Source: Marchantia polymorpha subsp. ruderalis (taxonomy: Eukaryota; Streptophyta; Marchantiopsida; Marchantiales; Marchantiaceae). Taken from it: a DNA stretch of 64,000 nt. Shown piece by piece: positions 1 through 64,000 of the stretch. The DNA lies in NCBI GenBank assembly GCA_037833965.1, contig AP031356.1, forward strand, positions 19,676,501-19,740,500, read 5' to 3'. A program made the translations under genes and the position numbers. Positions within the stretch are counted from its first letter, which is position 1. Each line of letters starts with the position of its first letter. The notes beneath the pieces are model-generated. The model had not been told where the DNA came from, did not search any database, and saw nothing but the letters and a program-made list of their open reading frames with translations.

Positions 1-1155
1 TGCCATACATGAGATATCTCTACGTGAGATCTGGTAATGGGAACTTCTCTACTGATAGTGGTGTCGTCTAACAAGTACATATTATTGTGCTTGTATTTCA
101 TAAGCTCAATCTTCTTATCACTCGATTTGACCTCTAACACGCCATGCCTAAAGCTTCACTTTAAGTCGTGTGAGCCTTACATTCCAAGAGAGGAGAAATG
201 TCTTTCTCATGTTAGGTATAAACCTAACGTGTGTCAACATACGGTTGACATCATCAAACATGCAGATCTTTACAAATCCAACACCCTCAATCTTACAAGG
301 TCGGTCATTTTCCATAAGAATTGAACCATTTGACCTTGAGTAAGCCCAGTTTTACTCTCTAATGTAACATATGTGATAAAAACACACACTATTCAAATTC
401 CATAGATCACCAACAACTTTTGGTGAACTACATAGTGCATATCTCTGACATGATAGACCGTCGGCAAACACGTCTTCCTCTTCGAAGTGAAGATGCTCCG
501 CAACATTCGCCACTTGAGGTAGATTCATATCTCTTATCGGCATCCGGCAGTCTTTCTTGATGTGGCCATTCTTGCCACTTCACCAACACATCAAGTTTCT
601 CTTGTTAGAGTATAGGATCCGAAACTGAACTCTCTTTCGCTCAAGGGATCTAGATCTTTGCCGCTTGAATCCTGTACGTTGCAAATTTTCCAAATCCAAA
701 GTTTGTGACTGGCCCCGGATCACAATAAGTGTAGTACTTGAAGTGAGTGAGCGAGAAAATGACAACATCTCTTGTTTTACCTCGTCCGGCATGATAGCAC
801 TTACAACCTTGTTGTAAGTTATAAAATTGTTATCACAATGAAAGATAATCTTTGACAGCGTCTGGTAGGAGTGAGGCAATGAGTGGAGTAGATGCATAGT
901 TTTTTTTATGTTATAAAGCTTCTCTCCCATATTCTGAAGATCCACCAACAAATCTCGGCATGCATGAATGTGATCATGAATTCTCAATCACTACCTCATC
1001 ATGAAGTTCAATAAATTCATGTAGGTGTTCATCACATGTGATAGTTCTTTCTGATGAAACCGTTTCTGTAGGGCATCGAAAAGTTCATTAACTTCAGAAT
1101 ACTTCTCAACTTGCTTCATAACTGAAGGATCTAGATGACCCATCACAATACCAAT
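1..1155 (-). mobile_element. Ty1/Copia gag-protease remnant, running off the left edge
   Basis: Read on the minus strand, three blocks resemble a Copia polyprotein in order. The first is a UBN2-type Gag (about 1150 down to 600), with the phrases ELFDALQKRFHQKELSHVMN and LLHSLPHSYQTL. The second is a zinc knuckle near 590-544 ending GKNGHIKKDC. The third is the start of the protease and GAG-pre-integrase region (about 400-1), with WNLNS in place of the usual W-LDSG and GSILMENDRPCKIEG. The knuckle is broken by an in-frame TGA and its second Cys is Ser. Another stop (TAA) follows the protease start. The N-terminal part of Gag is missing. The open frame at 37-324 on the plus strand is only the antisense of this remnant. 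The family is clear, but the element is dead and incomplete. Confidence 0.8.
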
Positions 1156-1393
1156 TGTGAACGGTAAAACCGAGAAAACATTAAACACTCATGAGATATA
1201 GATTTAACGTGGTTCACCTGAAGAGAAGAGTGCTACGTCCACCAAGAACACTCTTCACTTTACGTTAGGTTTCTTACAGAAAGAGACACTATACAGGGAG
1301 AACCTCGAGTTATTTATCCCCGGTCCATGTGACCGTCTTAGCTATAAATAACTAAAACTCGAGGTTTTTCCTTAACTGGAATTAATCTCAACA
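1156..1393 (-). repeat. Copia LTR upstream of the gag remnant, with PBS-like site
   Basis: On the minus strand this 238-bp segment starts TGTTGAGATT and ends CACA. It carries a TATA-like TTATTTATAGC and the motif GTGAACCACGTT. It is followed at 1155-1139 by ATTGGTATTGTGATGGG, a degraded version of the initiator-Met primer-binding site. The gag remnant follows directly, so this is the element's 5' LTR. The other LTR would lie outside the window, so the ends cannot be checked against a partner. Confidence 0.65.
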
Positions 1394-2595
1394 TACTTAG
1401 CATTGGATTAATATAAAATCATAGACTTCATATGACAATCATGAAAAAAAATCCCATACCTAACCATGTTATGTAACATTTTTTCAAGACCATGAAATAC
1501 ATTGCTATATCAGGAAACCATTTATGTTTTGTTGCTTGTACTTGGTTTTGAATTTAGATATGATAGATGACTTATTCCCAAGGTAAGGCCTGAAGTTATC
1601 AGTTTCTTTTCATCATTTGATGGGGATATTTCCCTACCTTTTAGTGTTATGAACCCTTCCATTAGTTGAAGCTTCATGTTGTGTTTAAAGCTTCACGAAT
1701 CCGAGTATTTTTATCCTCCACAGAATTTCCCATTGAGTGCAATTTCTTCGACCGATGTGTAAGCTTCTGAGCCAATCATACCTATTTCCGAAGAAAAGTG
1801 ATAACGCCTGCGAGCTACTATCACAAGATAAGATACGATATGAACCCTTCATATCAATGTCTATATTTAAAGGTGCGCTTCAATTATGTGGACTACGGTG
1901 AACAGCAACGTGCACGTCAACGTCGCTCCCGACTGACGTCATCCCATCTCTCTCACTGCGTAGCAAGTCGGCCCGCGACGACTTGCTACTCAGCGAGGGA
2001 GATGGATTTACGTCATTCGAGCGTGCTCCAATGTAGTGGGCGTTTCAGATCTTCTCTTAACCCTCGACCCCGTCACTACGCAATCTTAATACGGAAATCC
2101 GCAACCCCGGTTAGCGTTCTCGAGGCGAGGACTGAGATGGGTTAATCATCGCCCGCCAGCTGGCAGATGATTGTGATGAATCGGATGACACGTAAGGAGG
2201 CTCAGGCAATCAGTGCGCTGTGTCTTTCGTTCAGAGCCACTGGCGCGGGGGAGCGGCAGGCGTCGACTGATCGAGTCGTGACGTTCATGGCGAGGATCTT
2301 GGAACGCAACCTCTTCGATTTGCACGTGCATCGAGGGCCGACGCGAGCGGAGAAAACCATGCTCATGGCAATCGCCGATTGCCATGTGAACCGATTGCCA
2401 ATCGGTTCACCGGAGGAATGCCAATTATCTGCTGCATGTGATGTCGGAAATTCTACTCGGCTCGATTTTCATCTTCTTGATCCCCAAAACACACTTTGTG
2501 CGCCACCTGCTTGATTCTCTCCCGTTTCAAAGTGTCCGAGTCTCGTATTTGTAAAAAGTGCTCCTCCAACTCGATGCCACGTTATGTCTGCATTG
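1394..2595. other. Intergenic, no supported gene
   Basis: AT-rich to about 1900, then more GC-rich from 1900 to 2540. Several 60-115 aa frames are open on both strands in the GC-rich part, but they overlap one another and show no recognisable domain. I see no gene here. Confidence 0.5.
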
Positions 2596-2599
2596 TGTA

Positions 2600-3150
2600 C
2601 ACGAGCAGGATTGCTCAGTACGATCCAAAATCTCCACTTTTCGTCATCATTATCATGCCCTATCATGCCATATATCGATGAGAATACACGTGTGGATACA
2701 ATGGTAGTTTATTTATATGAACACGCTTGCTCAACCTAGTCTCGAGCAGGCTTCTTCCATACGATCCACAGTCTCCACTTTTCGCCATCTTTATCATGCC
2801 TTATCATGCCATATGTATCGATGAGAATACATGTTTGATTGCATTGGTAATTTTTAATTTATTCAAATGAACACACTTGCTCAACCTAGCTTCCATCAGG
2901 CTTGTTCAGTGCGATCCAAAATCTCCACTTTTCGTCATGCCATGTATCGATGAGAATACACGTTTGGATACATTGTTAATTTATTCAAATGAACACCCTT
3001 GCTCAACCTAGTCTCCAGCAGGCTTGTTCAGTACGATCCAAAATCTCCACTTTTCGTCATCTTTATCATGCCATGTATCGATGAGAATACATGTTTGAAT
3101 ACCTTGATAATTTATTCACATGAACACACTTGCTCAAGAAGTCTCCAGGG
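2600..3150. repeat. Imperfect tandem array, about 122-150 bp unit, 4 copies
   Basis: The phrase CGATCCAAAATCTCCACTTT recurs near 2621, 2762, 2912 and 3034 with small changes. Each copy is followed by ATCATGCCAT, ATCGATGAGAATACA, an AT-rich stretch, ATGAACAC.CTTGCTCAA and CAGGCTT. Spacings are 141, 150 and 122 bp. It is noncoding and lies about 0.7 kb upstream of the CCD gene. Confidence 0.85.
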
Positions 3151-3818
3151 TACCAGTGAACTGACAGTGCAAACCTTATGTCTGTAAGAAAAGGAGGTCT
3201 AGATTAAGCAGCTATGGATGTCCTGTTCACGTTGCAGATGTTAGCGCATTATAAAATTGGACGGGTGAGCACGGCAGCTCTTAAATTGGCGCAGATTCCT
3301 AGACGCACGTGGAAGGGAACAGTCAAAACATGAGAATATTCTCGGATGATGAGTACAGTAGAAGTTCAACTTCACGCGTTTAAAATGGGTGAATTCAGGA
3401 CGAGCAATCGGCATGAGGGGCTGATTAAGTAAATACTTTGTTCGCTGACTCTATGGTCATCGCTAGAGAACATTACGTCGAGGGTAATAGTCTGGTATGT
3501 TGAAACTTATTGACCCAAAGCTTGTGGGCACACGGTTTAAATAACTGATTTGGAATCTAGTTCGAAGATCAACCACTGGTGGGAATATTTGAAAAAGCCA
3601 AATATTCGCAGTCCTTTTCAACACTTGAATCTTGAGGACATGAAGGCGGGTGAGAATCATGTCGGTCGCCCAGATCAAGTGATTCTAAGCTTTGGACAAG
3701 AACGACGAGCAAAGGCAAAACTGTAAACACCCACGCTCACATTGTAGAGACCGCTCCGTTTTCTTAACTCCACGAAGAGCTGATCTCTCATCACAGGCTC
3801 TTGCGCTGCCTCGCTAAC

Positions 3819-6800
3819 ATGGAAGCTGTCGCAGTTGGAAGTAGTGTAGGTTCTCTCTCTGCTCAGTTTTCAAAGGTGTCGTCCAGCCCGAAGCCAGTGC
3901 ACGCCAATTTGTCGACAAATCTCCGAGGATCGCCAGTTGTCGACATCAGCAGAAGAAATCGTTCTCTGTGCCGCCCCTTGCCAGTGGTAGAGCCCAAATC
4001 CACACTTCTTGCTGTTCAGCGAATCGCGAACTTTTAGAATACAAAATGCTAATGTTGTCTGTCATGGAGCACTGCAACTTCTTAGAATTGCAACTTGAGC
4101 GACAGAAAAATTCGTCGTTGAACTAAGTGCAATTCCGAGTGGAACGGTCTATTTTCTTCACTCCAGGAACTGGAAACTGTAGCCTTGTCCCGAAATAGAT
4201 GAAGGACGATTTGCAGAGTTGGAATGTCTTCGGTTCTTCTGTCAGACACTTCTAACAGACTCCTGAAGCTGATATCTGTCACGGGATGCGATCTTTGCTC
4301 GTAGGAGTCTCAGAACGATGTAAACTTGAGCTTGAAAGCAGGAGCAAGATGCGCAATGAAATTTCTGGAAGAAGATGTGAAAGAACAGCAAACGACTACC
4401 AAGCCAAAGCCCGATTCCAAGGTTCGTGTGTGCTCAACATGTCGAATTCGGGGTGTTGCAGTCAATTTTTGTGAAGACGAAGAATGTGATTGCGGAATAG
4501 TTCTGTAAGCATGTACATGCTCATTCTTGCCTCATGAATGACACCAATTCTGAGACACTCTGGCAATTTCTCTCTTGCAATATGTGGCCAATTTGTTTTC
4601 TGTCTGTCCTGTTCCATGTTTGTTCTCTAGAAAAACACAGTTTTATGACCCGGGAATTGGGAGTTTATATTCGAAACAGAAATTCTTAATTTTGAATAGA
4701 AATTTACGAACCCAGTCCTATACAGAAGTAATTGTTCAATGGCACATTTGGCAGGTCAGGCCACCTCTTCCTCCTCGGGAGGTGCCCAAGCACGGAGGAA
4801 TTGAAGGTGCTGTCGGCTTGCTGACAAAGGCAATCGCGAACGGCATTTTTAGTATTCTTCAGTACAAGTTATTAGAAGATGAAAACATCTACACCAAGGT
4901 ACTTGGCATATAATCGCCTCTATGTCGTTAGCCAGGGAGAGAGACAACAATGCTTTTTGTTGATACAATGGTCCATCGATTTTGTTAGAGTGAGCTACGG
5001 TGCTGGGAAGCTGTAGGATTTTCTGTACGATCTTTTCCCAAGTAGCACTTCTTCTGTCGACGGGACGCTTCTCCTTTTTGCCGGGCTTTGTAAAGCTGCA
5101 AAGCTCGCCCTGATGCTTGCTTGATCCGGCTCTGGCAGGGTAATTTTGCTCCGGTTGAGGAAATCGGAGACAAATTGCCAGTGCAGATTCTTTCAGGAGC
5201 CATACCGCAGAACTTTCCGTCCGGGACATACATCAGAACAGGTGCAACGATGTCTAGGAAAGGCATAATGCTTTATTTTTCTCCCCCCCAATTTGTCCCG
5301 ATCCGGTCCTACTTTCCCTCGTATGTGAAGCCTCATTGGACTCAATACGTGTTTGGTATGTTCATCAGTTTCTTCATGAAGGATGCTGAGATTTCAAGAT
5401 TTTGATTGCTACCTGCTCTCTACTCCAAGCTTGAAGCCGCTCTCAATTGATGATGCAGGACCGAATCCGATGTTCCATGGGAAGTATGCGAAGTCAATAG
5501 TGGGAAGTACAAAGTTTCACTGGTTCGAAGGGGACGGAATGCTTCATGCTACTTATATTGAAAAGCGCGGGGACGAATACCACTTGTCTTACAAGAATAA
5601 GTTTGTGGAGGCAGCAGGGTACCTGGTTGACAAGGAGGCGGGAAAGCCCCTCGTCTTGCAGACAATGGAGGGCTCGCCATGGGGCCTCCTGATTAATGGT
5701 CTTCTCAACCAGGTGAGTAGACGCATTAGGCTCCATTGAAACACAATCTCTCCAGATCGCTTTCTTGTTGAGAAGAGTATAGCAGAGTATCGGTTATCTA
5801 AGTGTCCAGGTCGTGGCCTACTTACGTCTATGCAGTCTGAGGCTTCACACTGGGAAGCATGCATGAGATACAGGTTTCCTCCGTTCTTCTGATTTTCTAT
5901 AAAAAATCATAGCATCACTTGTCAGACGATGAAAGGGGAATCACCGTGAAGGAGCCACAACACATTTCGGAAATATGTGTGCTTCTTTCGTGGGCTACAA
6001 CAGCTGAATGTACGGCACAAATATGTTATTCCGAAACAAAGATGTCCATGCGAATGAACTTCCTGCAAATTGAGTTTTCTGCTCGTGAGTTTTGGCAGGC
6101 GCGCTTCGGGTTCCAGTCAAAGCCAACTTGCAATACTTCCATTTATGTCCATGGAGGGCGAGTCTTTGCAGCCTCGGAGAACAACTTACCATACGAAATC
6201 AATGTCTCCGATCTTAGTACTGTCGGCGTTTTCGACTTTAAAGGTGCCTGGTCCATGGATAATTTTACCGCACATCCTAAGGTTAGTTCAGACCTCCTCC
6301 CTAGGCTCGACTTCTAAAAGGTACAACTCACAGTATAGTCGGAAGATCTAACCAAAAATTGACTAGAATCCTAAAATCGTACGTGTTCCAAGATTAGATA
6401 CCTTACACTGCATTATCTTCATCCTCCGAACTCGTCGAAGAATTATGTAGGTTTTCAGATGGCTTGTTTACAAAACTGAAGGCACTATTTCGCACGCGCG
6501 AACAAACGTCAAGTTGACCTTAAACTAAGAGAATAGCAGAAAGTTTTTTTCTATGTTGACCAGAACACACTTGCGGAGCTTCTATGCTAATTTGGTACGT
6601 CGTGGTTCAACAGATCGATCCAAAAACCAAGGAGTTGATAGGTCAAGGTTTTAGCGTCACGGAGAAACCACACAATGCCGTCGGTGTCATTTCAGGTACA
6701 ACATGACGTTGTCATAAGAATCTGAAACTGATACGTGAGAAAGTTTTCCAATGGGCAAAGTGTTTTTGTGACTCTCCTATTAACTTTAGGTAGCATATCT

Positions 6801-9746
6801 CTCGTTGTGCAGCCGATGGTGAGACCCTGATACACGAAATCGGTTTAGACTCAGGTCGGACATGTTTGAACCACGACCTTGCTATTACAGAGAGGTAGGT
6901 TCTTGCTTCGCAAGTGAATGAGGCGTTTATTGTAGATCTACATTGACTTCTAGTTCTATCTGAGACCGACAAGTAGTCCGTTGGTTGTGTACAAATCCAT
7001 GAGTGAGCTTATACAAGTTGAGTTAATGCGCAATGTACAACACGTTTTTTAAGTTTTTAGTTGAAGAGCGTATTTCCAGGTTCGACTCCTTTTCACGCCG
7101 TAGGGAGAATGGATGGGTTCAGAATGCAAACGAGGGTGACCACACAAGCAAGCAATAATGATTAATGCCTGCTTGTAGGGTTTATATTTTGTGGTTGAAT
7201 CATCTGGGTGCGTTTTATGTGTTGGCTTCTCTGATGCTCTTGACCTATTTCCATTCTATAAGAACCTTTACTCATGCATCCGGGTGCATGCAGATATATC
7301 GTTATACTGGATTTCCCTATATGCATTGATCCTCTTCAAATTTTGGAGGGAAAGAGGTAAGTTCATGGAACATGTTTCCTACTTCACTGAGTTTGATCGA
7401 GTCTGCAGTTCAGTTTCGACAGCTGAAGCTAGAATTTTGGTAAAAAGAAAGGAAAATATGTTTTGATTCCCTCGACAGATTTGAGATAAATCTCACTCTC
7501 TATATGTTCATTCCAGTGCAATTATTTTCAAACACGACACTTACAGCAAGATTGGTGTTTTGCCTCGCTATGGGGATTCCAACTCTGTTCGCTGGTTTAC
7601 TGTGGAGACATGTTCTATGTTTCACATAATCAACGCTTTTGACGATGGCAACGAGGTAACTTAGTGGAGGATGTTTCTCTTGATCTTCTTGCTGTCGCAA
7701 AGATAGCTATCACACATATGGACTGCAAGTTGGAACCTCAGAATGAACTGTGCATGTTTGCCTTCTTGTAACAAAAAAGCTTCTGTTACAAGAAGACAGT
7801 TGACTTGTTATCTGTGTTACCATGTCTCAGGAGTTCTGGATGCAGTTCATGTCGTTGCTTAACAATTCTGGCGTTTGGTGCAGGTAGTGATCCATGGATT
7901 GAGGTCAAAAATGTCTTTCTTGAACACTGATATGAATTTGGATAAAGCGAAGTGGTATAGTCGAGGACTGACCCGGAGTCCACCTGGCCAAGAGGAACTT
8001 GATCCCTTGTCTGATGGTGCACTGTTGACATACCCCTACGAATGGCGTATTGACCTTGAATCTGGTAGGGGAGTACCTCTACCACCACTCTCCCCGCCTC
8101 TGTTCAAGCCGCAGAGCCTGAAGCAGAAGAAATCTTGCAAGTTTTGGAAAAAGCTACATTACCAGTTACAGTAAATGTGAACCGTAATAGAAGATTTCAG
8201 TGATGAACGAACATCCATTACCTAGTATATGTTGTATGATTGACATGAAATCCGTAGAGAAAACACATAGATTCGTTACAGAAACCTTGCCTTCCTTTTG
8301 AGTCATCTCACTAAGACACCTGATGCAGGTAGAGCCAGTTTAATTGATGGGCTTTGTGAAATATTTTTAAACTATGTCTTTGTCAGAACATTAAGAAAAG
8401 CGTAGCTCAACAAAGAGTGTGCTCCGTGATACTTGCTGTTGTAAGGAGTCCGTTTCTGCAGGATTGATCCTTTCCCTGCTGGTTCATTATGTACTTGCTT
8501 TTTTAAGAGTTCTTTTAGTGATTCCATTCACGTCTTTTCTCTGGTTGTTTCGTCAGGGAACGTAACAGAGAGGGTCCTTGTAGACGAAGAAATATCGATG
8601 GAGATGCCTCGCATAAACGAATCTTACGTAGGGAGGAAGCATAGATATGGATACGTCATATGCCACGACCTCGATCAAAGTCGAAAAGAAGGTCCGTATA
8701 TATATATTTAAATGAATATATTTCCAAATGAATGTTGACTTCATTTGCGACTCTCATCATTCGATCCTGAGAAAGAGTGGACAATAGTGTAAGGTGCCAC
8801 TTTCAACAAGGATGCATCGCGTAATTCTACTTCCGTTTGTCTCAACAGGTGTCCCATATTTTGGAGAAATGAGCAAAATTGACTTCTCGAGCTGTGAGAA
8901 CGGAAAGGTAATCTCTATATATCAATCCATCAAATTATCCTATATTTCTCTGTTCTGCTTGTAAGGTGCATTTTAACCCACATTGAACTTCTTTGTATCA
9001 TTCGGACAGGGTCGGCTGAGTATAGAGTCTCATCACTTTGGCCCAAATCGTTACGGAGGCGAGCCTGTATTTGTGCCCAAACCTGGAAGTACAGAGGAAG
9101 ACGATGGCTGGATCATAACATATGTACATGACATGAACACGGGCCAATCTGAGGTACGTCTGTTTCTCTACAACGATGACAGTTATCGTCACGGTTTTGA
9201 AGTTCCCTGGACACGCATATTGCAGTCAACCTGCACTCTTTGATCAGAAGCACTAGTAATGAACGGTACAAGAAGTTCTCTTCGTCAACTTCGAACCTAA
9301 ATGCGAGTACAATGCCAGCATTCCATACCCATCTTTGACCTTAAGCTAAAATCAGAGACTGAGAAGTACTAACAGTAAGCGAGAGAGTCTACGAAATTCT
9401 GGATGAATTTTTTCCAAATCTTCTCGTGCATAGGGCGTTCATGTATACTGCTCCCTTTTCCGTAGTCTTTTCTTGAAACATCAATCTAGTTTATAATCAA
9501 CTTCATGAACAGCTGCTGAAATTTTCGGACTGCATGGCCTCCCTTCGTGATATTGCGAGGCTCATTGAAACGAAAAACTGGATGAAAAGCTGGAACTAAC
9601 ATTTCCGTGCTTTACTATCTTGTACCCTGAACGAGCAGGCAATTATCGTAGATGCGAAAAAGTTCAGCGAGGAACCAGTCGCTCGATTACTTCTACCCTG
9701 TAGAGTACCGTTCGGTTTTCATGGGGCCTATGTATACGATCAATGA
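3819..9746 (+). CDS. Carotenoid cleavage dioxygenase, zaxinone synthase-like (multi-exon)
   Basis: Predicted non-heme iron dioxygenase that oxidatively splits carotenoids or apocarotenoids, probably in plastids. Exons: 3819-3986 and 4314-4421 (tentative), then 4755-4898, 5139-5241, 5459-5712, 6099-6281, 6614-6695, 6813-6894, 7294-7356, 7517-7655, 7884-8064, 8557-8691, 8849-8907, 9010-9153 and 9639-9746. All are flanked by AG/GT and join in phase, giving about 650 aa. Conserved phrases include [41 protein letters not shown] and VPFGFHG. The four iron-ligand His are all present, near residues 318 (FTAHPK), 368 (NHDLAIT), 432 (FHIINAF) and 643 (FGFHG). The first about 90 residues are Ser/Arg-rich and could be a transit peptide. 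The GMLHATY and PRYGD wording is closer to the zaxinone-synthase/CCD group than to NCED. The substrate is not known. The first two exon borders are the weakest part. Confidence 0.9.
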
Positions 9747-10754
9747 AGCTCAGGAGACAGCAGCACCAGCGGAGTGAACACTGTACATAAAGTTGTAACT
9801 TGAGCTATCAATAAGCAAAGACATGAAAGCTGGAGTGATCATCTCTTCAGTAATTGTATGGCTAGGATAAGATACAACTGTCAAATGATCTCAGGATAAT
9901 ATGAAAATGAGCTTGTCCATTACTTATCCCTCACGCTCATGTGTTCAGCTTGGTCAGCTATCTCTAAAGAGAGAGACGGCTGTACTATAAGACTTAAACG
10001 ACCTCGATCTAGGGAACCGGTGAAGAATTATTTTCCTAGACAAGAAAAGGGCGCGGAGTTTCCAAGCTCATACCGCTATCATGGGGTAGCCATTCGCATT
10101 GTTATTACTTTACATGTATATGAAAGGCAATCTGTTATTTGTTTTACCCATAGTTCGACTGATGAACCCTATCTGCATGTGTGCGACTTTGTTTGAACAG
10201 GCTGCAGAACATAAGGGATATGTATACACCATGTTTTTCGCTCTGCTCGTAATAGTTCGACTCTTTTCGGTTTCCTGTAACTAGAGCATTGCTTCTGTCC
10301 ACCTCGATTCGCCAGGATCATTCGGTTCGACAATTACCAGTTCAGACCAACTAACCCGCTCACTGGGAGTTTTAAGCCTTCGTACAGTCGTGTTCACTAG
10401 ACTGACCCTGATTGGAATATTCCTCTCCTAGATTTTCACGTCCCACATTTTATCTCAAAACATTTGTATTATTTGCCTGTAACATTTGGTCATCAACTGC
10501 GCCGACTCGGGGCACACGTTAAAGTTTGACTTACAGTTCACTTATTCTTCACGACTGACTACACTAAGATGATGGGACAATGCTTAGCCTCTCTAATTTG
10601 GCTACAGTCCAATGATGATTACTGATGATTGGACCACCATCATACGATTCTTGCGTAAGTACGCAGATCCCTAAGTAGATAAAACCGGCTGATCCACAAA
10701 TTTGAATACAGGACAGAGCCATCTCCGATGAAAAAGTTGGTGAGTCGGTGCATT

Positions 10755-10757
<3 letters not shown>
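9747..10757. other. CCD 3' flank and spacer, no supported gene
   Basis: This includes the presumed 3' untranslated region of the CCD gene. Open frames here are short and unrecognised. The 107-aa minus frame at 10564-10887 and its plus-strand partner are by-products of the adjacent TC repeat. Confidence 0.5.

Positions 10758-10834
<77 letters not shown>
10758..10834. repeat. (TC)n microsatellite, about 77 bp
   Basis: An uninterrupted run of TC dinucleotides in the spacer between the convergent CCD and TOC34 genes, about 340 bp beyond the TOC34 stop codon. Confidence 0.98.
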
Positions 10835-10835
<1 letters not shown>

Positions 10836-11178
10836 AGTCAGAATTAGTTGCGATGTCGTCACACATGAAGCTCCACAAGGCACACAAAGCATCCAGTCAC
10901 CTCAACAAATACACAAGTTTTAATGAAACCTGCGAACTCATTAGTCGTAATTATCAAAAAATAAACCTCAGCGATATTTTGAAATTTTGCCTTACCTGAC
11001 TATAGTACAAGTACTCACTTGGCCCCTGCACTTCTACAAAAACGTAGCAAACCAGAACCTACTGTCCTCATAACCTGCGAATGTTAGATTGGATTGGATT
11101 CTCCTCATCAAAAAGTGAGTTGCACTTGAATCAAATGCAAATTCCAGTCACACGGACTGATTGTATGTAATCTCTGCT

Positions 11179-14099
11179 CTACAGATCATCATCGTCATCG
11201 TCGTCAAGACCATCGAATTGGTCACCGAGGTCACCAATATCATCGAGGTTGTCTTGCTTAAAGGCATCGGTGATGGCCTGCTCATCAGCCCTATCTTCCT
11301 CGAGCATGGAACTTCTTCTGAACTGCTCCGCCCTGATCTCCCACTGTGGCCGATTGTACTTCTCCTCCTCGATGTCCTTGTTGATTCTTGCTTGTAATGG
11401 TTTCAAAATAATGAAATACTGGATACAAAAACAACAAAACCAAGGTACACTGACGTGAGAGTCTATTGTAGATGTCACCGCTGGTGTATCAAAGCAGTTT
11501 CAAAGGTATTTTTCGTCGGGTATGGTGTCAATAAGAAATATCGGATAGTGCGTGGGTGTTTAAATCATGTGGAATCCATAGTAAGATGGACCTTGTGTCA
11601 TAGGCTAAGTGGCATGTACCTGAGCAAGGAGGAGAAGAGGTATCCAAATTTTGTGCCTTTGATTGGCGTTTGGACCTTCTATCAGTTTCTTGTCGATAAG
11701 AAGTGACTTCGTCGGACCAGTAGCAACCTCAACAATCTTCTCTACCAAGTTTGGTAGCCAAACGGTACTGTCTGGGAGAATCTGAGAACCAACAAGCAAA
11801 GTGTGTCCATGAGTACTCTCCTATCATATCCTCTGAGCTAACGAACAAACATAAATAGTACACAAGAAACCAAACGATACATCAAAGCTACATACACTGT
11901 CATTCCAAAAAATCAGTACTCAAGAAAGAATTCAGAGCTGAAGTGAAAGAAACCATGCAAACGTAAAGTTACACAAAAATTCCACTGAACCTTTTCTCCA
12001 TCCGTGTTTGTATTGCATCTTCCACTGTTTTCTACCAACACGACGGGCACCTGCCAAAACGATGCACGCAGCCCGGTATTAGTATTTGGACGCTGTGTCT
12101 AGCTGAGCATTAAGCGGCATTTGAGGTGCAAATGGCCTACTTGATATTGGCATGACGTTTGGTCATTTCCTATCCCTTCAGATCGAGCTATTCGAATTTG
12201 TAAAAGACTCTGTGCAGACAGATTCTGAAAGACTGCATTTTGAATTTGTTGTCAAAAAATCCTAGGCACGAATTACAGGAAGAGGAACTAAGAATTAACG
12301 TACGAAAGAGAGAGCACAGACACAGACATTCAACCAGTACATTCAACAAGAACAGAGCACCTCTGAAAGCCAACTGCAAAATGGAAAGGTGCGTGCTGAT
12401 CGACAACTGCTTGTGACTTTGTTCCGCAATCACCTGGAAAGCTAACGATTGGACGATGGAAAATGAGAGAAAATGCGTACCGGATCCTCGGATTTCTTGA
12501 ATCCGGCTTCTTGACGAATGGCAGCTGTCAAAGCTGCTGACCTTCGGGCCACAAAGTCGGAGTACTCCACACCATCCGGAGGTGAGAGCTGGGCGTGCGT
12601 GAGAACCACTAGACCGAGGCGCCAGATTTCAGGTCCAAAGCTCCGGGCGATGGCTCGAATGACCTGCTTATCTAGGTTATCTACACGATAACCATCCAGT
12701 CGGTCCACATAGAGCACTGCGTCGATGGTTTTGTTCAGGAGAAATCTGCATTACACAACGCTTGTGTCAGACAAGACATAATGAAGGTACATCCTTCCGT
12801 GAAAATTGCTCCACTGCGAAGCGAGAGAAGCAAAGGACCCCGAAGATCTTAAACCCGATAAAGGACCTCCGAGACGAATGAAAAACCCATTCCGGCGGTT
12901 GAAACTCAAACCCATCGTACGTGAACGACAACTCCAATTCTTCATAATTTATCCAGAAGAGCAAAATCTAAAACCCTAGAGTGAGTCCCGTAACCAAATC
13001 GTTCAATTAAGAAGAAAGAAATCGAGAATGCAATCTTAGGTCTCAGGCCATTCTGCGAAATGACGACGATGGAGACCATGAAATTCTCGGCTTGTGAGCA
13101 GACGGGCTTCAAGCCCAACCGTACCTTCGAATGATGTCAAGTGCTTGATCGTTCACACAGCCACCTTCCACTAGTCCAGGAGTGTCGATGATGTTCAGAG
13201 TGAAGCCGGCCCTCGAGCGCGAGCACTGAATGGGTCTCAATGTTTCCGACTGGCAATCGGGACTGTTGCGTTAGCGTCCGACATAATCATGCGGGGCAGA
13301 TGGCGCAATGTGCTATCCAGGGCAATCTAGAAAACTGGAATAGGGCTCATGGGCACTGTACCTGAAATGCACTGACGACTGCCACCCTTTCACCGACCAA
13401 AGAGTTCACGGTGGAACTTTTGCCAACTCCTCCTTTCCCTAATACGAGAACAGTCAAGGACTCCATACTCTGCGCAGCCGAAAAACCCCAAAAATCTAGA
13501 ATTCAAAGTCCAGCCCCATGCCTTAGTAGGAAGCAATAAGTGAGTCTCAAAAAGTATAAGCTCCTCCTTGCGTGCCGTCTGGAGTCAACTGTCGACCCTC
13601 TAATTTCCACAGTATCGTACAGCGAATGTATGACCGACAAAAGTAGCACATTTATGATGTGTCGACGAATGGATGGATCCCCCGCGTGGCCCCGAAATAT
13701 GCACTCGCACTCAAGTCCCAATCTCGCTCTTCCATAAAACCCCGAGCGAAACAAAGACACTCACTCCTCCATTCAAAAAACGACACGCACCGAACCGACC
13801 TCTCAGCGTCTCGCACAATAATCAGCCAGTCCGACACCAGAATTCAACCTTCCACGCCACTTGCTCCGAATCATCTCTCGGCGGATCACCCTCTCGACGC
13901 GAGACCGAAACGAACCAGAAGCAGCAAACAGATCTGGACGAGCGGGAGGGCAAGAAAACGAGGAGACAAAAGCAACAAGAAGGTCCGGACACAAACGCAC
14001 CTCCAGCCTCAACCTTCCCAGCAGCGCATGCAGAGCCGTCTGGGTTTGGGCAGGAAACTGCTGCAGGCCTGTCCATTCTCGCACTTGGGTGGTCGCCAT
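11179..14099 (-). CDS. TOC34: TOC34, chloroplast outer-envelope protein import GTPase
   Basis: Receptor GTPase of the TOC translocon, binding preproteins at the chloroplast surface with Toc159 and Toc75. Seven exons on the minus strand: 14099-14001, 13469-13362, 13249-13125, 12745-12481, 12050-11991, 11781-11620 and 11418-11179. All have AG/GT borders and consistent phases, giving 352 aa. Exon 1 encodes REWTGLQQFPAQTQ, the conserved N-terminus. G1 is GKGGVGKS (44-51), G3 DTPG (91-94), G4-like THAQ (160-163) and G5-like ENSGRC (206-211). VDRLDGYRVD carries the Arg known at the dimer interface of pea and Arabidopsis homologues. IWIPLLLLAQ plus YFIIL (about 263-278) is the C-terminal membrane anchor. 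The remaining tail ends in seven Asp and Leu. The ATG at 14099 was chosen because it immediately precedes the conserved region; an in-frame ATG at 14231 would add only low-complexity sequence. Confidence 0.96.
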
Positions 14100-14650
14100 A
14101 GCTGTGGCACCGGACGGAGACCGGGGCCTGCCTTCTGCCTCTGCTGCTTCCGACCTTCCCCAATCCCTGTCCGCCCTCCAGCTCCAGCTCCAGCACCTCC
14201 TCCTCCTCCTCCTCCTCTTCCTCCTCTGCACGGCACCCTAGAATCGTCGCACGCGCTGCCCCTCCCCCTCCTTCTCCTTCGAGCCCCACTCGCTAGCATG
14301 AACTAAGACATCGTTCCCTTGCCCCCGTCCGGCGCTTGCCTGCCCCAGCCCCAAGCCCAAGCCCAGCCCCAGCCCCAGCCCCTGCGCCTGCTCCTGCTCC
14401 TGCTCCCGCTGGGCCTGCAATCTCTCACACAGGCTCGCTCCCTAATCCTAACCTCCGTCCTATCCAAACAGGGCTCGTGTCCGCCGGTTCCCCGCTGTTG
14501 TCCGCCGGAAGCAGGAATTCCTCCCCGGATGGAGCTTCGGTCCGCCGGTCGCTCGCGGGGCAAGGGTGGTTGATTAGCGGGGCTGTGGTTAGCGGAGGGC
14601 GGCGATAAGTGGGATTAGGCGAGTTTAGGGGCCGGGCTGGGGCGTAATTC
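14100..14650. repeat. Low-complexity TOC34 upstream region (CTC and CCCAGC repeats)
   Basis: Contains CTCCTC repeats at about 14195-14225 and CCCAGC/CCTGCT repeats at about 14340-14415. On the TOC34 sense strand these are GA- and GCTGGG-rich. The region should hold the TOC34 promoter and 5' leader, but I see no clear TATA box. Many overlapping open frames (Arg/Gly/Pro-rich on one strand, Leu/Pro-rich on the other) come from the base composition and are not supported as genes. Confidence 0.6.
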
Positions 14651-17600
14651 ATCGATCTCTCGTGCGAACAGCAACTCGGCCATCGATTGCTGCTAATGAC
14701 GATCGATGATGATGCCTCGTCGTAATGCGCTTTGGCACATTCTTGCTGCTCGATGCGGTGGTGGAGAGTCAGATAACTCTCTTTCTCTGGGTTTTCTCTT
14801 TTGCCTTTTTTACTGTGCGGAGATTCTTTGGGTGCAGGGCTTCGTTCTCGGGCCTATTCTGTTCTGGCTCCGACGTCCTGTCGATGTGTGCTCATGCCAC
14901 CGCTGTCGTTTCCGCCATGCCCCTTCGCACCCCATTTGGCATCAAAGCGACCCTGATCCTTGACCATTTGCTGCAGTTGAGCTTCGATTTGCACTTCTGC
15001 TCTCGAAGATGAGCTTCTCGCTTCTCGCTTCAACACCATTTTCCACCTCCTCCACTTCCAAATTCGTGCCCAGAGTCAAGTTCGATTTGCCATTTCAAGC
15101 CCGTTAGCCCATGGCTGATTTTTTTTGGAGGAATATCATCCCATGGAAGGGACAATTAGCACTTCTTCGAGATATTGTTGTCCCCTAAGTGGGCTCTGTA
15201 ATGTGGGTTAATGAAAGTCATAGTACACCTTCACACATATCGGTCTGCCGAGGGCACCACTGGCTTGGTTCCAAGCCTCAGGTTCGAAAGAGTCAGCTTT
15301 CATTGAATTGCATTTAATGTACCACACGCCCAGACCATCATTTGACTCGGTTTAACGTCTACCTTAAATTCTCTCAGTCGTGGTTAGCTCGAATTTGAAC
15401 ATTTGATGCTTGCTCAGTGGCTGCTTTCGAGACTAAAGTACCAGAATCAAAGCTGATAAAAGTGAGTTTGCCATGCACACACAAGCAAGAGATGTCGTGC
15501 ATGCTACTGGGCTTTCCAGACAATATAGTAAACTACTAAACTACTGCGTCTGACACTGTGGATATGGATCCACAGTCCTGCGTTTGGAAAATGTCCTTCA
15601 GAGCTTTATGGATTTTTTGCGCTAAAGTGAAGCACATTTCTGATATAGCACGGAGAACATTATTTCCACTCAAAAGGAAATCTTAATTCTCATCTGGATC
15701 GGTTATCGAGGTCGAGTGGAGCAGCACCGTTGATTGAATTTGTGTCCATCACATTGCACGCTAACGAACGATTACAATAAGTTAGATTCATTTCTTTCTA
15801 TTTTATTTTTATCGACTCATTTATATTACTCTACGGGATCATTAGAGTGCTAGCAATAGCAATAGCATTACGAGAGAATTATTTCAAACCTTCTTTGGTC
15901 GACTGTTTGGGATAGATCAATGTAACATATTGTAAATTTCACTGTGATACTATAAGATGAAATGCGAAATAACTTATATACGGAACGAGGGCACCCTGTG
16001 AAAACACACTGGCTTCTTACTCGTGTTTTATAACTATTTCTTGGCAACTTAGACCATTTGAAATATACAAATATGACATCAAGTAAATAGCAAAAATAAT
16101 CTCAAGTAGTGTAATCATAGTTCAATATCTGTATAGTTTCTAGTGAATTAGCTTCTAAAGGTATTTTAATAGGCATAAACAAATCATGTTGGTAGTCAAT
16201 AGAACAAACGTTAGCTTTTCAAGTACCACAGGTGTTTTATTGCCTCTCAACTTGTCAAAAAAGTAGGAGGCGCTCATAGAATAAAATACGTTTTTTCTCT
16301 CTGTTATGATTCGAACATTTGTTTACTACGCGCTAAACTTTCTCCACAGAAAATCTAAAAGCTGAATTAGGAATAGAGCGAAATACAAATATTTTTCCGA
16401 ACGCTACGGTCGCCAAAGGCACGAGACTATAAGGAGAGGTGCTACGCATTTTGTGGATCCGGGGTTCACGAGACCCAGTAGGTGAGAGTGTCGGAAGTCT
16501 TAGCCGAGATGGCTGAGAAAGAAAGCAAGAGTGCCCGAAGGGCCCGAGACTAGAGGATTACATATCCTAGATCTCAATGAGTCTGGCAAAATCTAAGTTA
16601 CTCTCTTCGCAAGAATTTATGATCGCCAAAAATATGATATATTTATAATCCAGACTATGAGACCTTTGAAACTTCGGAGCAACATGGTTGTACCTCAATC
16701 GCGAGAGATTTACTTTCATTCGTAAAGCCGAAATATTATATATAGAAGTATTGAGAAGTGTCTAGTTTAGTACACATATACTTGGTGATGGGCGGTAATT
16801 CTATCCTAACCACTTCAATAATTGTTTCAAGAAAGTTTATATTAAAAAGTCTTTTCGCTCTAAATCTCAGAATCTGATTGTGTACTTGTTTTACATCTTG
16901 GGAGCAAGAAGCTCTAATCCTATGGTAGTTCTGCCCAAGCTACTTAAAATATAAATGCTCTTGAATTTCTTCCAGTTGGTCGAAAACTCTGGCTTTTCTT
17001 TAATAATCATTTTGATGATGATTTAATGATGATTTAAGTATCTCATCATATCAATTTTGTAAAACATCAATATAAATCAAAGAATTCAATAGTTGTGTGA
17101 TAGAGTATGAGCGTTTGATCCAAAGCAAACATGTATTAGTTCCTTCATCTGTTGTTATTCAAAATGCCTTTCGGCTAGTCAAATTCAATAGAAATAGTTT
17201 CTTATATTTTAATTTATAAAATAGTAGTACACAACTCGAAGAGTATAAACTTCCAATAATGTCACATCTTATGAATGAACATATTTTCATTAGCAACATA
17301 GATTTCCAAAACCATTGGTTCGTAATAGTAAATCTGCCCAATAATAACATTATGTCATTAATGACAACAATGATGTCATTATATGATAGTGATAGATCCA
17401 AGTAATTTTGGACATATCATGATCACATTTAAAATATGTGAGAAAGTAGAATGTGGTGTACCTTTATTTAAACACCTATCTCAACCCTTCACTCTTTGGA
17501 GTGCAGTAAAATACTTTGCAATTGAGTGTACCATCCATCCAACTTTCTCAAGTTTTTATTGGTTGAACATCTCAATTCTTTGGAAGCTTGAGAACAAATT

Positions 17601-19438
17601 ATTTTGAAAATTTTTCGATAAAGATAACTCAAGAGAAAGAAAGTTGATAAAATTAGTGATTCTTCAATTTAGTTGCTTGATGAATATCAAAGGTGGGATC
17701 TTGACAACTTCATTCTTATCAGAATTGCTTGCGTTTTGAAGGTTGCGTAGTTCCAATACAGACTTAACAATGCTAACATCATTAACATTGTCATTGCCGA
17801 AAGCTTTGAGAGCATACATTTCAGTTAGATCTTGGTCAACTTGTTCAATATTTGCATCATCAAGATCCAAGAACATTAAAAAAAAATCAACTGGTCAAAT
17901 TTCTTGCAAAATTTTCATTATATCATGAACGGTTTGATTTGAATTGGGAACAGATTGATCAATACATATATCTTTATTAGAAATAACGTTGGAAATGAAT
18001 AATAGGCAATTGACTTTGACAAAACACCGTCAAATAGTATTTTCTTTGATTAATCTTTGATGATGAAAGAGTATATTAGATGCCATACAATGACTTGATC
18101 CAACCAAGCACGTTGTGAATGTGTGATCATTAATAAAAAACTAAGATCCGAATACATTTCATCATCAGTCAGATTTCATACTCATACATTAGATGGTTTA
18201 GTTGAACACGACGAAAGTGTGTTTTTGTCAATCAAAGATTTCTTGCCAAGCTTCATTTTGATAATCATAGACAATTTCAAGCGCCTAATCTATATCAAAA
18301 CATTTTTTAAATTGTTGAATAAACACCATAAGTGATCATCTACATGATAATTTGTTCATCTAAACTGCTAATTATGAGATTAATTGTGATTTGTTCTTTG
18401 TTTTGTTTAACATTATGATCATTCAAATTGATTGTGAATTATGATCTTCAAGATGTTGTGTGATTTTGTAAAGTCAACTCGTTAATGTTGTAAATGCATT
18501 CAAGTGTTACATAGATTATAAGATTATACATTATACATTGCCAAATTCATGCAAACATTTTTACCTTGCATGAGATTTAGGTTGTTATGTTCTCCTCACC
18601 TCTTCAAGCTGTATATTAATAAGCACTTCAAATAATTTTTGAGCAATTCATTAAACACAAAAAAAATCTGAAGATAAAATATATATAATATTTTTAAACA
18701 TTTTGCAAAGTCATGCAAGATTTTGTTTTGAATTAAAGAGCATTTTTCTTGAACGCTTTGTCAGTCACATTGAGCGTGGAGATATTAATCTCAACGCACA
18801 TAAACCATTGATGCATCTCATACATAAAAACTTGCAAAATAGTTGATATGTAAACATTTCTAAGTCCATCTAATTTTGATTATAATATCATCTACTTGAT
18901 AACTCTTCTTTCACATGTTTAAAATAGTTGTACGTGCAATCAAAATTTTGATGATGCTTGCTTATGAGTGATTTTAGATTGACTGAAAAAATTGAAAACC
19001 TCCAACTTAGTCTTGATGATCAAACATTTACGTTTCTGACATTATTAGAGATGTGTGCATAAATCTGTATTTGAATGTAGTAACAACAACCAATGTTGAT
19101 AGTCGTTAAAAAAAATCCAAGCAACTAAAATCACTATTGTAGAAAAAAATCCACTTATAGATAATTTTTGTACTAGTAAAACGTCCAATAAAGTGCGCAA
19201 CATATTTTTTTAATACTAACATCTTTAATAATGACGTTCAGTCTTAACATCAAGTTATATTTTGAAGAAGATTATATTATGTATTACAGTTTAAAACTTG
19301 TTAGTTATACATGATCATAACTAGATTGATCAAAAATTAATTTGCAATTCATCAAAACATAAAAACTTGTTCTATATACATAACGCTGTTGTATTATATG
19401 TTTTATTTTCAACATACATTTGATGTTAAATCATATCA
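14651..19438. other. AT-rich intergenic stretch, no supported gene
   Basis: Becomes strongly AT-rich after about 15800. Short open frames (for example 14854-15039 minus and 17664-17876 minus) lack recognisable domains. The stretch 16400-16600 is locally GC-richer and reads like old repeat sequence. I found no tRNA, no coding gene and no clear element ends. Confidence 0.5.
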
Positions 19439-19699
19439 ACGTGAACTAGAGATGGGCACGTAGCCGGCTAAATTATGGCTAGCCGGCTAGCCATTGGCTA
19501 AAAGGATCACCACATGTTTCGGAAGTACATAAACGTGTATAGTTTGTACTCTCTTCACTCTCCATGTTTTAGTGTTGTAGTATTTCTCAGATGTCATGAT
19601 AACACATGTCATCCTTGCGCACGAAAATTTTGATGGCAAAAACAACGAGTAGGTAGAGAGAGTGAACATGATAGTCACTTTACACATTACAGGAAGATT

Positions 19700-21654
19700 T
19701 GGTGGCGTTATGGACCAAGACGAAGAATCCGAGAATTGTGAACTTGTTGTTCTACCTTTATCTTCATTAACAGTATTTTCCAATGGTCTTCGTACAGAAT
19801 AACAAAAGCGCACATCTTGGGTTTGTCTGTACTTTGTACCTGTACCAAGATCCAATAGAATTGCTTGCATTGCGAGCAAGTCCTATTCGTGAAATTATTC
19901 AACCACTTTGGCGACCTCAAATCTAGTTTTACATTTGAGAAACAATCATGGCATCACGCGCGAATCATTGGAAGACGCATTGCCAGGTGATACTTCTCAA
20001 ACCACCTTTTCAAACTCCGGTTCATATTTAGAAGTGCATAACATTCTTGATGATGAGACAAAGACAAAGATCATGACGAGTGTGGTAGATTGGATGATTG
20101 ACAAGAAGCAAAGCTTTTCTTCACTTGAATCAGTTTCTTTCAAACAAATGACAAACGCTCTAAATCGGTTTTGGTCTGACTATTCGCGCCGAAGTCTTAC
20201 TCGTGCCATATCTGAGGAGATGAAAATTGCTACCAAACAATTTTGTGATATTGTAGAAGCTATTCCAGGAAGAGTTGCAATTACGTGTGATGGACGATAC
20301 ACTAGAACTTTGCGAAGTTATTTTGTGATTACGCTTCATTGGATTGATGAAACCTAAACGTTGTGTGACTGTGTTTTTGACTTTAAGTATTTTCCAACAC
20401 CTCACAATGAGTGATACACAATGTCTCTTATTTTGGAATCTTTAGTATTAGCAAAATGCACACAAAAATTATAGCTGCAACAACTAACAATGCTATTGAA
20501 ATGATTCCTGCTTTCTAGCATCTAAGAGACAAACTGAAAAATAAATTTGTTGTTAATCTAGACTATAGATGGCACATTTGTTGTGTGTGCAATATCATGC
20601 ATCGGGCTGTGATTGACTGTGAAGCAATTTTCAAACCCAAGATCGAAAAACTCCGCGCAATGTTGAAGTCAATACGCTTATCATTTCGAATGCGTGCTGA
20701 TTTCAAAAAGGTCCAAGTTCTTCTAGGGGCGCGAGAACACGAGACGAAGACAGTTCCTGGACTTGATGTGGATAATACATGGATACCATGTTTACAATGA
20801 TTGATTCGTCTTACCGTCTCATGAAGGACTTTCAATCTCTGTGAAACATGTCCGAGCATTAAAGTAAGCTTGTGACTTTGACTTCAATTGAATGAAGGGT
20901 ATTGAAGTGCTTTAAAGATTTTCTTGCTCGCGCTTATGAAACGACCATTTTATCTAACGGATGATATGCAACCTTGTCAAATCAACCTTTGGTTTTTGAA
21001 TCTTTGAAAACACATTGCCAAAACACCATTATCGGTACGATTAATACTAGTTTCATTGCACTTGAGTCTAAGGATGCTGCAAGAGCATTGATATTAAAAT
21101 TGAAAAAATATCAAGAGCATTTGATTGATCCATTATCAATGTTAGCACTAGCACTTGATCTGCAATTCCAAAAACAGATGAAGAAATAAGATCTCTGACG
21201 ACACGGTTTCGAGAAATTCTTTGACAACAATATGGCATCAAAGGTACACATGAACATGCTTCTTCTTCCGCTTTAAAAAATAGTAACATAAGTATGCTTA
21301 TTCCTACACGTAGAGCACAAGCTCCAATGTTTGAATTTAATAATAACAGAGATGATGTCTCCAAAGAAATTACAGATTTTTTTGCAGTTTACCAAAACCG
21401 GAGGTGAATCATGCGACGATGCAGTAGTTTGGTGGGCAAGAATTGGACGCACGCGTTTTTCTCGTTTATCACTTGTTGCACGCGACACCTTAATGTGCAT
21501 GGGGTCTTCTATGCCATATGAATCTCCATTTTCAGACAGTAGTGCTATTGCCACTGCTGAGCAAAACCGTTTGTGTGACACATCTATCAAAACTACCATG
21601 AAGTTGCGATCATGGAAAAGACTATTTAATGAAATAAATATTACATCCCTATAA
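19700..21654 (+). pseudogene. hAT-1 transposase remnant
   Basis: Fragments follow the hAT order in several frames. A BED zinc finger comes first (about 19790-19945, ending LVLHLRNNHG), after stop codons. A 149-aa stretch at 19908-20357 includes SFKQMTNALN and GRVAITCDGRYTRTLRSYF, matching the RNase H-fold start. It is followed by a block near 20565-20800 and a C-terminal dimerisation block at about 21410-21640 with VWWARIGRTRFSRLSLVARD. Multiple stops and frame changes make it non-functional. The family is clear and the exact ends are approximate. Confidence 0.85.
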
Positions 21655-21659
21655 ATTAT

Positions 21660-22815
21660 TCAGGTTCCAAGGTTCTTGGATTGGTTTTCTAAAATGAAGA
21701 AACTGACTTTACTTTGCAATCTGTGTTTAATGTACTTACATTTATGATTTGGCTGTTTCGTGAATGATAGTTTATGTTTGATATCTGTTAAATTTGTGAC
21801 CCACTGAATGAATTCATGAGTTATTTTTGAATTACTCAAATTTCAAGTTCTTGAACTAATTTTCAAGAATGAAAAAACTTAGTGTCATCTCTGTTTATTT
21901 ACTTCGATTAGTGATCTAGCAGTTTCGTGAATGATGATATATGATTAATTTCTGTTAAATTCGTGATCCACTGAATGAATTCATGAGTTATTTTCAAATC
22001 ATTCAAGTTCTCAAGTTCTCAAATTAGTTTCTCGAGAATGAAGCAACTGAATGTCATCTTTGTTTACTTACTTCGATTTGTGATCTAGCAGTTTCGTGAA
22101 TGATGATATATGATTAATTTCTGTTGAATTCGTGAACCATTAAATGAATTCATGAGTTATTTTTCAAATCATTCAAGTTCTCAAGTTAGTTTCTCGAGAA
22201 TGAAGCAACTGAGTGTCATCTTTATTTAATTACTTCAATTTTTGATCTAACTGTTTCGTGAATGATGATATATGATTAATTTCTGTTGAATTTATGACCC
22301 ATTGAATGAATTCATGAGTTATTTTCAAATTATTCAAGTTCTCAGACTCTCAGATAAGTTTTTAGAAAATGAAGCAACTGAGTGTCATCTTTGTTTAATC
22401 ACTTCGATTTGTGATCTAGTTGTTTCGTGAATGATGATATATGATTAATTTTGGCTAAATTTGTGACCCATTGAATAGATTCACAAGTTATTTTTAAATC
22501 ATTCAAGTTCTCAAACTCTCAGATTAGTTTCTAGAAAATGAAGCAACTGAGTGTCTACTCTGTTTCATTATTTTGATTTGTGATCTAGTTGTTTCGTGAA
22601 TGATGATTTATGATTAATTTCTGTTAAATTCGTGACCCATTGAATAAATTTATGAGTTATTTTCAAATCATTCAAGTTCTCAGATTCTTAGATTAGTTTC
22701 TAGAAAATGAAGCAATTGAGTGTCATCTGTGTTTACTTACTTCAATCTGTGGTCTGGGTGCTTCTTGAATGATAGTTTATGATTAATCTCTGCTGAATTC
22801 GTCACCAATGGAAAG
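21660..22815. repeat. Tandem array, about 167-bp unit, 7 copies, inside hAT-1
   Basis: GTTTCGTGAATGAT recurs near 21755, 21922, 22091, 22253, 22422 and 22591, with a diverged copy near 22760. Spacing is 162-169 bp. Each unit also holds TGAATGAATTCATGAGTTATTTT, a CAAGTTCTCA run and GAATGAAGCAACTGA. It begins just after the transposase remnant and ends about 265 bp before the right TIR. Confidence 0.93.
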
Positions 22816-23089
22816 AATCTATGAGTTTATTGATATTCCAAGTCGGAAATGCTTCGCAATGCAGGCCTCCAAAGGAACTCGTGTACATGAGTTGAACTAC
22901 ATACAATGTCTCTCTTTTGTATTCTCGATGCAAAAGAGAGAACATGACTTTGCACTAAATCGTAAGAATAATTTCGCGTCAAACATATCTCGACACGTAG
23001 CACTCACCGACTAACCCGGTGAGTCTACGGCTAGCCGACTATACAATTGACTAGCCGTTAGCCGAACCGTGCCCATAACTAACGTGAAC

Positions 23090-26000
23090 ATATGATCCAC
23101 ATACACGTTTTACTTACTTATTAATGTTGTGTTGGCAAAATTATGGTAGTTTTGAACAAAGAAACTTCATGATTCATCATTTTTTATTTTATCTTTATGA
23201 ACAAAATTAGCTTTGTTAATATATTCCCAATTTGCGTCAACAACAATTTTGATATGTTTTACATAGTGATAGATTAACTAGCTTAATTTTAAAAATTTCA
23301 CCTAATTTGAGCTTATGAAAATCTGAGTCTGATTTTAACAAACAGTTATAATTTATGCTTTAACATATGTTGCAATATACAAAAGAATCCAAATAAATAT
23401 CAAATATAATGCTATCTAAATTATGTTAAAAAATATATTATTGTTACATAATCAACAAAATAAATTTATATTGAAAATATTTTTGATACATTTATATTTA
23501 AGTGAAATTTATATTCTTACAATGATCATATATTGAATGATTATTTATTTTTTTCTTAATATAAGATTTGAAAACAAATTCCTTGCAAATTATGAATTTA
23601 AAATTAAAAAGATTTATTTTATTTTGAAAATTAAAAATTCATTATTTGCCAAAAAATTTCAAAATTTTTATGTTCTAAAATCAATCATTCTAAGAGATAT
23701 TTTATTTTAATATCTCTTAATTTTAATCATTCTTTTATTAGTAGAGATCAAAGTGAAGGAATTTCTTTCTGTAAAGTGAAATTGGATGTTTGTAACAATT
23801 TGTAAGAAAAAATTAAATTTGAAAGATATGTAAATGATTTTTGCAACAACTCATTTTAATTGAAATTACATACACGTTGCGATGAGTTTCATCACATTAA
23901 AATATCTATTAACTGTTGCAGTGTACAGGAACTGGGAAGTAACGGTTCATTGATGCTATCAATGCATGTTTAAGAAATTACGGTGTTACGATATAACGTC
24001 AAGATTTGTTTGCTTGACGTAAACTGGTAGCTGATTTAGAGTTTATTTAAGGTTTATCAATTAAAAGAGTGCTTTAATAATGTTATAAGAGGAAATTACG
24101 GCATTCATCAAGCTATATCAAGGGTGATTATATTGATCTCGTAGCTCTAAGTTTATTGTTCGCATATAAATTACAGTCATCAAAGACTTTGTCATCTTAT
24201 TTGACATGTTCTTATCTTGAAATGCTTATGAAACGATATAGGAATATGCGTAGAGTAACAAATCTGCAAGCTATTAGGAATAGTTAGAAGGTTCAGTTGA
24301 TCATATTTTTGTTCCCATACTTTAAACTTTATCCTCTAAAGTAGTTAGAAAATATTTTATCACATAAAAATATTAACGAGAGAAAATATTCCACTAAATG
24401 GGTCACATTAGATTAAAGCTTTCGGTAGACATGGCAGTGGAATGGGTGATTTGGTAGGCGGAATGAAACTGTATAGGTTAATGACTGTATTTTAGGTGGT
24501 GGTGGACACAAGTAACTCTAGTTCCGACCTACTTAACACATAGTAATAAAGAAGTATACTTGAATGCAAGAGTAGACTCTTGATAAATTATTTCCACTCA
24601 AATTCTGGAAACAATTAAGCTTAAGTTCCACTTTTCATTTACTAAGGATGTGTCATTGTGTTGACCCATATCATTTCCAAAATATAGGAAGCCGTTTTTC
24701 GTTTACAGAAGATTATTTGTTGTGAGTGTGACTGCTTCAGTTTAACAGTTAGCGGTTAAGGTTGGTAAGAAGGTTGTTTTGCTAAAAAATTGACAAAGCA
24801 AATGGGATACTCATCATATAAGGGATAGATGTTAAGATGTGTAGCTAGTACTAAGTAAATTGTTTGCCACTTCATTTTCCCACCTTTACAAATCAGGTCG
24901 AATTCCATACGAGGAATGTAGAGTTCTGGCCAGAGAAAATATATTATCTAGAGAAAAATCTACAACTATTTTCATTTTCCACGGTTCCAATGAACAGTTG
25001 GATGGCCTTCGGTCAAAACTGGCCCAAATCTATTTTCAGTTTGCAAATGCGAACAGACTGCAGCGTTTACTTACCGCAGTTCTGTAGCTGGGCATTCGTC
25101 CCCTTCTGGTGAATGCAGAACGTTTCCACCGGAAGAGGAGAGAAATCAGGATGGACTCTAGTGACGTTGTCGTCCGAAACATTCTTCCCACTCCCACTTG
25201 CTCCTACAGGTTTGCCTGTTCTCCTGCCGCCACAGAATCATTTCTGAAGATCGAGGCCACGCCACGCTCACCTTACTGTAGCGAGAATCTTCATTTTGAT
25301 TGGAGCATTCCCTAACGATATTCGATCGAGCCTCTCTCTGGCTTTTCCTCCCCTCCTCTGAGATTTATTTTCCAGGTAATAATTTTTGAGTTATTAAATT
25401 GGAAAATCCGGCAAATTGTTCAGTCCAGGCAGTTTTGAGAGTTTGAGACTGACAGGAATTCGGGTACAGACTTGAATTTTCAACTGCAATCCTGTAGACG
25501 GGCCCATTACAGATGAGATTGCGAATCTTGTTCTCAGTTGCTTGCACTTGAGAATGAAGGCGGAGGATGTAGAGTTTATTGTGGCTTTGAGGTCAATTCA
25601 GGAACATGATGAAGACTAATTGAGCCTAATGCGGATGAAGTTGAAGAACTCTCAATTGTGATTACGTCATCATCGGGATTGCAGACCTTCTTCTTCGCAC
25701 AAGATGTGTGCTCGCTTTTACAACCTCTGAGTGGATTTCAGAGACTGAGAGATTTATAGAAAGCTGCACAGATGTAGCGCGTACAAATTATATTCCAGTA
25801 TGCGCGCCATTCATGAATATTCTTCTGATCGGAACCAGACCATGGCTAAGCCGATTTCAATACCTCGATCATGGATCTCTTGATCATAATTCACAAATCC
25901 TGGCAGAAGTCATATCCAACATGAAACTGCCATGCGATGGATGCAATAGACACATGCAAGTTTTGAAGAAACACTTCAAAGCGGCTTCTATGGACTGTTA

Positions 26001-27617
26001 ATGGCCCTGCGATACTTGAGTTCAATATTCTCAGCACACTTAACTTTTCCTTGCCTCTTGGCGTTCCAAGTCAAGCTTGCATGCGTATGATGTGTCTTTC
26101 GTCTTCATCACATCTTGACTCGATCTCTTCTACTGTGTCTTTGCATGTTCCCCGTGGCCCAGTCACGGTTTCCCGTGAGACTGAAAGCTTCCATTTCCCT
26201 CTTCCTCTGACTGTAGATCAAGCCAACCATCGTCTTCGTAGCTAGTGTTTCAGATGTTCCACAGACGTCACGAAGTGTTTGGGCTTCTCTATAATCAATC
26301 CAGGTGCACAGACTCTCATTCGTGCTGAGTAAGAGTCTCGATGATGCGCTAATTATGCATTCATTCCGACTTCCTGCTCACAGATATCTTCATAAGACTG
26401 AAGTGATAATTATAAACCGATCGATCGAGCAGAAAATTATCACGTCTTCTCTAGCAAAAGCCTCTTTACAGATGACAATCGCCGTGATGCTGCTCACAGT
26501 GCAATCCAAGGTTTTCAAAATTAAGATATGGGAATGCAAAATTCCACCCGCGTAAGAACACAACGAAGAAGAGCTGCAGAGCAAAAAATCGGGCAAAGAG
26601 AAAGTTCAAGAGATTCGGGCTCCTCCTCGAGAGAGAATTGACACCTTCGTAGTAAAGTGCTACGTTGGAGTGCATGAAGACACAGTGTGAGTAAGACAAG
26701 GAGGAACAGAAGTAGTAGAATGAACCTCGTCTCTTCAATTTATTGATGAGTATAGTCACAAACTGGCTAGCCTTGTTGAGTAATATGTACACATGGGCGA
26801 TGGATTCTTCCCCTCGTTGTTCGAGGGTGAAGATTATCGAGTGGGCTCATCGCCGCCTCTTATTGCACCTAGAACCTGAAGAGTGATGCCTGCAGAGGAT
26901 CTAGCTATGGCTGTCATCGGGAGGGATGGGTCGCATGCTCGCTGAGAGGTCTGACCTCCATGGTCTCGGGGAAAGGCATCGTTGATCCAGATGAGCAGCT
27001 GTAACAGGGTCTTCGTGATCAACTTTTTCTTATCGTTATAGAAGGGGGGAGATCCGCTATACATGTCGACGCCTGCATTCTTCTCGTGACAGATGTGTCA
27101 TCCGGGTCTCCAATCCCACAGACTGGGACGGAGCAATTCGTTCCTTTGCAGCGTCGACCGCAATCACAACTCACACCTCTGAGAAGAATCTGTCTCCACA
27201 AACCGGGGGGGATAACTAGAGCTACTACCACAGGGCGGGGAATCCGAGCCTTGGAGAGGAGGCACAAATCAACACGATTGGAGATCCTGCGCGTTCGCAA
27301 GGCTCGAGGGTGCTAAGCCTCGGAGAGATTGTACATACGCGTACTGTACCTAGCTTTGGTGGACGGACTTAAGCTGCTGCTGCTGCTGCTGGCCGACTCG
27401 ACTGTCAGCGTCCCAGATGGATAGATGCCTTGGCAGCAGGACCTGTGAAATTCTCGTACACCTGTTTCTCAGTGACTACAAGGGCCGGCAAATGTCCCGA
27501 AGCGAGCCGAGGACCACGACGAATGCGGCTCGACTCGACTCGGGACGATAATATATTCTTCTACCCCACCCCACCGATCGATCGATCGATCGATCGAGCA
27601 GGACGGCAGCGAGAGGT
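23090..27617. other. Intergenic, no supported gene
   Basis: 23100-24700 is very AT-rich. 24850-26250 is more balanced and contains 60-97 aa open frames (24860-25112, 25109-25315, 25708-26001) with no domain I recognise; I could not connect them into a gene. A (CTG)6 run lies at 27373-27391 and a (GATC)n run at 27575-27597. Confidence 0.5.
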
Positions 27618-27944
27618 CTAGACCCGGAGAGTGGTGAGGTCGACGTCCATGTGACCACTTCTGGACCGGAATTTGCCGAGTCTCTCCAGCCTTTTCATGG
27701 CAGGCTTCGGGGCCGCCGCCTGCTGCTGCAGCTTGCTACTGACCTCGGCTTCGAACTGGCTGGTCTGCGCCGCCGCCGCCAGCGCAGCCTTCTCCATTCG
27801 GAACTTCGGTGGCTTTGCGGAGTTCTTAGGCTTGCGGGGAGACAAGGTGTTGGTCTTCTCCATGCCGAATTGTTTCATCGACCCCTCGGAGCTGCGTGCC
27901 ACAGCTCCGTCTTTCACATTCTTCATCTGCTCGTTGCTCGACAT
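27618..27944 (-). CDS. Small basic hypothetical protein, 108 aa
   Basis: I do not recognise the family. The product starts MSSNEQMKNVKDG, is rich in Lys, Arg, Ala and Gln, and carries a basic stretch SPRKPKNSAKPPKFRMEK. An Ala/Gln-rich middle follows (AALAAAAQTSQFEAEV, SSKLQQQAAAPKPAMKRLERL), and the end is MDVDLTTLRV. There is no signal peptide or membrane segment. The ATG at 27944 is preferred to the in-frame one at 28019 because the extra residues look like leader sequence and the chosen start begins a more protein-like stretch. A TATA box lies about 315 bp upstream on the same strand. A single-exon gene is the simplest reading, but it could be the last exon of a longer gene. Confidence 0.55.
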   Translation of the reverse strand: MSSNEQMKNVKDGAVARSSEGSMKQFGMEKTNTLSPRKPKNSAKPPKFRMEKAALAAAAQTSQFEAEVSSKLQQQAAAPKPAMKRLERLGKFRSRSGHMDVDLTTLRV

Positions 27945-28257
27945 GACTACTTTCACCCACCGACCGACCCACAGTCGGACTGGATTGGACTGGACTGGAC
28001 TGGACTGACCTCGCTGCAAAATTGTGCTCTGAGATTGGACGACAGGACGGGACGGGAAGCTAAGATTGAATTGAATGTGCCGACCGACGATCGGTTCGAA
28101 CTCGGAGCCAATCGGAGGCGGAAATCGAAGGGGATGGAGGAGGGAGGGAGGGAGAGGGGACGAGGATTACAAAGGGTATGGGACGAAAAGTGGAATTAGT
28201 ATGGGGGCGAACGGAGAATGGAGACCGAGGTGGTGAAGGGAGAGCGGCTCGAGGAGG

Positions 28258-28265
28258 CTTATATA
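28258..28265 (-). promoter_or_regulatory. TATA box for the 27.6-kb small gene
   Basis: TATATAAG on the minus strand, about 315 bp upstream of the ATG at 27944. This would place transcription start near 28230 with a leader of about 285 nt if there is no intron. Confidence 0.55.
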
Positions 28266-28399
28266 CTGGCGTCCAGGTGCAGAGAAGGATCGTCTGCAGC
28301 GCCGTCGAGTCGTGCGCCGAATTGCGTCCCGCCCCCGCCTGAGGAGCGAATTTGTCGTCCCCGATGGATCGTGTACGTGTTGCCATGGCCCAGCCATTG

Positions 28400-31300
28400 A
28401 CGCACCGCACATTCCGGGAGGCACGTCATCATCCGGCCCCGGCAAACGTCACCGAGTTCTTCCCCGGCCCCACTTCCGGCCGACTGCGCTCGCAGCCGGG
28501 CAGCCGGGCAGCCCGGTGGTGGGGCGGATAAAAAAAGGCCTGCGGCGCTTTGGGACTCGGGGCTCGGGGCTCGGAGCTCGATTGTCGCACGGAGGAATCT
28601 GATGCTCTGATGCGGGGCGAATCGCAGTGCCACCGGGGCGGTGACGAGGCCGCCCACGTCAGCGCACGGCGCTGCGAGGCCTGGACACGCATGCCCGGCA
28701 CACTCGAGGCGGGGGACACGACAGCTTTTCGCCGGAATCGAAAGCGCGTCGTTCCAGAGCCATTGCGCGTGGGGCCGCTGCTTCCGACACCTTTCTCTCC
28801 GACGCGAAGATGTCACGAAGCTGCTGCGCTTCTGTTGCTTGTTCGATCCTGCACTCCATCGCCCTCCCTCGCTGCTTCAAACCGATCACGAGCATTCCGC
28901 CCTTCACAATTTCGCTACCAGCTCGATCAGGAGCAAGCCTTTCCGTCAATAATTTAATAAATAACCAATATTAAGAACCACTGAAATCAACCCAACCGCC
29001 TTGGTCTCGTGTTGTTGTCTGTCACGAGGTCGAATTGAGCGGGTCCGATGGCCGATTCTGGACTTACAATAATATTGATTATTTTATCGATGTACAGTAC
29101 ACTAAGAACGAGTTCTCGATCTTTGGCATGCGCTCACTGGTCGGTCCCTCGGATGAAAGGGGGGCAGATGTTTTTTTTTTGCTGCGCTGTGATTAGATGG
29201 TGAAAGTCACTGCCCTGCGTTGTCGGAAGCATGATTTGCGAATATCGGTACGAAAGACCGACAAGAAATCATATTGAAATAAGATTGAGATGGAGATCGG
29301 AGCGGGTGGCAGGATGTACTCGTGACAGAACAACTTTTGGTGCTCGTCTATTTTGGGGTATCCAGCATTATCGGAAGTGCAGCCATAGTCGCCCGATGGA
29401 CGGTGCATTGAAACAGCATCGACCTCGAGCTGAATCGAGGTAAAATCTGTGTCCCAACTTGCCCTCGTCATCCTCAGCAAGTGTAGGGAGTAGATGGAAT
29501 ATCGTCGCAAAGTGGGCAGAAAAAACGAAACTAGCTCCTAAAAGACAAGTAGAGAGCTCGTCTATCTAATGAAAGGTCACATCGTCTACGACTGCAACTC
29601 TAATGTGGAGCAAAGTGGTAATGCACGTGATAATGGCAGGTCTAGATCAAGCATCACTCCATCACTAAACAATGTTTTTCTCTTTCGTACATCTGTACTG
29701 GAATACCTATAACTTATCAAAGTTTTTGGGATAAATCTGACAACGAGAAATAAATGTTCATATTTACAATTATCGCAATTTATCGCATATTATACAAACA
29801 CAACATGTATCTAATTGATCAATGCGCTGTCCGGATGCTCCATGCCTATGTATTGTTTGAAACTGGTTGATATCCGTGGTTGTGCTAAACTCTGCAGCTG
29901 CTCTAATATGACGTCTGATAATGTCAATAGGATTGTGTCCTGAGTCTATCAAGAACCACCTTATAAGTAACAGTAATCCTGTCTTCTCTAATATGTAGAT
30001 TTATGCACAAAATTCATTTGATGATCCGATATGTGCCCTAGCTGATAATTGTTCTCTCAGCAATGACAAAGTTGATGTTTTGGATGTCATCGTTGGAATA
30101 TCTCTTTGACGTACGAAGTGTGGCCTTTACAGGTCTTGACCATAAGAGCATGCCAGAGGGCAAGGTTCGATCCAACACTTTTATAAGCACTTAGCTGTGG
30201 TATGTTGAAATGGAATCTTCAGCAAAGCTTGATAGCAGGCTGAGCGAGCAACAATAAACCTCCGTCCGTGTGGCACACAGATGGAATCATTGTGGATGCG
30301 AATTAATAATATCCTGATTTGTGTGTTGATAAATGATGCATTTCATATTGGACGTGTCCGTAATCGGTAGATTATGTCCTTTTGTCTGCCCAAATATAGC
30401 AAGCTATCTATAGCATACAATTAAGAAGGAAGATTGTGAAGGATGATGAATATTTTACCACATCATCCGGTAGATATGTGATTGGGTACAAATACGTCAA
30501 TCTTGTGGACATGAGAATTGATATGTTTTCTTCCATAACGCATAAAACACATATCTGAATATGTTTATGTATATAAACATATTCAGATTTCTCGTACGTT
30601 TTAATCCTCATTTCGTGATTAATAAAGCTCAAAAAAAATTATTTAAAAAAAATTATTTTAGAGAAAATAAATTTAAAATATAAACAAATCATCAATTGAA
30701 TATTTACAAAATCATCAATTTATTCATTAGAAAATTACCAAAAAATATATAAAAAAAATTGACTTCTTACATGACATCTAAAAAAGTTCAATATATCTGT
30801 TCAAAGAAATATATTCCTATTTAAAACATCTTTTACACAATAAAATCTTGGCTCAATGTAATTTAGATCAGATTCATGTGAATTGGTGATTGTCATAAAA
30901 TATATTTTACAAAGTCATTTTAGTCGTGGTATGAATAAATTTTAACCCAAATTCATATTCATCATATAAGTAACAAATATAAAATATGAGTTTTCAATTT
31001 TATGAATTGTAAAATTCATATATCAAAACATACATATTTTATTAATCTTCATTAAATGAAAAGTTTCTTTTTTTATTCAAAGTTATCATAAATATATCAA
31101 ATGACCATAGAACACAATTCTATCAAATCAAAAAAGTTGTAAATCCCAGCACACTAACATGAAAAAGTCTCCAGAAGTACTATAATAAGATGTATGTACT
31201 ATAAAATCTCATACATGAAGATTTTTTATTTGAAATACTCTATAAAATACAAAATGCTGCAAATCACCATATTCATTATGAATGTAGTTTCATAAATTGA

Positions 31301-32689
31301 TTGAAAACTACTGTTTATAGAGAAATGAAAGTTGATGTTTAGAGAATTTGTTTACAATTAGATGTAATCGATTCTACATTTGTTTCAAGTACGTTAAAAT
31401 ACTGGATGTATGATAATAATATAATAATTGTAAATTTATATGTAAATGATAAGTTTGTCATATTTTTAAAAACAGAAATTTACTTCCTCCTACAACATTG
31501 TATGTTTTTATGTACAACATGTAATTTATTATAATATATTATTAAAATTTTTTATAGATTTTTTGGGAAAAATATATATTATTTTCACACATATGTATGT
31601 GTTAAAATGCCAATATTGCAAGTGTATTCATCTATATTTTAATCCATAATTTTATATAAAACAATAGTTTCATTGCAAACAACTTTAATAAACGATTAAG
31701 CTGTTATACGTATATTTTTTATTGCTTAATTTTTTGATGATTTAGTAAATTTTTTTATTTTTTTTTACAATTGAAATTTCAAAATTTGTACATTATTTAT
31801 TTCAAGTTTTAATATATGTGATCAAAATATTAATTTTATATAAATCAATTTTATTTTATTTTTTGAATTAAATTTATGTGTTTAGCACATTATAAATAAT
31901 TATTTGAATTATAACATATAGTTGTATTAAATTCAAAATTCAAAATACATAAAGTCCAAGAAATGCAACCGGAAGTATCAAAAAACACACACGAGACGAC
32001 ACAAGATCTAGGTGGTTCATCCAAAGGAATACATCTACATGAACTAACAAACTTGTTATGTTTGCATGTTCATAGATTATTTGTGTCTCGTCGTCACATA
32101 TATACTAAATAAATCAATGAAGCTCTTGTGTTTGTATTTTCCGTTTTCAAAAAGTTCAATGTTTCCAACAAAAATACCTTTGTTGATATCGGTGGCTATA
32201 CTAGAGAAAGTAACAGAATTATTCAACCAAAACTTTGCTGTAACTGTTTGTGACATTACACAGCTTTACTAACTAAAAGTTGTACATTCTACTTCACACA
32301 CCACAATAGTGTAAATAAATGTAAGTTAATTAAAATCTCCCAAAGATTGATTTTGGCTCAAAGGACACTTCCACGGTTATTTACTTGATTACAATTTTGG
32401 ACATTTATTGCATGAAATTTTGAATTTCGATGGATTCTACTGAACCTGCCTCCAAGCGATTTCGCAAAACTCCATTTCAATCAAAACACCTGTTACAAAA
32501 TGGTATTTCTATAGCAAATCGTGATACTAGATTTTTTGAAGTGGTTGCTCTTAGGTGTCAATTCTGTGTATATTTTGGACGTGAAGAACATGCTAAAACT
32601 CCTTAACATCTTGGACATTTGAAATGACTCCTTTCACAACAGACAAATACATGTAGCGCCTTTGCATTTACTATCAAGTGAAATGGAGA
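28400..32689. other. Intergenic, no supported gene
   Basis: 28400-28960 is GC-rich with several overlapping frames on both strands, likely upstream sequence of the small minus-strand gene. 29000-30600 is mixed, and 30600-32000 is extremely AT-rich. No domain, RNA gene or element end was recognised. Confidence 0.5.
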
Positions 32690-32694
32690 GAATA

Positions 32695-32948
32695 TCAAAA
32701 AAAATTTCTTCCAATAAACCTCAGATTGAGCAAACCAACAAAACGATAAACATAGAAGATACACGTATAACGTGGTTCACCCTCAGAGGCTATGTCCACG
32801 GAGGAATACACTTGAGAGAGTTTCCTGCTTGAAGTGAGAAACTTCTTACCACCCTTATGGTATATATATCCAAGGTAGTTAACCACTTTACGCTGTAAAT
32901 AACTACATATGCGGTTAACCTCAATAAACTCCTTAAACGGAGTTAACA
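32695..32948 (-). repeat. Probable Copia LTR fragment related to the one at 1156-1393
   Basis: On the minus strand it starts TGTTAACTCC and carries GGTTATTTACAG-like and TATATATACC segments. It ends with GTGGACATAGCC..GGGTGAACCACGTTATACG. The order and wording match the LTR at 1156-1393 (GTGGACGTAGC..GGTGAACCACGTTAAATC). The far end is uncertain and no paired LTR is visible. Confidence 0.5.
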
Positions 32949-32949
32949 T

Positions 32950-33240
32950 AAAAAATGCATTATTTGTGTCGTGAGCTTTTCAACGAGATCCAATTTGCAT
33001 ATACTTTGCTGAGAAACATGTACAACAGAATATTCCATCACCGTCACCGTTGATCAACTGTCAACCGTCACCGTCGGCCACCGAGTCTATTAACTTCTTC
33101 TATTGAGTTAACCTCCAGATGCACTATTTGAGTCGAGAGCTTTCCAACCATACCCAATTTGCCTATACTCTGAAGAGAAACATTTTAGGACAGAATATTT
33201 CGTCACCGTCACTGTTTGTCACCGTCACCGTCACTCGTTG
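32950..33240. repeat. Two-copy tandem duplication, about 165 bp, with CACCGTCAC runs
   Basis: Two blocks (about 32955-33080 and 33115-33240) share a GAGCTTT, CCAATTTGC, ATAC and GAGAAACAT order, then ACAGAATATT and repeated CACCGTCAC triplet-like runs. The copies have diverged by about one base in six. Noncoding. Confidence 0.75.
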
Positions 33241-33363
33241 ACAGTGTTGCTCTACCAACGACGTTAGATCTCAACCACGTTTAACATTGACAACGTTGAA
33301 TACCAACCACGTTCAACCTCAAACCACGTTTGACCTCGACCACGTGGACTATCAACCACGTTC
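33241..33363. repeat. CAACCACGTT short repeat, target of the Gypsy-1 insertion (left part)
   Basis: Phrases such as CAACCACGTT, AACCTCAAACCACG and GACCTCGACCACG recur every 20-30 bp. The array resumes after the retrotransposon at 41231-41345 (GTTCGACCTCAAACCAC, ATCATCAATCACGTTGAC), so the element split it. Confidence 0.75.
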
Positions 33364-34221
33364 TGTAAGACCGGGTGTTGCACATATGTACTAAGTCTTA
33401 GAAGTGGTCAAGGGAATAAGGATGATTAGCCAAGGCATAGCTAAGACTAGCTAGTTATGACTAAACTAGTTAGTTATAACTAAGTTTATCTAGTCATGAC
33501 TAAGTTTAGCTACAATGTCTATAGTTGGCGGAATAATTAGCGGAGTTCTAGAAGAATGGAGTGAGCACTTCTATTTTGTCCTTTACAAGGAGTGAGCACT
33601 TCTATTTTGTCTTATACAAAAGTTCTAGATTCCAAGGGATTAGATATTTGACTAGAAGCTTGGATTTGATTGGTTTGACTAAATGTATGAAAGATGATTG
33701 GCTAGACTAAGTCTAATGTTGACTTAGTGGCTAGGAAGCTTGTAGAAGTTTAAAAGCTTCAAATGGCATGTCGCCACCTCAACCTTGGATTCCAGAAGCT
33801 TCTAGAAGGTTTAGGTAGGCCAATGGCATGTTGCCACGTAGAGAAGGTTAGTCAAACTTACCTAGGTAAAAGTAAGTTAGGAGAAATTACCACATGTTAC
33901 TATGGTAACTTCTCAAGTAGTATAAATAGAGAGGTAGAGTAGCACCTCTCAAGCAAGTTTGGAGAGTCATGTGTGAGGACTTGTTTCAGTAATGAAGGAG
34001 TGAAGTTTTTGAGTATCTTGGAGTATCGACGTGTGTTTGCATTTATGTGAAGAGGGTGATGTGAGGAGAGTTGTGTGTGAGTTGGAGTGATACATGAGAG
34101 TTTGTAAGAGAAGGTGTTTGGGACATGAGTGAGAGTATGAATCTTAGTCTTCTAGAACCATGATGCGCTACCACAAAGCCATCAGAGGTAAACCTGAGTG
34201 AGAGTCAGCCCGGAGGTTGCA
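33364..34221 (+). repeat. Gypsy-1 5' LTR
   Basis: 858 bp, TGTAAGACCGGG...GGAGGTTGCA. Contains a direct duplication GGAGTGAGCACTTCTATTTT near 33558 and 33589, and CTAGTTATGACTAA-type inverted repeats near 33450-33500. TATAAATAG at 33921-33929 is the likely promoter. Confidence 0.97.
33921..33929 (+). promoter_or_regulatory. TATA box in the Gypsy-1 LTR
   Basis: TATAAATAG about 300 bp before the LTR end, expected to start the genomic RNA near 33950. The same site is present in the 3' LTR near 40930. Confidence 0.65.
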
Positions 34222-34225
34222 TTTT

Positions 34226-34242
34226 TGGTTCCGTTGCCGGGA
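34226..34242 (+). other. Gypsy-1 primer-binding site, tRNA-Asp-like
   Basis: TGGTTCCGTTGCCGGGA, four bases after the LTR. It resembles the TGGCGCCGTTGCCGGGGA site of many plant Tat/Athila-type elements, which is complementary to the 3' end of tRNA-Asp, with a few mismatches. It is not the initiator-Met type. Confidence 0.6.
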
Positions 34243-34898
34243 CCTCAATCTAGAAGGCGGAATGTTTAGGATTCGATTTCTAGCTCGAGAGAAAGTATCC
34301 ATGAGGGATCACTTGGTGTTAACATTGGGGAATGAAAGAGCGGAGAGTGTGCTTGAGAGCGAAATTCCATTTGTTTATCCCATAGTCTCATATGATAGCC
34401 TAGAAGTGATTTTGTATGTTTTGTTCACGTAAACATGTCTTTTTGAGAGAAAAGTGATCTTAGACACCGAAAAGTATTTTTGAAGGTATTCTTCAAAGTT
34501 TTTATTGATTTTAGAGTGAAAGATAGAGAAAATTTACGTTTTTGTTTCAGGTCCAGATCATGTGTTAACAGAAAGATATGAGAGTTAGAAGTTGAGTGGG
34601 TTTTCACGGGTATCAAAAGTCTGCTCTCTGGAAAGTTTGTACAGAGTTGATTACTTTTTCTGTATTTCAATTTAGGCTTTGAAACTTCGTACGAGTGTGT
34701 ATTGGAAGATAAGCTACGTTTGAGTCAAAATTTCACTGAGAGATCACGTCTAGAGACGAAGTTATGTTGATTTGAAGTTGAGGGGGTACAAAAGCAAGAT
34801 AACAAAGCAAAAGTTTTTGATTTCTTTATTCACAGTTTTCGTCAAGTAGATAGCGTTTCTGGGAGAGGTCTTTTGAGTGGTTTCTACCTTATGGGAAA

Positions 34899-35342
34899 AT
34901 GAGTGAACAAGAAGGTTGGAAGGTTAGGTTATCCAAAGTACCTCAAGGCTTGGATGTTATAGTGTCTTTAGACTCCAATACAAGAGAATTCAAGGTGGAG
35001 TTTGAAGAAAGAGTAGTGAGTCAATCTCCAAGAGTCAAACGTGAAACTTGTTTTTATTGTGGAGAGGAGGGCCATAAGGTTGTCAATTGTTCCCTGCGGA
35101 ACAAAGATAGAAGATTGAGGAGCAAGAGGAACTTGGGAGATTTGAAACTTCACTTGGGACCATCATCGCCACATGAATCCCAAAGCGCCACCTTCTGTGA
35201 CAATTGCGGAGTGATTGGGCTACCAGCGGGACACGAATGCAGCGGAGTGAAGGCACTTCTGGAATCACTTGTGGAAGGGTTTGACGGCAAGCTAAGTGCT
35301 GAAACAGAGAAAGTGACCTCAGCGGGTTCAAGCTCCAACTGA
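34899..35342 (+). CDS. Gypsy-1 extra ORF1: 147-aa double zinc-knuckle protein
   Basis: A separate ORF between the 5' LTR and gag. It starts MSEQEGWKVRLSKVP and has a classic CCHC knuckle CFYCGEEGHKVVNC at residues 51-64. A basic stretch (NKDRRLRSKRN) follows, then a second Cys/His cluster CDNCGVIGLPAGHEC at 100-114. The first part (LDVIVSLD..REFKVEFEE then knuckle) recalls the RNA-binding zinc-knuckle ORF1 proteins of plant LINEs, though that is only a resemblance. Gag has its own knuckle, so this one is additional. It likely binds RNA or DNA. After its stop the +1 frame stays open to 35520 with an acidic then mixed sequence. Confidence 0.7.
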   Translation: MSEQEGWKVRLSKVPQGLDVIVSLDSNTREFKVEFEERVVSQSPRVKRETCFYCGEEGHKVVNCSLRNKDRRLRSKRNLGDLKLHLGPSSPHESQSATFCDNCGVIGLPAGHECSGVKALLESLVEGFDGKLSAETEKVTSAGSSSN

Positions 35343-35543
35343 AGATGGAGATCATCATTCGAATGATGGAGAAGATGATGATGAGGGTAAGACTCATCGT
35401 ATGCCTAGGAGAGGAGAGAGCTTTGGCTATCTTGGAACAACCAATTCCTTTTGTGTTTCCTTTGATGAATTACTCAAGGATGGAGTTAGTGTTGTTTATA
35501 TTGTATTAGGAAGCCCCATATAAATTTCCAATAGAAAAGAAAG

Positions 35544-35572
<29 letters not shown>
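35544..35572 (+). repeat. 29-nt A tract directly before gag
   Basis: An uninterrupted run of 29 A ending 10 bp before the gag-pol ATG at 35583. It could be a slippage site, a translation-friendly leader or a relic of an insertion. Confidence 0.9.
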
Positions 35573-35574
<2 letters not shown>

Positions 35575-35582
35575 AGTTGGAA

Positions 35583-38500
35583 ATGGGGAAGCTTCCGGTA
35601 TTTTATGGGAGGGAGAATGAGGATGTAGAAGCTTTTGTTAGGGACTTCAAGAGGGCTTGCATAGGAAACAATGAGAGGAAGAAAGACGAGTGGGCTATGC
35701 TTTTGCCGGATTTCTTGGAGGATTCTGCTCTCAAGTGGTACAAGGAGTACAAGAGGGAGCATTCGGAGGACGACACGTGGGAGACATTAACGGAGAACCT
35801 GATCGAAAACTTTCTTCCCAGTGAAAGTTATGAAAAGTTGATGTGTGAGGTCACCTTCTTGAAACAAGGAGAGAACGAGAAGGTGAGGACCTATGTGGAG
35901 AGAACCGAGAAGTTGGAATCTAGATTCCACGTGGTGTTGAGGAAGGGCGGAGACGAAGTGGATGCTACAATGGTGGGGATAAGGGCGATGCTCATGAAGA
36001 ACTTCGTTGGAGGTTTGAGACCAGAGATTCGAAGTAAGGTGAGATACGAGAAGCCCTCTTCTAAGGCTGAAGCCATTCGAATTGCTATTAGAATGGAGGA
36101 GAGCTTAGAAGATGATGATTCTAGCTTGGTGGCTAGAGAAGTAGCTCCACCGGTTGTAGGAAGGTCTATTGTTTCAAACACTTCTACTTCATCCACGATA
36201 GCGAATCCTAGTGTGGATTTTCAAAATGAGTTGAAATCTATCACGGAGACTCTAGCAGATCTCAAGATCAATGTAGTACAGTTGTGGGAGAAGAGGAATC
36301 AGAACGTAGTAGGAGGCTCTAGGGGGTATGGAAATTATCCTCCAAGAGGAAATCCACCTTCAGGAAACTTTGCGGTTTCTTGCTTTTCTTGTGGAGGTCC
36401 TCATTTTCAGAGGAATTGTCCTAACCCTCGACAACATGATGGAGTTCGGCACAACAACAATGCACCGGCCACGCAACAAGCCAAGGATAAGGGAGTAGCA
36501 TCCATTGATGTATTCCCTCATCAATGCACTTTTGAGAAAGGGGAGAGCTCAAAATCGAAAGTGGATATCCTTGCTCATGAGAAGAAGCGGGCCCGATTTG
36601 CGGACGAGTCGATTTTCATGGAAGACACGCCAAGTCGAAGTACACGGTCAAGTGGAGTGAGTCAACCAAGAGTACCAAGGAAGAAGTTGGGCATGGATGA
36701 CTTTTCCATTTCATCTTCTCAAGCTAAGTATGACGTGGTGGAGGATGTAGGAAATCAGAAGGCCAATATAACAGTTGGTCAGCTGATTGCCTTGAATCCA
36801 GCCATTCGGAAGGAGTTAAGAGGAGGTCTTATCTCCACAAGGACCAAGAAGCGGAAATCTAAGGGGAAGGCTCACATGACCAATGTGGGAGTTGGGGTGG
36901 TGGATGCGGCTGCTTCGGAGGTATGTACACATGCTTCAAAGATCGAAGTGAGGATCAATGGACATGATGTATCAGATGTGTTGGTTGATGGTGGATCGGC
37001 TGTGAATGCCATGTCTGAGAGGTTGATGCAGAAGTTGGGTATGCAACCTTCTAGACCTTCTAGCATAATTGTTGGTATGGCCAACAAACAGAAGGTAAGA
37101 CCACTGGGGGTGGTAGACAAAGTTGTGGTTAGTGTGAGGGGAGTGCAAACTTTGCTTTCCTTCCAAATTCTCAAGGAAGCTAGCTACGACTTGCTGTTGG
37201 GACGTCCTTGGTTGAGGGCGGTAAGGACTACGGACCGATGGCACAAGGGCTATTTGAGGATAGGCCCAAAGAACCATCGAGTTAAGGTTCCTTTGACGAG
37301 AGGAGGGGAATCCACCACTGACTCAGATAGACCAACTGACGAGTATTGGGAATCTGAGAGTGAAGAGAGTGGTAGCTTTTCAGAAGTTGACACAGACATC
37401 TCAACTTCTGATCAAGAAACATCATCGGAGTACTCTTCTGATGATAATGTTCAAGTACAAGTCATTGCTGCCATGGAGTTGTTGCCTAGGCCTGGAGTGA
37501 AGAAAGATCCTGACAAAGTGGAGATGAGCGAAGAGGAGGTGTGTCGACGACTGTCCACTCTCAGGTTTGGTCCCAAGGTTACCAAGGAGGAAAAGGCAAA
37601 GTTTCTGGATATATTTCGCAAATATATTCATGTTTTTGCCTTTAGTTACAAGGATCTTAAGCATGTGACGTTGGAGACTCATCGCATCGAGTTGGAGGAG
37701 AAAGCTCGTCCTATTCGGCAAAAGCAACGCCGAATAAATCCACCTACGGCTCTTGTGGTGAAGGAGGAGATCGACAAGCTCAAGGAGGCTGGCTTCATCT
37801 ACGAGGTAGAAAATTCTGAATGGGTGTCTCCAATTGTGATAGTGAAGAAGAAGAATGGTAAGCTACGAGTGTGCGTAGATTACAAAAAGTTGAATGCTGT
37901 CACAAAGAAAGACTACTATCCCTTGCCTTTCATAGATGAGATTCTAGAGGAGGTTGCTGGCCATGAGTGGTATAGTTTTGGAGATGGTTATAGTGGCTAT
38001 AACCAAATCCAAATTGCCTTAGAAGACCAACTCAAAACAACTTTTACTACTCCATGGGGAACCTTCGCTTTTAGAGTGATGCCGTTTGGTCTATGTAATG
38101 CTCCTGCCACTTTTCAAAGGTTCATGAATAGAGTGTTTGAACCTTTCATTGGAAAGTTTGTAAGGGATTTCATAGATGATTTTTGTGTTTACGGGAGGAA
38201 AGCGGATCATTTTGATCATTTGATCAAAATACTTCAACGGCTGGAGGAAGCTAAGGCTTCACTCAATCCAGAAAAATGCATTTTTGGATGTGAGGAAGGC
38301 CTATTGTTGGGGCATATCATCTCCAAGAATGGTATAGCGGTGGACCCAGAGAAGGTGACACGGATCATGGAGTTACCTTTTCCGACGACTTTAACCAAGT
38401 TGAGGCAATTCCTTGGTATGGTGGGGTACTATCGACGGTTCATCTTGTCCTTCTCCAACAAAGCTCATGCCTTGACAAATTACATGAAGAAGGGAGTGGA

Positions 38501-40349
38501 GTACGAACTCATTTTCAAGGATGAAGCTGCAAAGACGGCGTTCGAAGTTCTCAAGAAGGCGTTGGTGACGGCTCCAATTTTGGCGAAACCGGATTGGGGT
38601 AAACCTTTCATTCTCTACACAGATGCATCAAATATTGCTGTAGGATGCACCTTGAGTCAATTAGATGATGAAAAGCATGATCATCCAATTGCCTATGCTA
38701 GTAGACAAATGGTTCAAGCGGAGAAGAACTACTCAGTGACAGAGAGAGAGGCGTTAGCTGTAATCTTCTCACTTAAGAAGTTTCGACATTATTTGTTGGG
38801 TGGGAGATTCACTATAGTGACTGATCATAAGGCTTTGAAATACATTTTCAACAAGCCTAATGCTGAAGGGAGGATAGCTAGATGGAAGCTACTACTAGCA
38901 GAGTTTGATTATACCATTGAGGATAGACCTGGAAAGAAGCATGCTAATGCGGATTTGATGTCGAGAGCATATGATGATGGAGGAGATCAGTCAGTAGATG
39001 ACACCTTTCCGGATGAGGACTTGCTAGTCATGGACACGGTGACAACAGTACCGGAGGAGTACAAGGAAATTTGGGATTTCATCTCTAAAGGAGAGTTTTC
39101 TCAAGGAATGCATCAAAGGGAGAAAAATGCATTAGTGAAGAGATGTCAACCATATATGATCATGGAGAAGGTACTTTTTCATCAAGGAGCTGACGGACTT
39201 CTACGAAGGGCGGTTGGGAGAGGAGAGGCATTACAACTCATGAAGGAGTTTCATGATGGTGCAGTATGTGGAGGACATTTTGCGGGGAAGGTAACTGCCT
39301 TCAAAATTCTTGATGCTGGTTATCATTGGAAGGGTATTTTTAAGGATTGTGTGGAATATTGCAAAAGTTGTGATGTGTGTCAAGCTTTTGCTAAAAAGTC
39401 CATGAAAACCCCTCCTATGATTTCTGTACCAGTGTTAGGTCCTTTTGAAAAGTGGGGAATAGATTTTGTAGGTCCTTTGAATCTTACTCCTCGAGGGAAT
39501 AAGTTCATTGTGATAGCTACAGATTATCTTACGAAGTGGGTAGAGGCAAGACCACTTAAATCTACTAATGAGAAGGAGGTTGGTAGATTTTTATATGAGA
39601 GAATCATTACTCGATTTGGTTGTCCATTGGAGTTAGTATCAGATAGAGGAGGAGAATTTGTGGGAAGTATGATTCAAGCCATGTTGGAGCACTTTTCCAT
39701 CAAGGCTCGAGTAACCACTTCCTACAAACCTAACGCTAACGGGTTGGCGGAGCGGACCAACTACACTTTGTGTATGATGTTGGCCAAGGATGCAGACATG
39801 GACGGGAGTAAACACAATTGGGACAAGAGGCTCCATGCTATCTTATGGGAGTATCGCACAACATGGAAGACATCTACCGGATACTCACCTTTTCGGATGG
39901 TGTATGGAGTTGAGTCAAAACTTCCCATACAGTTTGACTTGACAACATTCACAACAATCCAGCAAAGGTTGAAGAAATCAAATGGAGCAGAAGCCATCAA
40001 GTCTCGCCAACAACAATTGATGGAGTTGGAGGAAGCTCGAGCATTAGCCATGGTACGAGTGGAGCGGGCTCAACAGTTGCAGAAGAAGTATCACGACAAA
40101 CGAAGTGGAAACCAGAACTTGAAGCCGTTCAAGGAAGGTGATTGGGTGATGCTCTTTGATGCAATTAGATACAAGAGAGCTAGGAAAAAGTTTCTTCCTA
40201 AGTATTTTGGACCTTTCATAGTTGAGAAGGTGTGGGGAAATTTCACTTATGACATCAAGGAGTTAGGAGGACGTCACTTCGATCGAGTCAACCACGACAA
40301 GTTGAAGTTATTCCATCGAAGATCAGATTCTTTCACTCCGAGGGCGTAG
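35583..40349 (+). CDS. Gypsy-1 Gag-Pol polyprotein, intact, 1588 aa
   Basis: Encodes the capsid and enzymes of the retrotransposon in one uninterrupted frame. Gag (about 1-200) is of the retrotransposon-gag type. A CCHC knuckle CFSCGGPHFQRNC lies near 270. The protease near 468 has LVDGGSAVNAM, where most families have DSG. RT spans about 690-920, with SPIVIVKKKNGKLRVCVDYKKLN and the catalytic box FIDD near 863. RNase H (about 1000-1130) has YTDASNIAVG and VTDHKAL. Integrase follows with its H/C zinc domain (CKSCDVC) and DDE residues in GIDFVGP (about 1292), LVSDRGGEF (about 1351) and GLAERTN (about 1389). The order RT-RNase H-integrase is Ty3/Gypsy. The start is the ATG just after the A tract. 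No frameshift or stop was seen. Confidence 0.97.
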   Translation: MGKLPVFYGRENEDVEAFVRDFKRACIGNNERKKDEWAMLLPDFLEDSALKWYKEYKREHSEDDTWETLTENLIENFLPSESYEKLMCEVTFLKQGENEKVRTYVERTEKLESRFHVVLRKGGDEVDATMVGIRAMLMKNFVGGLRPEIRSKVRYEKPSSKAEAIRIAIRMEESLEDDDSSLVAREVAPPVVGRSIVSNTSTSSTIANPSVDFQNELKSITETLADLKINVVQLWEKRNQNVVGGSRGYGNYPPRGNPPSGNFAVSCFSCGGPHFQRNCPNPRQHDGVRHNNNAPATQQAKDKGVASIDVFPHQCTFEKGESSKSKVDILAHEKKRARFADESIFMEDTPSRSTRSSGVSQPRVPRKKLGMDDFSISSSQAKYDVVEDVGNQKANITVGQLIALNPAIRKELRGGLISTRTKKRKSKGKAHMTNVGVGVVDAAASEVCTHASKIEVRINGHDVSDVLVDGGSAVNAMSERLMQKLGMQPSRPSSIIVGMANKQKVRPLGVVDKVVVSVRGVQTLLSFQILKEASYDLLLGRPWLRAVRTTDRWHKGYLRIGPKNHRVKVPLTRGGESTTDSDRPTDEYWESESEESGSFSEVDTDISTSDQETSSEYSSDDNVQVQVIAAMELLPRPGVKKDPDKVEMSEEEVCRRLSTLRFGPKVTKEEKAKFLDIFRKYIHVFAFSYKDLKHVTLETHRIELEEKARPIRQKQRRINPPTALVVKEEIDKLKEAGFIYEVENSEWVSPIVIVKKKNGKLRVCVDYKKLNAVTKKDYYPLPFIDEILEEVAGHEWYSFGDGYSGYNQIQIALEDQLKTTFTTPWGTFAFRVMPFGLCNAPATFQRFMNRVFEPFIGKFVRDFIDDFCVYGRKADHFDHLIKILQRLEEAKASLNPEKCIFGCEEGLLLGHIISKNGIAVDPEKVTRIMELPFPTTLTKLRQFLGMVGYYRRFILSFSNKAHALTNYMKKGVEYELIFKDEAAKTAFEVLKKALVTAPILAKPDWGKPFILYTDASNIAVGCTLSQLDDEKHDHPIAYASRQMVQAEKNYSVTEREALAVIFSLKKFRHYLLGGRFTIVTDHKALKYIFNKPNAEGRIARWKLLLAEFDYTIEDRPGKKHANADLMSRAYDDGGDQSVDDTFPDEDLLVMDTVTTVPEEYKEIWDFISKGEFSQGMHQREKNALVKRCQPYMIMEKVLFHQGADGLLRRAVGRGEALQLMKEFHDGAVCGGHFAGKVTAFKILDAGYHWKGIFKDCVEYCKSCDVCQAFAKKSMKTPPMISVPVLGPFEKWGIDFVGPLNLTPRGNKFIVIATDYLTKWVEARPLKSTNEKEVGRFLYERIITRFGCPLELVSDRGGEFVGSMIQAMLEHFSIKARVTTSYKPNANGLAERTNYTLCMMLAKDADMDGSKHNWDKRLHAILWEYRTTWKTSTGYSPFRMVYGVESKLPIQFDLTTFTTIQQRLKKSNGAEAIKSRQQQLMELEEARALAMVRVERAQQLQKKYHDKRSGNQNLKPFKEGDWVMLFDAIRYKRARKKFLPKYFGPFIVEKVWGNFTYDIKELGGRHFDRVNHDKLKLFHRRSDSFTPRA

Positions 40350-40354
40350 TGAAA

Positions 40355-40372
40355 TCTTAGTCCGGGGGTAAA
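40355..40372 (+). other. Gypsy-1 polypurine tract
   Basis: TTAGTCCGGGGGTAAA immediately before the 3' LTR, the usual position and G-rich form of the plus-strand primer. Confidence 0.6.
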
Positions 40373-41230
40373 TGTAAGACCGGGTGTTGCACATATGTAC
40401 TAAGTCTTAGAAGTGGTCAAGGGAATAAGGATGATTAGCCAAGGCATAGCTAAGACTAGCTAGTTATGACTAAACTAGTTAGTTATAACTAAGTTTATCT
40501 AGTCATGACTAAGTTTAGCTACAATGTCTATAGTTGGCGGAATAATTAGCGGAGTTCTAGAAGAATGGAGTGAGCACTTCTATTTTGTCCTTTACAAGGA
40601 GTGAGCACTTCTATTTTGTCTTATACAAAAGTTCTAGATTCCAAGGGATTAGATATTTGACTAGAAGCTTGGATTTGATTGGTTTGACTAAATGTATGAA
40701 AGATGATTGGCTAGACTAAGTCTAATGTTGACTTAGTGGCTAGGAAGCTTGTAGAAGTTTAAAAGCTTCAAATGGCATGTCGCCACCTCAACCTTGGATT
40801 CCAGAAGCTTCTAGAAGGTTTAGGTAGGCCAATGGCATGTTGCCACGTAGAGAAGGTTAGTCAAACTTACCTAGGTAAAAGTAAGTTAGGAGAAATTACC
40901 ACATGTTACTATGGTAACTTCTCAAGTAGTATAAATAGAGAGGTAGAGTAGCACCTCTCAAGCAAGTTTGGAGAGTCATGTGTGAGGACTTGTTTCAGTA
41001 ATGAAGGAGTGAAGTTTTTGAGTATCTTGGAGTATCGACGTGTGTTTGCATTTATGTGAAGAGGGTGATGTGAGGAGAGTTGTGTGTGAGTTGGAGTGAT
41101 ACATGAGAGTTTGTAAGAGAAGGTGTTTGGGACATGAGTGAGAGTATGAATCTTAGTCTTCTAGAACCATGATGCGCTACCACAAAGCCATCAGAGGTAA
41201 ACCTGAGTGAGAGTCAGCCCGGAGGTTGCA
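40373..41230 (+). repeat. Gypsy-1 3' LTR
   Basis: 858 bp. I compared it with the 5' LTR along its length and saw no difference. It is followed by GTTC, matching the four bases before the 5' LTR. Confidence 0.97.
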
Positions 41231-41345
41231 GTTCGACCTCAAACCACTGTTTAATCATCAATCACGTTGACTGCGACCAAGTTCGATCATCAATCAGGTT
41301 GACAGAGACTATGTTCAATCATCAATCACAGTTTACAGTAACTAT
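41231..41345. repeat. CAACCACGTT short repeat (right part)
   Basis: The continuation of the array interrupted by Gypsy-1. Units ATCATCAATCACGTTGAC and GTTCGATCATCAATCAGGTTGAC occur with GTTCGACCTCAAACCAC next to the junction. Confidence 0.7.
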
Positions 41346-41539
41346 GTTCCGCTAAGGACCGAGTTGGGCGACAAGCAGTCCGTTCTACCTAACCCAACTT
41401 TAGTCACTACGCGGGAGAAAGGAGTCCGCCCCACCTACCCTAACTGCGCGCGAGGCCGCCGCTCCTGCGCAAGGACAAGTTGCATTGCTCCGTTCCGATC
41501 GAAAGTCTTTCTAACTGCGCGCTCCGCTACGGCTAGAGC

Positions 41540-41703
41540 GCGCGGAGACCTCACGAAGATGAGCCAGATTGCAGTGCGAAAGATAGCTTCAGCGGAGAAC
41601 ATCTCGGATATATTTACCAAGGCTTTACCAGCTCCGCAACGTCAAAAATTGATAGCCATAGTAGGGATGCAGACTTTATCAAAACTTAGAAACAAAAGTT
41701 GAA
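41540..41703 (+). pseudogene. Copia RNase H C-terminal fragment
   Basis: The frame reads VRKIASAENISDIFTKALP then a short tail and stop. This matches the end of Copia polyproteins (RYIDTKDNPADILTKPL-like). It lies just before a polypurine tract and LTR start, as expected. The preceding GC-rich stretch (41390-41540) is not recognisable as Copia and may be foreign. Confidence 0.75.
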
Positions 41704-41786
41704 TTAGAAAGTGAACGATGACTCCACTCTTTTTCTTCAATCTTCTTGAAGTTTTTTAATGAGGAAGTTCATCGTTCGGGGAGAAT

Positions 41787-42175
41787 TGTTGAGATAACCG
41801 ATCTTTAATAATAGGGAGAGTTAACCCTAACCCTACCAATATATTATCTATAATGATAGGTATGATGTAGTTTCGAGTCGGGTCACGCAGTCTGAGCACT
41901 TACTATATTTAGACGTGGAGATAGAGTTCAGGTCGCAAGGGATATACAATCGTGGACGGCTCAAAGAACGTCAGTTTTTCGAGTTGAGCCTATCGCGTTG
42001 GGAGTAGTGCCCGTTAGCGTCGACCTGGAATCTCAGAGTGTGGAGTGGGTTGGGCTTGACTCATGTTTGTGACGGTGACGGTTGTTGCAAGTAAGGTAAT
42101 TAACTTACGGGAATTCTAGTGGGGAATTTCCCGTTTATTTCAGTCGAAGAACTCGCGCTTTTGCTTTTACTCAAA
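41787..42175 (+). repeat. Copia 3' LTR (end uncertain)
   Basis: Starts TGTTGAGATAACC right after the purine-rich CGGGGAGAAT. The part from about 41950 (CTCGAAGAACGTC-like, then GAGCC..CGTTGGGA..GACCTGGA.TCTCA and GAGTGGGTTGGGCT) is shared with 57270-57500, so both belong to one LTR family. The right end is not defined. Confidence 0.6.
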
Positions 42176-42199
42176 GCGTCGTTGAGCTATTAGGGATTT

Positions 42200-44460
42200 G
42201 GAGTTAGAGAAGGATGGTGCATATGTGTGAGCTTGAATTTTACTCGCGACAATGGTGATTTGATTCCTAGGAAGTAACAGTTTTGGATTTCTCGTCGGTT
42301 AGGCTTGACGATCGAGATTGTGACAAAGAGGAGACCGTCGTCGTGAGACACGAGTTCTATACGAGTTTGGGCTCGTTGATTGTCAAGTTGCCACAGTGGA
42401 GTGACTACGCAAGCCATTGGAGGATTAGAGAAGTGTTTCCTATGGCGCAAGACTTGTGAGGTGCTAGAAAGATTTTTCTTCGATTGGTCAGAAGCAGATT
42501 ACATGTTCTATCAGCAAGAAAAGATTAAACGTTCAATAGTAGGATTCGATAGAACAAGGTTGCGGTGTCATCGAGGAGAAGTAAATCCACTGGAACTTTG
42601 CAAGAATCGTTGGAAGCAGGGCCGAAGAGACAATCAGGGGGGGAAGAGCGACTGATTACTTACAGCTGCAAAAAGTTTCTGTTGTTTCAAATACACGCTT
42701 TTGCAACTTGCGTGCAATCAGAGAGGGTGGTGAGTGGGTGCAATCTTCGTGCTACGGCTAGAGCCCAAGCGTTGCGTTGTCTGCTGTTCGGTGCAGAGCT
42801 GCTGCAAATATGAGTCATTCGTTGGGACCTCGAATGTCGATGGTGTCAGATGCATTGCTTTGGTTGGACTAGAGGTACATCTCCACCTTCGCAATTTCTT
42901 TGCTGATGATGATTATTACTTTGCAGAAGCAGCATCATCCTCAAGTCAAAGGCTACATGCTCTTTACAATGCGTAGTCCTTGGTGTGCAGCGCTGTTGGC
43001 TCGCATATACCGTACTTGCCGCATGTCGGTGACTAGTAGCTACGCAAGATTGTCTTGCACTTTCCCGTATTGAAAACTAGCCACGCGAACTCTGTTGTGA
43101 TTTCATTTGACCGAGAAAGTATTTTGGACTCAGTCCCGGCTGGAGTCTTTCCTTACTCTCTCTTGTGCAAGAGGGAGCAGCGATGCAAATGCTGATTTGC
43201 ATATGTAGTGAACTGACATTACCTGCACGTTGCGCTACGAGTTTTCGTCAGGCGTAGGTTACTCATGATCTCTTGTGACTAACTTGTAAATTTAACAAGT
43301 TACAATCACGTAGTTAGTACTCTGCGTGAAGAATGTATTCTACATGGCTTGGCGACTAAGCCAGTGTAGAAGGATGGTTATGCTGGTGCAGTTTCAAAAG
43401 ATAATCTGATCAGGCTACATGAGAAGCCTAATCGTAGATACACCTAAACTATCAGAGGAGATTGAGCCCAAAACGTGAGATTTAGTGATAATGCAAGATG
43501 ATCACAATCTTCGGGAATTCCATAAAACTTATGCTCGACATTGAGTTGTGAAGGACTTGGTCTGGGTTTTGCAAACTGTGGTGCATCAAGAATGTACATG
43601 CATCTACAATTCATTCATGATCTACAATTTGGATCCCTCGAGCGGAGATTAAAAAAATAAATGAATACCCCGATACTTATGTGTACTCAGACAACAAAAG
43701 AGAGGTGAGTGTGCAACATAAACGTGCCAATGACTATTTTGGCCAAAGCACGTCCCTGAAATAGTCGACCAATAACGAGGGACGACAATCCAGATTTCAG
43801 AGAGCTGAATTTTGTCTATACAATGCAACTGTTCGAAGCACTAGCTTTTACATTCCTTGTAAGAGTCTTCAATATGACAAGTACTTCTGAGTGTACGTTA
43901 GCTTATTTAACCCAACAGTTGTAGTAATGATTAATAGTGGTAGGTAATAGCCGGTTGGCATGCTGAAAATCTTTGTTAGTGATTTTCTCATTTAATCATA
44001 GTCTGATAGACTCCTAGTAGTATAGTGGAATGTGATAGCCGAGCGTAGAGATTCTCTATGCAACCTGGTGGAAGAGATGTCATCGTAGGCGCTGGAGGCC
44101 GAAGTTGATGGCGGGCGATGGAGATCAAATCGAGATCGCGAAGCGATGCGATGTCACGTATGTGTTGTCTTGTTTTGTAATGTGTTTCCGTTAGACTGGA
44201 GAGTCGTTGCTAGCTGTTTGCTTGTGTTTGGATACTCTCCAGTCTTGCTTCCTGGTGCGCGCTCGTGTAGGAGTGACGCTGATTTCCGGAGTAGTTTTAC
44301 TCCTGTGTGTTGTCGATAGGGGGCTGGACTTGATCACCGGCCGGCCTATCTATTTTTCTCTCACGGTGAGACTGGAGCGATGACCAGTAGACCGTGAGAG
44401 TCTTCTTGCTGTGATAACATGTTAGGTTGCCAATACCCCTTAGCTAGTAGGGCTAGAGTA
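42200..44460. other. Unassigned stretch, probably old element sequence
   Basis: Short frames (42380-42655, 42565-42813, 42734-42976) have no recognised domain. The part 43940-44460 precedes the Gypsy-2 gag and may be its 5' LTR and leader, but no partner LTR was found, so this stays a guess. Confidence 0.4.
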
Positions 44461-44541
44461 GCTCAGTGCGGCACGACGTCAGGTGCGGATAGGGTTATTG
44501 GATGGAGATTTGGCAGTGGTGCAAGTTGAGGTTTTGTCATT

Positions 44542-46194
44542 ATGGAGCAATCTAGTGGTCTTGTCGAGGACCGCGGTGGATATATGCGGAGTGGGTTGAG
44601 GTATCGGCTACCTTCACCTATCTCGCCAGTTGTTGCAGAGGAGTACCGGTGTGTTGCAGACACAGAGTCTTCGGTGGTGATATCGTCCAATGTTCCAACC
44701 CCATTGATTTGGAACATGGACGGGATGTACAAGGTCGTAAAGGGCCCTCGACGTTACTCTGGTGTAGTGGGCACCATCGAGCTCGATGATTTTATTCATG
44801 AGTTTGACACGTGGTGTGATATGCAGTTTCTGCGTAACCTCACGTTGTTTACACCCTTCTTTGTGTGGAAGGGGTTATTTCAGCATTTGGAGGGGCTTTT
44901 TATGGACGATTATCATGAGTTTGGGAGAGATTATGCCGTAGAGATTGATGCATGGAAACGTCATTGTACTCCGAACTACTTATCCATTACCCAGGATGGT
45001 GTGGGTACTAGTGGAGGTTTGAGTATCAGCATCAGTGGAGGTGCGAGTAGTAGCATTAGCGAGGGTACCAGTGGAGCAATTGGCGCAATTGGTACTAGTA
45101 CCAGCAGCGGTGCTGTTAGCATTGCTGGTGGCAGCATGAGGAGAGATGCTAGTGGCGTACCTTTGTTTAGCCCCATTCCTGAGTTCTTCTAGAGTTTGAG
45201 GAAGAACTATCAAGGAGTGAAGATGGAGAAGTTGAGGAGACTCCAAGAAATCGAGCGGAAGACTGGTGAGAGTCTTCGTGAGGCATACACTCGTATGCGA
45301 CGTCTGATCTCGATTACTCACGGTGTGATTGAGGCACAGGCTATCAAGTATTGGTATCGGATTCTGGACAGAGAGTTGGATAGAAGAGTTCGTGATGCTA
45401 CTCTCATGAGCGACGCATCACTCACATTAGTCCATGTGTTTGCTCTTTCTGAGAAGATTGAGCTTAACATGGTGGAGGAGAGGGTGGTGACGTCTTCGTT
45501 TGCGAGGTTAACGACCACTACCTCGCGTATCCCACACAGTCCATCACAGTCTCGTCCCATGGCTAGTGGTAGTGGAAGTCGTGGAGTTCAGACACAACAT
45601 CCTTCGGGTCACAGAGAGCCTGGTGCGCGGCCACCACTGCCTTCATTTTCTGGCCAGCCTCAGGGACCATCATGTTGGACATGCGGAGGTGGTCATATGA
45701 GGAAGGATTGTCCCCGCGAGAGAGAGGGACAAACTTCACAGGCAAGGTCACAGATTGCAGAGGTGACATGTGATCATTGTCATCGACCGGGTCACCCTTG
45801 AGAGCGTTGTTTTGACCTTCATCCTTAGTTGAGATCTGGAGGTAGAGGTCGTGGCGATGATGCACCATGAGGCAGAGGTGACCGAGATGGCAGGGGCGGT
45901 AGAGGTACCGGTGCCAATGAGCGTACCGGAGCGAGTGCTACTTTTGCCACGGAGAGTGCTATGGCTGCTCGGATTGAGCAGTTGGAGCAGAGGCTTGCGG
46001 CTATGGTTGGTCTGGTGGCGAGCACTTCCACATCTTACGACGGAGAGGATTTCTCCTATTTGGCCAGTGTAGCACAAGTGGAGGCAGCAATTGCGGTGAC
46101 TAGAGGTGGTGCTTGTGCTTCAGAGCCACGTGGTGCGACAGTGGAGTTGGACCCTAAGAGGGGTGAGAGTGGACACCAAGCCAGACTACCCTAG
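44542..46194 (+). pseudogene. Gypsy-2 gag
   Basis: Starts MEQSSGLVEDRGGYMRS. A Gag-like helical region (ELDDFIHEFDTWCDM..FFVWKGLFQHLEG) is followed by a Gly/Ser-rich linker. Next comes QGVKMEKLRRLQEIERKTGE, an RNA-binding knuckle CWTCGGGHMRKDC (about 45673-45711) and a partial second knuckle CDHCHRPGH (about 45772-45795). A coiled-coil phrase ARIEQLEQRLAAMVG follows near 45964. One frame is kept throughout, with in-frame stops at 45190 (TAG), 45799 (TGA), 45826 (TAG), 45868 (TGA) and 46192 (TAG). The frame runs straight to the solo LTR junction. Confidence 0.82.
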
Positions 46195-46218
46195 TCCTTT
46201 TTGTTGTCAGAGGTGGGC

Positions 46219-49015
46219 TGCAACCTCCGGGCTGACTCTCACTCAGGTTTACCTCTGATGGCTTTGCGGTAGCGCATCATGGTTCTTGAAGACTAGGATT
46301 CATCCTCACACTCATGTCTCAAACACCTTCCCTCACAAACTCTCCATGTATCACTCCAACTCACACACAAACTCTCCTTACATCATTCTCTTCACATAAA
46401 CGCAAATACACGTCGATACTCCAAGATACTCAAAAACTTCACTCCTTCATTCCTGAAACAAGTCCTCACACATGACTCTCCAAACTTGCTTGAGAGGTGT
46501 TACTCTATCTCTATTTATACTACTTGAGAAGTTACCATAGTAACATGTGGTAATTTCTCCTACCTAGGTGTAATAACCCACCAAAGGCTAAAACTGCAAT
46601 ATAGTGGTAGAAAGGTCGAACCCACAGGGACAGAGGCAACACACAGAGTACAAAGTGTCACATTTAACAGACTATTGAAGAGTTTGAATTCTCAGGCGAC
46701 TCTCACTCCCAGAAATACTGCAAGTGTCCACTCGGAGATCACTCAGAGGTCGCACAGTGCAGCGTAGTTCACTCAACACACACACACACACACACACACA
46801 CACCTGAAACTATAGAAACACAACTCAGAGATCGGTTAGGACCTCTACTTAAGATTTCAGGGGGAAAGTCTCTCGCAAATACACTTAGCGAATCTGCGGG
46901 TAATGACTCCCAACTCCGGCTTTTACAACCCTTCCACTAGTTTCTTCTAGCACAGGGCACCCGGTTTGGACTTCCTACTTCGGATCGAAGTCACTCACAC
47001 GTGGTGAACAACACTATCGACTCACAAAACGCGCAGAGAACACAGGTTTGACCGAGAGACTCAGCTGAGAAACGATCCAGTAGCACACCATAACAGTCTA
47101 TTGAAGAGTTTGAATTCTTAAGCACTTGTCATTCCCAGAAATACTACAGGGGTTGCCCTGAAGGCACCTGCTGCAGCATAACCTGAATTTACAACCAAGG
47201 CTTACTCGAAGTAGCAAAACTTCACTTTGGCATTCAGGGGAAAAATCCAGAAGGAGTACAATCAAGAACAATCACTCGAAGGTGTAGGGGCGAACCGTTC
47301 AAGTATCTAACTAGTAACTAGCTCTGAGCATCGGCAATCACCCGCAGGTGTAGATCTGAACTACTCAAGTCTCTAACCAGTGTACTAGCTCTGAACATTC
47401 GGCCGAAGGCCTTCAGCTACAAAATGCGGATCGCCAAGTTGTAGCTCCTCTTGCGTGGTGACAGAACTAAGGACACAAACACGCAGAGAAAATGAGTTCC
47501 TGATCTGCACTTCCAAACTGGAAGAATCCCAAGGCAAGACGCCTTGAACTACTTTATACCTTCTAAGTCCTAACTAACACTACACTACCTGCTATGATGC
47601 GAGCCGCAACAGATCTTACACCTGAGGAGTCGGCGGCTGCCTTCCCCTCTAACTTACAACCTAAATCTAACCCTAACCCTTAATCTGAATCCTAAGCCTA
47701 CTGTATAGAGCCGCCAGCGTCTTTAACCGCTTTACATCCAAGATCTGAGGCTGAAAATTTGCAGGCATGCGTGGCCGGCTAAGACCAACGGCCCCATCAA
47801 ATTTCAGATCCATCCGACCGTTCATCACAAAGATATGGGCCCCGCAAGATCTCTGAACCCAGGCCGACATTCCTTCTCCAAAATCCGAGGTCCGGGGGAC
47901 CCACATGCCGCTTGAATGCCGTTCCCGCGATTATGGGTAACGGCCTGCTCCTCACGTGCGACTTCACGCCCCGCCGTTCTGCCTCCCATGCGCGATTTCA
48001 CACCCCGCTGTTCTACCTCCCACACTTGACATAATCCCGCCAATTTCAGCCATTGGGAATCTTCTGCCACGTGGCGCCGAAGGCGTACCGCCGAAGGCAC
48101 TCTTCCGCAGAAGTCCCTTGCCCCGAAGGCGGCTACCGCCGAAGGCGTTGACCCGAAGATGTCCGTCGCCGAAGGCGTTGACCCGAAGGCCCTCCCTATC
48201 AGTAATTTCCGACACTCATAACTCAGTGACCTCTTATCCGTTTCACGAGTTCTTGGGCTCGTTAGAACCAACGCGTCGAGCTCTTTCCAACAAGACCCTA
48301 AGTAACTCAAGGCGTTACGAATTGAGAAAGTAAGAATGATTGATCTACCGCCGAAGGTGCTCGAAGCGGGTCCTGCAGCATGAACCGCCCGTTCCATCCC
48401 AAGCGTTCGACTATGGCCTAAGCCCAAAACCCCTTGACTGTCCTCGATCCTCTTTTTACTCTGGTTTTGCGTACCGATTACTATTTACAACTACTACCGC
48501 GGTACTTACTATTCAAAAATGTTTTAGTTCCGACGAAAAACAAAAAGTGGGTTACCACACTAGGTAAGTTTGACTAACCCTCTTTATGTGGCAACATGCC
48601 ATTGGTCTAGCTAAACCTTCTAGAAGTTTCCGGAATCCAAGGTTGAAGTCGCGACATGCCATTGGAAACTTTTAAACTTCTACAAGTCAACACTAGACTT
48701 AGTCTAGCCAATCATCTTTCATACATTTTAGTCTAACCAATCAAATCCAAGCTTTAAGTCAAATATCTAATCCTTTGGATTCTAGAACTTTTGTATAAAA
48801 CAAAATAGAAGTGCTCACTCCACTCTTCTAGAACTTCGCTACTTAATCCGCCAACTATAGACATTGTAGCCAAACTTAGTCATGACTAGATAAACTTAGT
48901 TATAACTAACTAGTTTAGTCATAACTAGCTAGACTTAGCTATGCCTTGGCTAATCGTACTTAATCACTTGACCACTTCTAGGACTTAGTACATATGTGCA
49001 ACACCCGGTCTTACA
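46219..49015 (-). mobile_element. Solo LTR of the Gypsy-1 family, reversed, split by another insertion
   Basis: Read on the minus strand, 49015 starts TGTAAGACCGGGTGTTGCAC and the far end at 46219 reads CGGAGGTTGCA, matching both ends of the Gypsy-1 LTR. Removing the insert at 46569-48559 leaves about 800 bp, near the 858-bp length, with many substitutions. It is therefore much older than Gypsy-1. There is no internal region and no second LTR, so it arose by LTR-LTR recombination. The flanks (TGGGC and AGGCA) do not show a clear TSD. Confidence 0.93.
46569..48559 (-). mobile_element. LTR-like TG..CA element, short copy (1991 bp), nested in the solo LTR
   Basis: Ends are TGTAATAACCCACC and GGGTTACCACA, with an exact 5-bp duplication CTAGG on both sides (46564-46568 and 48560-48564). 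It is homologous in reverse orientation to both ends of the element at 57942-62795, including over 900 bp of the promoter-bearing end. It lacks the long ORF. It contains a (CA)n run near 46778-46802 and several CGCCGAAGGCG motifs at 48073-48190. A conserved TATAAAG lies at 47552-47558 on the minus strand. Confidence 0.9.
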
Positions 49016-49114
49016 AGGCAGAAGTTCGTCTATGAGACCTGCACAGCATAGTGACCCTAAAGTGAGAATTGAGGTTCTTACATCTTCTATTGTGGAGGCA
49101 GATGTGCCATCTAG

Positions 49115-51750
49115 CCGAGTACTGCATCACACCTCCAAAGCATATCCGAACTCAATCCATGCCCACGTATTCTGCGCTTGTGGTACCATACCCGACCCAT
49201 ATCCAAAGAGACAAAACCGAAACCCGAAACGAACCCAAGTTGCCTCTGAATTGATACCCGACTAGCCCCGAATAGATGAGAAAAAACATACTTTTTTTTA
49301 TTTAGCTCTAAGTTTTCGGTGGAACCGAAACATGATGGGAAAAAAACATACGTTTTCTAATTCGCTTTCAGTTTTCTCTGGAATTGAAACATGAACACAT
49401 GTGAAAAATCCAATTGTTTTCTATTTAGCTTTCGGTGATAGGTGGAACTTTAATCTGGACAGTAGACGACATTAGCATTGAGCGTAGAAACATGAGATCG
49501 TCGAGCTTGGAAAGATGCAACAGGTTGCGTTTTTTGCTCATAGTATTCCCTGCGTCCGAGAAGTTACTCTCCGATTTTGCGCTAGAAGTTGGAATGGTTA
49601 ACACAGAGCGAGCTAGTCGAGAAAGTACAGGGAATTCGTTTTGATGGATCTTCCACCAAAATAAAACTCCATATTTAGATAGAAGTGTGCTTTCATCGTC
49701 ACTACACATGTGACAAATATATTTGTTGAGTTTTGTTCTCAAAGAAAAATCAAGCTGCACGTCATCGGCAAGAGGCTTTTCTTCGATGGTGCTGTCGCTC
49801 TCAAAACTGTACTCGGCAAGACGACGCGCAACACGTCGATTGCCCTCTTTCTTTTTTTTATGAGATCGCACACTCCTCTTGCCGATGCTAGAGCCAATCA
49901 TATGATCTTTCATCATATTTTCTAGATTTTTTTGACCAAGTTCATTATCGGCAGAGTCGATGCCAAATTTGTCTAAACGACACTTGGTTTTAGGATTGAG
50001 TAGGGTGGCAATGACATGAATGTCACTCCAAATAAACTTCTCCTTGATCAGTTCCGCAAATTTTGGCTTCAAGGCGATGAATGCAGGAGAGTCCTTCTTC
50101 AGTGTGGTTATCGTGCCATCTTTCTCCTTGGTGGTGATATCCGCCGCACCAACCTGGCAATGCTTTAGCAGATTCTGCCAAAAATAGAGTACACGGTGTA
50201 TCGTAGGCTCCGCAAACATCTCCAGAGCTAGGGTGGCCTCCTGAAAGGGCACTAAAAAAGCAATGAACTCCTTGAGAAGCTCATGATCAATCTTGTTGAC
50301 CTTGGAAACCAATCCGCAACCTCGTGCACGTAATATCTCAGTCAACTCCGGGAGTGCTTCGTCAACACTGATCATGCAACGGAGGGCAGAATTCCATCGT
50401 GTCGCATTTTCCTACTTGAGGGTCTTTGCAATCTCATCCTGAAGATTCGCTTGTTTGACATATGTCACGAGAACTTTGACCTGATCAATAGTATCAAACA
50501 ACTCAAGGGCTAGATGGTAAAACTCATAGAAGGGAGCAGATTTTTTACCTTCAACCATTCGAGTTCTCTTGTCGATAATCATTGTTAGGATGGTACTAAT
50601 GATGTGATCACAACACGGTATCCAACCATAGAGACTAGGAATGCCATCTGCAGAGTGCATATTTGAGCCTCGGTCTGTGACAACTGTTACCTGGTCATAT
50701 TTATTGATGCCAAATTTTTGTAAAATACCCTCATATTTTTCCAAGACGTCAGATCCGTGGTGCGGCCCAGGAAACGGACTGCATGCAAGCGTGCGGTGAT
50801 GTAGAGTGAACTCGTCATCGATGAAATGCACAGTGACGGATAGAAAAAATACCTTGTTGATGTCATTGGTCCAAATATCGGTTGTGCTGCCAATCTGAAT
50901 TCCTTCCGCCAGATGTGCCTTCAATGCGGCAATTAGTATCTCCCTTCCAGCATTAGATTGCATCTACACATTTCTACTCTCCGTGGTTGGATCAGGAAGA
51001 ATATTGTCCACAAGCATGCCCACCTTAGAGTTCACCCCAATGTTGAGGACGGTCTGTGTATAGTTCCTAAACCCTGTGCCCTTCACAATATAAAATGGAC
51101 GCATGTCAACAGCGCACATGTCCGCCAACGCCACGGTGATGAGTATCTTCTCACTTGTAGTCGCATCGCGGCGTGTTGCTGTAGCTGTCATGACTTGATT
51201 GGTCTCTGCAGGCGTACATGAGTGTTTGGACATGGCGGTGGTTCCGTTGGCTGATCTGTATTGATATACAGTGAGACATTTGTTGCAGCAGACAAAAGAA
51301 TTATCACTATACCACAAATGTTCACCAGTCTCCTTGATCGCATTAAATGAAAACGATGTCTAGACACCTGCCCTAGCTTTACGGTTTTTCACTCGATAAT
51401 AGAGACCGTCTTCTTTCTGCAAATCTGCGGTGATTTTTGTGTTCAACGTGAACATATCTTTGGAACTCATCTCAATTGTTATTGTCATCTATGACAAACC
51501 TCGAGAGTAACGGACGAGAAGAACAAGTGCGATTAGCGCTGTGTCAAGTCAAAAAATACTCCACGACCTTTGTATTGAGTAACCCTAATTTCTATTTTTT
51601 AAACGTAACCATATTTCTAAAACATATTAAGAAAAGTCCAACCCGAAACCGAACCGGACGTTTCTAGTTTGGTCCAAACCCGAACCATACCCATCGGTTC
51701 GGGCGGGTTTGGTTCGGATTTCGAGTATGGGTACCCGATGCAGTACTCTG
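49115..51750 (-). mobile_element. hAT DNA transposon (hAT-2), 2636 bp, inserted in Gypsy-2
   Basis: The ends are CCGAGTACTGCATC and GATGCAGTACTCTG, inverse of each other except one base, and begin like hAT TIRs (CAG). An exact 8-bp duplication CCATCTAG flanks it (49107-49114 and 51751-51758). Subterminal regions carry CCCGAACC/GGTTCGGG repeats. Removing the element and one TSD restores a continuous Gypsy-2 frame across the junction. Confidence 0.95.
49425..51470 (-). pseudogene. hAT-2 transposase, whole frame with three TAG codons
   Basis: A 682-codon frame from the ATG at 51470 to the stop at 49425, with no frameshift. It is interrupted only by TAG at 51362-51360, 50966-50964 and 50414-50412. 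N-terminal: a Cys/His zinc-finger region with CNKCLTVY and SKHSC (BED-like). Middle: RNase H-fold catalytic parts STTDIWTN and VVTDRGSNM, and CCDHII, the usual C-x-x-H of hAT. C-terminal: dimerisation region with FWWKIHQNEFPVLSRLAR and SAKSESNFSDAG, holding the catalytic Glu, then SKKRNLLHLSKLDDLMFLR. The remarkably complete sequence suggests recent inactivation by point changes. Confidence 0.9.
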
Positions 51751-51758
51751 CCATCTAG

Positions 51759-52500
51759 TGCAGTGATGCGGATGGCCACTTTAGTGCTGAGATCTCCATT
51801 GTTTTCAACCACGTAGCTGATAAACTCTGGTATTGATTTGACTCGAGTATTTCGGGTAGCAGTCACGTCGTGTGAGCGTGGGAGAGTCACAGCTACGAGT
51901 GCCAAGATACGCGAGGATACGGTTGAGGATCCATCCTCAACGTCTACACTGTTTGAGGAGACGACTTGGCAGGCGGCAGCGGCAAGGATGGAGTATTTAC
52001 CAGCTCGACCAGCCATTGATCGTGATCCTTGGTGTGTGTATGGTGGACAACCGGAGTGGCATATTGTGGTTGGTCAGTTCTACCGGACAGGTGTATGTCC
52101 CAGCCAGAGTTTTGCTGGATTCTAGTGCACAGCCCTTGATGTTGGACAAGGCTGCATGCATTAGCTTGGATATTCGGAGTTCAGAGTTAGAACCTTGCCC
52201 ATTCTTGATCCAAACATCTCTTGGTGGCGCCAGCGATAGATCTTACTTTATGACCAGGGAGAGCATAGCGGTGTAGTTGAGGCATGATCATGCTCATGAT
52301 AGCTTGCAGTTTGGACTTCGTGCTGTAGTTACATCAGCAGAGTCATATGATGTGCTTGTTGGTGGAGCTGTGTTATATCCGATGGGTTTTCGGTTGGACT
52401 ATTGGACGGAGAGTGTTGCCAACGGTCCAGGATGACAATCTAAAGATGGACGGCTCAGCGAGCTGCCTGTGAGATTTATTTCTCGGGATTGACCTCTTGG
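51759..52500 (+). pseudogene. Gypsy-2 gag end and aspartic protease
   Basis: Frame one continues from before the hAT-2 insertion (VEADVPSS) through TLFEETTWQAAAARMEYLP to about 52085. The reading then moves to the frame used by the rest of Pol, probably through one lost base. The protease signature ARVLLDSSAQPLML has DSS instead of DSG. It is followed by SSELEPCPFLIQTSLGG, ESYDVLVGGAVLYPMGF and RLDYWTE, typical of the retropepsin of algal and lower-plant Gypsy-like elements. Stops lie at 51814 (TAG), 52274 (TAG), 52433 and 52490 (TGA). Confidence 0.8.
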
Positions 52501-52819
52501 ATCTTCATATGCGGTCTTAGCATCCGTTGCGGGTTTCAGCGGAGTGCTTAGCTAGTCGGATGACTTGTTAGAGGGGAACATGTCCGACGACGATACCTCA
52601 ATCTACGAGAACGTGGAGGAGGTTGTGAGTTTCGCAGCGGTAGTGCCTTCACCCTTGGATATTCCACTTTGGAGTTCTTGTTAGGCACTACAATTGGAGG
52701 CTGATAGGTTGGTGAAGAAGGCTTGGAGTGAAGCCTCTTTACCAGCAGACGCATAGAGAGCTTTAGGTGATCGGCTAGTTTGTGGTTCTAGCACGCTATC
52801 ACCATTAGTTACTACACCT

Positions 52820-54052
52820 ATTGCATGGGAGTATTACTTAGAAGGTGTTTGTTTGCTGGATCTTTTTGGTGGTATCAGCACAGGTTTGGTTGCAGTGTTG
52901 TAGTCATGTATTCTCGTACGGAGATACTTGTGTGTGGAGAAGGACGAGACTGCACGTCGAGTCTCTTCACGACATGTTCCACAGTTGATGGAGCGTTTTC
53001 CTTCGTTATTGCCGCGATCAGCTGTTCGAGGATACCAGAAGGCTTTGCCTTCAGACATTTTGTTGTTGGGGGCGCCAGACCTTGACCGCGTTGGCCATAT
53101 TGATATGGTGATTGCGGGCTGGCCATGTGAGGGACACACACGCGCTAGACATGGGATAGGGTTGCATGAGCCCAGATCTCGGATGGTTTGGGAGATGATG
53201 CAAGTGTTACGTCATCTCCAGGTGCAGCAGACACACCTGGTACTTTCTCCAGCATACATTCTGGAGAACGTACCATTGTTGGTTGACACTCGGGCTCAGC
53301 TGATGGCGAATGTCCATCAGGTCCAAGCATGGATTGGATCAGTAGTACTGTTGGATGTTGCGAGGGTTGGATCACGTGCTCTTCGTGCACGTTTATGATG
53401 GACTAACCTTTTGCCACGAGAGATATTGCGTCATGCCTATGATTCTATGCAGCGTGATCATACACTCACTATTGACAATATCTTGGATGTTTCCCGTCAC
53501 TCTCAAGTGGTGAGAGTTGCTGACAGATCACTTATGGCGTTGATGAATCACGTAGGTCAGCATCGGATGGCTTTATCTACATTGGTTAGTTATCCGGCAT
53601 CACATGCATATCGTGATGATGGACCTGGACTACTATGGAACAATACACTACATCAGTTGGTGGAGCTCAACGCTGATGAGAGAGAGCGTGCGATGGGATT
53701 TATTACTGGTGTGACCGCAACTGCTTCAGTTTCTGAGGCTTCGCGTCGTCAGGTTTTGGGTAAGGCTATGGACCTGAATTGCTTGACGTGGATTGTGAGT
53801 TTGGGTTTGACCAAGCAACGCTGTTTGCGCGTGGATTTGGTGATTATTACACCACTTGTTAGCTCATTGCCTACCGAGACGATAGTGGCAATGGCTGGGG
53901 GCGACAGGCAAGATATTTGCCTTCCTTGGAGTTTATGGGACGTGACGAGAGGACTTGCCAGAGTTGCAGCCCATGCAGATGGAGAGGTTTCCCATGAGAA
54001 GATTGCTACGAAGGAGAGTACATATACCTCTTCTTTGGAGTATGTGGCGTAG
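52820..54052 (+). pseudogene. C5 cytosine-DNA methyltransferase domain inside Gypsy-2 Pol
   Basis: Predicted to transfer a methyl group from S-adenosylmethionine to C5 of cytosine. Motifs in order: I, LLDLFGGISTGL (52853-52888), the AdoMet loop; IV, IAGWPCEGHTRARHGIGLHE with catalytic Cys at 53126-53128; VI, LENV (53261-53272); VIII, LLDVARVGSRALRARL then WTNLL (53347-53413); then TLVSYPASHAYRDDGPGLL; IX-like ELNADERERAMGF (about 53668-53703); X, SEASRRQVLGKAMDLN (about 53735-53780). Spacing and wording are close to the DNMT3/plant type and contain no insert. In-frame stops are TAG at 52901 and TGA at 53396. It lies in the same frame as the upstream protease and downstream RT, so it belongs to the element rather than to a neighbouring host gene. 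It could only be made by an intact relative. Confidence 0.9.
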
Positions 54053-54058
54053 CAATTA
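54050..54058 (+). promoter_or_regulatory. Candidate translational readthrough stop between DNMT and RT
   Basis: TAG followed by CAATTA, an exact UAG-CAR-YYA context like the leaky stop of tobamovirus replicase. The inverted copy keeps TAG followed by CAATCA (54914-54906, minus strand), still CAR-YYA. Among about 20 in-frame stops in this region it is the only one in this context. Confidence 0.5.
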
Positions 54059-54566
54059 GTGAGAGTATCGGCTTCCTCTAGTGTGACTATGGAGGAATGG
54101 GAAACATTGATTGGTTCCCATATCACAAGAGGAAAGAGGCGACAATTAACACAATTCCTACGAGAGCATAGGAATTGTTTTGCTTTCAGTATGAAGGAGT
54201 TGAATGCTTTGATCGGACCCGGTATACGGATAGAATTGGCTAGTGATACGTCAATTTTCCGTCGTCCTTATCAATACAGTGAGATGGAGAGGGATTTGAT
54301 TCGGAGTAGGACGTTGGACCTACTAGAGGATGGACCAGTGGAGTTATCGCATGGTGAGTATTCGTCAGCCACTGTCATGTCGGTGAAGAAAGATGTACAT
54401 GACAACTACACGGATAAGCGTATGTGTGGAGACTATCGTCATTTCAATTGGCAGACGAAGTCCGATAAGTATGCCATGCTTACACCTGAGGAGATCTTTG
54501 ATGTGGTGGGACATGCGAGGATTTTTAGTACTTTGGATCTTCGGGTAGGATACCATCAGTTGCCAG
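54053..54566 (+). pseudogene. Gypsy-2 reverse transcriptase, N-terminal half
   Basis: The frame continues from the DNMT after the TAG. It reads EEWETLIGSHITRGKRRQL, then the RT entry IFRRPYQYSEMERDLI, LLEDGPVELSHGEYSSATV, the KKDVHDNYTDKRMCGDYR finger motif and the palm A motif FSTLDLRVGYHQ with its catalytic Asp. Sequence then switches to the inverted duplicate, so the DD box, RNase H and integrase are lost. Confidence 0.88.
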
Positions 54567-55071
54567 GTACATCCTTCTTCACCCGCATGACAGTGGTTGA
54601 CGCATGCTCATCATGCGATAACTCCACTAGTCCAGCCTCCAGTAGGTCCAACGTCCTACTCCGAATTAAATCCCTCTCCATCTCACTGTTTTGATAAGGA
54701 CGACGGAAAATTGACGTATCACTAGCCAATTCTATCCGTATACCGGGTCCGATCAAAGCATCAACTCCTTCATACTGAAAGCAAAACAAGTCCTATGATT
54801 TCGTAGGAATTGTGTTAACTGTCGCCTCTTTCCTCCTATGATATGGAAACCAATCAATGGTTCCCATTCTTCCATAGTCACACTAGAGAAAGGCGATAGT
54901 CTCACTGATTGCTAAGCCACATACTCCAAAGAAGTGGTCTATTTACACTCTTTTGTAGCAACCTTCTCATGGGAAACCTCTCCATCTGCATGGGCTGCAA
55001 CTCTGGCAAGTCCTCTCGTCACGTCCCATAAACTCCAAGGATGGCGAATATCTTACCTGTAAACGAATCTA

Positions 55072-55135
55072 ATGTGTGTATGTGAGTAGCATGTCAGCGA
55101 TGTAGAGTGTATGGCGATATGTATTCGGACGACAC
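55072..55135 (+). repeat. 65-bp repeat, copy 1 (partner at 57868-57932)
   Basis: ATGTGAGTAGCATGTCAGC, then ATGTAGAGTGTATG and CGATAT.TATT, is shared with 57868-57932 in the same orientation. The following sequence to about 55330, with TAATAAATGGTACACC and a TATAAATATGGGATTG segment, looks like an LTR end, but no family was assigned. Confidence 0.7.
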
Positions 55136-55559
55136 ATGGAGGATTTACCCTAAACCTAAGAAGTATCGAGACTTCTAACCGATAGTCTCTCTATTAATAA
55201 ATGGTACACCAACCCTCACTACCATATAAATATGGGATTGTAACACCCTCTGAGGTCATTCAATATACTTTACATCCATACTTCATATCCATTTTTTATG
55301 AAGATGTAGCATGTTTGGGACTTCCGTTGGATCTGATTTGAAACTAGAGTTAGTATAGCCAATAATATTATTTTGGCCACAGCGAAAATGAAGACCAAAA
55401 TCTTATGTTCCTCGAATGTACATGAGGAGATGCTTGATGCCTTGCCAGTGTCGTGCTGTGGGGCGTTGGCTGTGACGGGCGAGAACGCTGACGGCAGAAC
55501 TAATGTTGGGTCGAGTATTTATCGCCAAGTAGGCGAGTGCGCCGTATGCTACTAGATAG

Positions 55560-56285
55560 TTCGGTTTGTCCAACTCCTTCTCCTCGAGTTCAGTAGGACG
55601 ATAGGGATCTTGCTCCTCCTTATCATAAGTGCTGATAGGTCATTCACGTTGTTCATGTTGAAAGTCTTGAGAAGCTTGCGAGCATAGGTTTGTTGATGAA
55701 GAATCATACGTCCATCTGCAAGATAAGTAATCTAGAGTTCAAGGCAATATGATGGTTTGCCTAACGGTTTCATCTCAAACTGTTTAGCTAGTATGAGTTC
55801 AACACACTTGTTCAATGCTGGTATTGCAATGCAGTTCAAATCATTGACATAAACAGCGAGGATCACAAATTGTTTATCTTTCTTCAAAACAAAGATGCAA
55901 GGTAGAGCAAGATGATTTTGGAAGCCATTAAAAACCAATTAGGACTTCAAGTGATGGTACCATGCTATTCTGACTTGCTTCAGGCCATAGAATGCCTTCC
56001 GGATTCGTAGCCCGTGAAAATGTCCTGGTTGAATTGGTGGCAAGCGTGATACAAACTCTGGTGCAGGTTTGATATGCAGATATGTATCCAAGTCGCCATA
56101 GAGATATGCAGTGACAACATCTAGGAGACGTGTTTGAAGTGAAAGTTATACTAATCTCAGAATCATAGATTTAGGTATAAATACAGAACGACGAGACAAT
56201 CTAGACAAAACAACATGACAAACTTGTAAGCCCTTCGAAGTATAGTATTTGTTGTTCCTGTGGACGAAGCTCAAAATTGGATGAA
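55560..56285 (-). pseudogene. Copia reverse transcriptase fragment
   Basis: On the minus strand, LLDVVTAYLYGDLDTYLHIKP leads to KAFYGLKQVRIAWYHHLK, a stop, then PCIFVLKKDKQFVILAVYVND (normally YVDD), FEMKPLGKPSYCLEL and DGRMILHQQTYARKLLK. This is the central Copia RT. The YVDD box has become YVND and stops are present. Breakpoints are approximate. Confidence 0.85.
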
Positions 56286-56289
56286 TCAC

Positions 56290-57100
56290 GTATATGATTA
56301 TGGTAGTGTGTTTGGAATGCGTTGTTTATTCGTTGTCATTACAATTATAAGCTCATTATATGTTCAAGTGATGATGCTACAAGTATGACAAGACATTTAT
56401 CTAGAGTTGTGACGCGTATTCAGGAGGTGATTAGACCATATTTCATTCGTGTCTAGTGTTTGTTGCATCAAATAGATATTGTGATGCAAAAAATTTACAA
56501 AAACGCTAGTCGTGGATTTTATAAGACTCTGACCTCATTGTAATTTATTTAACGACGTCATAAAATTTTGATTGATGAAATGCAAGTCATTTGTCCAAAT
56601 TTATCTACTGCTCGTTGGGCCTCAATGTCTAGTGTGTTACATTTTTTGGTTAAAAGAAGATCTGAAATCATGGTTTATTTTGTCAAGAATGATGCTTCTC
56701 AACGGATTTGCGACATGACTTCATTGTCTTGGTGGACCTTGATTGCAGTTGTAAACGAGCTTTCAGGCTATGTGAGAAAATGTGTGGAAGTTTCACAAGG
56801 AAGAATTATCACTTTGCTACAGCAAATGTCAGTTCTCCAAGATTTGCTAGCTAACTTACATCACTTTGCATGTGTAAAGCGAGTTGAGATTGAGTTAAAC
56901 TCGTCTCCAGCCTACAACATATTATTTTGGACAGATGGCAAGTTTGTCATGCCAATTTGATTGGATTAATTGAAGATCACGATTTCTTTGCTACTCAATC
57001 ATTGGTAGAGCTAGACATAAACTCAAAAATTGAAGTTTTGCATACAGATGATAACTTGTTTTTTGGAAAAGGTTTGCAATCTAAGCAAGGTAGAAGCGAC
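56290..57100 (+). pseudogene. hAT-like transposase fragment (hAT-3)
   Basis: The frame resembles the central hAT/ZBED region: SSDDATSMTRHLSRVVTRIQE, then LLHQIDIVMQKIYK, and LSTARWASMSSVLHFLVKRR (the TRW motif) with QQMSVLQDLLANL. Stops and frame changes are present. It seems unrelated to hAT-1 and hAT-2 at this level of reading. No TIRs were identified. Confidence 0.65.
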
Positions 57101-57229
57101 ACGTGATGAGTTCACGTGATGACACGTGATGAGTTTAACCAGGAGAGTTGTAATATTTGTCTCCTTGCTTACCTCAGTAACTTGTAGCTTTTGTCATGTA
57201 TTTTTGTATATACTTAATATAGTCGTCCG

Positions 57230-57530
57230 GCTAGAGTTTCTGTTCACGTAGGGTATAGAGTCGACAACAACTCGAAGAACGTCAATTCTTCGAGTCGAGC
57301 CTGTAACGTTGGGACAAGTGAGTGCCCTCAAACGTTGACCTGGACTCTCAAGATGAGTGGGTTGGGCTCGACTTATGTATGTATGATGGTTTTGTTGCCA
57401 CTGGGATAATCAAGATTGACGTGTTTGTTAGTGGGGAAAGACATGTTTATTTCACTCAAAAAACTCTCGTTCGAGTTTTGTTGGAGAATGACAAAAATTG
57501 TTGAATAGAAACTCGGGCGATTTTGTAGCT
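57230..57530 (+). repeat. Fragment of the Copia LTR family also at 41950-42175
   Basis: Shares TCTTCGAGTCGAGCC, CGTTGGGA, GACCTGGACTCTCA, GAGTGGGTTGGGCT and GTTTATTTCACTC-like pieces in the same order with 41950-42175. Both ends are undefined. Confidence 0.65.
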
Positions 57531-57867
57531 ATTTGCAATAGTGTGTGGATTGAACTATTTGAATACTCAAGATGTTAGTGCTAGTTCGATTTGGAGTAGA
57601 AGTGAATTTCGTGATGAATTCGGAAGTAATTTAGAAATTGATTTTGTTATTCAGAACTTCAGAGGGGATGATAACTTCATCTTCACATGTTATGAATTAT
57701 GGATAGGCGACTAACGATGGGTGACATAGCACCCGACCTACTGGTTCGCGCACCTTGAAGCTGTATAACATGTAGTTGTAAATAAAGCTACTTGGGAATC
57801 AGAGGGAGCTTACCGCCAGCTAGGGGAGCGAGTTGTGGTACATTTGAGTGTGTATGTTTTCGTGTCC

Positions 57868-57932
57868 TATGTGTGCGTATGTGAGTAGCATGTCAGCAAT
57901 GTAGAGTGTATGACGATATATATTTGCAGGAC
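57868..57932 (+). repeat. 65-bp repeat, copy 2
   Basis: Partner of the copy at 55072-55135 in the same orientation. It ends nine bases before the TG..CA element inserted at 57942. Confidence 0.7.
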
Positions 57933-58089
57933 AAAAATTACTGTGGTAACACACTTTTTGTTTTTTTTGCAGAATTTAAACAATTTTAGAAAACTAGTAC
58001 CGAGGCAGTGTTTGTAGTTAGAAAAGGGTACGTTAAATAGAGTGGATTGAGGAGATCGTCATGAGGTCACGAAGAATCGCGTAGTCGGA

Positions 58090-58525
58090 TGTACCAACGC
58101 CAATGTCTTCGGCGCCTTCGGCAAAAGCTCCTTTTCTGAGGTGTCTCTACTCACGCGCTTCCAGCGATTAAGGAAGCTACGCTTCCGGCGCAAACACCTC
58201 CGGAGGAGATTTTGCTAAAGACGTCAGAAGAACGGCACGGACCTCTGAAGGCTTCCGACCATGAGTGCGCCTTCGGCGATGCGCCGCTAGCGCGGAAAGG
58301 GAAACCTTCATAACGATCGGAATACACGGTAGTCCCGGTTGGTTGAAATTGCATTAGAAAGAGCTCGGGACGCTCGTCCTAGCGAGCCCAAGAGCGTCAG
58401 AGATGGATCAGGGACGAAGAAGTTATGAGCATCGGAAAACTCGTAGCCGGACATGCGCCGTTCGCGCTAGGGTTCACAGTCGGAAAGGACTCCCGTACGC
58501 CTTCGGCGATGCGCCTTCGGCGGAA
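58090..58525 (+). repeat. Dispersed CGCCTTCGGCG hairpin motif cluster
   Basis: The 11-bp near-palindrome CGCCTTCGGCG (4-bp stem, 3-nt loop), or close variants, appears several times at 58110-58120, 58266-58276 and 58498-58522. It appears again inside the ORF (60656-60668) and in the short copy at 48073-48190 and 48350. Confidence 0.7.
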
Positions 58526-59434
58526 TCGCGCGCTCATGGAAGGAAAGCAACTCAGAGTCGGAAGCGCCTTTGGCGGCTGCGCACGGAAGGAAAGCGCCGG
58601 CCGGATGTACACCTCTGACGTGGCGCTGATAGGCGGATGCGCTGGCATGACTTGCGCCGGCGGAATATGCGCCGTCAGCAATGGACGAGGCAGAACGGAC
58701 AAAATAAGCGGTACGAATACGCGCCGGTGTAATTCGCGCCGACTGGATGTGCGCCTCCAGCAAGGCGCCGACGGATAAGGAACACGCCAGCGGCGACACG
58801 CCTCCGGTGATGGTCGGGTTAGGAAAAGACAACATAGCCGACGTATACACTGCGGCGAACTCGAGTCCGGAAGACGGTGGCGGCGGGAGAATTCAATATT
58901 CACGCATGCGAATGCGCGCAGTGCGGAGACGTGAATTCGAGCATGCAAGGGCGAACCGTTAGGCCGTATAGCTGGCTGCGTAAATTGTAACCAGTAAGAA
59001 CGTTGGACGATCTTGAATTCGGAGAAGAAAAGACTGCTCTCCAGTCTCATTCTCTCATTCTTGATTTTGCGATTCCCAGCTTCCAAGATTACGCGCAAGG
59101 GCGGAGAGACCTGCAGAGAGAGGAGAGAGTGCGGAGACGAGTTGCGCAAAGATCTTGACAGACCTTGGAGAGAATTGCGAGTAGCGAACTTGAGCGCGAG
59201 AGAAGAGCGAGTGACAGCAGTCAGTGCTTAAGCAGCCGAAGCGCAGTGGCGATTGTGAGAGAGCGAGTAGAGTGGAGAGCGTCTGTGTGTGCAGGAAACG
59301 CAATGTCGAAGGTCCCCCAGCTGCGAGTGTCTCCACTCAGGGTGCCGCAGATCGGTCTACGCGCATTTCAAGATGTGCTGATGGGGCTGAAGCTCGATTT
59401 CCTCCTGTGGGGATGGAACTAGACATGTCCGGAG

Positions 59435-61540
59435 ATGGTGCGCGAGTATCTGCAGGAGAGACACAAGCCCTCACGCGGATTCCGTCCACATCCAGAAAGA
59501 TGGGACATTTGTGACTGGGCGCAGGTGTTGGGCAGGTGTGCCGGCGAGGAAGGGTATCTCCTCTTCGAGGCCGATAGCGTGAAGGTGTCCCAGGAGGAAA
59601 AAATCTCCTACAATGAGCTTTTCAAAGTTGCCAGGCATCCCAAGAACGGTTTCCGGACACGGGATTACAAAGATCGATTGCGGAGAAATGTCGCGACTGC
59701 ATTGTTGCAGATATTGCAGCCGACCAAGACCGCTTACATGCATGGTTGGCAGGTAGGATTTGTGGAGCTAGTGTTGTCAGGAGCTCCAGTGCATTGGGCA
59801 CGGCTCTTGTGGAAGGTGACGCGCCAACATGCGCAAGAAGAGAGAGGAGGAACCCTCAATCATCTTTCGCCTTACCTGATTGTGTTTTATCGGGCGATGG
59901 GATGTTTGACAAATTCAGAGCGGACACGGTTTTCGCTGCTGACACGGAGCTATCCAGGTAGATACTCACGGGAGGCCGAAGTAGACACGGATCCGGACGA
60001 GGAACCTGCCAGTCCGCCTCCGGCTCCGCCCCCAGCAAGAGCAGCAGAAGAACGTCGAAGCGAGCGCATTCCGCGAAAGCGGAAGTGGGATGAGAGACCT
60101 GAGGACAGGCAGCCGGAAGTGCCAGCTGCGCCGACTCGTAGTCGGCCAACCAACGAGCCTCACAGTCGACCAAAACAGAAGGCACGCAAAATGCCAACCA
60201 GTACTGAGGAGACTGGGCGTACTCCGGTCCGGCGGAATCCCACGCAGGAGGAGATAATCGCGCAGATTCTGGGGAAGTCGACAAATACCTCTGCGCAGAA
60301 GGCACCAATGCCTTCGGAAGAAAACGGACGAACTGACAGTCGACCGACTACGAGTCGGGCGACTGAAGGTCGACAAACGGAAGAAAGGCCGATTGAGCGG
60401 CGCGTTGAACCGGACAACAGGCCGGAAGCAAAAGAGAGTTTGGCTGACGAGCCAACAACCCTCAGAGGGTCGTCTTCGGCGGAAGGCAATTCTGGGAAAA
60501 CGCCGCCAGCAAGCAGGCCAAGTGGAGTGAAGACGCGCAGGGTGTATCCGACTGCCAATCGGACAACTGCTAGTCGGCCGACTGCGAGTCGGTCAACAGA
60601 GAGCCGGCCGGATTCGCCGACTGCGAGACGGACAGGGCCGGCGACCAGTGTGCGGACGCCTTCGGCGGACGCACCTTCAGCGAAGACACCTTCCGCGCAG
60701 ATCGCGCCGGAAGGGCAGGCAGCAGAAGCGGGCGGTGCAAAGGTGACAAAAGTCACTGCGGCGTCGACCCCTTCGGAAACCGAAGATCGAGCCGGAACAG
60801 GGGCCCAAGCAGTGGGATCCCCCACTGCCTTGGATATTTTAGCAGGTAGTGGAGCGGCAGTCGCGGCGGAAGCTGCTGCGCGCCACAGTTCCAAGGAGTC
60901 GCCAAGGGATTCGGTGGCGACTGAAATCCTCGAAACGGAGGATGAGACGAGCTCGGAAGAGCAGGAAGCGGATTCTGTGCAGAAAACGCCAACAGGGGTG
61001 TTGTGCGAGCAGATAGTCCCACTCCTACGATATCTGGATCGCAAGACATCCAAGTACTCGGGTACCGGAAAACCGCAGTCTTATGTGGAGACTGTCAAGC
61101 GTAGGACGAGGAGCAAGGTGGCCACTTGGGCCTCTAGGTGCCAAGTATTGCAGGATAGGAACACTACCCTCCGACAACACCTGGCGGTCACACAGAAGCT
61201 ATACCAAACCTTGCAGCAGCAGAGGGAGGATGCGGCGACGAAAAGCCAGGCGGATGCCGAGCTAATGCGGGCAAAGATTGAGTCGGAATTGCAGGAAGAG
61301 CGGAGACAAAACCGCATCCTAGCAGCAGAGCTTGCGCGCCAGACGCGCGCCTTAGAAGAAAGTCAAAGAATACGCAAGGAGGATGAGGAGTTGTTGCGCA
61401 ACTTGCAATCCGAGTGCTCGGATTTGCGGGCGCAGCGTGCGGAAGCGGAAATGCAGCTAGCAGAGGTGGAAGTCAGCTGCCGGGCGCGAGAAGAGTTGGC
61501 GACGCGGGTGACTCACTGTCTAAAAGGATACGCCCATTAG
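59435..61540 (+). CDS. Long ORF of the TG..CA element, 701 aa, coiled-coil C-terminus
   Basis: Family not firmly recognised. Residues 1-175 look folded (RWDICDWAQVLGRCAGEEGY, FVELVLSGAPVHWARLLWK, LNHLSPYLIVFYRAMGCLT). They vaguely resemble the putative plant transposon-protein domain of Athila-type elements. Residues about 180-520 are Arg/Ser/Thr/Pro-rich with repeated SRPT/ASRST units. Residues about 528-700 form a long predicted coiled coil (LQQQREDAATKSQADAELM, EESQRIRKEDEELL). The same frame is open upstream from the ATG at 59303 (or 59165) up to a TAG at 59420. After its own TAG at 61538 it continues coding-like (ERITLREFELRAAALTEGD) to 61858. The ancestral frame was probably about 850 codons with two TAG changes. 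Confidence 0.65.
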   Translation: MVREYLQERHKPSRGFRPHPERWDICDWAQVLGRCAGEEGYLLFEADSVKVSQEEKISYNELFKVARHPKNGFRTRDYKDRLRRNVATALLQILQPTKTAYMHGWQVGFVELVLSGAPVHWARLLWKVTRQHAQEERGGTLNHLSPYLIVFYRAMGCLTNSERTRFSLLTRSYPGRYSREAEVDTDPDEEPASPPPAPPPARAAEERRSERIPRKRKWDERPEDRQPEVPAAPTRSRPTNEPHSRPKQKARKMPTSTEETGRTPVRRNPTQEEIIAQILGKSTNTSAQKAPMPSEENGRTDSRPTTSRATEGRQTEERPIERRVEPDNRPEAKESLADEPTTLRGSSSAEGNSGKTPPASRPSGVKTRRVYPTANRTTASRPTASRSTESRPDSPTARRTGPATSVRTPSADAPSAKTPSAQIAPEGQAAEAGGAKVTKVTAASTPSETEDRAGTGAQAVGSPTALDILAGSGAAVAAEAAARHSSKESPRDSVATEILETEDETSSEEQEADSVQKTPTGVLCEQIVPLLRYLDRKTSKYSGTGKPQSYVETVKRRTRSKVATWASRCQVLQDRNTTLRQHLAVTQKLYQTLQQQREDAATKSQADAELMRAKIESELQEERRQNRILAAELARQTRALEESQRIRKEDEELLRNLQSECSDLRAQRAEAEMQLAEVEVSCRAREELATRVTHCLKGYAH

Positions 61541-61890
61541 GAGGTGGCAGCTCAAGAGAGGATCACACTCAGGGAGTTCGAGCTTCGGGCGGCGGCATTG
61601 ACGGAGGGTGACAGTCGGAGTCGGCGGCGAGTAGCGAGGAAATTAGAATCCTTCTTGTCGGGTGCGCGTGACACTATGGCGCACTTAGAGTCGGAAGTGA
61701 CTGCAGCCCTCCGACGCCTGGGGTTGCGCAGCCGGTCGGAAGATTGGCATGGTAGAGATAGAGAGCGAGGCAGTCTGGCGCGCAGGAGGCGCAGCACCGG
61801 ATCTGCAGAGTGCAGTAGTGTAGTTTGGTTTCGTGCAAGTGTTGCGAGTAGTAGATAGGATAGCGTAGTGTTAGTTAGGACCTTTGAGGG

Positions 61891-61897
61891 TATAAAG
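61891..61897 (+). promoter_or_regulatory. Conserved TATA box in the TG..CA element
   Basis: TATAAAG followed by a small hairpin CAAGGCG..TGCCTTG. The same arrangement is kept in the short copy (47552-47558, minus strand). It is about 30 bp downstream of the extended ORF end and 900 bp from the right terminus. Confidence 0.55.
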
Positions 61898-62800
61898 TAG
61901 ATCAAGGCGTTTTGCCTTGGGACTCTTCCAGTTTCGGAAGTGCAGATCAGGAACTCACTTTCTTGGCGTGTTTGTGCATTTGGTCCTGGCACCACGTAGA
62001 GAAGCTGCAGCATAGCGAAGTTACCGTATGTTGTAGTTGAAGGTCTTCGGCTGAATGTTCAGAGCTAGCACCCGGTTAGAGACTTGAGTAGTGCGGATCT
62101 GCACCTGCGGGTGATTTCTGATGCTCAGAGCCGGCTCCGAGTTAGATACTTGAACAGTTCCTCCTTACTCCTTCGAGTGACATATCCTGATTGTACTCCT
62201 ACGGGAAGTTTCCCGTGAATGCCAATGTGAAGTTTTATTACTTCGTGTAAGCCTTGGTTTGCAATTCAGGTTGTGTGTGTGTTACTGGATCGTGTCTCAG
62301 TTAAGTTCTCAGTCGGGCCTGCACTCCCTGCGTTTGGTGTGAGTCGAGGGTGACGTCCACGGCGTATGAAGAGGCTTCGTTCCGAAGTGGGAAGTCCAGT
62401 CCGGGTACCCTACGCTAGTTCCTTGCGGAAGGGCAGTAAAAGCCGGAGTGGGAGTCACTACCTGCAGAACCTCTGAGTGAACTTTTGAGACACTTTCCTC
62501 CTGAAATCCGAAGCGGAGGTCCTGACCAACCTCCGAGTTGTGCTTTTGCCAGTTTCAGGTGTGTGTGTGTATGTTGAGTGACTACGCTGTACTGTGCATC
62601 CTCCGAGATCCTCCTCCGAGTCGAGCCTCCGAGTCGAGCACTGCAGTATTTCTGGGAGTGACAGTCGCCTGAGAATTCAAACTCTACAAAAGTCTGTTAA
62701 ACGTGACACTGTTTACTCTGTGTGTTGCCTCTGTCCCTGTGGGTTCGATCTTTTTACCACCATACTGCAGTTTTAGCCTTTGGTGGGTTATTACAATTAC

Positions 62801-64000
62801 TTAATCTAATGTGATTGAACTTTGCTCAAGACAAGCTATATTTTCAGCAATAGGTTTGATAAAATTGCAACTCTCTTTGTTGATTGCAAAGTGATGATCG
62901 TGCTTCATCAATTTGAAGATCTCATGGTTGATTAACGATTTGTAGGCTAATTTTACCTTGATCACAAAATATTAAAATTTTTTATGATGTGATGCAACAC
63001 TAAGAAATGCGAGCACTATTGAATATTATTGTGTTTCACATAAACTTGATAAATAACTTGTGAATGTTTTTTTTTGATCTCACGTTTTAAGATGTATTGT
63101 ACAATAATGATACCTCGTGAAAATGTTGACAAATTTGCAATTTTTCTTTTAAGACTTGCTTCATATTTACCCAAATTGACATGTATTTTGTGATCAAATT
63201 TAGCCGGTGGAAACAAAATCGCAAGAAAACTATGTTTGAAAGCAAATTGGTCAAATTACTTCTCATTTGATTCATTGTAGTTGGACTATTGAATACAAAG
63301 ACAACCATTGTTGTCAATAAAAAAACAAAAATTATTGATTGACAATATCAATGATTTATGCAACACATGTGCTGTTGGTCTACTTGTAAAGTGCACTATG
63401 TCCAAGATCTGTTGTTTTTCCGTGATGATGACAATCACAATGTAGATTGAACTATTGGAAACATCTTAGCATTCGTCCATTGTTAGCGTCATATTGCTTG
63501 CGTCCTTGAATTGATCTCCAAGCTCCAACAAACACTTCATGTAATTTTTTTTAATAGTCTATTGGAAATCATTATTCTTGAGTAAACGATATAGTTAAGA
63601 TTGAAATCATGTATCAATACTTGAACTTTTTTCGATTAAACATTGAATGCATTGTTGAATGTGATCAATAAATCTAAAAATTATAGATTATGAATCTCTT
63701 GTATGTATTCATTGGCGCACTAAAAAACTTTAGCAAAAGTTTATGCTTGTGGTATGACACAAAAACTTGTTGTGACTCCAATCATAGTTGCGATGCGATT
63801 AATGACTCCATTAAGTTTTGTTTACTTTTTGAGTATCTCTTTACATACACATATATTCAAATATACTTTCAGAATTTGAAGTTCATCAATGCAAGACATG
63901 ATGTTTTAATTGATAGGGCTTGCCATCAAACAACTTTCCACAATGTTCACACATTGCACAATAGCGATTTTCACTATACTTCTCAAATAAACAAGGTAAA
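62801..64000. other. AT-rich flank, no supported gene
   Basis: Low-GC sequence with short frames only (for example 63087-63317 minus). No domain, RNA gene or element end was recognised. Confidence 0.5.

What the first reader, a model, noticed from the sequence alone, without database searches (positions are those of the whole stretch)
52820..54052. A cytosine-5 DNA methyltransferase encoded within a Gypsy-like retrotransposon polyprotein
Motifs I (DLFGGISTGL), IV (PCEGH), VI (LENV), VIII (VARVGSRALRARL), IX-like (ADERERAMGF) and X (EASRRQVLGKAMDLN) are all present in order, in one frame with an upstream aspartic protease and a downstream RT. A retroelement carrying the host's own silencing enzyme could methylate its new cDNA, hide as ordinary heterochromatin or interfere with host marking. 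Capture of cytosine methyltransferases by retrotransposons has been reported in dinoflagellates and charophyte algae. Here it is inside a genome that also has TOC34 and a land-plant-type CCD, which would extend the phenomenon or show long persistence. That the host is a land plant is inferred.
Basis: partly seen in the sequence, partly recalled or inferred. Interest (0 to 1): 0.95.

Follow-up and report, generated by a model that had tools for sequence, protein, structure and literature searches.

The report
Liverwort jumping gene carrying DNA methyltransferase
A family of jumping genes with many recent-looking copies in a liverwort genome carries its own DNA-methylating enzyme and a module that may read chromatin marks, although a published paper states that transposons with such enzymes are not present in land plants.

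Summary
The motifs are real, but the window copy is a fossil: about 88% identical to young copies, 13 premature stops in the ORF1 pieces counted (two in the methyltransferase) and two conserved catalytic-motif residues changed. The same genome (241 Mb, 9 contigs, Marchantia-like) holds a large young family: 171 exact matches to a 21-base junction pattern, 24 of 123 scored methyltransferase hits in open frames of at least 1,351 aa, and 15 of 20 fetched copies with both ORFs open. Layout: split repeats (A1 … B1-A2-B2); ORF1 = gag, zinc knuckles, protease, DNMT3-type methyltransferase; one in-frame UAG in the plant-virus leaky context UAG-CAR-YYA (165 of the 171 keep TAG); ORF2 = RT, RNase H, DDE integrase, PHD finger. 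So the methyltransferase sits on the Gag side, not in Pol as reported for the alga Klebsormidium. It is under purifying selection (dN/dS 0.13-0.18 between subfamilies) and groups with retroelement DNMTs, not with the host's DNMT3 or DRM. Element context was also seen in Calypogeia, Riccia and Sphagnum proteins. A second lineage has the DNMT between RNase H and integrase. Known kind, new variant, extended to land plants. Self-methylation of cDNA is inferred, not shown.

The parts
41861..42144 (+). 5' terminal repeat A1 of the degraded window copy (83% identical to A2 of a young copy)
   Evidence: BLAST of the A repeat against the window; start read by eye
44066..46217 (+). Leader plus gag part of ORF1 (zinc knuckles near the end); five premature stops
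   Evidence: blastn 91% over the leader, 88.8% over 2.08 kb; stops
49017..49127 (+). Short leftover of ORF1 between two later insertions
   Evidence: tblastn with ORF1, 68%
49425..51359 (-). hAT DNA transposon remnant lying inside the element copy (an insertion, not a part of it)
   Evidence: PF05699 E 1.1e-18 on 49425-50408; adjoining minus-strand ORFs
51748..52026 (+). ORF1 linker between gag and protease
   Evidence: tblastn 86%
52028..52325 (+). Aspartic protease segment (LLDSSAQ; LLDSGAQ in intact copies)
   Evidence: mapped from ORF1 residues 691-790; Pfam RVP_2 only E 0.24 in the yardstick copy, aspartyl protease families at E 5e-5 to 8e-5 in a homologue
52820..53779 (+). DNMT3-type cytosine-5 methyltransferase domain, pseudogenised (stops 52901, 53396; WPCE; ALR)
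   Evidence: PF00145, translation, profile E 4e-22 to DNMT3A for the family, stops
54050..54058 (+). Leaky-stop motif TAG-CAA-TTA ending ORF1
   Evidence: genome-wide 165 of 171 exact junction matches keep TAG
54053..54565 (+). N-terminal 172 codons of ORF2 (RT), no stop inside
   Evidence: tblastn 83%
54558..55060 (-). Inverted duplicate of 53904-54407 (end of ORF1 and start of ORF2), 92% identical
   Evidence: window self-comparison
57656..57933 (+). 3' untranslated region and terminal repeat B ending GGACA (intact copies: CGACA); that it belongs to this same copy is likely but not certain
   Evidence: blastn 80%; end read

Best explanation
The window holds a dead copy of a Ty3/Gypsy-type retroelement family that carries a DNMT3-type cytosine-5 methyltransferase and is still young and numerous in this Marchantia-like genome. 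SHOWN by sequence: ORF1 = gag, CCHC knuckles, protease, DNMT; then an in-frame UAG in the type I leaky context UAG-CAR-YYA; then ORF2 = RT, RNase H, DDE integrase, PHD finger. SHOWN statistically: purifying selection on the DNMT and on the PHD finger between two subfamilies. INFERRED: most ribosomes stop and make Gag-protease-DNMT, and a minority read through to make the full polyprotein. The methyltransferase is therefore packaged at Gag-like stoichiometry and released by the element's protease. It methylates the element's own double-stranded cDNA de novo, probably at CG, before integration, while the PHD finger tethers the integrase to a particular histone H3 tail state. Pre-methylated copies would be accepted as ordinary silent chromatin and kept methylated by host MET/CMT enzymes, which limits harm to the host and shields the cDNA.
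Against: No activity, expression or methylation data were examined. The nearest published relative, KnitGypsy-Dnmt3, gave no methylation in the yeast test, which its authors call inconclusive. CG/CHG decay of the fossil is fully explained by host MET/CMT, and the direction of changes was taken from one young copy, not an ancestor. Other Gypsy elements do well here without a DNMT: one in the window has 99.9% identical 861-bp direct repeats around an open pol frame. PHD ligand unknown. DNMT dN/dS is higher than RT's, and within subfamilies it is 0.18-0.50 (four pairs, few changes).
Confidence: 0.5

Rival explanations
1. Self-restraint: the DNMT acts in trans on already integrated copies, giving copy-number control that lowers harm to the host, rather than on fresh cDNA.
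For: Gag-side placement would yield much enzyme; de Mendoza 2018 raises slower transposition as an option (section 11). The fossil shows methylation-type decay.
Against: Copy number is high and many copies look recent, so restraint is weak. A cytoplasmic Gag polyprotein has no obvious route to integrated copies; no localisation signal was sought.
Confidence: 0.2
2. Counter-defence or protection of nucleic acid: methylation, or mere binding, of element RNA/cDNA blocks host nucleases, deaminases or small-RNA targeting; chromatin state is not the point.
For: DNMT as part of the Gag-side protein fits a nucleic-acid-binding particle component; RNA methylation and protection from editing are discussed in print (section 11).
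Against: Sequence profile is closest to the DNA-methylating DNMT3 class, with DNMT2 lower, and the predicted fold is closest to DNMT3A/3B.
Confidence: 0.2
3. Passenger or decaying domain: the DNMT is an evolutionary relic without present function.
For: The window copy itself is dead; the domain has a higher dN/dS than RT, 0.18-0.50 within subfamilies.
Against: dN/dS 0.13-0.18 between subfamilies at dS 0.20-0.33, invariant catalytic residues in elements down to 37-38% identity, and presence in liverwort and Sphagnum proteins and environmental contigs.
Confidence: 0.05
4. Recent capture of the host's own DNMT3 or DRM by a Marchantia Gypsy element.
For: The host has a stand-alone DNMT3 (L001) and a DRM (L002).
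Against: 100/99 split of 43 retroelement DNMTs from the two host genes and DNMT3A; related DNMTs with gag-, protease- or RT-like neighbours in Sphagnum fallax, Calypogeia fissa and Riccia sorocarpa proteins.
Confidence: 0.03

Closest known systems
KnitGypsy-Dnmt3 of Klebsormidium nitens (de Mendoza et al. 2018, PMC5890265; abstract, sections 9-11 and passages seen)
   Same: Gypsy element with a DNMT3-type DNMT under purifying selection; the paper says its repeats have a DIRS-like structure, as here
   Different: The paper places the DNMT in the Pol ORF; here it is upstream of the UAG in the gag-protease ORF. No leaky stop or PHD finger is mentioned in the sections that I read. The host is an alga, not a land plant
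SymbioDIRS-Dnmt3 of Symbiodinium (same paper)
   Same: Retroelement polyprotein with DNMT3-type enzyme; two tested copies methylate CG de novo in yeast
   Different: A DIRS element, a class that normally integrates by tyrosine recombinase (recalled); here the integrase is DDE (rve)
Type II elements in environmental contigs and EukProt proteins (P0042, P0046-P0050, P0175 and others)
   Same: RT, RNase H, DNMT, integrase and, in many, a PHD finger; DNMT 33-41% identical in the nine compared; same larger group in both trees
   Different: DNMT between RNase H and integrase in one long pol frame; one group in the DNMT (97/92) and RT (100/100) trees
Eukaryotic DNMT3 (human DNMT3A/3B; host DNMT3)
   Different: No ADD or PWWP domain among the Pfam hits of ORF1/ORF2; fused to retroelement proteins

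Membership tests
Ty3/Gypsy (Metaviridae-type) retrotransposon | RT and RNase H of Ty3 type followed by a DDE integrase in the order RT-RH-IN | tested here: met
   RVT_1 8.9e-34, RT_RNaseH 2.4e-35, H2C2 8.7e-16, rve 2.7e-13; best PDB match Ty3 RT, E 3.9e-75
Ty3/Gypsy (Metaviridae-type) retrotransposon | gag with zinc knuckles and aspartic protease upstream of RT | tested here: met
   Retrotrans_gag and RVP_2 are below cut-off in the yardstick copy (E 0.012 and 0.24); CCHC knuckles and LLDSGAQ visible in the translation; protease families at E 5e-5 to 8e-5 in homologue P0015, under their cut-offs
Ty3/Gypsy (Metaviridae-type) retrotransposon | Ordinary long terminal repeats, identical left and right | tested here: inconclusive
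   Split repeats A1...B1-GC-A2-B2 instead; 10 A1/A2 pairs by coordinates; termini TGTC...GACA inferred from 15 upstream A matches that start at base 3 and from the 3' ends
Ty3/Gypsy (Metaviridae-type) retrotransposon | Target-site duplication | not tested
DIRS (tyrosine-recombinase) elements | Tyrosine recombinase instead of integrase | tested here: not met
   No recombinase among the Pfam families of 1,361 + 1,041 aa at E up to 1; rve present
DIRS (tyrosine-recombinase) elements | Split or inverted terminal repeats | tested here: met
   B1-A2-B2 at the 3' end, A1 upstream
DNMT3-bearing Gypsy elements (kind described for K. nitens) | DNMT3-type DNMT in the element's own polyprotein, conserved catalytic residues, purifying selection | tested here: met
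KnitGypsy-Dnmt3 proper | DNMT within the Pol ORF | tested here: not met
   DNMT lies in ORF1, upstream of a conserved UAG, in 20 of 20 fetched copies
KnitGypsy-Dnmt3 proper | Sequence descent from the same element | not tested
   No listed protein was named as K. nitens
DNMT3 family | Motifs in linear order and DNMT3 fold | tested here: met
DNMT3 family | De novo methylation activity | not testable with these tools
   needs an assay
Type I (UAG-CAR-YYA) stop-codon readthrough | UAG followed by CARYYA with an open, conserved downstream frame | tested here: met
   20 of 20 copies and the window copy; TAG in 165 of 171 exact junction matches; ORF2 open in 15 of 20
Type I (UAG-CAR-YYA) stop-codon readthrough | Measured readthrough product | not testable with these tools
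   needs a reporter assay

The most novel reading that the evidence does not exclude
Bryophyte genomes host an old lineage of 'writer and reader' retroelements. A DNMT3 is part of the Gag-side particle protein, dosed by a plant-virus-type leaky stop so that many methyltransferases accompany few RT/integrase molecules, and a PHD finger on the integrase reads chromatin. New copies are methylated inside the particle and delivered to chosen chromatin already marked as silent.
Probability: 0.35. Interest if true: 0.9.

Novelty: new variant of a known kind. Interest (0 to 1): 0.72.

Why it matters
Retroelements with cytosine methyltransferases were described from dinoflagellates and one charophyte alga (PMC5890265). 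[quoted passage not shown] it may mean vascular plants above all). Here they are in a genetically tractable land plant genus, with many recent-looking copies, and element-type proteins with the DNMT also occur in Calypogeia, Riccia and Sphagnum. That makes the open question of why a transposon would carry the host's silencing chemistry testable in a model organism. The Gag-side position before a leaky stop and the PHD finger suggest a specific hypothesis (packaged writer plus chromatin reader) not raised in the sections that I read on the algal case. It also affects annotation: element-borne DNMTs are listed as Marchantia proteins.

Tried and rejected
Reading the copy as one open polyprotein: rejected (13 premature stops). 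Recent capture of a host gene: disfavoured by the tree. Ordinary LTRs: none seen in 20 loci of about 10 kb; the 3' end is B1-A2-B2. My first idea that the yardstick copy ends about 117 bases before its locus start was wrong: in the five copies that I worked out by coordinates the A repeat lies 1.7-3.8 kb further upstream, and 391 bases of the stretch in between recur at 39 other scored places. That 5' region holds a 116-codon acidic ORF in the one copy read (33 D/E, 8 K/R); its role is unknown. The window's own 5' region (42200-44000) has only 17 partial or short matches besides itself and did not help. A scan of IMG/VR gave 6 weak matches (28-40%), not followed. Type I monophyly is unresolved (p-AU 0.416), so whether the DNMT moved once within the polyprotein, and in which direction, is open. 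P0053, P0047 and P0042 were left out of the second RT tree as long branches; P0035 fills only 42% of its columns. No hit named K. nitens came up in three protein searches, which are word-limited and capped. Literature searches on this case; by title and start of abstract none of the listed papers concerns liverwort or moss DNMT retroelements, but the library holds only open-licence papers and no bioRxiv preprints. (readthrough, split repeats) were seen as listings only, apart from PMC11166343.

Full report
WHAT IS THERE. The copy is a fossil. The pieces of ORF1 that align to a young copy are 44530-46224, 49017-49127, 51748-52026 and 52022-54049. The first holds 5 premature stops and the last 8, two of them inside the DNMT. 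The glutamine of WPCQ is E and the histidine of AHR is L; both positions are invariant in 12 diverse elements. Later insertions (one a hAT element, PF05699 1.1e-18) and an inverted duplication break it up. It is 88.5% identical to the yardstick copy over 2.8 kb.

THE FAMILY. The window lies in a genome of 241,466,482 bases in 9 contigs. Element proteins are up to 94% identical to annotated Marchantia polymorpha proteins, so the host is Marchantia or very close; the species is inferred. PF00145 finds 123 scored places of 290 candidates (a lower bound; at least two of them, L001 and L002, are host genes); 24 of the 123 lie in frames of 1,351-1,365 aa. I fetched 20 of those 24. All 20 have ORF1 and further long frames after it; 15 have ORF2 open over 1,042-1,045 aa, the other 5 have it broken or interrupted. 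A 21-base junction pattern occurs 171 times genome-wide, with 0 for the backwards control.

ANATOMY. ORF1 (1,361 aa in the yardstick): weak Retrotrans_gag, CCHC knuckles, LLDSGAQ protease motif, DNMT at about residues 957-1262, about 100 further residues. ORF2 (1,042 aa): RVT_1, RNase H, H2C2, rve, and a C-terminal PHD finger (PF00628, 9.1e-11). The two frames are in register, separated by a single TAG. In all 20 copies the TAG is followed by CAA and then CCA or CTA, and in the fossil by CAA-TTA, i.e. UAG-CAR-YYA. 165 of the 171 junction matches have TAG before them (the pattern itself fixes CAAC after it). UAG-CAR-YYA is the definition of type I readthrough (PMC11166343, passages). The residues just before the stop differ between the subfamilies while the stop and the CAA persist. 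The repeats are split: the 3' end reads B1 (119 bp), GC, A2 (about 292 bp), B2 (identical to B1 in the yardstick). 14 of 20 loci hold a second B (one partial), four hold one B (L031, L034, L044 and the tandem L040) and two hold none in the fetched stretch; in 12 the pair is 98-100% alike. Of 40 full-length A-repeat matches scored (529 candidates), 24 start at base 1, 15 at base 3 and one at base 2. Ten pairs can be formed in which the upstream member starts at base 3 and the downstream one at base 1. Full elements are 11.6-11.7 kb in two worked cases, and A1 lies 1.7-3.8 kb before the leader in five. K. nitens elements are likewise described as Gypsy in content with DIRS-like repeats.

RELATIVES. 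One search lists 53 proteins (E up to 1e-3 among 4,253 candidates): 14 named Marchantia, one Sphagnum fallax, one Monoraphidium, 37 without a species name. (168 proteins at 1e-6 among 7,999 scored, best 120 listed) adds Calypogeia fissa, Sphagnum troendelagicum, S. tenellum, Marchantia paleacea and Riccia sorocarpa. Element context is visible in the protein itself for S. fallax P0037 (gag, protease, DNMT, RT, IN), Calypogeia P0133 (protease, DNMT) and Riccia P0169 (DNMT, RT); six other named bryophyte proteins checked (P0059, P0072, P0135, P0140, P0148, P0155) show the DNMT alone. Calypogeia is a jungermannialean liverwort, Riccia a marchantialean one, Sphagnum a moss. Two layouts exist. Type I is gag-PR-DNMT then RT-RH-IN, with a PHD finger in some (Marchantia, P0051) and none found in P0036. 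Type II is RT-RH-DNMT-IN, mostly with PHD. Of 76 database proteins with both domains, 13 are DNMT-before-RT and 63 RT-before-DNMT (a biased sample, since one search was seeded with type II).

TREES. DNMT tree (46 rows): 43 retroelement DNMTs on one side; human DNMT3A (three printed segments), the host's stand-alone DNMT3 (L001) and its DRM (L002) on the other (100/99). Type II is one group (97/92); type I is not resolved as one. The cellular rows are few and long-branched. RT tree with Ty3 and the DNMT-less Gypsy of this window as outgroup: DNMT-bearing RTs together 97/98, type II 100/100; holding type I together is not rejected (p-AU 0.416). An earlier RT tree with Ty3 alone gave the same type II group. 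This fits one old acquisition followed by a change of position, but two acquisitions of related DNMTs are not excluded.

HOW IT MOST LIKELY WORKS. From the order of domains and the leaky stop, the main product should be Gag-PR-DNMT and the minor one the full polyprotein (inferred). That places many DNMT molecules in the particle with the cDNA (inferred). DNMT3-type enzymes methylate DNA de novo: shown for DNMT3A and two Symbiodinium element enzymes in yeast. The K. nitens enzyme showed no activity in the same test, which its authors call inconclusive, as human DNMT3B failed too. The fossil shows C-to-T excess at CG (61/475) and CHG (66/515) over CHH (111/1599) and over the reverse transitions (102/2271). 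A young pair shows far fewer changes (CG 13/804, CHG 11/807, CHH 23/2736, reverse 53/3942). Integrated copies were probably methylated, which host enzymes alone can explain. The PHD finger on the integrase may direct insertion to a histone state; its ligand is unknown.

KNOWN OR NEW. DNMT3-carrying Gypsy elements are known from K. nitens (PMC5890265: abstract, sections 9-11, passages). A 2025 DNMT survey cites streptophyte and dinoflagellate cases, calling the LTR ones Copia (PMC12344493, passages). [quoted passage not shown] The Marchantia and moss methylation papers whose passages I read (PMC5784723, PMC6453930, PMC10952607) do not mention element-borne DNMTs in those passages. New here, as far as these searches go: presence in liverworts and Sphagnum, the Gag-side DNMT before a conserved leaky stop, the PHD finger in the same element, and a large type II lineage in environmental contigs. 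I rate it a new variant of a known kind.

Noticed in passing
window 33364-41233: A second Gypsy element: 861-bp direct repeats 99.9% identical (33364-34224 and 40373-41233) flank an 813-aa open pol frame (37488-39926) without a DNMT; apparently a recent insertion.
   Followed up: partly
window 49425-51359: hAT transposon remnant (Dimer_Tnp_hAT) on the minus strand, lying inside the DNMT element copy.
   Followed up: no
window 59423-61540: 705-aa open frame of low-complexity look with no Pfam hit; 60580-62282 is matched at 93% by the 3' flank of another element copy (L038), so it belongs to another repeat family.
   Followed up: no
window 21719-22827: Tandem array of a 169-bp unit (6.6 copies, 84% matches).
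   Followed up: no
L051-L052 (5' region of one element copy): A 116-codon acidic ORF upstream of the gag leader; 391 bases of that region recur at 92-97% in 39 other scored places, so it appears to be part of the element.
   Followed up: partly
L040: Two element units in tandem (8,316-bp period) in which the A repeat joins the leader almost directly, lacking the long 5' region; could come from recombination or from a spliced transcript.
   Followed up: no
P0052 (Monoraphidium neglectum protein): A chlorophyte Gypsy polyprotein with DNMT-like segments after RT/RNase H, suggesting that DNMT-bearing elements reach core green algae.
   Followed up: no
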